From assembly GCF_910592395.1 (NCBI RefSeq), contig NC_088318.1, forward strand, positions 11,470,349 through 11,534,348: 64,000 nucleotides of DNA, written 5' to 3'. Source of the DNA: Lineus longissimus. Lineage: Eukaryota; Nemertea; Pilidiophora; Heteronemertea; Lineidae. The translations under genes and the position numbers were made by a program. How positions within the stretch are numbered: position 1 is the stretch's first letter; the number at the start of each line of letters is the position of its first letter. The notes below the pieces were generated by a model. The model was not told the origin of the DNA. It did no database searches and saw only the letters and a list, made by a program, of their open reading frames with translations. Positions 1 to 64,000 of this stretch are shown here, in pieces.

Positions 1-3000
1 TCAGCAGTGGCTTCAGTCTCAGCAGATGGAACCTCGGTCTCTACAGATGGGGACTCAGTTTCCTCAGCAGTGGCTTCAGTCTCAAGAGATGGAGCCTCGG
101 TCTCTTCAGATGGGGACTCAGTTTCCGCTGCTGTGGCTTCAGTCTCAGCAGATGGAGCCTCCGTCTCTACAGATGGGGACTCAGTTTCCTCAGCAGTGGC
201 TTCAGTCTCAGCAGATGGAGCCTCGGTCTCTACGGTTGGTGACTCAGTTTCTTCTACTGTGCCTTCAGTCTCAGCAGATGGAGCCTCGGTCTCTTCAGAT
301 GGGGACTCGGTTTCCTCAGCAGTGGCTTCAGTCTCAGCAGATGGAACCTCGGTCTCTTCAGATGGGGACTCAGTTTCCTCAGCTGTGGCTGCGGTCTCAG
401 CAGATGGAGCCTCGGTCTCTTCGGATGGTGACTCAGTTTCCACTACTGCGGCTTCAGTCTCAGCAGATGGAGCCTCGGTCTCTTCAGATGGTGACTCGGT
501 TTCCTCAACAGTGGCTTCAGTCTCAGCAGATGGAACCTCAGTCTCTTCAGATGGGGACTCGGTTTCCTCAGCAGTGACTTCAGTCTCAGAAGATGGAGCC
601 TCGGTCTCTTCAGATGGGGACTCAGTTTCCTCAGCACTGGCTTCAGTCTCAGCGGATGGAGCCTCGGTCTCTTCAGATGGGGACTCAGTTTTCTCAGCTG
701 TGGCTGCGGTCTCAGCAGATGGAGCCTCGGTCTCTTCGGATGGTGACTCAGTTTCCTCTACTTCTGCTTCTGTCTCAGAAGATGGAGCCTCGGTCTCTTC
801 AGATGGGGACTCAGTTTCTGCTGCTGTGGCTTCAGTCTCAGCAGATGGAGCCTCAGTCTCTACGGATGGTGACTCAGTTTCCTCAGCAGTTGCTTCAGTC
901 TCAGCCACTGGAGCCTCGGTCTCTTCAGATAAGGACTCGGTTTCCTCAACATTGGCTTCAGTCTCAGCAGATGGAGCCTCGGTCTCTTCAGATGGGGACT
1001 CAGTTTCCTCTATTGCGGCTTCAGTCTCAGCAGATGGCGCCTCGGTTTCTTCAGATGGTGACTCAGTTTCCGCTGCTGTGGCTTCAGTCTCAGCAGATGG
1101 AGCCTCCGTCTCTTCAGATTGGGATTCGGTTTCCTCAGCAGTGGCTTCAGTCTCAGCAGATGGAACCTCGGTCTCTACAGATGGGGACTCAGTTTCCTCA
1201 GCAGTGGCTTCAGTCTCAGCAGATGGAGCCTCGGTCTCTTCAGATGGGGACTCAGTTTCCGCTGCTGTGGCTTCAGTCTCAGCAGATGGAGCCTCCGTCT
1301 CTACAGATGGGGACTCAGTTTCCTCAGCAGTGGCTTCAGTCTCAGCAGATGGAGCCTCGGTCTCTACGGTTGGTGACTCAGTTTCTTCTACTGTGCCTTC
1401 AGTCTCAGCAGATGGAGCCTCGGTCTCTTCAGATGGGGACTTGGTTTCCTCAGCAGTGGCTTCAGTCTCAGCAGATGGAGCCTCGGTCTCTTCAGATGGG
1501 GACTCAGTTTCCTCAGCACTGGCTTCAGTCTCAGCAGATGGAGCCTCGGTCTCTTCAGATGGGGACTCAGTTTTCTCAGCTGTGGCTTCAGTCTCAGCAG
1601 ATGGAGCCTCAGTCTCTACGGATGGTGACTCAGTTTCCTCTACTGCGGCTTCAGTCTCAGCAGTTGGCGCCTCGGTTTCTTCAGATGGGGATTCAGTTTC
1701 TTCTGCTGTGGCTTCAGTCTCAGCAGATGGAGCCTCCGTCTCTTCGGATGGTAACTCGGTTTCCTCAGCAGTGGCTTCAGTCTCAGCAGATGGAGCCTCG
1801 GTCTCTTCAGATGGGGACTCAGTTTCTTCAGCAGTGACTTCAGTCTCAGAAGATGGAGCCTCGGTCTCTTCAGATGGGGACTCAGTTTCCTCAGCTGTGG
1901 CTGCGGCCTCGGTCTCTACGGTTGGTGACTCAGTTTCCTCAGCAGTGGCTTCAGTCTCAGCCACTGAAGCCTCAGTCTCTTCAGATGGGGACTCGGTTTC
2001 CTCAACATTGGCTTCAGTCTCAGCAGATGGAGCCTCGGTCTCTTCAGATGGGGACTCAGTTTCCGCTGCTGTGGCTTCAGTCTCAGCAGATGGAGCCTCG
2101 GTCTCTATGGTTGGTGACTCAGTTTCTTCTACTGTTGCTTCAATCTCAGCAGATGGAGCCTCGGTCTCTTCAGATCGGGACTCAGTTTCCTCAGCAGTGG
2201 CTTCAGTCTCAGCAGATGGACCCTCCGTCTCTACAGATGGGGACTCAGTTTCCTCAACAGTGGCTTCAGTCTCAGCAGATGGAGCCTCCGTCTCTACAGA
2301 TGGGGACTCAGTTTCCTCAGCAGTGGCTTCAGTCTCAGCAGATGGAGCCTCGGTCTCTACGGTTGGTGACTCAGTTTCCTCAGCAGTGGCTTCAGTCTCA
2401 GCCACTGAAGCCTCAGTCTCTTCAGATGGGGACTCGGTTTCCTCAACATTGGCTTCAGTCTCAGCAGATGGAGCCTCGGTCTCTTCAGATGGGGACTCAG
2501 TTTCCTCTATTGCGGCTTCAGTCCCAGCAGATGGCGCCTCGGTTTCTTCAGATGGTGACTCAGTTTCCTCAGCAGTGGCTTCAGTCTCAGCAGATGGAAC
2601 TTCGGTCTCTACAGATGGGGACTCAGTTTCCTCAGCAGTGGCTTCAGTCTCAACAGATGGAGCCTCGGTCTCTTCAGATGGGGACTCAGTTTCCGCTGCT
2701 GTGGCTTCAGTCTCAGCAGATGGAGCCTCCGTCTCTACAGATGGGGACTCAGTTTCCTCAGCAGTGGCTTCAGTCTCAGCAGATGGAGCCTCGGTCTCTA
2801 CGGTTGGTGACTCAGTTTCTTCTACTGTGCCTTCAGTCTCAGCAGATGGAGCCTCGGTCTCTTCAGATGGGGACTCGGTTTCCTCAGCAGTGGCTTCAGT
2901 CTCAGCAGATGGAACCTCGGTCTCTTCAGATGGGGACTCAGTTTCCTCAGCTGTGGCTGCGGTCTCAGCAGATGGAGCCTCGGTCTCTTCGGATGGTGAC

Positions 3001-6000
3001 TCAGTTTCCACTACTGCGGCTTCAGTCTCAGCAGATGGAGCCTCGGTCTCTTCAGATGGTGACTCGGTTTCCTCAACAGTGGCTTCAGTCTCAGCAGATG
3101 GAGCCTCGGTCTCTTCAGATGGGGACTCGGTTTCCTCAGCAGTGACTTCAGTCTCAGAAGATGGAGCCTCGGTCTCTTCAGATGGGGACTCAGTTTCCTC
3201 AGCACTGGCTTCAGTCTCAGCGGATGGAGCCTCGGTCTCTTCAGATGGGGACTCAGTTTTCTCAGCTGTGGCTGCGGTCTCAGCAGATGGAGCCTCGGTC
3301 TCTTCGGATGGTGACTCAGTTTCCTCTACTTCGGCTTCTGTTTCAGAAGATGGAGCCTCGGTCTCTTCAGATGGGGACTCAGTTTCTGCTGCTGTGGCTT
3401 CAGTCTCAGCAGATGGAGCCTCAGTCTCTACGGATGGTGACTCAGTTTCCTCAGCAGTTGCTTCAGTCTCAGCCACTGGAGCCTCGGTCTCTTCAGATAA
3501 GGACTCGGTTTCCTCAACATTGGCTTCAGTCTCAGCAGATGGAGCCTCGGTCTCTTCAGATGGGGACTCAGTTTCCTCTATTGCGGCTTCAGTCTCAGCA
3601 GATGGCGCCTCGGTTTCTTCAGATGGTGACTCAGTTTCCGCTGCTGTGGCTTCAGTCTCAGCAGATGGAGCCTCCGTCTCTTCAGATTGGGATTCGGTTT
3701 CCTCAGCAGTGGCTTCAGTCTCAGAAGATGGAACCTCGGTCTCTACAGATGGGGACTCAGTTTCCTCAGCAGTGGCTTCAGTCTCAGCAGATGGAGCCTC
3801 GGTCTCTTCAGATGGGGACTCAGTTTCCGCTGCTGTGGCTTCAGTCTCAGCAGATGGAGCCTCGGTCTCTACAGATGGGGACTCAGTTTCCTCAGCAGTG
3901 GCTTCAGTCTCAGCAGATGGAGCCTCGGTCTCTACGGTTGGTGACTCAGTTTCTTCTACTGTGCCTTCAGTCTCAGCAGATGGAGCCTCGGTCTCTTCAG
4001 ATGGGGACTTGGTTATCTCAGCAGTGGCTTCAGTCTCAGCAGATGGAACCTCGGTCTCTTCAGATGGGGACTCAGTTTGCTCAGCTGTGGCTGCGGTCTC
4101 AGCAGATGGAGCCTCGATCTCTTCGGATGGTGACTCAGTTTCCACTACTGCGGCTTCAGTCTCAGCAGATGGAGCCTCGGTCTCTTCAGATGGTGACTCG
4201 GTTTCCTCAACAGTGGCTTCAGTCTCAGCAGATGGAGCCTCGGTCTCTTCAGATTGGGACTCGGCTTCCTCAGCAGTGACTTCAGTCTCAGAAGATGGAG
4301 CCTCGGTCTCTTCAGATGGGGACTCAGTTTTCTCAGCTGTGGCTGCGGTCTCAGCAGATGGAGCCTCGGTCTCTTCAGATGGGGACTCGGTTTCCTCAGC
4401 ACTGGCTTCAGTCTCAGCGGATGGAGCCTCGGTCTCTTCAGATGGGGACTCAGTTTTCTCAGCTGTGGCTGCGGTCTCAGCAGATGGAGCCTCGGTCTCT
4501 TTGGATGGTGACTCAGTTTCCTCTACTTCGGCTTCTGTCTCAGAAGATGGAGCCTCGGTCTCTTCAGATGGGGACTCAGTTTCTGCTGCTGTGGCTTCAG
4601 TCTCAGCAGATGGAGCCTCAGTCTCTTCGGATGGTGACTCAGTTTCCTCAGCAGTTGCTTCAGTCTCAGCCACTGGAGCCTCGGTCTCTTCAGATTGGGA
4701 CTCGGTTTCCTCAACATTGGCTTCAGTCTCAGCAGATGGAGCCTCGGTCTCTTCAGATGGGGACTCAGTTTCCTCTATTGCGGCTTCAGTCTCAGCAGAA
4801 GGCGCATCGGTTTCTTCAGATGGTGACTCAGTTTCCGCTGCTGTGGCTTCAGTCTCAGCAGATGAAGCCTCCGTCTCTTCAGATGGGGATTCGGTTTCCT
4901 CAGCAGTGGCTTCAGTCTCAGCAGATGGAACCTCGGTCTCTACAGATGGGGACTCAGTTTCCTCAGCAGTGGCTTCAGTCTCAGCAGATTGAGCCTCGGT
5001 CTCTACGGTTGGTGACTCAGTTGCTTCTACTGTGCCTTCAGTCTCAGCAGATGGAGCCTCGGTCTCTTCAGATGGGGACTCGGTTTCCTCAGCAGTGGCT
5101 TCAGTCTCAGCAGATGGAACCTCGGTCTCTTCAGATGGGGACTCAGTTTCCTCAGCTGTTGCTGCGGTCTCAGCAGATGGAGCCTCGGTCTCTTCGGATG
5201 GTGTCTCAGTTTCCACTACTGCGGCTTCAGTCTCAGCAGATGGAGCCTCGGTCTCCTCAGATGGTGACTCGGTTTCCTCAACAGTGGCTTCAGTGTCAGC
5301 AGATGGAGCCTCGGTCTCTTCAGATGGGGACTCGGTTTCCTCAGCAGTGACTTCAGTCTCAGAAGATGGAGCCTCGGTCTCTTCAGATGGGGACTCAGTT
5401 TCCTCAGCACTGGCTTCAGTCTCAGCGGATGGAGCCTCGGTCTCTTCAGATGGGGACTCAGTTTCTGCTGCTGTGGCTTCAGTCTCAGCAGATGGAGCCT
5501 CAGTCTCTACGGATGGTGACTCAGTTTCCTTAGCTGTGGCTTCAGTCTCAGCAGATGGAGCCTCGGTCTCTTCGGATGGTGACTCAGTTTCCTCAGCAGT
5601 GGCTTCAGTCTCAGCCACTGGAGCCTCGGTCTCTTCAGATGGGGACTCGGTTGCCTCAACATTGGCTTCAGTCTCAGCAGATGGAGCCTCGGTCTCTTCA
5701 GATGGGGACTCAGTTTCCTCTATTGCGGCTTCAGTCTCAGCAGATGGCGCCTCGGTTTCTTCAGATGGTGACTCAGTTTCCGCTGCTGTGGCTTCAGTCT
5801 CAGCAGATGGAGCCTCCGTCTCTTCAGATGGGGATTCGGTTTCCTCAGCAGTGGCTTCAGTCTCAGCAGATGGAACCTCGGTCTCTACAGATTGGGACTC
5901 AGTTTCCTCAGCAGTGGCTTCAGTCTCAGCAGATGGAGCCTCGGTCTCTACGGTTGGTGATTCAGTTGCTTCTATTGTGCCTTCAGTCTCAGCAGATGGA

Positions 6001-9000
6001 GCCTCGGTCTCTTCAGATCGGGACTCGGTTTCCTCAGCAGTGGCTTCAATCTCAGCAGATGGACCCTCGGTCTCTTCAGATGGGGACTCAGTTTCCTCAG
6101 CTGTGGCTGCCGTCTCAGCAGATGGAGCCTCGGTCTCTTCGGATGGTGACTCAGTTTCCACTACTGCGGCTTCAGTCTCAGCAGATGGAGCCTCGGTCTC
6201 TTCAGATGGTGACTCGGTTTCCTCAACAGTGGCTTCAGTCTCAGCAGATGGAGCCTCAGTCTCTTCAGATGGGGACTCGGTTTCCTCAGCAGTGACTTCA
6301 GTCTCAGAAGATGGAGCCTCGGTCTCTTCAGATGGGGACTCGGTTTCCTCAACATTGGCTTCAGTCTCAGCAGATGGAGCCTCAGTGTCTTCAGATGGGG
6401 ACTCAGTTTCCTCAGCAGTGACTTCAGTCTCAGAAGATGGAGCCTCGGTCTCTTCAGATGGGGACTCAGTTTCCTCAGCACTGGCTTCAGTCTCAGCGGA
6501 TGGAGCCTCGGTCTCTTCAGATGGGGACTCAGTTTTCTCAGCTGTGGCTGCGGTCTTAGCAGATGGAGCCTCAGTCTCTTCGGATGGTGACTCAGTTTCC
6601 TCTACTTCGGCTCCTGTCTCAGAAGATGGAGCCTCGGTCTCTTCAGATGGGGACTCAGTTTCTGCTGCTGTGGCTTCAGTCTCAGCAGATGGAGCCTCAG
6701 TCTCTACGGATGGTGACTCAGTTTCCTCAGCTGTGGCTTCAGTCTCAGCAGATGGAGCCTCGGTCTCTTCGGATAGTGACTCAGTTTCCTCAGCAGTGGC
6801 TTTAGTCTCAGCCACTGGAGCCTCGGTCTCTTCAGATGGGGACTCAGTTTCCTCTATTGCGGCTTCAGTCTCAGCAGATGGCGCCTCGGTTTCTTCAGAT
6901 GGTGACTCAGTTTCCGCTGCTGTGGCTTCAGTCTCAGCAGATGGAGCCTCCGTCTCTTCAGATGGGGATTCCGTTTCCTCAGCAGTGGCTTCAGTCTCAG
7001 CAGATGGAACCTCGGTCTCTACAGATGGGGACTCAGTTTCCTCAGCAGTGGCTTCAGTCTCAACAGATGGAGCCTCGGTCTCTTCAGATGGGGACTCAGT
7101 TTCCGCTGCTGTGGCTTCAGTCTCAGCAGATGGAGCCTCCATCTCTACAGATGGGGACTCAGTTTCCTCAGCAGTGGCTTCAGTCTCAGCAGATGGAGCC
7201 TCGGTCTCTTCGGATGGTGACTCAGTTTCCACTACTGCGGCTTCAGTCTCAGCAGATGGAGCCTCGGTCTCTTCAGATGGTGACTCGGTTTCCTCAACAA
7301 TGGCTTCAGTCTCAGCAGATGGAGCCTCGGTCTCTTGAGATGGGGACTCAGATTCCTCTACTGCGGCTTCAGTCTCAGCAGGTGGCGCTTCGGTTTCTTC
7401 AGATGGGGACTCAGTTTCCGCTGCTGTGGCTTCAGTCTCAGCAGATGGAGCCTCGGTCTCTTCAGATGGGGACTCAGTTTCCTCTACTGCGGCTTCAGTC
7501 TTAGCAGATGGAACCTTGGTCTCTACAGATGGGGACTCAGTTTCCTTAGCAGTGGCTTCATTCTCAGCAGATGGAGCCTCGGTCTCTTCAGATGGAGACT
7601 CAGTTTTCGCTGCTGTGGCTCCAGTCTCAGCAGATGGAGCCTCCGTCTCTACAGATGGGGACTCAGTTTCCTCAGCAGTGGCTTCAGTCTCAGCAGATGG
7701 AGCCTCAGTCTCTTCAGATGGGGACTCAGTTTCCTCAGCAGTGGCTTCAGCCTCAGCAGATGGTGCCTCGGTTTCTTCAGATGGGGACTCAGTTTCCTCA
7801 GCAGTGGCTTCAGTCTCAGCAGATGGAGCCTCGGTCTCTTCAGATGGGGACTCAGTTTCTTCAGCAGTGGCTTCAGTCTCAGCAGATGTAGCCTCCGTCT
7901 CTTGGGATGGCGAGTCAGTTTCCTCAGCAGTGGCTTCAGTGTCAGCAGATGGAGCCTCAGTCTCTTCAGATGGGGACTCGGTTTCCTCAGCAGTGACTTC
8001 AGTCTCAGCAGATGGCGCCTCGGTTTCTTCAGATGGGGACTCAGTTTCCGCTGCTGTGGCTTCAGTCTCAGCAAATGGAGCCTTGGTCTCTACGGTTGGT
8101 GACTCAGTTTCTTCTACTGTGGCTTCAGTCTCAGCAGATGGAGCCTCGGTCTCTTCAGATGGGGACTCGGTTTCCTCAGCAGTGGCTTCAGTCTCAGCAG
8201 ATGGAACCTCGGTCTCTTCAGATGGGGACTCAGTTTCCTCAGCTGTGGCTGCGGTCTCAGCAGATGGAGCCTCGGTCTCTTCGGATTGTGACTCAGTTTC
8301 CACTACTGCGGCTTCAGTCTCAGCAGTTGGAACCTCGGTCTCTACAGATGGGGACTCAGTTTCCTCAGCAGTGGCTTCAGTCTCAGCAGATGGAGCCACG
8401 GTCTCTTCAGATGGGGACTCAGTTTCCGCTGCTGTGGCTTCAGTCTCAGCAGATGGAGCCTCCGTCTCTACAGATGGGGACTCAGTTTCCTCAGCAGTGG
8501 CTTCAGTCTCAGCAGATGGAACCTCGGTCTCTTCAGATGGGGACTCAGTTTCCTCAGCTGTGGCTGCGGTCTCAGCAGATGGAGCCTCGGTCTCTTCGGA
8601 TGGTGACTCAGTTTCCTCAGCAATGGCTTCAGTCTCAGCAGATGGAGCCTCAGTCTCTTCGGATGGCGACTCAGTTTCCTCAGTAGTGGCTTCAGTCTCA
8701 GCAGATGGAGCCTCGGTCTCTTCGGATGGTGACTCAGTTTCCTCAGCAGTGGCTTCAGTCTCAGCCACTGGAGCCTCGGTCTCTTTAGATGGGGACTCGG
8801 TTCCCTCAACAGTGGCTTCAGTATCAGCAGATGGAGCCTCGGTCTCTTCGGATGGTGACTCGGTTTCCTCACCAGTGGCTTCAGTCTCAGCAGATGGAAC
8901 CTCGGTCTCTTCAGATGGGGACTCAGTTTCCTCTACTGCGGCTTCAGTCTCAGCAGATGGAACCTCGGTCTCTACAGATGGGGACTCAGTTTCCTCAGCA

Positions 9001-12000
9001 GTGGCTTCAGTCTCAGCAGATGGAGCCTCAGTCTCTTCAGATGGGGACTCGGTTTCCTCAGCAGTGGCTTCAGTCTCAGCAGATGGAACCTCGGTCTCTT
9101 CAGATGGGGACTCAGTTTCCTCAGCTGTGGCTGCAGTCTCAGCAGATGGAGCCTCGGTCTCTTCGGATGGTGACTCGGTTTCCTCAACCGTGGCTTCAGT
9201 CTCAGCAGATGGAGCCTCGGTCTCTTCAGATGGGGACTCAGTTTCCTCTACTGCAGCTTCTGTCTCAGCAGATGGCGCCTCGGTTTCTTCAGATGGGGAC
9301 TCAGTTTCCGCTGCTGTGGCTTCAGTCTCAGCAAATGGAGCCTTGGTCTCTACGGTTGGTGACTCAGTTTCTTCTACTGTGGCTTCAGTCTCAGCAGATG
9401 GAGCCTCGGTCTCTTCAGATGGGGACTCGGTTTCCTCAGCAGTGGCTTCAGTCTCAGCAGATGGAACCTCGGTCTCTTCAGATGGGGACTCAGTTTCCTC
9501 AGCTGTGGCTGCGGTCTCAGCAGATGGAGCCTCGGTCTCTTCGGACTGTGACTCAGTTTCCACTACTGCGGCTTCAGTCTCAGCAGTTGGAACCTCGGTC
9601 TCTACAGATGGGGACTCAGTTTCCTCAGCAGTGGCTTCAGTCTCAGCAGATGGAGCCACGGTCTCTTCAGATGGGGACTCAGTTTCCGCTGCTGTGGCTT
9701 CAGTCTCAGCAGATGGAGCCTCCGTCTCTACAGATGGGGACTCAGTTTCCTCAGCAGTGGCTTCAGTCTCAGCAGATGGAACCTCGGTCTCTTCAGATGG
9801 GGACTCAGTTTCCTCAGCTGTGGCTGCGGTCTCAGCAGATGGAGCCTCGGTCTCTTCGGATGGTGACTCAGTTTCCTCAGCAGTGGCTTCAGTCTCAGCA
9901 GATGGAGCCTCAGTCTCTTCGGATGGCGACTCAGTTTCCTCAGCAGTGGCTTCAGTCTCAGCAGATAGAGCCTCGGTCTCTTCGGATGGTGACTCAGTTT
10001 CCTCAGCAGTGGCTTCAGTCTCAGCCACTGGAGCCTCGGTCTCTTTAGATGGGGACTCGGTTCCCTCAACAGTGGCTTCAGTCTCAGCAGATGGAGCCTC
10101 GGTCTCTTCGAATGGTGACTCGGTTTCCTCAGCAGTGGCTTCAGTCTCAGCAGATGGAACCTCGGTCTCTTCAGATGGGGACTCAGTTTCCTCTACTGCG
10201 GCTTCTGTCTCAGCAGATGGAACCTCGGTCTCTACAGATGGGGACTCAGTTTCCTCAGCAGTGGCTTCAGTCTCAGCAGATGGAATCTCGGTCTCTTCAG
10301 ATGGGGACTCAGTTTCCGCTGCTGTGGCTTTAGTCTCAGCAGATGGAGCCTCCGTCTCTACAGATGGGGACTCAGTTTTCTCAGCAGTGGCTTCAGTCTC
10401 AGCAGATGGAGCCTCGGTCTCTTCAGATGGGGACTCAGTTTCCTCAGCAGTGGCTTCAGTGTCAGCAGATGGAGCCTCGGTCTCTTCAGATGGGGACTCA
10501 GTTTCCTCAGCTGTCGCTGCAGTCTCAGCAGATGGAGCCTCGGTCTCTTCAGATGGGGACTTAGTTTCCTCAGCAGTGGCTTCAGTCTCAGCAGATGGAG
10601 CCTCCGTCTCTACAGATGGGGACTCAGTTTCCTCAGCAGTGGCTTCAGTCTCAGCAGATGGAGCCTCGGTCTCTTCAGATGGGGACTCAGTTTCCTCAGC
10701 AGTGGCTTCAGTGTCAGCAGATGGTGCCTCGGTCTCTACGGTTGGTGACTCAGTTTCTTCTACTGTGGCTTCAGTCTCAGGAGATTGAGCCTTGGTCTCT
10801 TCAGATGGGGACTTGGTTTCCTCAGCAGTGGCTTCAGTCTCAGCAGATGAAACCTCGGTCTCTTCAGATGGGGACTCGGTTTCCTCAGCTGTCGCTGCGG
10901 TCTCAGTAGATGGCGCCTCGGTCTCTTCGGATGGGGATTCGGTTTCCTCAGCTTTGGCTTCAGTCTCAGCAGATGGAGCCTCGGTCTCTTCAGATGGGGA
11001 CTCAGTTTCCTCTACTGCGGCTTCAGTCTCAGCAGATGGAACCTCGGTCTCTACAGATGGGGACTCAGTTTCCTCAGCAGTGGCTTGAGTCTCAGCAGAT
11101 GGAGCCTCAGTCTCTACGGATGGTGACTCAGTTTCCTCAGCAGTGGCTTCAGTCTCAGCCACTGGAGCCTCGGTCTGTTCAGATGGGGACTCAGTTTCCT
11201 CTATTGCGGCTTCAGTGTCAGCAGATGGAGCCTCGGTCTCTACGGTTGGTGACTCAGTTTCTTCTACTGTGGCTTCAGTCTCAGGAGATTGAGCCTCGGT
11301 CTCTTCAGATGGGGACTCGGTTTCCTCAGCAGTGGCTTCAGTCTCAGCAGATGGAACCTCGGTCTCTTCAGATGGGGACTCAGTTTCCTCAGCTGTCGCT
11401 GCGGTCTCAGCAGATGGAGCCTCGGTCTCTTCGGATGGGGATTCGGTTTCCTCAGCTTTGGCTTCAGTCTCAGCAGATGGAGCCTCGGTCTCTTCAGATG
11501 GGGACTCAGTTTCCTCTACTGCAGCTTCAGTCTCAGCAGATGGAGCCTCGGTCTCTACAGATTGGGGCTCAGTTTCCTCAGCAGTGGCTTCAGTCTCAGC
11601 AGATGGAGCCTCAGTCTCTACGGATGGTGACTCAGTTTCCTCAGCAGTGGCTTCAGTCTCAGCCACTGGAGCCTCGGTCTCTTCAGATGGGGACTCAGTT
11701 TCCTCTATTGCGGTTTCAGTCTCAGCAGATGGAGCCTCGGTCTCTTCGGATGGTGACTCAGTTTCCTCAGCAGTGGCTTCAGTCTCAGCAGATGGAGCCT
11801 CGGTCTCTTCGGATGGCGATTCAGTTTCCACTACTGTAGTTTCAGTCTCAGCAGATGGAGCCACGGTCTCTTCGGATGGTGACTCAGTTTCTTCTCCTGT
11901 GGCTTCAGTCTCAGCAGATGGTGCCTCGGTTTCTTCAGATGGTGACTCAGTTTCCACTGCTGTAGCTTCAGTCTCAGCAGATGGAGCCTCTGTCACTTCG

Positions 12001-15000
12001 AATGGTGACTCAGTTTTTGCTGCTGTGGTTTCAGTCTCAGCAGATGGCGCCTCGGTGTCTTCGGATGGTGACTCAGTTTCCTCAGCAGTGGCTTCAGTCT
12101 CAGCAGATGGAGCCTCGGTCTCTTCGGATGGTGACTCGGTTTCCTCAGCAGTGCCTACAGTCTCAGCAGATGGAGCCTCCGTCTTTTCAGATGGGGACTC
12201 AGTTTCCTCAGCAGTGGCTTCAGTCTCAGCAGATTGAGCCTCGGTCTCTTCAGATGGGGACTCAGTTTCCTCAGCTGTGGCTGCAGTCTCAGCGGATGGA
12301 GCCTCGGTCTCTTCAGATGGGGACTCAGTTTCTGCTGCTGTGGCTTTAGTCTCAGCAGATGGAGCCTCCGTCTCTTTGGATGGTGACTCAGTTTCTACTG
12401 CTGTGGCTTCAGTCTCAGCAGATGGAGCCTCGGTCTCTTCAGATGGAGACTCGGTTTCCTCAGCAGTGGCTTCAGTCTCAGCAGATGGAGCCTCGGTCTC
12501 TTCAGATGGGGACTCAGTTTCTTCAGCAGTGGCTTCAGTCTCAGCAGATGGAGCCTTGGTCTCTTCAGATGGGGACTCAGTTTCCTCAGCAGTGGCTTCA
12601 GTCTCTGCAGATGGAGCCTCGGTCTCTTCGGATGGCGACTCGGTTTCCTCAACAGTGGCTACAGTCTCAGCAGATGGAGGCTCGGTCTCTTCAGATGGCG
12701 ACTCGGTTTCCTCAGCAGTGGCTTCAGTCTCAGCAGATGGAGCCTCGGTCTCTTCATATGGGGACTCGGTTTCCTCAGCAGTGGCTTCAGTCTCAGCAGA
12801 TGGAGCCTTGGTCTCTTCAGATGGGGACTCAGTTTCCTCAGCAGTCGTTTCAGTCTCAGCAGATGGAACCTCGGTCTCTTCAGATGGGGACTCAGTTTCT
12901 TCAGCAGTGGCTTCAGTCTCAAGAGATGGAGCCTCCGTCTCTTCAGATGGGGACTCAGTTTCCTCAGCAGTGGATTCAGTCTCTGCAAATGGAATCTCGG
13001 TCTCTTCGGATGGCGACTCGGTTTCCTCAGCAGTGGCTTCAGTCTCAGCAGATGGAGCCTCGGTCACTTCAGATGGGGACTCAGTTTCCTCAGCAGTGGC
13101 TTCAGTCTCAGCAGATGGAGCCTCGGTCTCTTCGGATGGTGACTCAGTTTCCACTGCTTTAGCTTCAGTCTCAGCAGATGGAGCCTCGGTCTCTTCGGAT
13201 GGCAACGCAGTTTCCACTGCTGTAGCTTCAGTCTCAGCAGATGGAGCCTTGGTCTTTTCAGATGGTGACTCAGTTTCTTCTGCTGTGGCTTCAGTCTCAG
13301 CAGATGGAGCCTCCGTCTCTTTGGATGGTGACTCAGTTTCTTCTGCTGTGACTTCAGTCTCAGCAGATAAAGCTTCAGTCTCTTCAGATGGCAACACAGT
13401 TTCCACTGCTGTAGATTCAGTTTCAGCAGATGGAGCCTCGGTCTCTTCGGATGGTGACTCAGTTTCTTCTGCTGTGGCTTCAGTCTCAGCAGATGGAGCC
13501 TCCGTCTCTTCAGATGGGGACTCAGTTTCCTCAGCTATGGCTGTGGTCTCAGCAGATGGGGCCTTGGTCTCTTCGGATGGTGACTCAGTTTCCGCTACTG
13601 CGGCTTCAGTCTCAGCAGATGGCGCCTCGGTTTCTTGAGATGGGGACGCAGTTTCCTCAGCAGTTGCTTCAGTCCACGCAGATGGAGCCTCTGTCTCTAC
13701 GGGTGGTGACTCAGTTTCTTCTACTGTGGCTTCAGTCTCAGCAGATGGAGCCTCGGTCTCTTCAGATGGTGACTCAGTTTCCTCAGCAGTTGCTTCAGTC
13801 CACGCAGATGGAGCCTCTGTCTCTACGGGTGGTGACTCAGTTTCTTCTACTGTGGCTTCAGTCTCAGCAGATGGAGCCTCGGTCTCTTCAGATGGGGACT
13901 CAGTTTCCTCAGCAGTGGCTTCAGTCTCTGCAGATGGAGCCTCGGTCTCTTCGGATGGCGATTCGGATTCCTCAGCAGTGGCTACAGTCTCAGCAGATGG
14001 AGGCTCGGTCTCTTCAGATAGGGACTCGGTTTCCTCAGCAGTGGCTTCAGTCTCAGCAGATGGAGCCTCGGTCTCTTCATATGGGGACTCGGTTTCCTCA
14101 GCAGTGGCTTCAGTCTCAGCAGATAGAGCCTTGGTCTCTTCAGATGGGGACTCAGTTTCCTCAGCAGTGGCTTCAGTCTCAGCAGATGGAGCCTCGGTCA
14201 CTTCAGATGGGGACTTGGTTTCCTCAGCAGTGGCTTCAGTCTCAGCAGATGGAGCCTCGGTCTCTTCGGATGGTGACTCAGTTTCTTCTGCTGTGGCTTC
14301 AGTCTCAGCAGATGGAGCCTCGGTCTCTTCGGATGGTGACTCAGTTTCCACTGCTTTAGCTTCAGTCTCAGCAGATGGAGCCTCGGTCTCTTCAGATGGC
14401 AACGCAGTTTCCACTGCTGTAGCTTCAGTCTCAGCAGATGGAGCCTCGGTCTCTTCAGATGGTGACTCAGTTTCTTCTGCTGTGGCTTCAGTCTCAGCAA
14501 ATGGAGCCTCCGTCTCTTTGGATGGTGACTCAGTTTCTACTGCTGTGGCTTCAGTCTCAGTAGATGGAGCCTCGGTCTCTTCAGATGGGGACTCAGTTTC
14601 CTCATCTATGGCTGCGGTCTCAGCAGATGGAGCCTCGGTCTCTTCGGATGGTGACTCAGTTCCCGCTACTGCGGCTTCAGTCTCAGCAGATGGCGCCTCG
14701 GTTTCTTCAGATGAGGACTCAGTTTCCGCTGCTGTTGCTTCAGTCTCATCAGATGGAGCCTCGGTCTCTTCAGGTGGGGACTCAGTTTCCTCAGCAGTGG
14801 CAGCGGTCTCAGCAGATGGAGCCTCGGTCTCTTCGGATGGTGACTCAGTTTCTTCTGCTGTGACTTCAGTTTCAGCAGATGGAGCCTCGGTCTCTTCTAA
14901 TGGTGACTCAGTTTCCTCGGCAGTGGCTTCAGTCTCAGCAGATGGAGCCTCGGTCTCTTCCGATGGCGACTCAGTTTCCACTGCTGTAGCTTCAGTCTCA

Positions 15001-18000
15001 GCAGATGGAGCCTCGGTCTCTTCGGATGGTGACTCAGTTTCTTCTGCTGTGGCTTCAGTCTCAGCAGATGCAGCCTCGGTCTCTTCAGATGGGGACTCGG
15101 TTTCTTCAGCAGTGGGTTCAGTCTCTGCAGATGGAACCTCGGTTTTTTCGGATGGTGACTCAGTTTCCTCAGCTGTGGCTGTGGTCACAGCAGATGGAGC
15201 CTCGGTCTCTTCAGATGGTGACTCAGTTTCAGTTTCAGTTTCCTCAGTTTCTTCTACAGCGGCTTCAGTCTCAGCAGATGGAGCCTCGGTCTCTTCAGAT
15301 GGGGACTCGGTTTCCTCAGCAGTGGCTTCAGTCCCAGCCGATGGAACCTCGGTCTCTTCAGATGGTGACTCAGTTTCCTCAGCAGTGACTTCAGTCACAG
15401 CAGATGGAGCCTTGGTCTCTTGAGATGGGGACTCGGTTTCGTCAGCAGTGGCTTCAGTCTCAGCAGATGGAGCCTCGGTCTCTTCAGATGGGGACTCGGT
15501 TTCCTCAGGAGTGGCTTCAGTTTCAGCAGATGGAGCCTCGGTCTCTTCAGATGGCGACTCAGTTTCCACTGCTGTAGCTTCAGTCTCAGCAGATGGAGCT
15601 TCGGTCACTTCGGATGGTGACTCAGTTTCTTCTGCTGTGGTTTCAGTCTCAGCAGATGGAGCCTCGGTCTCTTCAGATGGGGACTCGGTTTCCTCAGCAG
15701 TGGCTTCAGTCTCAGCCGATGGAACCTCGGTCTCTTCAGATGGTGACTCAGTTTCCTCAGCAGTGGCTTCAGTCACAGCAGATGGAGCCTTGGTCTCTTG
15801 AGATGGGGACTCGGTTTCCTCAGCAGTGGCTTCAGTCTCAGCAGATGGAGCCTCGGTCTCTTCAGATGGGGCCTCAGTTTCCTCAGCTTTGGCTGCGGTC
15901 TCAGCAGCTGAGGCCTCGGTCTCTACGGCTGGTGACTCAGTTTCCTCAGCAGTGGCTTCAGTCTCAGCAGCTGGAGCCTTGGTTTCTTCAGATGGGGCCT
16001 CAGTTTCCTCAGCTGTGGCTGCGGTCTCAGCAGCTGAAGCCTCGGTCTCTTCGGCTGGTGACTCAGTTTCCTCAGCAGTGGCTTCAGTCTCAGCAGATGG
16101 AGCCTCGGTCTCTACGGATGGTGACTCAGTTTCCTCAGCAGTGGCTTCAGTCTCAGCAGATGGAGCCTCGGTCTCTACGGATGGTGACTCGGTTTCCTCA
16201 GCTGTGGCTGCGGTCTCAGCAGCTGGAGCCTCGGTCTCTTCGGCTGGTGATTCAGTTTCCTCAGCTGTGGCTGCGGTCTCAGCAGATGGAGCCTCGGTCT
16301 CTACGGATGGTGACTCAGTTTCCTCAGCAGTGGCTTCAGTCTCAGCAGATGAAGCCTCGGTCTCTACGGATGGTGACTCAGTTTCCTCTGCTGTGGCTGT
16401 GGTCTCAGCAGCTGGAGCCTCGGTCTCTTCGGATGGTGACTCAGTTTCCTCAGCACTTGCTTCAGTCTCAGCGGATGGAGCCTCGGTTTCTTCAGATGGG
16501 GCCTCAGTTTCCTCAGCTGTGGCTGCAGTCTCAGCAGCTGTAGCCTCGGTCTCTTCGGCTGGTGACTCAGTTTCCGCAGCTGTGGCTGCGGTCTCAGCAG
16601 CTGTAGCCTCGGTCTCTTCGGCTGGTGACTCAGTTTCCTCAACTGTGGCTTCAGTCTCAACAGATGGAGCTTCGGTTTCTTCAGATGGGGACTCAGTTTT
16701 CTCAGCAGTGGCTTCAGTCTCAGCAGATGGAGCCTCGGTCTCTTCCGCTGGTGACTTAGTTTCCTCTACTGTGGCTTCAGTGTCAGCAGATGGAGCCTCG
16801 GTCTCTTCAGATGGGGACTCAGTTTCCTCAGCAGTGGCTTCAGTCTCAGCAGCTGGAGCCTTGGTTTCTTCAGATGGGGCCTCAGTTTCCTCAGCTTTGG
16901 CTGCGGTCTCAGCAGCTGAAGCCTCGGTCTCTTCGACTGGTGACTCAGTTTCCTCAGCAGTGGCTTCAGTCTCAGCAGCTGGAGCCTTGGTTTCTTCAGA
17001 TGGGGCCTCAGTTTCCTCAGCTGTGGCTGCGGTCTCAGCAGCTGAAGCCTCGGTCTCTTCGGCTGGTGACTCAGTTTCCTCAGCAGTGGCTTCAGTCTCA
17101 GCAGATGGAGCCTCGGTCTCTATGGATGGTGACTCAGTTTCCTCAGCAGTGGCTTCAGTCTCAGCAGATGGAGCCTCGGTCTCTACGGATGGTGACTCGG
17201 TTTCCTCAGCTGTGGCTGCGGTCTCAGCAGCTGGAGCCTCGGTCTCTTCGGCTGGTGATTCAGTTTCCTCAGCTGTGGCTGCGGTCTCAGCAGATGGAGC
17301 CTCGGTCTCTACGGATGGTGACTCAGTTTCCTCAGCAGTGGCTTCAGTCTCAGCAGATGGAGCCTCGGTCTCTACGGATGGTGACTCAGTTTCCTCTGCT
17401 GTGGCTGCGGTCTCAGCAGCTGGAGCCTCGGTCTCTTCGGATGGTGACTCAGTTTCCTCAGCACTGGCTTCAGTCTCAGCGGATGGAGCCTCGGTTTCTT
17501 CAGATGGGGCCTCAGTTTCCTCAGCTGTGGCTGCGGTCTCAGCAGCTGTAGCCTCGGTCTCTTCGGCTGGTGACTCAGTTTCCTCAGCAGTGGCTTCAGT
17601 CTCAGCAGATGGAGCCTCGGTCTCTTCGGCTGGTGACTCAGTTTCCTCAGCAGTGACTTCAGTCTCAGCCAATGGAACCTCGGTCTCTTCAGATGGTGAC
17701 TCAGTTTCTTCTACAGCGGCTTCAGTCTCAGCAGATGGAGCCTCGGTCTCTTCAGATGGGGACTCGGTTTCCTCAGCAGTGGCTTCAGTCTCAGCCGATG
17801 GAACCTCGGTCTCTTCAGATGGTGACTCAGTTTCCTCAGCAGTGGCTTCAGTCACAGCAGATGGAGCCTTGGTCTCTTGAGATGGGGACTCGGTTTCCTC
17901 AGCAGTGGCTTCAGTCTCAGCAGATGGAGCCTCGGTCTCTTCAGATGGGGACTCAGTTTCCTCAGGAGTGGCTTCAGTCTCAGCAGATGGAGCCTCGGTC

Positions 18001-20990
18001 TCTTCAGATGGGGACTCAGTTTCCTCAGTTGTGGCTGCGGTCACAGCAGATTGAGCCTCGGTCTCTTCAGATGATGACTCAATTTCTTCTGCTGCGGTTT
18101 CAGTCTCAGCAGATGGCGCCTCGGTTTCTTCAGATGGGGACTCAGTTTCCGCTGCTGTGGCTTCAGTCTCAGCAGATGGAGCCTCCGTCTCTTCAGATGG
18201 GGACTCAGTTTTCTCATTAGTGGCTTCAGTCTCAGCAGATGGAGCCTCGGTCTCTTCGGCTGGTGACTTAGTTTCCTCTACTGTGGCTTCAGTCTCAGCC
18301 GATGGAACCTCGGTCTCTTCAGATGGTGACTCAGTTTCCTCAGCAGTGGCTTCAGTCACAGCAGATGGAGCCTTGGTCTCTTGAGATGGGGACTCGGTTT
18401 CCTCAGCAGTGGCTTCAGTCTCAGCAGATGGAGCCTCGGTCTCTTCAGATGGGGACTCAGTTTCCTCAGGAGTGGCTTCAGTCTCAGCTGATGGAGCCTC
18501 AGTCTCTTCAGATGGGGACTCAGTTTCCTCAGTTGTGGCTGCGGTCATAGCAGATTGAGCCTCGGTCTCTTCAGATGATGACTCAATTTCTTCTGCTGCG
18601 GTTTCAGTCTCAGCAGATGGCGCCTCGGTTTCTTCAGATGGGGACTCAGTTTCCGCTACTGTGGCTTCAGTCTCAGCAGATGGAGCCTCCGTCTCTTCAG
18701 ATGGGGACTCAGTTTTCTCATTAGTGGCTTCAGTCTCAGCAGATGGAGCCTCGGTCTCTTCGGCTGGTGACTTAGTTTCCTCTACTGTGGCTTCAGTCTC
18801 AGCAGCTGGAGCCTTGGTTTCTTCAGATGGGGCCTCAGTTTCCTCAGCTTTGGCTGCGGTCTCAGCAGCTGAAGCCTCGGTCTCTTCGGCTGGTGACTCA
18901 GTTTCCTCAGCAGTGGCTTCAGTCTCAGCAGCTGGAGCCTTGGTTTCTTCAGATGGGGCCTCAGTTTCCTCAGCTGTGGCTGCGGTCTCAGCAGCTGAAG
19001 CCTCGGTCTCTTCGGCTGGTGACTCAGTTTCCTCAGCAGTGGCTTCAGTCTCAGCAGATGGAGCCTCGGTCTCTACGGATGGTGACTCAGTTTCCTCAGC
19101 AGTGGCTTCAGTCTCAGCAGATGGAGCCTCGGTCTCTACGGATGGTGACTCGGTTTCCTCAGCTGTGGCTGCGGTCTCAGCAGCTGGAGCCTCGGTCTCT
19201 TCGGCTGGTGATTCAGTTTCCTCAGCTGTGGCTGCGGTCTCAGCAGATGGAGCCTCGGTCTCTACGGATGGTGACTCAGTTTCCTCAGCAGTGGCTTCAG
19301 TCTCAGCAGATGGAGCCTCGGTCTCTACGGATGGTGACTCAGTTTCCTCTGCTGTGGCTGCGGTCTCAGCAGCTGGAGCCTCGGTCTCTTCGGATGGTGA
19401 CTCAGTTTCCTCAGCACTTGCTTCAGTCTCAGCGGATGGAGCCTCGGTTTCTTCAGATGGGGCCTCAGTTTCCTCAGCTGTGGCCGCGGTCTCAGCAGCT
19501 GTAGCCTCGGTCTCTTCGGCTGGTGACTCAGTTTCCTCAGCTGTGGCTGCGGTCTCAGCAGCTGTAGCCTCGGTCTCTTCGGCTGGTGACTCAGTTTCCT
19601 CAACTGTGGCTTCAGTCTCAACAGATGGAGCTTCGGTTTCTTCAGATGGGGACTCAGTTTTCTCAGCAGTGGCTTCAGTCTCAGCAGATGGAGCCTCGGT
19701 CTCTTCCGCTGGTGACTTAGTTTCCTCTACTGTGGCTTCAGTGTCAGCAGATGGAGCCTCGGTCTCTTCAGATGGGGACTCAGTTTCCTCAGCAGTGGCT
19801 TCAGTCTCAGCAGCTGGAGCCTTGGTTTCTTCAGATGGGGCCTCAGTTTCCTCAGCTTTGGCTGCGGTCTCAGCAGCTGAAGCCTCGGTCTCTTCGACTG
19901 GTGACTCAGTTTCCTCAGCAGTGGCTTCAGTCTCAGCAGCTGGAGCCTTGGTTTCTTCAGATGGGGCCTCAGTTTCCTCAGCTGTGGCTGCGGTCTCAGC
20001 AGCTGAAGCCTCGGTCTCTTCGGCTGGTGACTCAGTTTCCTCAGCAGTGGCTTCAGTCTCAGCAGATGGAGCCTCGGTCTCTACGGATGGTGACTCAGTT
20101 TCCTCAGCAGTGGCTTCAGTCTCAGCAGATGGAGCCTCGGTCTCTACGGATGGTGACTCGGTTTCCTCAGCTGTGGCTGCGGTCTCAGCAGCTGGAGCCT
20201 CGGTCTCTTCGGCTGGTGATTCAGTTTCCTCAGCTGTGGCTGCGGTCTCAGCAGATGGAGCCTCGGTCTCTACGGATGGTGACTCAGTTTCCTCAGCAGT
20301 GCCTTCAGTCTCAGCAGATGGAGCCTCGGTCTCTACGGATGGTGACTCAGTTTCCTCTGCTGTGGCTGCGGTCTCAGCAGCTGGAGCCTCGGTCTCTTCG
20401 GATGGTGACTCAGTTTCCTCAGCACTGGCTTCAGTCTCAGCGGATGGAGCCTCGGTTTCTTCAGATGGGGCCTCAGTTTCCTCAGCTGTGGCTGCGGTCT
20501 CAGCAGCTGTAGCCTCGGTCTCTTCGGCTGGTGACTCAGTTTCCTCAGCAGTGGCTTCAGTCTCAGCAGATGGAGCCTCGGTCTCTTCGGCTGGTGACTC
20601 AGTTTCCTCAGCAGTGACTTCAGTCTCAGCAGATGGAGCCTTGGTCTCTTCGGCTGGTGACTCAGTTTCCTCAGCAGTGGCTTCAGTCTCAGCAGATGGA
20701 GCCTCGGTCTCTTCGGCTGGTGACTCAGTTTCCTCAGCAGTGGCTTCAGTCTCAGCAGATGGAGCCTCGGTCTCTTCAGATGGGGACTCAGTTTCCTCAT
20801 TTGTGGCTGCGGTCTCAGCAGCTGGAGCCTCGGTCTCTTCGGCTGGTGACTCAGTTTCCTCAGCAGTGGCTTCAGTCTCAGCAGATGGAGCCTCGGTCTC
20901 TACGGATGGTGACTCAGTTTCCTCAGCTGTGGCTGCGGTCTCAGCAGCTGGAGCCTCGGTCTTTGCGGGTGGTGACTCGGTTTCTTCAGC
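1..20990 (-). repeat. 63-bp coding minisatellite array (three 21-bp subunits per unit, about 333 units)
   Basis: A 63-bp unit made of three related 21-bp subunits repeats without interruption and is translated on the minus strand by the last exon of the pacifastin-like gene. Length changes keep the frame (for example a 15-nt loss near 1905 and an irregular in-frame insertion near 15230). Higher-order copies are visible: an offset of 2568 nt (41 units minus 15 nt) links about 440-1400 with about 3010-3970; an offset of 1260 nt (20 units) links about 8470-8870 with 9730-10070; an offset of 2961 nt (47 units) links about 16790-17550 with 19750-20510. From about 15.85 kb rightwards the units shift to an alanine-richer subfamily (TAATAEE, TEASAAE). 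True copy number may differ from the assembly. Confidence 0.95.
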
Positions 20991-23900
20991 TGGTGATGTT
21001 GTCTCTGTTGATGGGGCCACTGTTTCTTTAACTGTGCTAGAGGTCTCTTCTGATGGGGCTTCTGTTTGTGGTTTTGTGCAGTCTTCTGTCGAACAACTAT
21101 CAGAAATCGTCCATGTTTTTTTGTCGCACAGGCAAGTGTTACAATCATCGTTTTTCTTTGGTGAAGGCACTTGCTTTCCTGTAATGAAAACCTTACATGG
21201 TAAGTAGTCTGCTTTTAATTGCATTTTGATTTAAGTATGTATCACTCTCCAAGAAAATGTCATCAACTTTGCAAAGGTCAGGTGGATTTGCTCCTTTGCA
21301 TTAATATTTCAAACATTGAACATTACAGCTATTGTAGTACACGACTTGTATATTACACAAGCCGATATCTTTTGAATGTTCTCATTATTTTCATCATTCT
21401 CCAGTTTAGCTGTCTTTTTCGTTCCACCTACTTCTCTCCTGTTCCTGATACCAAATATTCTTTATCCCATTCAACCAGGAAGTCTCAGGCCTGAAGTCAT
21501 TTGAGGACCTGCCCAAATCCGCTCTCTAAGAAGAGGGTTCAGGTCTTAAAAGTTGAAAGTGGATAACCCGTCTTGCAGATTGCCTGCCAGTTGTGTAATG
21601 AAATAAACGGTTACCTGGCTCAAGACATGGTTTCTCCTCTAACAGTTTCTGTGATGGACAGTCTTTTCTCGTACAGGATGGCGTCAGTTGACCGTGATTG
21701 TTACAAAGACAGACGTTACAATCTCCCCATGGCGACGGCGCCATTTTACCTAAAAACACACAGCGAAAGTTGTTTACAATTGATAATTGCTTTTATAATG
21801 GATTTCGGGCAGTGGAATGTCATCACATCATGACATGAATCGCTGCTCACTTCTCGAAATGAATTGAACGTTGAATTGATAGTTTTGTTAGTCACAGCAG
21901 ATACGTAAAAGAGATGTTGGTTTGAAATCGTGTCCAGTCCTTGAAATTAACCAGCTAGGTCCCTTCGCGTCTTTCTTAGTACATGTAGTAGTATCAGTCG
22001 TGCACGAAAAGGGAAGTATCATGAAAGAGATATTTCCAAAATCTAACATTTGTAATTTTTTTGTAAGTACATGTAGGGTTTAGGGTTCGCAAATACCGCA
22101 TATATATATTTCTCCTGTCTTAAGGATAGGAGTCATTTGCGCTCGGCGCTGGTGGGTTTTGTACTTAGTAAACTCACCTCTCCTGCAGGGGTGTTTTTCC
22201 GAACATGACCGCTTGGTGCAGGTTGTTGAGACGAATCCATCCGTACCACATAAACACTGGTTGCACAGATCCCAAGGCGAGGGCACGAATTCACCTGAAA
22301 AAGTAACGGGCGTAACAAGAAAACCAAGGTAAAAAATCGTTAGCTTTCCTGACGGCCTCTCAGAAGTAATGCCACCCTGACCTTAAGTCGCGCAAGTACA
22401 ATTCGTGAAAATATGTTTTTATCGGAAATACCAAAATGAAATCGTAAATATTTTGTTATCTTTTCTTCAAAATGTTAGTCAATCGAAAAACAAAAACCGA
22501 GGAAGCATTATAACAGGGCCAGATTGCTCAATCGGTGTTGGCAGTAATGTTGGGGAATTCCTAACGCTATTATTGGAATTACATTGACAGAAGGAGATAA
22601 GGCTTACAATGTTGTTGAGATCACGTTGGCGTTATCTGTTACACCGACAACTTGGACATGGTTTATGCAACTCACCTGGCCTTGGACAAGGGAATTCCTT
22701 GTCATGATCCGGGAGGACGTCCACGTCTAAGATAATGGCCGCCTCCGTCCTTATACATTTCAATGCGACACGACAATAATCGGCCAAAACACGCCCTCGG
22801 TTGTCACAGAAACACTTCTCACATTCCGAGTTTTTTATCTTCACCCATTTTCCTGAAGGAAAGAATCGAGATTAAATAAGAAAATTACTATGCCGGAGGC
22901 TTTTAGTACACCTATTGACACAAATCAACATAGCCGAATACGGAGTCGCACCTATTCGCCTCCATGCGCCTTCTCATGTAGCAACAGACTAAATGCTGAT
23001 CACTAATAACGATTTCCGCAAGTGTTGTGAGGTGGTTTTAAGTTCGGGTTCAGGGGTTTTCAAGATAAACATGATATTAATAATAATGATAAATACTATA
23101 TGTACAATGAACAAAAAAAGTAAATGAAGAGAGAAAAAAATGTTGTGATTGCAGGGAGTCGAACCCGTGACCACCAGACCGAAAGTCCAGCATTCTAACC
23201 GTTGAACCAGATGTTTTTTATGTAAGGATGGAGATTTTCTTCACATCTAATAGCCCGGCTATGGCAATATGGTGAAAAAAGTCCAAATATTTTTTCACTC
23301 GTCTTTTTTCTGCTCAAAATGAAGAAACAACATCAGCCCCCAAAAAATTTTGGCTTTGAAAATTTTTAGAATTTTGAACTAATGAAAAAATTCAACTCTG
23401 AAGGATGAAAAAGAACTGACCTTATCGGTGACCCAGACATATATAATATGAATACCTTCAGGTATTGAGATGTCTAATGCACAAAGGGTTGACTTGGGAT
23501 ACATGACTGATGAATTGCTCAGCTAAATTTATCATCAGTTTAACAGTTCAACGGAAGCTCGAAAGATTGGCTGTGATAGTGTACTACGCCTTCAAACTGA
23601 GAGAGACAATATGCAGCAGGGCCAAATTGGTCATCTATAGTTTGTCGTATTGATATAGCTCACTGCGATTTTGAGGGAGAACTTGTGTGTTGGATTTATG
23701 TGAATGTGCCTATTCGAATAGGCGTACAGGTCTGGCGAAATATCAGTTGACGGACGGACCTGAAGCCTCGATGTTAGTTTACCCCATCGTAACAACAAAA
23801 AAAAAAACGACAAACAATTGAGTAAAGAGAGTGGGTGAACAAGACACTAGTCCATTTCAGTCCATTCCGTGCACTTTTTGATATCCCCCATGGTATAAAT

Positions 23901-24617
23901 TTACATAACACCCTCATGCCGCAAGTGAAGTATACGGCGAAAATAATCACTAATGAAGTATTCGTGGGAAACCCTCTGAATTCATCGTACATGTAGTTGA
24001 TGCGGCCCACACATTCTTTCACGCCCTTGATTAGAAGGTCATTGATACAGAAATTAAGCGCAAGTAATTACCAGCACGACCACGCGCCGGATGCATGTTG
24101 GATGTCGGGGTATGCTGCCGGCTGGACAATGCTTCAGTTCCAAGGCAAGACGATGCATAGCATTGATAGCAATACCACTACTAGTGATGCACTCAGTTCG
24201 AAGGAAGTACTCCTTTGATAATAAGTCGATAATCAACCCTCCCTTCAAAATTATGAAATCAAACACAAATATATTGTTTGTCAGAGTCTGATTATTGTGT
24301 TATTTGTAATCATTTATGCTTGGTATAAAATAATTGGCCAGGTCTAATTTCATCGGATCATGATCATGATGGATTGCCACATGTGCGCATCACACTGCGA
24401 GAGATTTTTATACAGTTTCTCGACGCGACCTGTTACAATTTATGCAAATGCTGTATACTGTGTATAACAATTAAATCAAGTGAAAAAACACACGAAATGA
24501 TGGAAAAATAGGAAACGCTCGCTTACCTTTTGATCGGCATGGTCCTCCTTTCGTTGCTTTTTCGACTGCGAGAGTCCCGCTGACCGATACGGCCAGTAAA
24601 ATAATCACCAATCTCAT
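1..24617 (-). CDS. Giant secreted protein: signal peptide, four pacifastin-like domains, acidic 21-residue repeat tail (3' end outside window)
   Basis: Exons read right to left: 24617-24527, 22852-22676, 22294-22178, 21749-21615, and 21178 to beyond position 1. All four introns are GT-AG and phase 1. Exon 1 starts MRLVIILLAVSVSGTLA, a clear signal peptide. Four cysteine modules follow; modules 2 and 3 fit the pacifastin inhibitor pattern closely (C-x12/13-C-N-x-C-x-C-x3-G-x5-C-T-x3-C, seen as CNQCLC...CTKRSC and CNVCLC...CTRKDC), while modules 1 and 4 are looser (CEKCFC, CNTCLC). In known pacifastin inhibitors the residues before the last Cys form the reactive site; CTRKDC suggests trypsin-type specificity. 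After a short T/P/E linker the last exon stays open for at least 21178 nt, in heptads such as TEATAEE, TESPSEE, TEAPSAE. In-window coding is about 7232 residues. Likely extracellular, highly acidic, perhaps heavily phosphorylated or O-glycosylated (inference). No full-length homologue recognised. Confidence 0.87.
23145..23217 (-). other. tRNA-like relic or tRNA-derived SINE fragment
   Basis: Within intron 1 of the pacifastin-like gene the minus strand reads an A-box-like TGGTTCAACGG, an anticodon-like arm CTGGA-CTTTCGG-TCTGG with UUC (Glu) in the anticodon position, and a perfect B box GGTTCGACTCC, followed by a T-rich run. The acceptor stem does not pair and the T stem has two mismatches, so a working tRNA is unlikely. 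A degraded tRNA gene or the head of a tRNA-derived SINE fits better. Confidence 0.55.
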
Positions 24618-25956
24618 GAAATTGTGTGGCCAAACTCCCTTAATGTTGCTGCAAGTCTTGTCTCAGAAAGGGAGGTTTTCTCTTCGCGAGGGCGAAGCCA
24701 GCAGTGAATTATTTGGCCAGTTTTGCCCTTAAAAGTCCCTCATCCATTTGTAACGATAATTACAAGGTCACCCATCTGATACTACATGTAATAAAGAAAA
24801 CCGTCATGTCTCTGTCCAAAGCTATTTGGCCCGTATCTTAAAGCTATATTACGTCATGCCTTGCGACTATTCTCTGTATTCCCCCATCACCTCTATATGT
24901 AAGCAGTTGTGTGAGTACTTTGTTTTCCAAAGAATCTGCGTTTATCATATTGACCTTGGTATATGTGGGGGCCTATGGGCTTTGATTTTGTAACATAAAG
25001 ACGACCATCCATGTATTGAAATACAAGCTTAAAACGTTTGTCTACCGGTTTCATACATTCCATTGAACTATAGAACTAATAGAATATTTTGTCCTGTTTG
25101 GAGAGCCGCTTGCCAAACAGCACTAAAAAGCCACCCTGTTCGGCCAGCCGGGCTTGCCAAACAGGTTAAAAATCTACCCTGTTTGGCGAGCTGGAGACTT
25201 TACTTTAATATTAATGAGTTCGGCTCTCCATTCAGGACAAGAAAAAGTCGCTGTTTGGTAAGCCGGGCTTGCCAAGTAGTCACTTCCTGTAAAAGAACCT
25301 GAAATAGTTGTTGTGAACGACGCACTGGCTAACGTCCTTCACACATTTTGGGGTAGATGCCATGTGTGGTTCTCTACTGTTTCGAGAACAGGAATGAGAG
25401 GCCTGTGCACAGTGGCTTTACAACATCGAAGCTAATGCTTGCAGGGAGAAGCTAAGATGCTTGAACATTATGCATACTTGAATATTATGTATAATTGGAG
25501 AATAAGTTTGACCCTGATTATGGCGCAATTGCCTGTGAACCTTGAATGAAAATAAGTTACATTCAAAAATAACCTTCAAAATTCTGTGTTACTTTCGCTT
25601 ATGCAATAGATGTTCAATTGGAGCAACTTGACGATAATTTTGATTCATATCCTTTTCCCACCACGCTAACATTTCTCGTCCAAAGTTTATTTTTCGGGCG
25701 CTGTGGAAAAATGTCCCTTCTTCTTCCTGTTGCTTCAATGATAAGACTAGGTTGCTCCATGTGACATCTGTTTTAATATTATAGAGATATACATGCATAA
25801 GAAATCATCAATTGCGTTGTACGGATCGACTCCTTGACCCCGTTACCAGGACTCGTCCATTGCACCTCAACATGAGATGTGATCTTTTATTATCTTCCAT
25901 TCATCCCACATTGGTCATAGAAAGACAAAGTCACAACCATGATGGCGGGTTAAGAC
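24618..25956. other. Intergenic: short degenerate repeat, otherwise nothing seen
   Basis: This lies upstream of the signal-peptide exon. Between about 25090 and 25275 a roughly 44-bp motif containing GGGCTTGCCAAACAG recurs three to four times with drift. No exon, RNA gene or clear promoter box was recognised. Positions 25948-25956 are the left target duplication of the foldback element. Confidence 0.4.
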
Positions 25957-27833
25957 GGGTCTGTGAAGTTGGCTCCCAGTTCCCAGTTCCCAGTTCCCAG
26001 TTCGTTATTCGTACCCATTTTGAAACATGGTGTGTTTGGGTACGAAATGGGCTAAGCATTTATTCCCAATTCAAATTTCTTTCAAATATTAACCCTCCAC
26101 AGTCCGATAACTCAACTTGGTGGTTTTAACCCTTTCCTACCAAGCTCTCGATTCAACTATCAGTGACTTTAACCCTTTCTGACCCATTTCCCGGTTCAAA
26201 ATACCAGCTCCTTATTCGTCTTAACTCGTTTTAACCCTTTATAACTCCATTTCCCGATTAATTTACAGTCACTTTAACCCTTTCTGACTCCATTTCATTC
26301 ATTTGCAAGTCTCTTTAACCCTTTCTGACTCCATTTCCCAGTTCAAAGTGCCGTGGATCGAGTTTGTTTACAATATGCAGCGCCATCTTGGAAAAGCTGT
26401 GACGTCACCGCGGTATCGTCCTTGATTTGCAAGTCACTTTAACCCTTTTTTACTCCATTTCCCGGTTCAAAATGCCAGCTCCTTATTCGTCTTAGCTCAT
26501 TTTAACCCTATATAACTCCATTTCCCTATTCAAATACTGGCTCCCAATTCAGCTATAAGTCACTTTAACCCTTTCTGACTCCATTTCATTCATTTGCAAG
26601 GCACTTTAACCCTTTCTGACTCCATTTCCCGGTTCAAAATGCCAGTTCCTTATTCGTCTTAACTCATTTCAACCCTCTATCAGTCCATTTCCCTATTCAA
26701 ATGCTGGCTCCCGATTCAGCTACAAGTCACTGCTCAGCTAAGTCTGAAGTTTCTCGTACAATCAGGTGATAGGCGGATGACCGCAGTTGCTATATTTAGT
26801 ATGGCCACTACGAAAATGGCACTATTTTGAGACGGGTATCCCTGGTTTATCTTGTGTTATTGTGTACTGGCTGTCGCCGCCAGCTAATTATGTATGTAGC
26901 CATGCTTGTTTATACCACTTGCAGCTTGCCGCAAAGCTCCTCTCTCTTGCAGTCAATGAGACGACTTAATTACCGTTCCTGATTTTAATCCCTTTCTCTG
27001 AACCAATCAGAGTGACTTGCAAATCAAGGACGATACCGCGGTGACGTCACGGCTTTTCCAAGATGGCACTGCATATTGTAAACAAACCCGATCCACGGCA
27101 TTTTGAACTGGGAAATGGAGTCAGAAAGGGTTAAAGAGACTTGCAAATGAATGAAATGGAGTCAGAAAGGGTTAAAGTGACTTGTAGCTGAATCGGGAGC
27201 CAGCATTTGAATAGGGAAATGGAGTTATATTGGGTTAAAATGAGTTAAGACGAATAAGGAGCTGGCATTTTGAACCGGGAAATGGAGTCAGAAAGGGTTA
27301 AAGTGACTTGCAAATGAATGAAATGGAGTCAGAAAGGGTTAAAGTGACTTGTAGCTGAATCGGGAGCCAGCATTTGAATAGGGAAATGGACTGATAGAGG
27401 GTTGAAATGAGTTAAGACGAATAAGGAACTGGCATTTTGAACTGGGAAATGGAGTCAAAAAGGGTTAAAGAGACTTGCAAATGAATGAAATGGAGTCAGA
27501 AAGGGTTAAGGTGACTGTAAATGAATCGGGAAATGGAGTTATAAAGGGTTAAAACGAGTTAAGACGAATAAGGAGCTGGTATTTTGAACCGGGAAATGGG
27601 TCAGAAAGGGTTAAAGTCACTGATAGTTGAATCGAGAGCTTGGTAGGAAAGGGTTAAAACCACCAAGTTGGGTTATCGGACTGTGGAGGGTTAATATTTG
27701 AAAGAAATTTGAATTGGGAACTGGGAATAAATGCTTAGCCCATTTCGTACCCAAACACACCATGTTTCAAAATGGGTACGAATAACGAACTGGGAACTGG
27801 GAACTGGGAACTGGGAGCCAACTTCACAGACCC
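25957..27833. mobile_element. Foldback DNA transposon with 9-bp target duplication (Mutator-like by target length)
   Basis: The left end begins GGGTCTGTGAAG and the right end is its exact inverse CTTCACAGACCC. GGTTAAGAC occurs directly outside both ends (25948-25956 and 27834-27842), a perfect 9-bp target-site duplication. The 1877-bp element has long inverted arms made of roughly 180-bp subrepeats rich in TTTAACCCTTTCTGACTCC. A core block with TGACGTCAC and CCAAGATGGC is present in both arms (about 26340-26440 and 27013-27117). The loop (about 26760-27010) has no credible coding sequence, so the element is non-autonomous. A 9-bp duplication is typical of Mutator-like elements; that family assignment is inference. 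Confidence 0.85.
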
Positions 27834-27842
27834 GGTTAAGAC

Positions 27843-29036
27843 CACTTTTAAAAAGGGAAGGTGGTTTGAAACTTCGTCATTTACAAAGAGATTTAGAAAT
27901 AAAATGGTGAATTTCATCGGATGAAAGAATCTTTCGGAGTTTAATTCGCCCCAACAGCTGTAATTGTTTATGATACAATGTATATGGCGAAAATGAAATG
28001 TCCGTTTTGGCACCATCCATATGGGAGAATTTCCATCCACATTGGCGTTTATCCGGATGGGCGCGACACAGTCGCTTCCCACACCCCTTCGCCGCCTGAA
28101 TAGCGGAGAACATGGTGAAAAATCATTGACAAAAAAGCAGTTTTTTACTTCATATTATTTAATTACGGTAGAACTCGACAACAAGCGAAGGGTGAATTAT
28201 GCTGGTATTTTGGGTAATCGTTGAAAAAGCCTTTCCTGATCGCAGGATGCTCGCAAATTTCCGGTCGCAGCCATTCAATGAATGCCTGATACGTATTTGA
28301 ATTCCTGATGGGACTGATGGCTCAAGTAATTAATTCGGCCGGACACGTACTTAGTGAAAACAGAATCAAAAGATTCTGTTGAAAACAGGTCGGTAACAAG
28401 GATATGATATTAAGAACTCGGTTTTCTCCTTGCACCAGAAATAATCAATGACTAAAATCTATAATTTGAAATAAAACAATTCCTCCATACGACCCATAAT
28501 AATACTATATATGAATATGATGCGTATACATGTACATGACGCAACGGCGTCCGGATTAATCAGTACTTTTCAGTTCATTTACACGTTTGGAGTATATTCA
28601 GTGTGTTGTTGTTGAAGTCGTATTGCCTACATTGTCAGTTATTGGGGAATAATTTCCCAAGTGTTTCCAAGTTCGCCACCCGAATCTTTCTTCAATGACG
28701 ATAGGGCGGGTGTCCTCTTTGCATTTGCATTTGCATCAGTAACTGAATAAATAAGAAGAAAATTCATGGAAGCGTAAAGTCGTAAATCGTATTAATTCAA
28801 ATGCAGACATGCATAACAAGGTCTGCTAGAATAAACCACAGGATAACAATGTACATGTACCTTTTGGTATATGTAGTTTAAAGCTGAATAGCACTTGCAT
28901 CCGAAGCATTTTCTTGCAATGAACACTATAAAAGCTATATGCAGTTAATGAAAGAAGGCGCAAATGGCCAACAATTAGCACACTTAGCCCTTGAGCAATA
29001 TCGTATTCTTCGTGCCAAAAAAATCCGGACAAGGGG
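27843..29036. other. Intergenic: no gene recognised
   Basis: A minus-strand open stretch at 28113-27877 (78 codons) has no recognisable domain and I do not call it. TTTGCATTTGCATTTGCATC near 28720 is a short simple repeat. No poly(A) signal for the EF-hand gene stands out on the minus strand. Confidence 0.4.
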
Positions 29037-32000
29037 CTATGTTGGTTCAAAAGCCTCTACACTTACATTTGCGTTGCGTCCGTCGTTAGTCACCTCGCTC
29101 ATGATGTAGCGGAACAGCTCTGCAACGGAAATCACAAATCAGCGTGTACATACAATGTAGCAGAGCTAGATAATACTAGTGAAAGAATAGCCAATGCGCA
29201 ACTCCCGTGATCAAAAGTAAAAGTAACAAGCGTTTGGGTGAATCTTTAGTGCGTACTTGAAATTTTCGGTGATTTATCATTCCAGCGTTCAAAAATTTCA
29301 TGTTTAAGATGATTTTTAGATAGCCGACTAAAGAAAGGATGACAGTGAAAGCTGGTAACGCATGTGCATATGTCTTTCTACGAATTGATTCCTACCACGT
29401 AAATCAAATCTACGGGTAAATCTTGGATCCATTTGGTTGTGGGGGAAGGCGTTGTTGATTAACGCTTTTGCCGTCTCGTCCGGATCGTCAATATTATCCA
29501 CTACTGCGCTGATCCAATCGCTCAGGATACATGACTGACCATCGTAACCACGGTTGTCAAAGTCGCGATTTTCCATCAGTGAACTTAATTTTTCTTCCAA
29601 CGTCACTGAAAGAATGAAGAAAGGGAGGGGTTGTTAGTTTACAGTTTGCATTTAATTTTCCCAAAAGGTTGTCACTCTCGGTGAAGCCAGGGCCACCTTT
29701 GATCACAAGACATGCTAGATGATCAACCTGGGCGACAGGTCGCATTCTCCAACCAGACGTAATATTCAAGCACCCCCTCTGCCATGCAGTTTATTGAGAT
29801 GTTCAAATCAGGAATAAGTGAAGGACATTTGTAGTTGAAAATCTGAAATTAGCAAGCATATCTAATGCTTGGAATAAGAATAGCTAATAACTTACCAACT
29901 CCAGGCTGGTATACTTTGAATACAAGTATATTTCTTTGGTAACTACATGTACTGATACTGAATTGAAAACCAACTTACTGACAGTTTCAACGCTCACATC
30001 TTCTGGTTTCAAATCCGGGGTGTCGGGGATTCCATATTTGACCCGGATTGCGGAAATGAAGTCTTTTATTCGCCTTGCGTCGCTTGGGAACGCTTCAGCC
30101 ATCAGACCACCCAACAAAACTAAAGGACGAAGAGGGATAAGTATAATTTTTACCGTGATGACGCTTGAGGCCGGTTCACGTTATTCGGCGCAAATTGCTC
30201 ATGACTTTTTTTCGCAAATCACCTCTGGAGGAAAAACCACAGGACCAAATCGTGAAATCTTAGGATAATTTTTTCGGTTGCTTTATCCGGTTGGGATCAA
30301 AGACGACGCTGTAGGTACACACGCAGCTAGTCACATTCTACACTTCACGGTACTACATGTAGTATGTGTCGACGGGTTCAGGCCGGTTGATGAAAAGGGC
30401 GTATATTCTACATGAACCAATACAGTCAGTCAATTGTGATTAGTGTACAAGCGCCCCTCAACTTGCATAATAGGCATAACCCGTTGACACATTTTTATCA
30501 TAAACTTATATATACCATCAATGGGCAACTCGACGGCATCTTTAGGCATGAATGTCTCGAGGACCGCTTCCGTGTAACAGGCATCATCTAAATCAAGCGT
30601 CTCCTTCAGCCATACGACCAACTCGGGTTTGTCCATGATAAAATCCCCATCAGCATTAACTGAATGAAGTGAGCACAACATCTTCTTATAGATTTCGCCG
30701 CGGACGAACTCCTCCGATGTGATGATGTCGTCATTATCTGTAATATAAACGTTATTTACACATTATATACGTGCGTTTCCTTCCGGTGGTCGCGTGTAAT
30801 TGTGTTCCGTGAAGACATCCAAATGCTCGGTCTTTCTTCTAAACGTTCTGATTTAGAACGAAGATCGGAAACTTGTCTTCTGAATACAGTCTCCTTCGGC
30901 GGCTCTGGTTTCCTCCTAGTTACATTACAATCGCGCAATATCGTTTATAGATCTATTAATGTGTGTAGTTGACGCTCAGCTCTCAACTCAATAATCAAAA
31001 AGAAACCTACTCTCATCATGTTCAGTGGCAGCGTCCATCAGGGCCTTCTTGATCGTTCCCTTCATTTCAGACGCAATTTCGTCATTCTGATCAACCTCCG
31101 ATACGATGAACTTGCGGTAGTCTATCATTGGGATACTGCCTCGTGGGCGTTTGATTGAGCTGGTGAGGCTATTTTGTAACGCCATTCGAGAAAGTCTGTA
31201 CACATTTGTTCGCATCACTAGAAATAGATTGTGGCATTTAAAGCAAGGTGCATCACGCATGCAGTTAAGAACTTATTAAGGAAATAGCGGAACTATATAC
31301 TGTACGTCATTTACGGAGCGTGATTACGACAAGATAAGAAAGGATCACCGTTTCCAAAAGTGATTTGTGATTGTGAAATCTCCCTCGTGATTACCTAAGA
31401 CCCCCATATGGCGAAAAGATAATGAATTACTTACTATCCTCTTCTTCCTCTGAAGGGGCAAATCGTTCCATAATCTCCTTCACCACCTTTCGTAGAAACA
31501 CCTTTGTCGGCGGGAATGCCATCGCGAACAGGCCATTAATAAAAACTGAAAGTGTAAATAATTGAATTAAAGAGAAAACGATGAAACAATCACAACCGCA
31601 AAATAAAACAAGAAAACACACGATTTTGTTTCTTTGGGGGACAAGATCACAGGAGTGGTTTTCTTGGCCCGGAAATCCACAATGCCACAGCTTTCTGGTG
31701 GCCAAAAAAACCTGCAATACCAATCTCCCAATGAGATGACGAGCCGGAAGTGGCCAAATGAACGTCAGTAAACGGTTGCTAGTATCAGTAAGCAAACGTA
31801 ACCAATGGTGCGGCTAGGAGATTGCTGCAATGCATGTACCTACCATCAGGAGGCGATGCGCGGCAGTTCACGTCAGGCATGAACATGTATTTGAGGGCTA
31901 TTACGCTCACCCCGACGGACTTGGGAATTTTCAATTCCGAGCTGAGCCACTGTTTGAGTTCTTCCATGTCTAGCAGACCGTCCTCGCCGCAGCCATTGGT

Positions 32001-35000
32001 AAAGCTCGCAGTGAACTTCCTGCGGAGCCTGCCGCTGCAGAAATCATGTAGGCTGACTTTTTCATCACCTGAAAAAGCAACCAATCGGTTAAACGATCAA
32101 TAAATTCGGTCAATCAATCATTTGCCGTTTTGCAGGATAACCACACTTTTTACTCAATTGGTAAATTTTGGAATTGAAAAGTTGATAATTACCCGCCGGT
32201 GCGGTTGGCGTTTTTAATGATAGGCCTACTTCTGCTCCCAACCCACAGCGCTAGCCGGCTGTCTAAATTACAAAATACCCTCTAGAGACAACTGTAGGCT
32301 TCCAACCTCATGAATATTCATTTAGTGGTGTTGCCTTTTGTAGCAGACTGATAAAGTGTTATCGAAGATAAAATATTACTTCATATAAATTCCTCCTACT
32401 ATGGTGCAACATACAGTAAAAAAACGTACCCTCCTGGCCCTGTAGCGAATCAATAACTTCTTCGATGTCTTTAGCTGCAGCTCCCCTGAACTTGGATACC
32501 ACGAATTCTTTCACGTTGTTTTTAAAGTCGTCAGCCGAGATGTAGGGTGATTCACCAGCCATTGCTTTGAATTTCTTCGTTTCCTCTGAAATGACAATAT
32601 TTCAAAGTAAGTAAGAAAGTAATTAAGTAAATAATTTTAAAGTAACTCAGTAAGTAAGAGGGCGGTATCCATAGATTATTGAAGACGTTTGACAGACGCT
32701 CGCAAGGCCATAGGCTCCGATCCGCTACGCTGGATAGTTGGACGGGCCAGCTAAGGGCTGGTAGACGCTTACCCTCTAGTTCGACTTCGTTCAAGGCAAA
32801 GACGGTTCTGATGGCCTTCCCGATCCAATTGGTGTATGAGTAATCGCTGGGAAATGCACGTTCCGAAAGTTCGAGTAAAAAATCTGAAGGACAAAGAAAA
32901 TTGATAAATATTACTGCCGTTGTCGGATATCTTTGAAACTGGTTTTGATTGATCCTTGCCTCCAACCGAACATGATAAACAGATTAAAAAACCTACCTGC
33001 TTTTACCAAAGTGCCATCTTTGGCTTTGAACAGCTTCATGAGCGCATCGCAGCATCCCTCTGCGTCGTCTGCGAGTCCACAGACGCTTTGCAACCAAGCC
33101 ACCAGCTCGCGTCTGCTTATCAAGTCATCACTGTCTGCGCCATAGTCTGCCAGTGATCGGATCACCTTGAAAATTTTATACATCCTTTCGAATTCTCGGC
33201 GCGACACATTACCATCATTATCTATAAACATGAAATATAATCAAATCTATATATGATACATGCATTTGCGGTGTAGATATCAAAATCATACAAACTGTTT
33301 TTAATTTGAAATTTATGCTTGGTTTCAATATGATACGTGTGGCAAGATTGCAAAATGATTATGTTGAAATATGTTCAGATTTTAAATGATACAAAAGTAT
33401 CTAAATCTAAAATGTGTTTGATTTTTAAGGAAAAAAATGTTTTGGAAAACAATCTGCGTTCCGCGACCTGATACTTACTTGGGTCAAGTTTTTCAATTTC
33501 GTTCTTCGCTCGATCCGAGTTTCGACGTAGTCCCTCGTTTATTCGCCTTCCAATACGAACCTGGGCAGGGGTCCCCAGTAACCTCTTCAATGTCTCCTTG
33601 AAACGCTTTTTCATTAGAGTAACCGGAATAAAATCCTTTCCTCCGGATAACAAATTAAATTCTTGATAGAGATCTGAAATAGGACGGATTTACAAATGAA
33701 TCCTTTCGGGGGGGGGGGGCATAACCTCAGACTAACACTTGGCACTAACGAACGGGGTACAAGAGAAGGAAGATACGACTGATTCTTGTGGAAACATTTT
33801 CTTACTAAAAAACAGTAGCGATACGATGCCGTGTAGTGAAACCCCCATAAGAATCATCCTATTGTCTTTGACCAGCCCGCTCGTACCGAGGCCGAAATTC
33901 CTGTTGATCCAAGATCCCATAAAACAGATTTCATGGGGTCAATAGGCCTTAACCAGCATGGGAAAATAAACGTAATGATAAATATAAATATAAATGATAA
34001 ATATTTTGGACCATACGTTTTGTTACTACATGTATATTGATGTTTGAAACATCAGGCCGATGGTGACTTCCCTGGCAAGCAGTCTTAAGAAATAAAGGTT
34101 TAATAATGGGCATTCCAAAGAGGCATTTTCGACAGACGTCCAGTGTTAAGCTTGAGCTGCCGCCTGTTGCTGAAGTAATCCCCTCTGCTCACTCCAAGGT
34201 CACTCCAAGTGCCGTCCGCCTGCCCCAACCGGCTGGTAACTTTTGGTCTTTTGAGCATGTAACTCCGTTTGATATCATATGTGACTCACATTCCTCGACA
34301 CGAACTTCTCTCTATTCTTCGGTAAAAAACCAAGAAGTCTTGAAATATATATCAAAGATGTTGTAAAGAAAGAATGATTTAACTGACTCGTGGTACAATG
34401 TTAAGTAAAAAATGTGGTCAACTTACTCGACCTCATAACATCGTCAAACTTAAACTTCCTCCTACACGCATGCATGACCCTGTTGACCTTGGACGCGAAG
34501 TCGGGAACAATGGTCCTGTACATTGCTTCAGCAAGGCCTGAAATCAAGGGACTTGATGAAGAGGAGGATGAAAATGTGTCTGCTTGCCCTTCTTGAGTAC
34601 TCGGAATATGCATACTGTGGGCAGACACAAAACACGGGCATGATTGAATTTTTTTCTCGGAGAAAACATGGAATCAACCCTGCCCCCCCCCCCCCAAGAA
34701 CAGGGGTTCAAACTAACGTAGACATGGCTATGGGTTGGCCTGTTGCTCACAGTATAGAATTGGATATGAATTGGCAGTTAGCTCACAGTATTGACATGAT
34801 GGTGTATATTATGGTGGTTCGCTCATAGCATAGAATGTTGGTTTCCTTACTGTCAGTGGTGAGTTCAGTCTCCTCAGCTAACATGAGAACCTTCTTCATT
34901 CCTACAAGATCAGCATCTCTAATGGTCCATTCTCTTATCCATTCCAACAGCTCAGCATCGCTCATCTTGCTTACATCACCATCAGTGTTCTTTGCCGCAA

Positions 35001-36072
35001 ATGTTTCTTCTATTTTGAAGAAGAGCTGGGCGTCGTAAAATTCATCAAGAGAGATATTGCCGTCGCCGTCTGTGGAGAAATTATGATAAACATTTGATTA
35101 ATGAAACTCTATCTTCATCACCAGATCTCTTAACTTTACATAAACCTCGACTATCATTAAGGGTTGACCTTGCTAAAATGTGCACATTTTACTACGTGAA
35201 ATCATATTATAGAAGAATGTTAATTTTTGGTACCAACAACGCCCATGAACACATAACATGGAAAATATAAGTTTGTACCTGCTCTCCCGAAGTCCGAGTC
35301 ATCCGATCGGCGTTTCCCGGGAACGTCTCGATTCTTATAGTAGGTTTGGGATATACACCGTGAATTTGGTGCTTTTGCAAAAAAGGGCCTGTGAAATCGA
35401 ATGGTTGTGTATCACAAAATGACCTACCCTGGTCCTTTGCGGCCATTCTTGCCACCATATTGTCAACTTCCTGTTTCTTGAGAGCGGCGTTGAGAGCTGG
35501 TTTACGCTCGCCAATCATTTCCTCCGCGTATACTCTGTACTCGTTCATTGAGAGGAGTGAATCTGGTCCGGCGATTTTTTTGAACTTCGCCTCATGTTCT
35601 ATAAAAAGGAAACCAGGTGCAAATATCTAGTTAGGTTTCGCACGACTACGATTTAGTCTCGTTCATTTTCTTATAGTTATAAACTTTGGTTGCCTATGTC
35701 GGGTTTTCGTTTTTTGCCACGCTGCGCGGTGTCGATGTCGCAACCGTATCCGCCATGCAGGGTGGTGCTATGTAAGCAGTCAAACAGGAGTTTTAATAAC
35801 ATTTCAATGAATGTAGTTTGTGCTTTAGAGTAGAAAGTAACATTTCACTGTTATGTGTGATGTCTCGCTAAACGCCGCTTCGTTGGAGCTTAAATTTCGC
35901 CCACAAATTCAGCGGCCACGTCGGTCTTTGCAATAAACACTCTGCGATAGGCCTAAAAGGTAAAATGCGACAGATTTCTAGAAGTAGCAACAATCTAACC
36001 TGCTTTCTCAGCATCCGTCAATGCAATATGCTCCTTGACTCCAGCAAGCATATCTTCATACCGTTTTACCAT
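29037..36072 (-). CDS. Tandem EF-hand calcium-binding protein, 819 residues, 15 exons
   Basis: Coding exons in gene order: 36072-36000, 35598-35428, 35069-34851, 34537-34427, 33673-33479, 33221-32997, 32883-32773, 32585-32430, 32068-31844, 31545-31435, 31217-31011, 30737-30516, 30119-29979, 29605-29396, 29119-29037 (TAG). All introns are GT-AG and phase 1; the exons sum to 2460 nt. After the first exon a three-exon cassette repeats four times: A (156-207 nt, helical), B (219-225 nt), C (111-141 nt, helical, often with AFPSD or AFPP), then a degenerate B and C. The A/B junction cuts an EF-hand loop: DQDGDGNISLDE, DPNNDGNVSRRE, a degraded loop in cassette 3, DENNDDIITSEE. B also holds a second, weaker loop before an EL-x2-WL helix (for example NADGDFIMDKPE). 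No signal peptide or membrane segment, so probably cytosolic Ca2+ binding. I do not recognise the family. The last exon could instead splice at 29067; reading on to TAG preserves the EF-like NVSVEAF. Confidence 0.82.
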
Positions 36073-36210
36073 TTTGCTAACTTTCTGAAAACTTTGTATA
36101 GTAAGATGCTAAGGGTACTGCCACTCCCCGAACGTCGCTGAAGCAAAAATGTGATTCCGTTCCTTGCTTGGCTGTCGCAGACCGAATAGTGGCTAAAGAC
36201 AAGTTAGTCG

Positions 36211-36220
36211 CGGCCTTATA
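36211..36220 (-). promoter_or_regulatory. Possible TATA element of the EF-hand gene
   Basis: The minus strand reads TATAAGGCCG preceded by TAT, about 140 bp upstream of the ATG at 36072. Only position and composition support it. Confidence 0.25.
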
Positions 36221-37370
36221 ATAGGTTCGAATGAGCCCCTCCTAAAATCTTGTCTGTTCCTGCCAGACACGGCTTGTTTAATGCATGAGGACCCCGACCC
36301 TGGGTTATCGATGTGCAGCGAACTGCTATTGGAAATGGCCTTGCTGCATATATTTGTTAGGAGAAAAAAAAAAATCAATTTTATGGTGATTCAGCGGTGG
36401 TTATGGTCTAGTGATAATTCCAAGGCCAAGTTGTTGTTTACAAAACAACGTTCATTCTATCCGCGTGTTGGCGTTGTAACATTGTTGACTAGGTATGTAA
36501 ATTGGTCAATCGGGATAAGGTTCAAAAGTTAGATTTTTCGCTTTTGGACAAAATCGTGTAATTGGTCCTCTCCGGAATTGTCTAAGGTAGAAAGATGTCA
36601 ATTAACGGCTCCATTACACAGGCTTTGACCAGGCCTTGCTAAGTGGTCCGATCAGAATAGCTATATTGAGCATGCCTTTATTGAGAAGACAGGAAACGAT
36701 GGCTTTCATACACCTATATAAAGACACAGGACTTTTTTGGTCATTTAAGATTTATTTGTATGACAATTACATGCAGAAATTATACCAAATCTTAGAAAGA
36801 TATTGCATGCCGTGCCTACATCCGAGAAATGCTACAAATGTCTACCAATCACTATTTGATGAATTTAGCCCTGTATGGGACTACGGATCCTACCAGTGTT
36901 CTATATGCATTACACTGTAGAAGCATTCTATATGTCAGAAGGACGGGGGTTTGGGGGCTCCCCCATGTCGAACAGTTGTGTAGAGCTTGCACTACATAAT
37001 AGCAAGCAGCATGGACCACGACCTTTGGCGTCTCTACTCTTTGCTCGAAGATTGGCGTACTAGTGCAGGTCCTAGGCTCCAATGTCAAAGCACAGATGTA
37101 AACAGGATCTTGCCTGTCAAGGTGCATTGCATGCTAAATTTGAGGAGTGCCGCTTTTTGAAGTCGGGTTATCTACAATCCCTGACAAGCATCCACCTTCT
37201 CCACACATGTTTCCACCCCATGCTCATGAAACGACCCGGTCCACAGATCGTGTGGTATTCGAAAACGCATCCCACTTCCAGATGCCGTAAATTTTATCTG
37301 CAAGCACCCTTCCTTTCCATGTAGGCCTATGTTCCCATTCCCATGCTCATCGCCAACACTTGTCGCGGGG
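36221..37370. other. Intergenic: no gene recognised
   Basis: Only short open frames without domain signatures are present on either strand. No repeats or RNA gene stand out until the TTTCGCTACAT array begins. Confidence 0.4.
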
Positions 37371-37590
37371 TAGTCAAAGGGAATTACTGTCGTTTCGCTA
37401 CATTGCCAGTTCGCTACAAGTCGTTTCGCTACATGTGGCGGTCGTTTCGCTACATGGTAGGTCGTTTCGCTACATGATGGGTATGGTCGTTTCGCTACAT
37501 GGAGGACGTTTCGCTACATGGGTGGAGTCGTTTCGCTACATGGATGTACGTTTCGCTACATCGTAGGTCGTTTCGCTACATGGATGTAGT
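37371..37590 (+). repeat. TTTCGCTACAT tandem array, left copy
   Basis: Nine exact TTTCGCTACAT words plus one TTCGCTACAAG variant are spaced about 17-28 bp apart, with short variable spacers (TGGCGGTCG, GGTAGGTCG, GGAGGACG). The same ordered spacers recur in inverse orientation at 51408-51562, so the two loci are copies of one sequence and not independent simple repeats. Confidence 0.85.
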
Positions 37591-37926
37591 CATTATTTTT
37601 TCAAGTTTGTATCTGTTGTGAATTTAGGGAAAAAATGCTCGAGTATAGTACAATTACAGATTCGTCTTCGGGTAATCATCATCATCAACATCATCATCAT
37701 TGTTCACGGCGTAGTAACCAAATTTGATTTTTGCCGCATGCAGTTTGAACGGGCTAAGTGCGCGGGTGCATAACAAAAGTTTGAAACAAAAACTCGGAAA
37801 TGATCTGCTCGTTCAAAAAAAAGTTTGTTATAGGGTAACGAAATAAAAACGTAACAAATGTCTACCAATTCAAAGTCCTCCACACTTATTTACAAAAGTA
37901 ATACTGGCGGTTTTAATTATGAAACA

Positions 37927-38154
37927 CTACGGGTCTTGGGCCCAGAATCTGTCCAAGCCTCTCTTGAATGCGACAGCGTTGTCGGCATTTACGACCCAGC
38001 CTGGCAGCGAATTCCAACCCCTCACGGTTCTCACCATGAAAGCATTTTTCCTGACGTTTGACCGTGGCCGGGTATGTCTGAGCTTATATTGATGTCCCCT
38101 AGTGGTTTGGGGACCCCCTTGGTGAAGGTAAGGGTGACCACGCCGGTCCACCAT
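37927..38154 (-). pseudogene. C-terminal fragment of a non-LTR retrotransposon reverse transcriptase (copy 1)
   Basis: The peptide contains RGHQYKLRHTRPRSNVRKN and VRGWNSLPGWVV followed by FKRGLDRFW. This is the typical extreme C-terminus of reverse transcriptases from CR1/Jockey-like non-LTR elements. Nothing of the polymerase core is present, so this is a 5'-truncated tail carried along in the satellite. Confidence 0.75.
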
Positions 38155-38408
38155 ACACCAGGGATTTAAAAAGCAAGAGACATCAAAGAGACGTGGGTTC
38201 CATGGTGGCTAATTAACAACAACACGATTATGACAAGTCGGACATTGCAATTAAAGCCATGCCGTTAAAGTTCCAGGAATCGCTTTGATTTTATACCCGT
38301 TGCTTGAAAAGTCGGTGTCGTTAGCTACGCGCATAATAGCAACGCATTACCGAGACTGACCACGAGGAGGTGACACCACCAGTCTCATAAAAAAAGGGGG
38401 TTACTCAC

Positions 38409-38795
38409 CACTCTTAGAAAAAAAGGTTCCAATTAGCACCCTGGCATTTTAGCACCCTCCCAAGGGGTTCTATGGCCAACACCTTGATGGCCAAAAATAT
38501 TCTAAATAATTCCTTTATTGATGAATTTATGAAAAATTTAGCCTTTAACCCATTATTCACTATAAAAGAAATAATTTTAATGGATAACATATAGGTAAAA
38601 TTTGATTTGAAAATATGGGGTGCTATTTTGCCCCCCTGTGGGAGAACCCCTAAGCCGGGGTGCAAAATAGCACCCCATATTTTCAAATCAAAAGTTAAAG
38701 TTAGTTAACGGCTCATTAGACAAATAGGCCATAAAACCCCTTCAGAGGGTGTTAAAATGCCAGGGTGCTAATTGGAACCTTTTTTTCTAAGAGTG
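38409..38795. mobile_element. Palindromic MITE-like insert with a nested palindrome (unit 1 copy)
   Basis: The outer arms run from CACTCTTAGAAAAAAAGG to its inverse CCTTTTTTTCTAAGAGTG with about 50 bp of near-perfect pairing. Inside lies a second palindrome (about 38605-38695) with arms reading GGGGTGCTATTTTGC and its inverse. No convincing target duplication is visible. Related copies sit in each satellite unit (starting near 39626, 40841, 42052 and 43270). Confidence 0.75.
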
Positions 38796-39003
38796 TCAGT
38801 CGGAAAAAAATGCGCTAGTCGCTTAGGCCCATTTTTGTGATCAGTGGTTCAGAAAGAATAAAAAGGGAAAAAAGAGTTCGACCGAGCCCCTCGTCTGCAC
38901 TTAGTGCAGAGTTGAATGAGCGAATGCGTGGAAGTGCTGAGTGGGGGGGGGGGGGGATGTCAAATAAATAATACGAATGCGGACAACTCGGACAACTTGA
39001 AAC

Positions 39004-40220
39004 AACTCGGAAATGATCTGCTCGTTCCAAAAAAAGTTATAGGGTAACGAAATAAAAACGTAAGAAATGTCTACCAATTCAAAGTCCTCCACACTTATTT
39101 ACAAAAGTAATACTGGCGGTTTTAATTATGAAACACTACGGGCCCAGAATCTGTCCAAGCCTCTCTTGAATGCGACAGCGTTGTTGGCATTTACGACCCA
39201 GCCTGGCAGCGAATTCCAACCCCTCACGGTTCTCACCATGAAAGCATTTTTCCTGACGTTTGACCTTGGCCGGGTATGTCTGAGCTTATATTGATGTCCC
39301 CTAGTGGTTTGGGGACCCCCCTGGTGAAGGTAAGGGTGACCACGCCGGTCCACCATACTCCAGGATTGGCCTCACCAGGGATTTAAAAAGCAAGAGACAT
39401 CAAAGAGACGTGGGTTCCATGGTGGCTAATTAACAACAACACGATTATGACAAGTCGGACATTGCAATTAAAGCCATGCCGTTAAAGTTCCAGGAATCGC
39501 TTTGATTTTATACCCGTTGCTTGAAAAGTCGGTGTCGTTAGCTACGCGCATAATAGCAACGCATTACCGAGACTGACCACGAGGAGGTGACACCACCAGT
39601 CTCATAAAAAAAGGGGGTTACTCACCACTCTTAGAAAAAAAGGTTCCAATTAGCACCCTGGCATTTTAGCACCCTCCCAAGGGGTTCTATGGCCAACACC
39701 TTGATGGCCAAAAATATTCTAAATAATTCCTTTATTGATGAATTTATGAAAAATTTAGCCTTTAACCCATTATTCACTATAAAAGAAATAATTTTAATGG
39801 ATAACATATAGGTAAAATTTGATTTGAAAATATGGGGTGCTATTTTGCCCCCCTGTGGGAGAACCCCTAAGCCGGGGTGCAAAATAGCACCCCATATTTT
39901 CAAATCAAAAGTTAAAGTTAGTTAACGGCTCATTAGACAAATAGGCCATAAAACCCCTTCAGAGGGTGTTAAAATGCCAGGGTGCTAATTGGAACCTTTT
40001 TTTCTAAGAGTGTCAGTCGGAAAAAAATGCGCTAGTCGCTTAGGCCCATTTTTGTGATCAGTGGTTCAGAAAGAATAAAAAGGGAAAAAAGAGTTCGACC
40101 GAGCCCCTCGTCTGCACTTAGTGCAGAGTTGAATGAGCGAATGCGTGGAAGTGCTGAGTGGGGGGGGGGGGGATGTCAAATAAATAATACGAATGCGGAC
40201 AACTCGGACAACTTGAAACA
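39004..40220 (-). repeat. 1.2-kb satellite, unit 2 of 5 (1217 bp)
   Basis: Nearly identical to units 3-5. The reverse transcriptase tail is at 39356-39126; the G run is 13 long. It shares the TTGTTGGCATTT variant near 39180 with unit 4. Confidence 0.9.
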
Positions 40221-41431
40221 ACTCGGAAATGATCTGCTCGTTCCAAAAAAAGTTATAGGGTAACGAAATAAAAACGTAAGAAATGTCTACCAATTCAAAG
40301 TCCTCCACACTTATTTACAAAAGTAATACTGGCGGTTTTAATTATGAAACACTACGGGCCCAGAATCTGTCCAAGCCTCTCTTGAATGCGACAGCGTTGT
40401 TGACATTTACGACCCAGCCTGGCAGCGAATTCCAACCCCTCACGGTTCTCACCATGAAAGCATTTTTCCTGACGTTTGACCTTGGCCGGGTATGTCTGAG
40501 CTTATATTGATGTCCCCTAGTGGTTTGGGGACCCCCCTGGTGAAGGTAAGGGTGACCACGCCGGTCCACCATACTCCAGGATTGGCCTCACCAGGGATTT
40601 AAAAAGCAAGAGACATCAAAGAGACGTGGGTTCCATGGTGGCTAATTAACAACAACACGATTATGACAAGTCGGACATTGCAATTAAAGCCATGCCGTTA
40701 AAGTTCCAGGAATCGCTTTGATTTTATACCCGTTGCTTGAAAAGTCGGTGTCGTTAGCTACGCGCATAATAGCAACGCATTACCGAGACTGACCACGAGG
40801 AGGTGACACCACCAGTCTCATAAAAAAAGGGGGTTACTCACCACTCTTAGAAAAAAAGGTTCCAATTAGCACCCTGGCATTTTAGCACCCTCCCAAGGGG
40901 TTCTATGGCCAAAAATATTCTATTTGTCTAAATAATTCCTTTATTGATGAATTTATGAAAAATTTAGCCTTTAACCCATTATTCACTATAAAAGAAATAA
41001 TTTTAATGGATAACATATAGGTAAAATTTGATTTGAAAATATGGGGTGCTATTTTGCCCCCCTGTGGGAGAACCCCTAAGCCGGGGTGCAAAATAGCACC
41101 CCATATTTTCAAATCAAAAGTTAAAGTTAGTTAACGGCTCATTAGACAAATAGGCCATAAAACCCCTTCAGAGGGTGTTAAAATGCCAGGGTGCTAATTG
41201 GAACCTTTTTTTCTAAGAGTGTCAGTCGGAAAAAAATGCGCTAGTCGCTTAGGCCCATTTTTGTGATCAGTGGTTCAGAAAGAATAAAAAGGGAAAAAAG
41301 AGTTCGACCGAGCCCCTCGTCTGCACTTAGTGCAGAGTTGAATGAGCGAATGCGTGGAAGTGCTGAGTGGGGGGGGGGGGGGGATGTCAAATAAATAATA
41401 CGAATGCGGACAACTCGGACAACTTGAAACA
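40221..41431 (-). repeat. 1.2-kb satellite, unit 3 of 5 (1211 bp)
   Basis: The reverse transcriptase tail is at 40572-40342; the G run is 15 long. It shares TTGTTGACATTT near 40397 with unit 5. A private change near 40908-40930 removes 15 bp between GGCCA repeats and adds about 9 bp (TATTTGTCT), explaining the 6-bp length difference from units 2 and 4. Confidence 0.9.
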
Positions 41432-42648
41432 ACTCGGAAATGATCTGCTCGTTCCAAAAAAAGTTATAGGGTAACGAAATAAAAACGTAAGAAATGTCTA
41501 CCAATTCAAAGTCCTCCACACTTATTTACAAAAGTAATACTGGCGGTTTTAATTATGAAACACTACGGGCCCAGAATCTGTCCAAGCCTCTCTTGAATGC
41601 GACAGCGTTGTTGGCATTTACGACCCAGCCTGGCAGCGAATTCCAACCCCTCACGGTTCTCACCATGAAAGCATTTTTCCTGACGTTTGACCTTGGCCGG
41701 GTATGTCTGAGCTTATATTGATGTCCCCTAGTGGTTTGGGGACCCCCCTGGTGAAGGTAAGGGTGACCACGCCGGTCCACCATACTCCAGGATTGGCCTC
41801 ACCAGGGATTTAAAAAGCAAGAGACATCAAAGAGACGTGGGTTCCATGGTGGCTAATTAACAACAACACGATTATGACAAGTCGGACATTGCAATTAAAG
41901 CCATGCCGTTAAAGTTCCAGGAATCGCTTTGATTTTATACCCGTTGCTTGAAAAGTCGGTGTCGTTAGCTACGCGCATAATAGCAACGCATTACCGAGAC
42001 TGACCACGAGGAGGTGACACCACCAGTCTCATAAAAAAGGGGGTTACTCACCACTCTTAGAAAAAAAGGTTCCAATTAGCACCCTGGCATTTTAGCACCC
42101 TCCCAAGGGGTTCTATGGCCAACACCTTGATGGCCAAAAATATTCTAAATAATTCCTTTATTGATGAATTTATGAAAAATTTAGCCTTTAACCCATTATT
42201 CACTATAAAAGAAATAATTTTAATGGATAACATATAGGTAAAATTTGATTTGAAAATATGGGGTGCTATTTTGCCCCCCTGTGGGAGAACCCCTAAGCCG
42301 GGGTGCAAAATAGCACCCCATATTTTCAAATCAAAAGTTAAAGTTAGTTAACGGCTCATTAGACAAATAGGCCATAAAACCCCTTCAGAGGGTGTTAAAA
42401 TGCCAGGGTGCTAATTGGAACCTTTTTTTCTAAGAGTGTCAGTCGGAAAAAAATGCGCTAGTCGCTTAGGCCCATTTTTGTGATCAGTGGTTCAGAAAGA
42501 ATAAAAAGGGAAAAAAGAGTTCGACCGAGCCCCTCGTCTGCACTTAGTGCAGAGTTGAATGAGCGAATGCGTGGAAGTGCTGAGTGGGGGGGGGGGGGGG
42601 GTGTCAAATAAATAATACGAATGCGGACAACTCGGACAACTTGAAACA
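41432..42648 (-). repeat. 1.2-kb satellite, unit 4 of 5 (1217 bp)
   Basis: The reverse transcriptase tail is at 41783-41553; the G run is 16 long. It matches unit 2 at the GGC/GAC diagnostic site. Confidence 0.9.
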
Positions 42649-43850
42649 ACTCGGAAATGATCTGCTCGTTCCAAAAAAAGTTATAGGGTAACGAAATAAA
42701 AACGTAAGAAATGTCTACCAATTCAAAGTCCTCCACACTTATTTACAAAAGTAATACTGGCGGTTTTAATTATGAAACACTACGGGCCCAGAATCTGTCC
42801 AAGCCTCTCTTGAATGCGACAGCGTTGTTGACATTTACGACCCAGCCTGGCAGCGAATTCCAACCCCTCACGGTTCTCACCATGAAAGCATTTTTCCTGA
42901 CGTTTGACCTTGGCCGGGTATGTCTGAGCTTATATTGATGTCCCCTAGTGGTTTGGGGACCCCCCTGGTGAAGGTAAGGGTGACCACGCCGGTCCACCAT
43001 ACTCCAGGATTGGCCTCACCAGGGATTTAAAAAGCAAGAGACATCAAAGAGACGTGGGTTCCATGGTGGCTAATTAACAACAACACGATTATGACAAGTC
43101 GGACATTGCAATTAAAGCCATGCCGTTAAAGTTCCAGGAATCGCTTTGATTTTATACCCGTTGCTTGAAAAGTCGGTGTCGTTAGCTACGCGCATAATAG
43201 CAACGCATTACCGAGACTGACCACGAGGAGGTGACACCACCAGTCTCATAAAAAAAGGGGGTTACTCACCACTCTTAGAAAAAAAGGTTCCAATTAGCAC
43301 CCTGGCATTTTAGCACCCTCCCAAGGGGTTCTATGGCCAACACCTTGATGGCCAAAAATATTCTAAATAATTCCTTTATTGATGAATTTATGAAAAATTT
43401 AGCCTTTAACCCATTATTCACTATAAAAGAAATAATTTTAATGGATAACATATAGGTAAAATTTGATTTGAAAATATGGGGTGCTATTTTGCCCCCCTGT
43501 GGGAGAACCCCTAACCCGGGGTGCAAAATAGCACCCCATATTTTCAAATCAAAAGTTAAAGTTAGTTAACGGCTCATTAGACAAATAGGCCATAAAACCC
43601 CTTCAGAGGGTGTTAAAATGCCAGGGTGCTAATTGGAACCTTTTTTTCTAAGAGTGTCAGTCGGAAAAAAATGCGCTAGTCGCTTAGGCCCATTTTTGTG
43701 ATCAGTGGTTCAGAAAGAATAAAAAGGGAAAAAAGAGTTCGACCGAGCCCCTCGTCTGCACTTAGTGCAGAGTTGAATGAGCGAATGCGTGGAAGTGCTG
43801 AGTGGGGGGGGGGGGGGGGGGGATGTCAAATAAATAATACGAATGCGGAC
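42649..43850 (-). repeat. 1.2-kb satellite, unit 5 of 5 (about 1202 bp, interrupted at its right end)
   Basis: The reverse transcriptase tail is at 43000-42770; the G run, 19 long, is the longest of the five. It matches unit 3 at the GGC/GAC site. The unit breaks off after AATGCGGACAA, where the 107-bp minisatellite begins. Confidence 0.9.
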
Positions 43851-43854
43851 AAAT

Positions 43855-44371
43855 GAGCGAGCCAACGCGAAGTCCTTGCAAAGGCCTCCGATCTGCGTTG
43901 AAATGCGTAAGAATGACCCCTGTCAATCAATAATAAAGTACGAACACGGATACGGACGACGAGCGAGCCAACGCGAAGGCCTTGCAAAGGCCTCCAATCT
44001 GCGTTGGAGTGCGTTTGAATGACCCCTGTCAATCAATAATAAGTACGTATACACGGATACAGACGGTTGAGCGAGCCAACGCGAAGGCCTTGCAAAGGCC
44101 TCCAAATCTGCGTTGAAGTGCGTTTGAATGACCCCTGTCAATCAATAATAAGTACGTATACACGGATACAGACGGTTGAGCGAGCCAACGCGAAGGCCTT
44201 GCAAAGGCCTCCAAATCTGCGTTGAAGTGCGTTTGAATGACCCCTGTCAATCAATAATAAGTACGTATACACGGATACAGACGGTTGAGCGAGCCAACGC
44301 GAAGGCCTTGCAAAGGCCTCCGAATCTGCGTTGAAGTGCGTTTGAATGACCCCTGTCAATCAATAATAATT
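43855..44371 (-). repeat. 107-bp minisatellite, five copies
   Basis: Copies begin (GAGCGAGCCAACGCG) at 43855, 43961, 44069, 44178 and 44287, giving unit lengths of 106, 108, 109 and 109. Each ends with CCCCTGTCAATCAATAATA. The last copy runs into the 3' end of the PHD/OTU/FLYWCH reading frame and supplies its stop codon. Confidence 0.93.
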
Positions 44372-46245
44372 GGAGCTGTGGGATCTTGCGGGCGATTCTT
44401 CTGGCGAAAGCGATTAGTTGCTCTGGTTAAGCAGCTCATTTTCTGTAGCGAAGGACATGGACCGGAATTCACGTGCTCAAGAAGGACTTCAGTCACAATA
44501 GCGGATGCTGACTTGTACACGTTTTCGGCGGCTTTACCTTTCATGGACGCGGTTATCTTGGAGACGACTGCTGCACCTGGTTGTGCTTGATGGTTATGCG
44601 CATTTTTCCCAACAATAAATTGGTCCCCCTTCTGTGTCACCATAGCGCGACACGGATTATGCTTCGGCCGGATCGTGCATTGCCAATCAGTTGTAGTATT
44701 GTTATTACGACGGCGCATAACGTTGTACGTGTAACCGTGGCTGTCAATCAATTTGTTTCTTGACCGTTTAGTCCCGTCGTCAACGATTTGAAACGTCAAT
44801 TGGAAGTCTTCCGCGGCCGGCGAAATTGAATTAGGTTCCTCAATGGATGATTCATTTATCTCCGGAATTCGTACGTCAGGTCGAACAATGTATGTCTGAT
44901 CTCCGCGTGGTAAAGTCTCGTCTTCGAGCAGTGTGGAGGCATGCGTTGGCGATGGTGGAGTTATGTCCCGGAATAGGTACATACTGACTACGTTGGCGGT
45001 GGGGTCAGGTGAGGCGGCGGCGGAAATCTCCCGCATAGGTGGCGATGGACTTTCGCATAGTGTAGTAGAGACGTTGGCGGTGGGGTCATGTAAGACGTCG
45101 GAAATGTCCATCATTGGTGGTGGATTTTCGCGTGGCGTACTGACGTCCGTGGTGGAGTCAGGTGAGTCGGCGGAAATGTCTATCATGGGTGGTGGACTTT
45201 GGCGAAGAGGATTAGTGACGACGTCGGCGGTGGGGTCAGAGACGGCGGAAATGTCAATCGTTGGCGGTGCCGGTGGGTCAGCAGTAGTCGGACTTGATGT
45301 CATCACTTTGCGCTTGCGCTTGTTGGGCTGTTCGTCGTGGACCAAGGTTCCTTTTCGCTTGTTGTCAACTTTTAGGAGAGGCACAAAATGGCTGGGAGTA
45401 CATGTTCCGCGATTTAACGCAGCACTTCCAGAGGACCAGAGGATGTGAATGGCAGCATTCGTTCCCCTGTTCTTTGAAGTTCGCGGAACAAACGTCGTGC
45501 TGAGGCGGCGTACAGCAGGGTCCATATGACCATTCATTGGCGGATACATGGATACAATCGAGCGGCCGACAACTGAGGCGAGAGCGTGAAAACACCACGC
45601 GGAAGATTCGTTGCGTCGGAGGCAGTCAGAACAGGCGTCATCAAAACTTTGGGTGAGCTCGTCCCATACCGGATCAACATTCTGTTTGATGTAGAAATCG
45701 CGGTGAAGAATTAACTCAATGGCCGTTCTTACGCGCAGCTCGGGGGTTTTAGAGAGACTCGTATCTCCGCAGAGCGCTACTGATACCGCGTGATAGAGAC
45801 AATCCCCATCACGAGGAATGCTGACAGGTAGCCTGTTTCGCACTCCCCCACTCTTCTCCAAGATACGCTGTGCGTTTGTGTCGATAGCGTGTACGTTTTC
45901 TTGGTACATAGCAGTAAAGCCTTGGGCCGGTACGGCAATCGGGCCGACATTTCGGCGCAGGAGAATTTGCTCACGTCTTGCTGCTGCCCTCAGGAGGTCA
46001 GGGGTGATGCCAATCAAAAATCTCTGAAGAGATGCGCCGAAATTATACGCGTTTGGGTCCGAGGTCCACGTAACGCACCTCGTACACCAGTACTCTAGTG
46101 GCAACTTACCTAACTCTTCGAAGATAGGTCCCGGAAGCCCTTGGCACTTAGCGTGGAACCACAACGAGCATCCCTCGCAAAAAATCACGTCCGTGATGCA
46201 TTGTCGCTTGCAATCTCCACAGGGATAGGAATTTCGTTTCGGCAT
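44356..46245 (-). CDS. PHD finger / OTU-like / FLYWCH protein, single exon, probably transposon-derived and truncated
   Basis: 629 residues without introns. An N-terminal PHD finger has all eight ligands (C9, C12, C23, C26, H31, C34, C54, C57). An OTU-like cysteine-protease fold follows: DGDCLYHAV with Cys149 in the catalytic position and SHFVPLL with His286; vertnin-type proteins share this segment. Residues about 325-425 carry four to five copies of a roughly 30-residue repeat (PPPMIDIS...DPTADV). A FLYWCH zinc finger spans about 485-557 (W521, C523, C532, H550, H552). FLYWCH domains occur in Mutator-type transposases, and the tail NRFRQKNRPQDPT resembles the linker before a MULE transposase core. 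That core is absent: the frame ends PTAPIIID-stop inside the 107-bp minisatellite. It may be a transposase relic or a domesticated regulator; the long intact frame argues against old decay. Confidence 0.8.
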   Translation of the reverse strand: MPKRNSYPCGDCKRQCITDVIFCEGCSLWFHAKCQGLPGPIFEELGKLPLEYWCTRCVTWTSDPNAYNFGASLQRFLIGITPDLLRAAARREQILLRRNVGPIAVPAQGFTAMYQENVHAIDTNAQRILEKSGGVRNRLPVSIPRDGDCLYHAVSVALCGDTSLSKTPELRVRTAIELILHRDFYIKQNVDPVWDELTQSFDDACSDCLRRNESSAWCFHALASVVGRSIVSMYPPMNGHMDPAVRRLSTTFVPRTSKNRGTNAAIHILWSSGSAALNRGTCTPSHFVPLLKVDNKRKGTLVHDEQPNKRKRKVMTSSPTTADPPAPPTIDISAVSDPTADVVTNPLRQSPPPMIDISADSPDSTTDVSTPRENPPPMMDISDVLHDPTANVSTTLCESPSPPMREISAAASPDPTANVVSMYLFRDITPPSPTHASTLLEDETLPRGDQTYIVRPDVRIPEINESSIEEPNSISPAAEDFQLTFQIVDDGTKRSRNKLIDSHGYTYNVMRRRNNNTTTDWQCTIRPKHNPCRAMVTQKGDQFIVGKNAHNHQAQPGAAVVSKITASMKGKAAENVYKSASAIVTEVLLEHVNSGPCPSLQKMSCLTRATNRFRQKNRPQDPTAPIIID

Positions 46246-46320
46246 GCTTTCTCTTGGGCTCCACTACAGACTATGTCAATTCGATGATGCTGACAATATG
46301 CGGAATGAGAAGTTTGAGCC

Positions 46321-46329
46321 CTTTTTATA
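46321..46329 (-). promoter_or_regulatory. TATA box of the PHD/OTU/FLYWCH gene
   Basis: The minus strand reads TATAAAAAG 76 bp upstream of the ATG at 46245, leaving room for a 5' UTR of about 45-50 nt. Confidence 0.5.
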
Positions 46330-46515
46330 GTAGCATGGAGTCAATTAGTGAGGAGGGTAATCATCTCCTGAGATTTGATTGGCTAAAGTTTAATTGCCTT
46401 TACGGCATTGGATGGTCAGGTAGATAACCATGGCAACATTCAGGCAGCGGTCGGCTTTAACCAGAGGCACGCCTAATTAACCGTGAGACGTCAAGGTGGC
46501 CACATCGCCTCCATC

Positions 46516-46602
46516 GAAAACAAGGGTATACGGCATAAGTGTACTCTTTAAATAGAAGTAGGCCTACACTTTCCGGTGCACATATGCCGTACCCTTGTTT
46601 TC
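46516..46602. repeat. Imperfect palindrome related to the TTAA-flanked element at 48103
   Basis: Arms read GAAAACAAGGGTATACGGC and, inverted from the right, GAAAACAAGGGTACGGCAT. The word CGGCATAAGTGTAC matches the terminal region of the 48103-48329 element, so this looks like fused or rearranged ends of the same family. Confidence 0.6.
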
Positions 46603-48098
46603 ACCTGATCGTGCAATACAATATTGAGAATAAATACTAAATAAATACGCAAAAGTTTGCAATGCCGATGTACTCAGAACATTCCTCTTGTGATTTGAGG
46701 AAATAAGCTCCATTGAGCTGTTCCTCTTTCCCTATGTGATAAAGGAGATTCTCTACTGTAACGAAGATAAGCAGTGAATGTTTGGAAGGACGATATGTAC
46801 ATCTTTTTGCACCTTAAGACACAGGAAATTTAAAAAGGGGTACAACATTGAAAATTACCGTCAACTAATTTCGGCTGTTTATTCATTGAGAAGGTCGAAT
46901 GGTTTGACTATTAAGACACCCTTCAGGCCAACTATTAAAAAAAATCGATTCTCGAGAGTCCTCGCCCTTGCAGGAAATTGGTGCCTTATAGTTTTATTTT
47001 TTATTTTGATAAAAACCCATTCAAAAGGACATGTGAGACAGAGGTGTTGAGGAAGTAAGGTCAGTAAAACCTTCTGAATACCCAATTTGGGACGACTGTG
47101 GGTGCACAAAAGTAACCAGTTGCAAGATGTACGTGGGCTTTGAAGCCTAGGACGTGCATGTATGTTCAGGATTCGACTGGTCCCCTGTCTAACTTTCACA
47201 TAGGCCATCTAGTTAAATATGCATATGTATAAATTTAGACAGGGGACCAGTCCAGTTCAGCATCAGGATAATAAAGTGCTTTTTTCATATCATTTCGAAC
47301 TTGTTTTGTAAATGTTTCCCAGTTAAGAAGAATCTTAAATAAAATGCTTCCTCCCTTGCCACATGCTCTGAAAAAAAGGACGAGAAATAATCTAATGTTA
47401 TTTTTAGTTGACATTAATAGCTCAATCTGTGTATCTGTTTTTGCTTGGTTAACATGTACTATACATGACATATTACGTTTATATTTATTGATGCCATGCT
47501 GATCAGTGTACAAACTGTGATATGAAATTCGTGTAATAAAGAAAAAATTGTAATTCGAATTGATATTTTTTTTGTATGTGGGGGTGGTTATTCTAAAAGT
47601 ATAAGAGCAAATACCAAAAAAGAACTGCTGGATACTAAGTTGATGTGGATGTGCCCTTATAGATATAATGTTTTCTTCCTTGTCGTGCACTGTCTTTGTA
47701 TTTCTTAACAGAAACCCTGAATGCAGAAATTCAAAGGGAGACGTGTGTTTCTGGTGGGGTGGCGAAGAGTGAACAATGCAATGTAGGAATAGGGCAAGGT
47801 ATACGCATGCCTGATCCCATAGTGTCACTATATAAGTTGAAAACTATTGAAATGAAACAAACTTTCATTTACAATAGACTTTCATTGTGTTGGTATAGAA
47901 CCAGGCTTTGAACGGGCAGTGTATATCATATGATATTACTAGCCAACATCACGGAAGTCGTGACGTTTGAGTCACGGTTTGTTCTTCGTAACTTAATCGC
48001 ATGGTATGTCCATCGTAAACCAATTTCAACAGGAAGTATTTAAATATTTTACTTTTCTGAATTCTTAGTTTCAAGAGAATTATTACGATGGCAGACTG
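46603..48098. other. Noncoding stretch with one perfect hairpin
   Basis: Apart from the hairpin at 47175-47252 I see no exon, RNA gene or repeat. The longest minus-strand frame (47828-47235) has no recognisable domain and AT-rich, low-complexity composition. Confidence 0.4.
47175..47252. repeat. Perfect 18-bp inverted repeat (hairpin)
   Basis: GACTGGTCCCCTGTCTAA at 47175-47192 is matched exactly in inverse at 47235-47252, with a 42-bp AT-rich loop. Confidence 0.8.
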
Positions 48099-48333
48099 TT
48101 AAAGGGACACTTATGCTGTACCCTTGTTGTGGAGCACTTCTCAGATTTGCCGCTAGGGGACGAAAATCGCTCCAGAGGGCATGTGATGTAACTTTCTGGC
48201 TGTAAAATTGTTGTTTATTACCTATACATTTGATATGCATCAATGAAAATATGGAGCTTTCTGGGTGACAAAGTTAAAGTCGGCAAACTGAGGAAAATCC
48301 AATTCCAAGGGTACGGCATAAGTGTCCCTTTAA
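48099..48333. mobile_element. Non-autonomous TTAA-flanked element (piggyBac-like MITE)
   Basis: TTAA at 48099-48102 and 48330-48333 flanks a 227-bp segment with terminal inverted repeats AGGGACACTTATGC...GCATAAGTGTCCCT. The inverted homology extends into GTACCCTTG. Duplication of TTAA is the hallmark of piggyBac-type insertion; no coding capacity is present. Confidence 0.8.
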
Positions 48334-48429
48334 GAAGTAAATTCAAATACACAGGTATTGTAGGAAATAACATTCCTTTTAATTAGACGGGATAGCTCTT
48401 TGATCACCCAGGTGAGAAAATGATTAGTT

Positions 48430-48693
48430 GTCAATCAATAATACTGCTCACACCATGAAGGTGTCAATTGCAGATGGAACTGTTCTTTGATCACCCTAGT
48501 GAGAAGATAATTAGTAGAGAATCAATGCCATGAAGGTGTTAATTGCAGGAAACAACATTCCTCATAATTAGACGTCAATCAATAATACTGCTCACACCAT
48601 GAAGGTGTCAATTGCAGACGGAACTGTTCTTTGATCACCCTAGTGAGAAGATAATTAGTAGAGAATCAATGCCATGAAGGTGTTAATTGCAGA
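48430..48693. repeat. Direct duplication, 144-bp period
   Basis: GTCAATCAATAATACTGCTC begins at 48430 and again at 48574, and each copy continues for about 120 bp nearly identically through AAGGTGTTAATTGCAG. Related, more diverged sequence precedes the first copy from about 48365. Confidence 0.8.
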
Positions 48694-48736
48694 CAACTGT
48701 AACCATATGACCATCGTTTTGAGCATGCCTCTTCGC

Positions 48737-49939
48737 TTAAAGGTCATATATCAAGGTTTGAAAACATGCTTGATACTCATGAAATATGTTGAGGGTTAAA
48801 AAAACAAGATCCCAGACATTAAAAAAATTCTAATAATAAAGTCATTATTTAGTTATTTCAATTTTCAATTTGAAACTATTTGAATTTCCCACCACACACA
48901 ACTTTAGATTAGTTCCACATGTGGGCGCTAGGGATTTTTTGATGACGTAGGTCAGGTCAGTCAGAACAAAGCAAGATGGCTTCCGCATACAGTTCAGAGA
49001 GTGAGAGCAGTGAATTTGAGGATGTTTTGGTCGATACAGAAGGATATTTAAACGTTGAGCCATACATGTTCGAGCCATTGATAAACTTGATTACGATCGG
49101 GCATTGTGTTCCCGTGGTTAGCATTTCCTAAAGCGACAGTTTCAAAACAAGATATAAGATTCAAAATCAGAATACATCACATCACAATTCACATATTTTA
49201 AAAAAAAATGTTTATTTGATTTTTAGTTGATAAAGCCATGCTAAATAAATATTCCTGAACAATATTGTTACAGGGTTTCAATGTCTGGCATTGTTTCATG
49301 GTTTCTCTAGGTGTATCAACAATGCAATCCATAACTCCTGAAACACTGTACTGATGTAGGCCATATTTGAATATGGTTTCTTTACCACACAAAACAATGA
49401 AACATTCAATAAGCCTGATTTTTGTTTCATGGATTCTATTATAAAATTTTAACAGATAAACCAGTCTACAGACATGGCAGATGAAAAGATGAAAATAAAT
49501 ATCACCTTTTCAACAACTGCAGGTTGCCGTCTGTCTGGTTCAACTTCTGTGGAAGCCTCAGGGAATGCAGCATCAATCCCCACATCAAAATGATCATCAT
49601 CATCTTCACACAATACACCATAGTGAATGAAACACATTACTTCCAGGTGTGCATAATTAATTAAGGCCCTCCTGCTTTTATGATTGCATGACATGTACAG
49701 ATGACCTGATCTACATCACAACTTTTGCTGAACCCGCCGCCTGGCTCTAACAAGCCAGTTGCTAGCCTGATCAGGTAATCAAGTTGTCAAACATATAATT
49801 GGCTATATCTTCAAAATGGATGGAGCTAATTGCATTTGGTTTTCTGTATTGTATAAAGTGTTAGGTACACTTTTGAAATCGTCTTACAGCAGAAAATGGC
49901 AAAAAACCTTGATATATGTTATGCCGCACTTCACTTTAA
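48737..49939. mobile_element. Candidate TTAA-bounded element (imperfect terminal inverts)
   Basis: TTAAAG at 48737 and its inverse CTTTAA ending at 49939 bracket 1.2 kb. CATATATCAAGGTTT is shared inward of both ends, with a gap of about 14 nt on one side. The only coding hint is the short frame at 48976. The terminal match is short, so this is tentative. Confidence 0.4.
48976..49131 (+). CDS. Short acidic open frame, 51 residues (possible first exon or transposon relic)
   Basis: It starts MASAYSSESESSEFEDVLVD and contains GYLNVEPYMFEP, a word resembling the N-termini of P2X7-C-terminus-like zinc-binding proteins that are repetitive in several invertebrate genomes. It stops at TAA 49129-49131. 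No matching downstream exon was found, so it may be a broken copy. Confidence 0.3.
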   Translation: MASAYSSESESSEFEDVLVDTEGYLNVEPYMFEPLINLITIGHCVPVVSIS

Positions 49940-49940
49940 A

Positions 49941-50007
49941 GACCGATAGGTTACCTATAGGTTACCTATAGGTTACCAATAGGTTACCTATAGGTTACCT
50001 ATCGGTC
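49941..50007. repeat. 11-bp tandem repeat with inverted ends
   Basis: GGTTACCTATA or a close variant repeats about five to six times. The block is closed by GACCGATAGGT on the left and its inverse ACCTATCGGTC on the right. Confidence 0.85.
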
Positions 50008-50256
50008 TTATCTACAAATTAGAGAAAGTAAGTGCTAGGAATAAATGATGAACCCATGTTTTAATTACAACCTATATATAGCTAGTTGTTTTTGTTAAAC
50101 AAATTTTAAATCTAATTTTAAGAGTGAATAATGGTAGTTATATGAACCGAAAAAAAAACAAAACAAAAAAAATCCTTTTTGTAGTTTGAAAATTTGGTTT
50201 TGTTTTATTGTATGTATGTATTACTCATTTATTAATTTTAAATTCTTATATTTCAG

Positions 50257-50631
50257 AAACAAAGGTGCTATGATCACGTGCTGTTTGCGATCGGCGGGAA
50301 CGATTTATCTATGTGCCCCCAGCCGATACAAGTCTTCAAGCGACTGAAGAACCTGGTCGGCAAGTGCCAGAAGCAGGGGCCACGAGCAAGCATAACTTCG
50401 CTTATGGAAAGATTCAACACAAGCAAGAGTCGCTGCAGAGTCCCCGAGAAGTACAACAAATGTGTCGCCAAGATCAACGCGTTATTGAGAAAAGATAAGA
50501 GAATCGACTTAATCGAACTTAAGTCTATCCACCGGCAGTCGCAGATGAAGAGTGATGGTGTGCATCTCAACGACGACGGACAACATAGACTGGCACGAGA
50601 AATCCGGGGCGGTATCCTTAGGAGGCACTAG
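50257..50631 (+). CDS. 3' exon of an SGNH-hydrolase-like gene (partial)
   Basis: A polypyrimidine/AG acceptor (ATATTTCAG) precedes an open stretch of 124 codons ending TAG. It contains AIGGNDLS, the block III G-x-N-D motif of SGNH hydrolases, and SDGVHLNDDGQHRLAREI, whose D-x-x-H supplies the catalytic Asp/His of block V. The block I GDS nucleophile motif should lie in an upstream exon and is not visible. Esterases of this type occur as ORF1 domains of CR1-type retrotransposons and in invertebrate repetitive families, so a mobile-element origin is plausible. Confidence 0.6.
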   Translation, partial: KQRCYDHVLFAIGGNDLSMCPQPIQVFKRLKNLVGKCQKQGPRASITSLMERFNTSKSRCRVPEKYNKCVAKINALLRKDKRIDLIELKSIHRQSQMKSDGVHLNDDGQHRLAREIRGGILRRH

Positions 50632-51407
50632 GCCTTTGGTGCAGCATTAATATACGGCCCTTTTCAGGGCCCTCAAAAATGTAAAAGAGACAAATGTGCA
50701 TGGCCTACAGATATTTCTAAGCAAGTAATAAAAATAAAGAAATAAATCGACAAACTCAGCTTTTGCAATAAATTCACGCAAAGCACGGTATACATGTATA
50801 TTGAGAGTTAATTTAGGTATAAATCTCATCATCCATCTGTATATATAGATATACGGTCAAATGATGGAACAATTAATTTGAGGCAGTTCAATGCATATAT
50901 ATCGGGTGTCCCAAAAAAAATGTCCCAAAGTTCGACGGGTATAGCTGTTGGTGGACTGATCTCTTTCAAAATTCTCACAGTTCAATACTTCAAGATATTG
51001 TAAATATGATGGCATGGGAACCAGTCCTCCCGACCATTGTAGTATACACAGTGTATGACACTGACGATCTTAGTGGCGCTATAGGAGCAATCTTTCGCTC
51101 AAATCAAGTAAATATCTCTGGGTACAATAAACCTAAACAGACATGTTTGGTGTCATTTGAAAGGAAATTTCATAGAGATTCCAACCATGCAATTCTGACC
51201 CTAGCAGAGAACATTATACCAACTTTTTTAGGATTTTAACAAAAAATGGGGCCGGGCGTTTTTCGTAGGGGCGGGCGGGGACGATCACCAACTTTTTTTT
51301 TTATGTGGCCTAACCCAGGCCAGGACGACAAGAACCCCTTGCGCGCCATCAAACCGTATAAGTTTTTTTACCGGCAAACTGTGCTATAATGAATTTGTAG
51401 TCACCAC
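50632..51407. other. Noncoding stretch, nothing recognised
   Basis: This AT-rich sequence has GTGTCCCAAAAAAAATGTCCC-like simple repetition near 50930 and a G-rich patch at 51250-51285. An open frame at 51006-51239 shows no domain. Confidence 0.35.
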
Positions 51408-51562
51408 CCATGTAGCGAAACGTCCTCCATGTAGCGAAACGACCATACCCATCATGTAGCGAAACGACCCCACCCATGTAGCGAAACGACCTACCATGTA
51501 GCGAAACGACCGCCACATGTAGCGAAACGACTTGTAGCGAACTGGCAATGTAGCGAAACAGC
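51408..51562 (-). repeat. TTTCGCTACAT tandem array, right copy (inverted)
   Basis: Seven ATGTAGCGAAA words plus one TTGTAGCGAAC variant, with the same spacer order as 37371-37590 read in inverse. It ends 138 bp before the NBN start codon and so lies in or next to the NBN promoter. Confidence 0.85.
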
Positions 51563-51700
51563 CTGATACCGTCAAAGGTGGTTGTGTTCGCGGTTCCAGC
51601 CACGGCTCTTGTGGAAATTGGCCATGTAGTTTTTCGAAATGTAAAAAACGAAAGTGTAAAATTTCGTCTTTTTCTGTAAAAAATCCTCCATAAAACCAAG

Positions 51701-54700
51701 ATGTGGCAGCTGATTTCGTCTTCAGATAGTAAGTGAACAACTCCAGCCGACACATCCAAGTCGATTCATTGCGTTCTTTGACTATCGATCCGACCAGACC
51801 GACTTCCTTTCTTGTAAACCTGATTTCGGACAATATTTGGCTGAAAACAGTGTACATCTTATTGTCGGACGGGTTTGCAGTTTTTTTCCAGACCATTCAT
51901 ACTCTCTTATCGGAGCGACTTGACAATCACTGCCATTTCCAAAAAAATGTCATTAAACGAAAGTGATATGGGCTTGATTTGACATGCTTTCTGTTCTGTT
52001 TCCAGGTGGTGAAAGTTACCCGTTGTTTGTTGATGTGGAGAATGTGATTGGGAGGAAGGACTGTTCGATAGTTCTGAAGAATGATCCTGCGATCAGTCGC
52101 AAACATGCAGTCATCACAGTTACCCATCCAGACAACCATGTTGTAAGTATATTGGGAGGAAATATTTTGACATCACCTATCAGTACCGGTAGTTTCTCAG
52201 TTTCTTCGTTCGAGTTATGAAAAGGGCACAATGGTTTTGCAACTACATCTTACTAAGTGTGTATGTATCTTTCAGTCACATTCCCATGTACTTCCAACTG
52301 TGAAATTGAAGGACACTTCAAGATACGGATGCTTCGTTAATCATAAAAAAGTTTCAGAGGAATGTCTCCTCAGCTCTGGTGATTCGATTAAATTTGGCTC
52401 AGACAAAAGCAAATTCAGGTAAAGCCTTTCATTTTCAAAGACATTAAGTTCAAAACTTCAAATAATTATGGTGTGAAGTTTTTATCATTGCTTGGTAGTT
52501 GAGCCTCAGTTCAATTGACTCGGTCCACACATCTCCTTTGATTTGCAACTGGAGGGGTGTTTTAACGTGTTTAGAGAGGGCCTGCCTTTTCTCAATTTTT
52601 GTTTCTTGCCTGCCTTTTTTGTCCATCAAATGTGATTCTTCTTTAACACTGCCAGCTTAAAATATGAGCCGTTCATTGTGACAACATCGTGCCTAACTCC
52701 AGCCCTAAAGAAGTCGGTGAAGAGCGTCCTCCACCAGCTGGGTGGGCACGTGGTACAGGAATGGACGAAAGACTGCAGTATGGTCGTCATGAGTAACCTA
52801 AGCGTCACAATAAAGGTAAACTTTGCTGATAGTTCTTCACATTTACTCACTCGTGTGTCCTCTTTCCACTGCTCTTTAAAATTGTGCATGTTATTGATAG
52901 GCCAAGGTACATAGTATTCATGAGGTCATCTGTCGCAGTTCACGTGTCACAAGCATGTTTATCATTGACTAAGGCTCGAAAACGTGATTAGAGATATTGT
53001 GACATAGATGGCCCTGAAAGTGTTAACCTGGTTCTTGATTAACTTCAAGTTGGTTATTGTTAGGGTGTTTAATATTGATGCTCTCAAACCTTTGCAAACT
53101 CTTCATAATCTACTCTATTTCCTCCAGGTAATGTGTGCTCTGATATCCTGTGCCAATGTTGTGACGCCAGAATACCTCGCAAGGTACCTTGAAGCAACCA
53201 AGAACGGAGAAGCAAAGCCAGACCCATCAGAGTAAGTAAAACACTGCATCCAAACACCAGTCCAGCTTATACCATATTTGGAGTACAACCTACCGTAAGC
53301 TATTCATAGAGGGCTGAAACGAAAGGCCCACACTTCCCATTGTACCCTTTGAACACGGTTGATAGGACAGGATATTTGTTCACCTCTCTTTGTGAGTTGT
53401 TTGTGATTAAATGTTGCACTAACAACACTATCCAGCAGTGCTTTGATACTTTTGGGTTATTACGATGATTTGCATCACAAAATGGCAGACAGGAATGGCA
53501 ATAGAGCAATGTCTATTGCAACATCTGGTTCAGTGGTGAAATCCGCTAGATGTCACGAGCGACTTGGCTTTGTAATGTTTTCTGACGTTATCCGCCATTA
53601 CGTCATATAGATACATTACCTGATTATCAACCTCTCTTATTTCAGTTTCTTGCCTCCACTGGCCGAGTCGCAGATCACCCAAGATGAAGTATCATTCAGT
53701 GCTGATCCAAGCCGTCAAAATCTCTTCCAGGGGAAGATGTTTATCTTTCTAACATCAAAGCAGGTAAATATTGTGCAGGTCTAAAAATTGTCTCTTTTGG
53801 CTTAATACAAATTTATACCCCATTCTAAAAAGTGATTTGCATGACATCAGCACAAAAAGGGTTTAAATTCTCAGATGTTTACATTTCATATAAGTGACAA
53901 ACTGAGTTGTATTTGATTATGCAAAAAGGTCTCATTACACGATGCACTCTTTCAGTTCAAGAAGCTCAACCTTTCCATTGAGCTCGGCGGAGGTGTGCCA
54001 TTCCTCATGGAGGAGGGGACGGATGATAATGACGACAGTGTCCTGATCGCACCTGGTACATGTGTCATGGAGTGTAGTCCATCAGAGAACTCCCAGCAAC
54101 TCTCACAAAATGCGCAGGAGTGGATCTCACATGTGTTGGACTACCTGCAAAAGTGAGTGATTTCAAGTTCATTTCCTCCACTGATTTATAATACAAAAAT
54201 GCGTGTGGGGTTTTCCATTGCAAGTGGATAAAAAATATTGAATTGAAAGCTGAGCGTCAACAAGGACATTATTACCTCTATAGACAATATTGGTCGATTG
54301 TAATGCAAGTAGGAGGAAAAGGGAGACCCGAGGAAAATCCATGCTGTCATAGAAACCCACGACCTCAAGGGTGTCGGGCGCTGATGTTTCCGCTGCACCA
54401 CTCCACAGCTCAAGACTTTGGATCTCGCGTAACCAAACTTACCCTCGTATATTCTTCAGGAACAAAAAGAGACCAATTCCCGAGGCTGAGTTGGGTTTTG
54501 CGGCACTTTACAGCTCCACTGAAAAGTACTGCAACCCCGATTGTGTTATTGGTAAGTTTTCGTGATTGGAGACTTCATATCACATAACAAATTTATCATC
54601 CACAGTAGGTTCCACTTAACTTTAAGTTGTGATCTACGCCTTTCTATTCACCTGGTAGGTCATGCAGGCCTATCTTTCTTTCAAAAGATGTGGCTGTCAA

Positions 54701-57700
54701 AGCATTGTGACTTGCCCAAGGGCACAAGTATCGATTATCTTTTTAATGCTGAACTGTTTCTCCTTTTCCAGGTGGTCCACATCTTGGTGCTATTCCTGGG
54801 CAGACCCTATCACAACAGGTGGACCCAGATATCTCACAGTCTATGGCATACAGATCCCAGCAGTCTCAAGATATTGATAGGCAAGTTATTTTCTTACTCA
54901 GTCATTTTCGTTCTGTGCTGTGACACTCTTCTCGCTGTATCCCAGGACAGGCCAACGTTTTCCAACTCCTTCGTCATTGTGCGTGACTCTACAACAGTTT
55001 TAACCTGTGTTCTTGTAAATCTTCCTGCCAGTGCAATTGCAGTGAGTAGTTTGCAATATCAGGTGTAAATTTTACTTGGTCAGTAATGCAAAAATGCACT
55101 ACAGGTTGTGATAAGTCAAGATGGACCTGGAAAAGTTGTGCATTTATCTGTTAGATTTAACCTTTCGGTGTTTCCTCAGCGAGAGGACACGATGTCATAA
55201 GTCCCTTGTTATGTTTCAGCAAACACCAAGCTAGACCGAGCAGGGACGTCAAACCATCTGCGAGTGTCAAACCGGAGTTGATCCGGGTGAAGGAGGAACC
55301 CGTTAGCCAAATATTTGCAGCTGAAGAGTCTATTCATGAGAGGGAAATAGCAACAGCCAGCAAGAGAAAAAGGTAAGCCACAAAATATTGTTTATTCTGG
55401 TGACCTTGTACTTCCTTTCCTGGCATATTACTGCTTTCAATATGCAATCTTACCACTTGCTGTCATTCACTTTCCGGGTGTGCTAGGACTAGCAACGTAA
55501 TGAGTGATGATCACAAGAAATCAAATCAGCTTTTCTATCATCTAAGATGATCTGCAACACTTGATGGACTTGGTTTAGGCAATACATTAACACATAATGC
55601 ATGCATGGCCAACCATATTTGCAACAAATAACAAGGCCTCGTTTTCTGATTTATTTTTGCATCACAGGGGGCGTGATGATGAAGAAGAGGCACAAGAGCC
55701 AAACAGGAAGCAGGTCAAAGTTGAACGAAGATCGAGAAGCAAATCCACATCCCCTGGGCCGACAACCAAGAGAGAATTGAGAAGTACGAGCCCAGCAAAG
55801 AGGAATATCGATGACAATGACAACAAAATAGATTTTGATAGTGTACCTCCGAGGCGTGGTCGAAAGGAAAGTCAGCGGAAACGATCACCTGGTCCAACTA
55901 ATGCCCTTGGGGATAATGAGGCGAATGAGTTCTCTGCTTTTACTGGCCAAGAGAGAAACTCCAGACAAAGGTCACCAGTTTTTGAAGCTGCTGGTGAGTT
56001 TGGTGTTTCCCAAAGACTAGGGGGTCAGACAAAAGGTGAAGGATCACCTGAACCAGAACACGGTGATAATGAGTTTGATAGTGTTCCTGCTAGGAGTCGA
56101 CCTGGAAGGAATGCAAGGAAGAAATCACCTGCTCCTGTTGATATGGACAAAGGGAATGAGTTTGACAGTGTTCCTGCAAGAAGTGGACAAGGGCGAAATT
56201 TGCGGAAAAGATCTCCCACTCCTGTTGGTAATGATGAAACAAGTGAGCTTGATAGTGTTCCAGCGAGAACTGGAGTCCAGCGTGGTCGCAAGAGAGACAA
56301 GTTGCCCACAGCTGGTGATCTTTTTAGTGGGGCTAAAACTAGTGATGTTGTCCTTGCATCTGATAGTGACGATGGGACGGGTATGGCATTTGATTCTGTT
56401 CCACCAAGAAAGGCCAGGCAGCAGAAGAGGAAGACACCTTCTAGGTCACCTTCTCCTGGGGAAGGTCATAATGTTAGTGACTTTGATCAGCTTCCAGCAC
56501 GTAAAGGTGGACGCTCTAAACATCCCGTGACTGAAAAACCTGATGGAAATGGGGTAGATCAAAATCGAGAAAAAAGTTTTAAAAGAGAAGTTACTAATGC
56601 TGCCTATATTTCTGAAACTGTTACTGAAGACACAGACTTTGATGATCTGAAACATGTTGCTGCAGATTTTGATTTGGGAAAGGGACCTGGCGTCGCGGTC
56701 ATTGCAGAGTCGGATAATATAGATGCTGCTCCACCACGAAAATCTCATGCAAGTGTGAAACAGGAGCCTGCTGTGAGTCCCCCAGCACCTGTCCCTGAAG
56801 GTGGAGTTAGGATGAAACAGGACATCAAGCCTTCAACAAGTAGAAAGGTGTCCCCACGGAGATCAAATCTAAATACTGCACCAGAGGAAGGGTTTTTGAC
56901 GACAACTAGACCGAATGAGGTGAGTTGTTCTAGATGGTGGTGTTCAATTCAACTCTTTAATACTAGTATCAGAGACTTAAAAACCATTGCCTTTTTGCAA
57001 GATAAGACTCTTGTATGCTTCTCTGCATATAGAATATAGATCGGTACTGTTGAGGTTTTAAAATACCACCAATAAGGTTATTTTGAGCCCTGATTTATTT
57101 TCAGAACTTCATCAAAACTGAAGAAAACCAGTTCGATCCAGATGTTCCAGCTGCCTGTGCCAAGATTAACTACACATCATTGGTCGTACGCAGACAGAAA
57201 CCAACCAAATCTGGGTCAACTATGCCCCCAGCTTGGAAGGGAATGCCGGTGAAGAACTTCAAAAGATTCAAAAAGGTTGGTCACGTATTTCATTGCCTTC
57301 AGGTCGTTGTAAGAGTTAGGGTCATTATTCGTTTCCAGGCCTGGTCACTCACTACTTAGTTTCTCAACTGTTCAAGGCTTGTTATGTACAGACTTCGTAG
57401 CTGCCTCCCGCTCAGCATTGACGATGCTGCTGGCGATTAACTTATCCCAAAGCATTAGTGAGAAAGCGTATGGTAGAGCATGATTAGAACAGCTGATATG
57501 TTAGTATCTAACTTGTTCCAGGTGCTGCATAAAGGTAGCGATGACCTACCCAGGGTTATTGGTGGCCGCGACCTTGTCCCGCATGCTAGCTTAGCCAAGC
57601 GACAAGTGATGGAGAAGTTTGCGGCGGACCTTCAGATGACCCAGCATGAAGAAGAGGAGGATGACTGTCAAGACTTGTTTAATGCCGTCAGGTGAGTTTA

Positions 57701-57859
57701 TTGATGTCTATCTGCATTTGCTTTTGCCTTCTGACTTGTGAGCATCTCTTGCTCACGGACACTGAGATGAGACACGGTTGATCATTACTTCAAAATGATT
57801 CTTTTCATCATTGACTTTGCAGTGTTCCTGAGAGGCGTGGACGAGGGAGGAAGAGGTAG
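51701..57859 (+). CDS. NBN: Nibrin, MRE11-RAD50-NBS1 complex subunit, complete (956 residues, 14 coding exons)
   Basis: Exons: 51701-51728, 52006-52142, 52276-52418, 52656-52815, 53128-53231, 53646-53763, 53956-54152, 54460-54551, 54772-54880, 55220-55372, 55668-56919, 57105-57275, 57522-57691, 57823-57859 (TAG); total 2871 nt, in frame. The start MWQLISS matches the conserved nibrin start MW-x-L. An FHA domain (VIGRKDCSIVL, ISRKHAVI, SRYGCFVN) is followed by the BRCT region (LHQLGGHVVQEWTKDC, APGTC, RPIPEAELGFAA). The C-terminus has KNFKRFKKV, the MRE11-binding motif, and the acidic EEEEDDCQDLFNA, the ATM-recruiting motif. Nibrin acts in the nucleus in double-strand-break sensing and checkpoint signalling. 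Oddities: intron 9 uses a GC donor (AG/GCAAGT at 54881), and the 1252-nt exon 11 carries repeats of FDSVPxR...RKRSPxP that I do not know from vertebrate nibrin; length exceeds the human 754. Confidence 0.95.
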
Positions 57860-58198
57860 TGGTCATAGTCGATTGTCTCTACTGCCAGTCATTAGATGGA
57901 CCAATCTTCTGGAGAAGAATCCTCAACATCAATCATGCCTTCTGTACTTGTGTTCGTTTGATACATCCTGGACTCTTATCCATTCGGAAACCATTCACCT
58001 TACCAAAAACTTCAAAGCTTTTTCCTCTGATTTAGTTAATCGCCTGTTAATGTATAATGGTGATTGAAATATCTTTGTGGATAAAGGAGTCTTAGATTTG
58101 AGTATGTTACGCCCGGGTAGGTAGTTGCCAATGATTGATGCTCCTATCAACGTGAACCAATCAAGTGATTGTATTTTGTACATGTTTGTCAGGCTTGT

Positions 58199-58204
58199 AA
58201 TAAA
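58199..58204 (+). terminator. Poly(A) signal AATAAA, probably for NBN
   Basis: AATAAA lies 340 nt after the NBN stop codon on the coding strand. Confidence 0.4.
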
Positions 58205-58283
58205 GACAGTGTACAAGATATTTTGTGTAGTTTACTGAGATCTGAACTGAACATTATGGATTTGATAGTCACCAGTCTCATTA

Positions 58284-58450
58284 CCATGGAAACATGTATG
58301 GAAAAGGAGGAGACCGAGATGACATCAGCTCTAATCTCAACGATAACATCCTTCTCCTTTTCCATATATGTTTCCGTGGTTCTTACTTCCATAGTACTAT
58401 CCTCTCGCTACTAGTCTCATTAACACCGAAACATGTATGGAAAAGGAGGA
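58284..58450. repeat. Inverted plus direct copies of a 26-bp motif
   Basis: GGAAACATGTATGGAAAAGG at about 58288 recurs inverted (CCTTTTCCATATATGTTTCC) at about 58356-58375 and again in direct orientation at about 58428-58447. It looks like the residue of a small foldback element. Confidence 0.65.
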
Positions 58451-58459
58451 TAAGTGCGC

Positions 58460-61400
58460 TGCATGTCAGGTAATCGGCCGGCCTGCGACCACCAGCCACG
58501 TCCACTGGACATCAACGACAAGTACAGGTGGAGGAACGCATGAGTTCCAAACCAAATCCATGCCCAGCACAAAAGAACAGTAAAACTGGCGGACGCGTTT
58601 GTTCATTCACAAAACTTTCCACCGGAGGGAACGGACTTCGCCCTACCTTCCCTGACAAGTAAACGCATTCGCCGAACGACAAACGAACGAATAACGGGTG
58701 CGAACTGACAACAACGAATCTGACATTTTGCTCTCCGCTGGACATCTGTTAACGCAATCCGCTAAGGTGTGACTGACTTGCACTTTACGAACGGAGTACA
58801 CTGATGGTTCAGAATGCAGCTTTAACCCGAGAGCTTTACAGACCTGCTACTGCACGTCGCGCCCGCTGTATCCAGCTGTTGCCATGGTTACAAGACTTAA
58901 TAGATACCTTGATGCAACGTTGAGAGATAGGATATTAAAGTGTTGGTGGTGATGATTGATGAGGATCCTTTTGAGTGGCAACGATGATTTCGTCAGAGAG
59001 TTTTCACCAATCTGTTCGCTCTCATCTGATCAGATGTGCTCATTTGCAACACTGCCCAACTTATCTCCTACTTACCTATTATATACGTCCCCCAAAATCA
59101 GCAAGACAACTCAATATGCAGGACTTTCCAACTACTGGAAGCAGCCGCATGCTTGGGCGCCAAGCTAGGGGGCAACAGCCTTAAAACCGCCAGGCTACCA
59201 TAGACCGGAAAAGATTGCTTCTTTGACAACAAATCCTACCTCGAGTCGTACCTCGACCGGTTTATCTTATGTTCTCAACAGCACCATTCGTTGCTGGTTG
59301 CTAAGGAAACTGTTTTCCAATACGTATACTAGTATATAGGCTACCTCAATAGAGAGTACAGCGTCGTGGCAGTGTTTGGTAACTGTCACATCAGAATGCA
59401 TTGTTTAAGGACGCCCGGGAAATCTTGATGGTAGATTTCTGAGTCTAATTAAAGGCACCCACTAGTCACTAACTGCATCTAGAACAGATACCAGTAACCA
59501 TTAGGTGAGCGAGCGATGGCTGTTTGGCAAGCCTGAAACGGACGGAAATATTACTCGCGCTGAATTGTTGCCAACATTTCCGTGTGAAATGAAATCGACG
59601 GACCAGGACCTCGTCCCGTTGTTCGAGCATTCTTAACACCAAAGGTAGGAATTTCGAAAAAAAGTGAAAACGCGCGTAAATTTCACTCTGCGTCGTGATG
59701 CCCCGGCATTCATTGCGACACGTCTTGTTGTAACCGACTGTGAGAAATCAGTGTCAAAAGCGCCATGATCGATATTTCATGGATTGCCCACACATGTATA
59801 AGCTTATGGGTCTAATAATCATTCATAGCACAATCAATAACTGTGTTGGTGCACAGATTCATGTACCAATAATACACCTATTTGGCAGACCGACATCTAT
59901 CGTTTGCCAGTGTTGTAGCGAGGCCGGGAGCCTGCTCCCTCAGCCTGCCACGATTGGTCTTGCTTTCTCCACGGACAGACAACGTGCGAGCCCGGAACGC
60001 AAATCAACCAGACAGAGAAGCTGGGTTAGATTCTCCAATATAGGTATTTCACGCGAACAGTTGGTTGCCAAGGAATCCGCCATTGCTATCTTGGTTCAGG
60101 GTGAACACGCTGCTTGATGGTATACGTCGATACCAGTCCAGGCATCGGAACTAACCGCTTTTAGCCGTGGCAAGGTATATAGAAGAGGATATCGTGCAGT
60201 AGATGGACGCAAATGTGGGAATAATCACTGAAGAGGTAAATATTATTGGTGTTTTGTAAAGCATTCCTGTAACTGCCTTCTTCCTATTTTCCTTATGTAG
60301 TGGCTGAAATGGTATATGAAATGGTCTTGAGAGCGCATACTGATAACCCGCAATGGTGCGGACAAGGAGTGTAATACATTCTATGTGGATGTTGGAATGA
60401 TAAGCGTCAGAAAAGGATCAGTGGTTACAACGAGTAAACGTATCTGTGAATATATTCGTTAGCCGAAGCCAGTGATCGAATCAGTTTTTTTTACTTCTTC
60501 GCCGTCATTCGAGAGGCGGAGTATATTGAGAACCACTGGTTATATACCAGGATGACCGCTTTCATGATGAAGTCTCTGGTGTGAAAGCATTACCGATTAC
60601 CAAGGTTGCAGATAGGCGGAAAAGTGCGTTACTTGGATGTGGGAATGACGAGATGATATCCCTGTGATGGTGGAAGAGGTGAGATCATGAAGTGTTTACA
60701 AAAAGCATCATTGCTTGGGCGGGTTTCTAACTGCATGCTCTTGTTAGCCTTATGGATGCGAAAGCTTTAGTGTGACGTCCACTATATGTACTGCTGAGCA
60801 TAAGTTGTTCCGGTATATAAAGGAATACACCGGAATCTGTCGCACGTTTGTGTATCGGGAGTTTTGCGAAAACTCCCCATTAGCCGTTTACGCGTTCTAA
60901 AACAGCTACCCTAATAATAACTAAATACATGTAGTTCGCTCTAATTTAAAATTATGTTGTCAATCACCAGGATGCTACAGGAAAAACAACTCCGTAATTA
61001 CGGATGAGGCAGTTTAGTGATGGTAGATGTTGCAATGCATTGCATGCATGATAACCTTATAGCGCGTAAAAGATTAACAACCATGGAGTGATAAGGATGC
61101 TTCATCTTCATCTCGTACTTGGTGTACGAAAGGTTGGAACCGCAGCTACGCTTGTCCGATCAATAGTTCCCTGTACCCTCGAGCTTGTGCCGTGATGTGC
61201 CAAAGACCATGCAGACGGTGGGGTTCTATAGCGTAGATACGTCGTCGAGAGTGATGTTCTGATAGTCGTACAGCTATCAAGACGATGATATATCCAGATC
61301 GGGTCTTTCAAATAAATAGACTGTTATATACATGTCTTTAACCATGCGATAACGTCTATAAATTATCACATTTGACTTGTTGACGGTGTGAATGCTGTGC

Positions 61401-62073
61401 TGAAATGTCTTCCGATGAAAAGATGAAAACAAAAATGACAAAGTTGCTGATGGATTTTCCTGTCTTCGGTGATATCGTAAATGACAGCCCGCTACCCTAT
61501 TCCCCTCTCGGCCTATGTCGGCTGTCTATCTGACATCAGTACGAGACAGCGTCAAACCTTCGTAGTAATTCGGGCAAACAACCAGAGCTTCCGACTCATG
61601 CTTACAGACCTTTCAACAACATGCCGACAGGCAATGACGAAGAGCGATAGATAAATACAAATTCATGGGACTGTATTGAAACATCTATGTATATCAATGC
61701 TTGCGTCATATTGACAAAGCATTCTATCATTAATCATGTTTGTAGTAGATCACATATTCATTGTATCGATTGGACTCTTTCCACTGGATCATCAATTCGG
61801 CTTGTTGTCTCCGTGGGAACATGGCAAGCGCGACTCTGGAAAGGGATGAAAAAAGAGATTTCCGTGCTTTCATCCATGATTATTCCCAACACACAATCGG
61901 GCTTCTGGGCCATTAAATCACCATGAGCGAAAACAATGAGTGAGCACTTCTTCCACCAAGTGGACAATCAATATTGTACACCACATAACGCCGATATCAA
62001 GTTGATAGCAATGACACAACATGATGATAAACCACTCAGTAAATGTTGCCATGCGTTACTTTGTAGCCAGTAC
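58460..62073. other. Long intergenic region, no gene recognised
   Basis: About 3.6 kb between NBN and the DUF1295-like gene. Open frames are short and lack domain signatures (for example 58745-58512 minus and 59740-60117 plus). No tRNA-like, array or clear promoter structure was seen. Confidence 0.4.
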
Positions 62074-62450
62074 TAATGCAAGTATCAATTCGTGTCTTGT
62101 ACCCCCCCCCCCCCTCCTCAAAGGTACGACACCTTATCACCCTATAACGACATCTTAAGGCTCAAGCATCACCCTTTTTTCACCAATGCTACTTTTTCTT
62201 TCGTCAAGACAACACCATCAACAATATATCAGTTATCACCGTCATATAAAGTAACTGAACTAATTTTACTGGGTAAGGCTGTATGTTCGACAAGACATCG
62301 ACACATTAGCATCCTTATTCTTTCCAGCCTTGCCAAATTTTCACTAAAGGAAAAATAAATACTACTCAAGCATCGGCAAAGATTAGTGGTGATAGCTTAA
62401 CTACCCTTGAGGAGGGGGGGGGGTACAAGAAACGAATTGATACTTGCATA
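62074..62450. mobile_element. MITE-like inverted-repeat element with C/G tracts in its termini
   Basis: The left terminus ATGCAAGTATCAATTCG, followed by TCTTGTA, a C tract and TCCTCAA, is mirrored at the right (62405-62450) as TTGAGGA, a G tract, TACAAGAAACGAATTGATAC. The arms are about 47 bp and the 280-bp centre has no coding signal. No target duplication is evident. Confidence 0.65.
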
Positions 62451-62594
62451 AATTTCAACCAATTTCTTTTTTTCTTCCACGGATGACATCTAATCTGACC
62501 CTGACCGGCGAGATGTAGCCTGGACATGCTAAAGAGGTGCAGCTTTGACGGGAAGAGCCATTACGTTTGTGCTTTCTTGACATGCAGTGAGCAT

Positions 62595-62600
62595 TATATA
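62595..62600 (+). promoter_or_regulatory. Possible TATA box of the DUF1295-like gene
   Basis: TATATA lies about 130 bp upstream of the ATG at 62728 in the correct orientation. Only position and composition support it. Confidence 0.25.
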
Positions 62601-62727
62601 GGTCGAGTTTGCTTTTAAAACATCAGTAGCGTACACAGTCCTTCACCGAGTTTCTCATATCTTCTACAGATTTCCTACACGTTGCTGACATCTTATCTGA
62701 CCCTGACCACCAACATGTAGCCACAAG

Positions 62728-63793
62728 ATGTACATCTTCGACGAGAACAACTTAGCCCTGTGTGCCATCGTGACAGTGAGCATGCAGTTGGTTTTCTTCT
62801 TCCTTGCCTGTACCTTCCAGTTCACCAAGCTCACCGACATCGCGGGAGGAGTCAACTTCGCCATCATTGCTATTTTGACGTTTCTTCTGGCACAGGTAAA
62901 AGAGTTTTTGAAGAAAGCTTCGAAGGTAGATTTGAAAGGAATACTCAACGCTACTGATCACTGGCTCTTTTTCTGACATAAGGGGCAGGAGAACCGGAAG
63001 AGCATGTCGACTGCAGTTAACGTCAAGCTCAAGTGAACGCCAAGGTGGTGGTGAACGCCAAGGTGGTGGTGAACGCCAACGTGGTGGTGAACGCTAAGCT
63101 GGTGTCTTGATTTGTCTGAACAACCAAGCCCCGCTGTTTGTAACATCAAATATGAGCGCACGATCTGTACTGAACCACAGTGTAAAACATGTAGTTTGCA
63201 TCAGATCTTTGGTCTCGCCTTTATCTCATGCTTACTAAGTCCGATCTGTTTTGCAGACGTACACGACCCGGCAAGTGATGGTCACCGCGTTTGTTTGGGG
63301 CTGGGGACTACGTCTTTCTTGTTACCTCCTGTACCGAATATGCAAAATAGGCGAGGACACCCGCTTTGAGGAGAAGGGGAGTCGATGGTCGAAATATGCA
63401 GGATTCTGGACCTTTCAGGTTGGTTGATTAGAACTCACTGCCTCCGGTTGAATATTTGGGTGCTTTTTTGCACGAGTAGGCTACGATGCGGCTTTATTGC
63501 GGTCAGTCAAGATATCTCGTATCTTGTATGCATGTTATCGTTAGCTTGCTGATCTCTTGAACTCTCTGGCGCCTCTTTTTTTCAGGCGATTTGGGTGTTT
63601 TCCGTGAGTCTACCAGTAATCTTCACAAATGCGCAGCGGAGTGCATTCAAACTCGACCCAAGGGAGTTCACCGACCTGGATATCGCCGGAGCAGTGATCT
63701 ACACCGTGGGTCTCGTGTGTGAAGCTTCCGCTGATATGCAGAAGTTCAACTTCAGAGACAATCCGGCCAACAATGGCAGGTGGTGTGATTTTG
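62728..63793 (+). CDS. DUF1295 / steroid 5-alpha-reductase-like membrane protein, first three exons (3' part outside window)
   Basis: Exons 62728-62895, 63257-63418 and 63586-63793, all with GT-AG borders and in frame, give 179 residues; a phase-1 donor (TTTG/GTAAGC) follows. The N-terminus MYIFDENNLALCAIV begins a hydrophobic helix, with further membrane segments at GGVNFAIIAILTFLLAQ, in AIWVFSVSLPVIF and in IAGAVIYTVGLV. Family marks include TRQVMVTAFVWGWGLRLS, RICKIGEDTRFEE, FWTFQAIWVF and EASADMQKFNFRDNP. The next exon should carry the family's SRHPNYFGE-type segment. Such proteins are multi-pass membrane oxidoreductase-like proteins, mostly of unknown substrate. An upstream start exon cannot be excluded, but the ATG is well placed. 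Confidence 0.82.
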
Positions 63794-64000
63794 GTAAGCG
63801 AATTTTCTTTCAGATTCTACTAGTAGAAACAGTCTCGTGCCACGCCTGTGTATGGTTGATCACAGCACATGATTGCCGACGCTACGTTTTGGCTGGGCAA
63901 GTCTGAATATATAGAACAGTCACGTCCTTCATAGCAGTTGATATGACTGCAGCTGCACTGACTAGGTCCTTTCGCGCAGGGCTGCAGTGCTCATAAGACG

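Follow-up and report, generated by a model that had tools for sequence, protein, structure and literature searches.

What kind of protein is encoded at one end of this locus, where a minus-strand frame carrying cysteine modules runs directly into a very long acidic repeat, and does the repeat behave as protein-coding sequence at all? The window is the whole 64,000-nucleotide stretch of Lineus longissimus DNA that was analysed. From 24617 to the window edge, its minus strand can be read as a single gene with five predicted exons, in which a signal-peptide-like start and four cysteine modules on phase-1 exons lead into one long open exon, as the initial annotation had described. The features are as follows.

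Exon 1, 24527..24617, minus strand: start codon, signal-peptide-like stretch MRLVIILLAVSVSGTLA and first cysteine of module 1
Exon 2, 22676..22852, minus strand: rest of module 1, linker and first cysteine of module 2
Exon 3, 22178..22294, minus strand: rest of module 2 and first cysteine of module 3
Exon 4, 21615..21749, minus strand: rest of module 3 and first cysteine of module 4
Exon 5, 1..21178, minus strand, open to the window edge: rest of module 4, with the acidic tail directly after
Acidic tail, 1..21065, minus strand: 21-residue (63-nt) unit with consensus TESPSEETEAPSAETEATAEE, no stop, running off the window

Gene model and exon structure

All four predicted introns are of the GT-AG type and in phase 1, and the codon split by each of them is a glycine lying three or four residues past the first cysteine of a module. 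The spliced frame of the predicted exons comprises 7,232 codons without a stop up to the window edge, and retention of a single intron, tested for the four introns one by one, introduces 23, 5, 5 or 8 stops. An in-frame TGA precedes the ATG by 48 nt, and the first 17 residues, which are hydrophobic, look signal-peptide-like as judged by hydropathy only. Exon 5, called open for at least 21178 nt at the outset, indeed has no stop in the 21,178 nt that lead to the window edge. Since this one exon holds both the tail and the last five cysteines of module 4, the join between them needs no splice prediction. The window ends inside the array, placing the C-terminus beyond it, where a membrane anchor or another domain could be carried.

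Within intron 1, a tRNA-like stretch at about 23150-23220 (minus strand) has what resembles a B box by eye and is perhaps a SINE; over the whole window, ARAGORN called no tRNA and Rfam at gathering threshold gave no match.

The inhibitor head

Pacifastin inhibitors act on serine proteases and are held together by disulfides C1-C4, C2-C6 and C3-C5. The 24 cysteines of the present head fall into four groups of six, with loops between successive cysteines of 13-2-1-10-5 in module 1, 13-2-1-9-4 in module 2, 12-2-1-9-4 in module 3 and 15-2-1-10-4 in module 4. The C2-x2-C3-x-C4 core together with a C5-x4-C6 reactive loop is found in three of the four modules, the C5-C6 loop of module 1 being 5 residues long. 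An Asn after C2 and a Gly in the C4-C5 loop are further pacifastin features (PMC13388995; this and the other papers are cited from the portions of their text available to us). Modules 2 and 3 have both, module 1 is without the Asn and module 4 without the Gly.

A Pfam search of the first 231 residues assigned the head to a single family, Pacifastin_I (PF05375), at E 1.5e-11 in three stretches, with a score of 44.2 bits against a curated cut-off of 27.9. When residues 19-231 were shuffled with the cysteines fixed, none of nine shuffles matched Pacifastin_I, and one matched an unrelated family at 0.13. Taken singly, none of the four modules reaches the curated cut-off: module 3 (5.4e-6) and module 2 (1.5e-4) match Pacifastin_I below the whole-protein cut-off, the start of exon 5 does so at 0.0053, and module 1 has no match. 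Module 4 by itself scores 0.19, which is worse than one shuffled control and proves nothing, since one of four shuffled modules matched Pfam at 0.027. The pacifastin identity first proposed for all four modules is thus supported for the head as a whole and for modules 2 and 3. Support is uneven, good for these two and weak for module 4, and module 1 would count as a pacifastin only by its place, its intron position and its likeness to the other modules.

Beyond profile matching, the five-cysteine half-module pattern was sought in the six reading frames of the whole 64 kb and occurs exactly four times, each time in a predicted exon; 60 random sequences from a first-order Markov model of the 43 kb outside the array (21001-64000) gave a mean of 0.03 and a maximum of 1. 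Relative to the module 2 piece, the pieces of modules 3, 4 and 1 show 42, 37 and 28% identity, respectively. Under the published rule placing P1 two residues after C5 (PMC13388995), the predicted reactive bonds are K-R in module 2, R-K in module 3 and T-E in module 4. Modules 1 and 4 are probably no longer canonical inhibitors but structural elements. Release of single modules is not predicted, because each of the head's five dibasic pairs sits within a module and the linkers contain none.

Protein searches returned no animal relative for the head or the start of exon 5, and no pacifastin either: the head within a 466-residue query matched none of 227 candidates at E up to 0.001, and the head alone none of 87 at E up to 10. 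As neither head search recovered any pacifastin, their bearing on animals is slight. Used as a query, the start of exon 5 (400 residues) gave one match among the 776 candidates sharing most words, namely P0001 (4,261 residues), at E 1.6e-21 and with 49% identity across 12% of the query; it has AEAPAEE-kind repeats and the Pfam domains PF09479 and PF17802, neither of them Pacifastin_I; we take these to be the domains of a bacterial surface protein. P0001 was rejected as a homologue, its likeness being confined to low-complexity repeats. Against solved structures, a sequence search up to E 10 listed four chains, none of them significant: LCMI-II twice (0.093 and 0.24), an unrelated hydrogenase (0.19) and serine protease inhibitor I (0.42). 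Structure prediction for the exon-3 piece (without its module's first cysteine), with three other exon pieces as the alignment, gave a low-confidence model (pLDDT 47).

The acidic tail

Within the window, the tail spans 7,021 residues or 334.3 units of 21 (copy number as assembled), close to the first estimate of about 333 acidic copies. Its first 75 bases or so are irregular, and Tandem Repeats Finder places the array between 20990 and 1, reporting three main rows with 87% matches each. A 63-residue sliding match, which could miss smaller ones, reveals two register shifts, neither of which breaks the frame. The tail is composed of 34% Glu, 19% Ala, 19% Thr, 13% Ser and 9% Pro, and contains 71 Lys and Arg together, two of them Arg, with no cysteine, no dibasic pair and no N-glycosylation sequon. 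With a net charge of about -2,332, in line with the polyanion first suggested, it should adopt an extended form. Several hundred phosphoserines had been considered possible at S-x-E sites, and the tail counts 550 of these sites, alongside 268 S-x-S sites, among 927 serines; the S-x-E density climbs from 39 per 700 residues near the head to about 60 farther away. No Thr or Ser of the consensus unit is more than two residues from a Glu.

Codons one base away from the unit consensus comprise 731 synonymous and 512 non-synonymous cases, a ratio to expectation of 0.26 that does not come from independent events since the copies descend from each other, with no stop-making change against about 46 expected. 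For this reason, each kind of change was also counted once, whereby 37 of 47 synonymous, 79 of 134 non-synonymous and none of 8 stop-making changes occur. The absence of stop-making changes stands out in this once-only count as well (0/8 versus 116/181 for the others; Fisher p 0.0004), and the synonymous bias receives weaker support (p 0.02). Both counts cover one-difference codons, leaving out those with two or more differences. Given the synonymous excess and the absence of stop-making changes, the array is behaving as coding sequence, with constraint at the protein level between copies. The substitution pattern and the lack of stop-making changes also rule out a chance open frame. The tail's five other frames contain 13 to 1,280 stops; plus-strand frames over the array are also long, up to 1,663 residues, because the repeat unit has few stops.

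Relation to known proteins

Pacifastin domains found in matrix-linked proteins have been grouped as an ‘ancestral’ class with C1-C2 loops of 13-20 residues, and the arthropod class has been read as soluble effectors (PMC13388995). The loops of modules 1, 2 and 4 (13, 13 and 15) fit the ‘ancestral’ range, whereas that of module 3 (12) falls in the range of the other, soluble class. The present protein resembles the matrix-linked pacifastins (PF05375) in its C..C.C core, its several modules and its predicted extracellular location, and further in a C1-C2 loop of at least 13 in three of four modules and a basic P1 in two (PMC13388995). It differs from them in its partner, as theirs are folded domains (Laminin G, Lustrin, VWC and others) and a giant acidic repeat tail is not mentioned in the available portion of PMC13388995.

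Two further proteins invite comparison. Trichoplax TAPP-1, with 42 pacifastin modules in 88 exons, is likewise a large non-arthropod pacifastin gene with introns inside its modules (PMC2689174). However, TAPP-1 modules are split into three plus three cysteines, whereas in the present gene the intron follows the first cysteine in four of four modules, and the size of the present protein comes from the tail, not from the number of modules (PMC2689174). Limpet shell holds an uncharacterized VWC/pacifastin protein with a pI of 3.87, which shares acidity, an extracellular location (predicted here) and a pacifastin-type domain with the present protein, but was found in biomineral; it has 13% cysteine, and the available portion of the report lists no disordered segment and does not mention a repeat tail (PMC4094399). 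The initial annotation had proposed an ‘undescribed class’ of secreted protein, which is too strong, since pacifastin domains within extracellular-matrix proteins have already been reported (PMC13388995, PMC4094399). As of 2009, no pacifastin had been reported in Annelida, Mollusca or Deuterostomia (PMC2689174), a view that PMC13388995 supersedes for molluscs. Pacifastin inhibitors also occur in barnacle cement and silkworm cocoon (PMC7177777, PMC8371367, PMC4393245). Fam20C takes part in oyster shell formation (PMC5824888) and has been proposed for tubeworm cement (PMC12621633).

On the side of the tail, a likeness of kind, not of sequence, can be drawn by description. Dentin phosphophoryn and tubeworm cement protein 3 are repetitive, serine-rich, secreted and phosphorylated chains in which Fam20C-type kinases are implicated. 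These are built of Asp/Ser or poly-Ser, whereas the present tail consists of Glu, Thr, Ala, Ser and Pro in 21-residue units and bears an inhibitor head. Among the literature matches listed, no title or abstract start joined a pacifastin with a giant acidic repeat. Matrix proteins with pacifastins are known, and so are acidic repeat proteins; their combination looks new.

Proposed function and alternatives

The exon structure, the modules and the constrained array are read from the DNA itself. For their use, we infer, with a probability of roughly 0.5, that a genuine animal gene here encodes a giant secreted polyanion, a phosphorylated and cation-binding chain of matrix or mucus with a trypsin-type inhibitor head. 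The predicted signal peptide would direct the chain into the secretory pathway, where Fam20C-type kinases act on S-x-E, and many of the several hundred S-x-E and S-x-S serines could be phosphorylated there before secretion. The extended chain might then bind calcium or other cations, and swell or cross-link within mucus, cuticle, tube, shell matrix or adhesive. With the head remaining attached to the tail, modules 2 (Lys-Arg) and 3 (Arg-Lys) would block trypsin-like proteases locally, which might protect the material or time its processing. By analogy, a matrix chain with its own trypsin-type inhibitor would fit the pacifastins reported from matrix-linked proteins, shell, cement and cocoon.

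Other readings assign the same parts differently. Long Thr/Ser/Pro tandem arrays without cysteine are what mucin domains look like, and a tail with 19% Thr, 13% Ser and 9% Pro in a long cysteine-free array could belong to a gel-forming, mucin-like protein that is chiefly O-glycosylated, its acidity adding charge and phosphate playing no part. We consider this unlikely, as the enzymes that start mucin-type glycosylation disfavour a nearby Glu, such as stands within two residues of each Thr and Ser of the consensus unit; moreover, secreted gel-forming mucins flank their Thr/Ser/Pro repeats with D, C8 or CK cysteine domains, and the Pfam matches of the first 231 residues include no mucin-type cysteine domain. 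It is somewhat less probable still that the protein is a multi-domain protease inhibitor of the circulation or saliva, with a disordered tail that would be a device for size and solubility and have no matrix role. Trypsin-type reactive residues are kept in two modules, and soluble effectors are how the arthropod class is read, yet three of the four modules have C1-C2 loops in keeping with the matrix-linked class (PMC13388995), and a tail of more than 7,000 residues seems a costly device.

The length of the array could instead reflect a recent, near-neutral expansion, or be inflated or wrong in the assembly, the working protein being the head with a short acidic tail. Exact internal duplications of up to 546 nt occur, and 19 of the 25 longest listed are spaced by a whole number of units, a pattern that is expected of unequal exchange and marks such exchange as recent. 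Against this stand 21 kb without a stop or frameshift, few non-synonymous changes and no stop-making ones. Furthermore, likeness between neighbouring units averages only 87%, so a recent burst alone would not account for the array. We judge this the least probable of the alternatives.

Returning to the secreted matrix polyanion, a broader proposal, which we advance tentatively and hold as possible, is that a lineage of such giant proteins arose when exon shuffling joined matrix-type pacifastin modules to an expanding acidic, kinase-ready repeat, yielding an extracellular material that protects itself, is rich in phosphate or binds calcium, and carries the inhibitor in its chain. If the transcript is confirmed, the product would be, to our knowledge, among the largest secreted acidic repeat proteins, and its inhibitor would form part of a structural polyanion, whereas the pacifastins of barnacle cement and silk cocoons are secreted separately. 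The protein would also fit the published view of pacifastins beginning as matrix-linked modules, add an intron arrangement to the two in the available portion of PMC2689174, and provide a natural sequence for materials that bind calcium or act as adhesives.

Neighbouring features in the window

Outside the giant gene, several open stretches at 29884-35626 (minus strand) show EF-hand-like calcium loops by eye; two of eight match Pfam EF-hand families weakly, the best at 0.0028 and 0.0016, below the cut-off. This is possibly one multi-EF-hand gene, lying upstream of the giant gene in the same orientation. A 635-residue open frame at 44356-46263 (minus strand) matches a FLYWCH zinc finger (9e-07) and, just below the cut-off, a weak PHD finger (1.5e-4), and is perhaps derived from a transposon. 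On the plus strand, a 482-residue open frame at 55591-57039, with no match to Pfam up to 0.001, has seven D-S-V-P-A-R-like motifs, most of them followed by basic residues. Additionally, two tandem arrays were observed: four to five copies of a unit of about 1.2 kb at 37938-43661, in which the compared stretches are 98-100% identical except one at 88%, and 4.8 copies of a 109-base unit at 43854-44369 with 95% matches.
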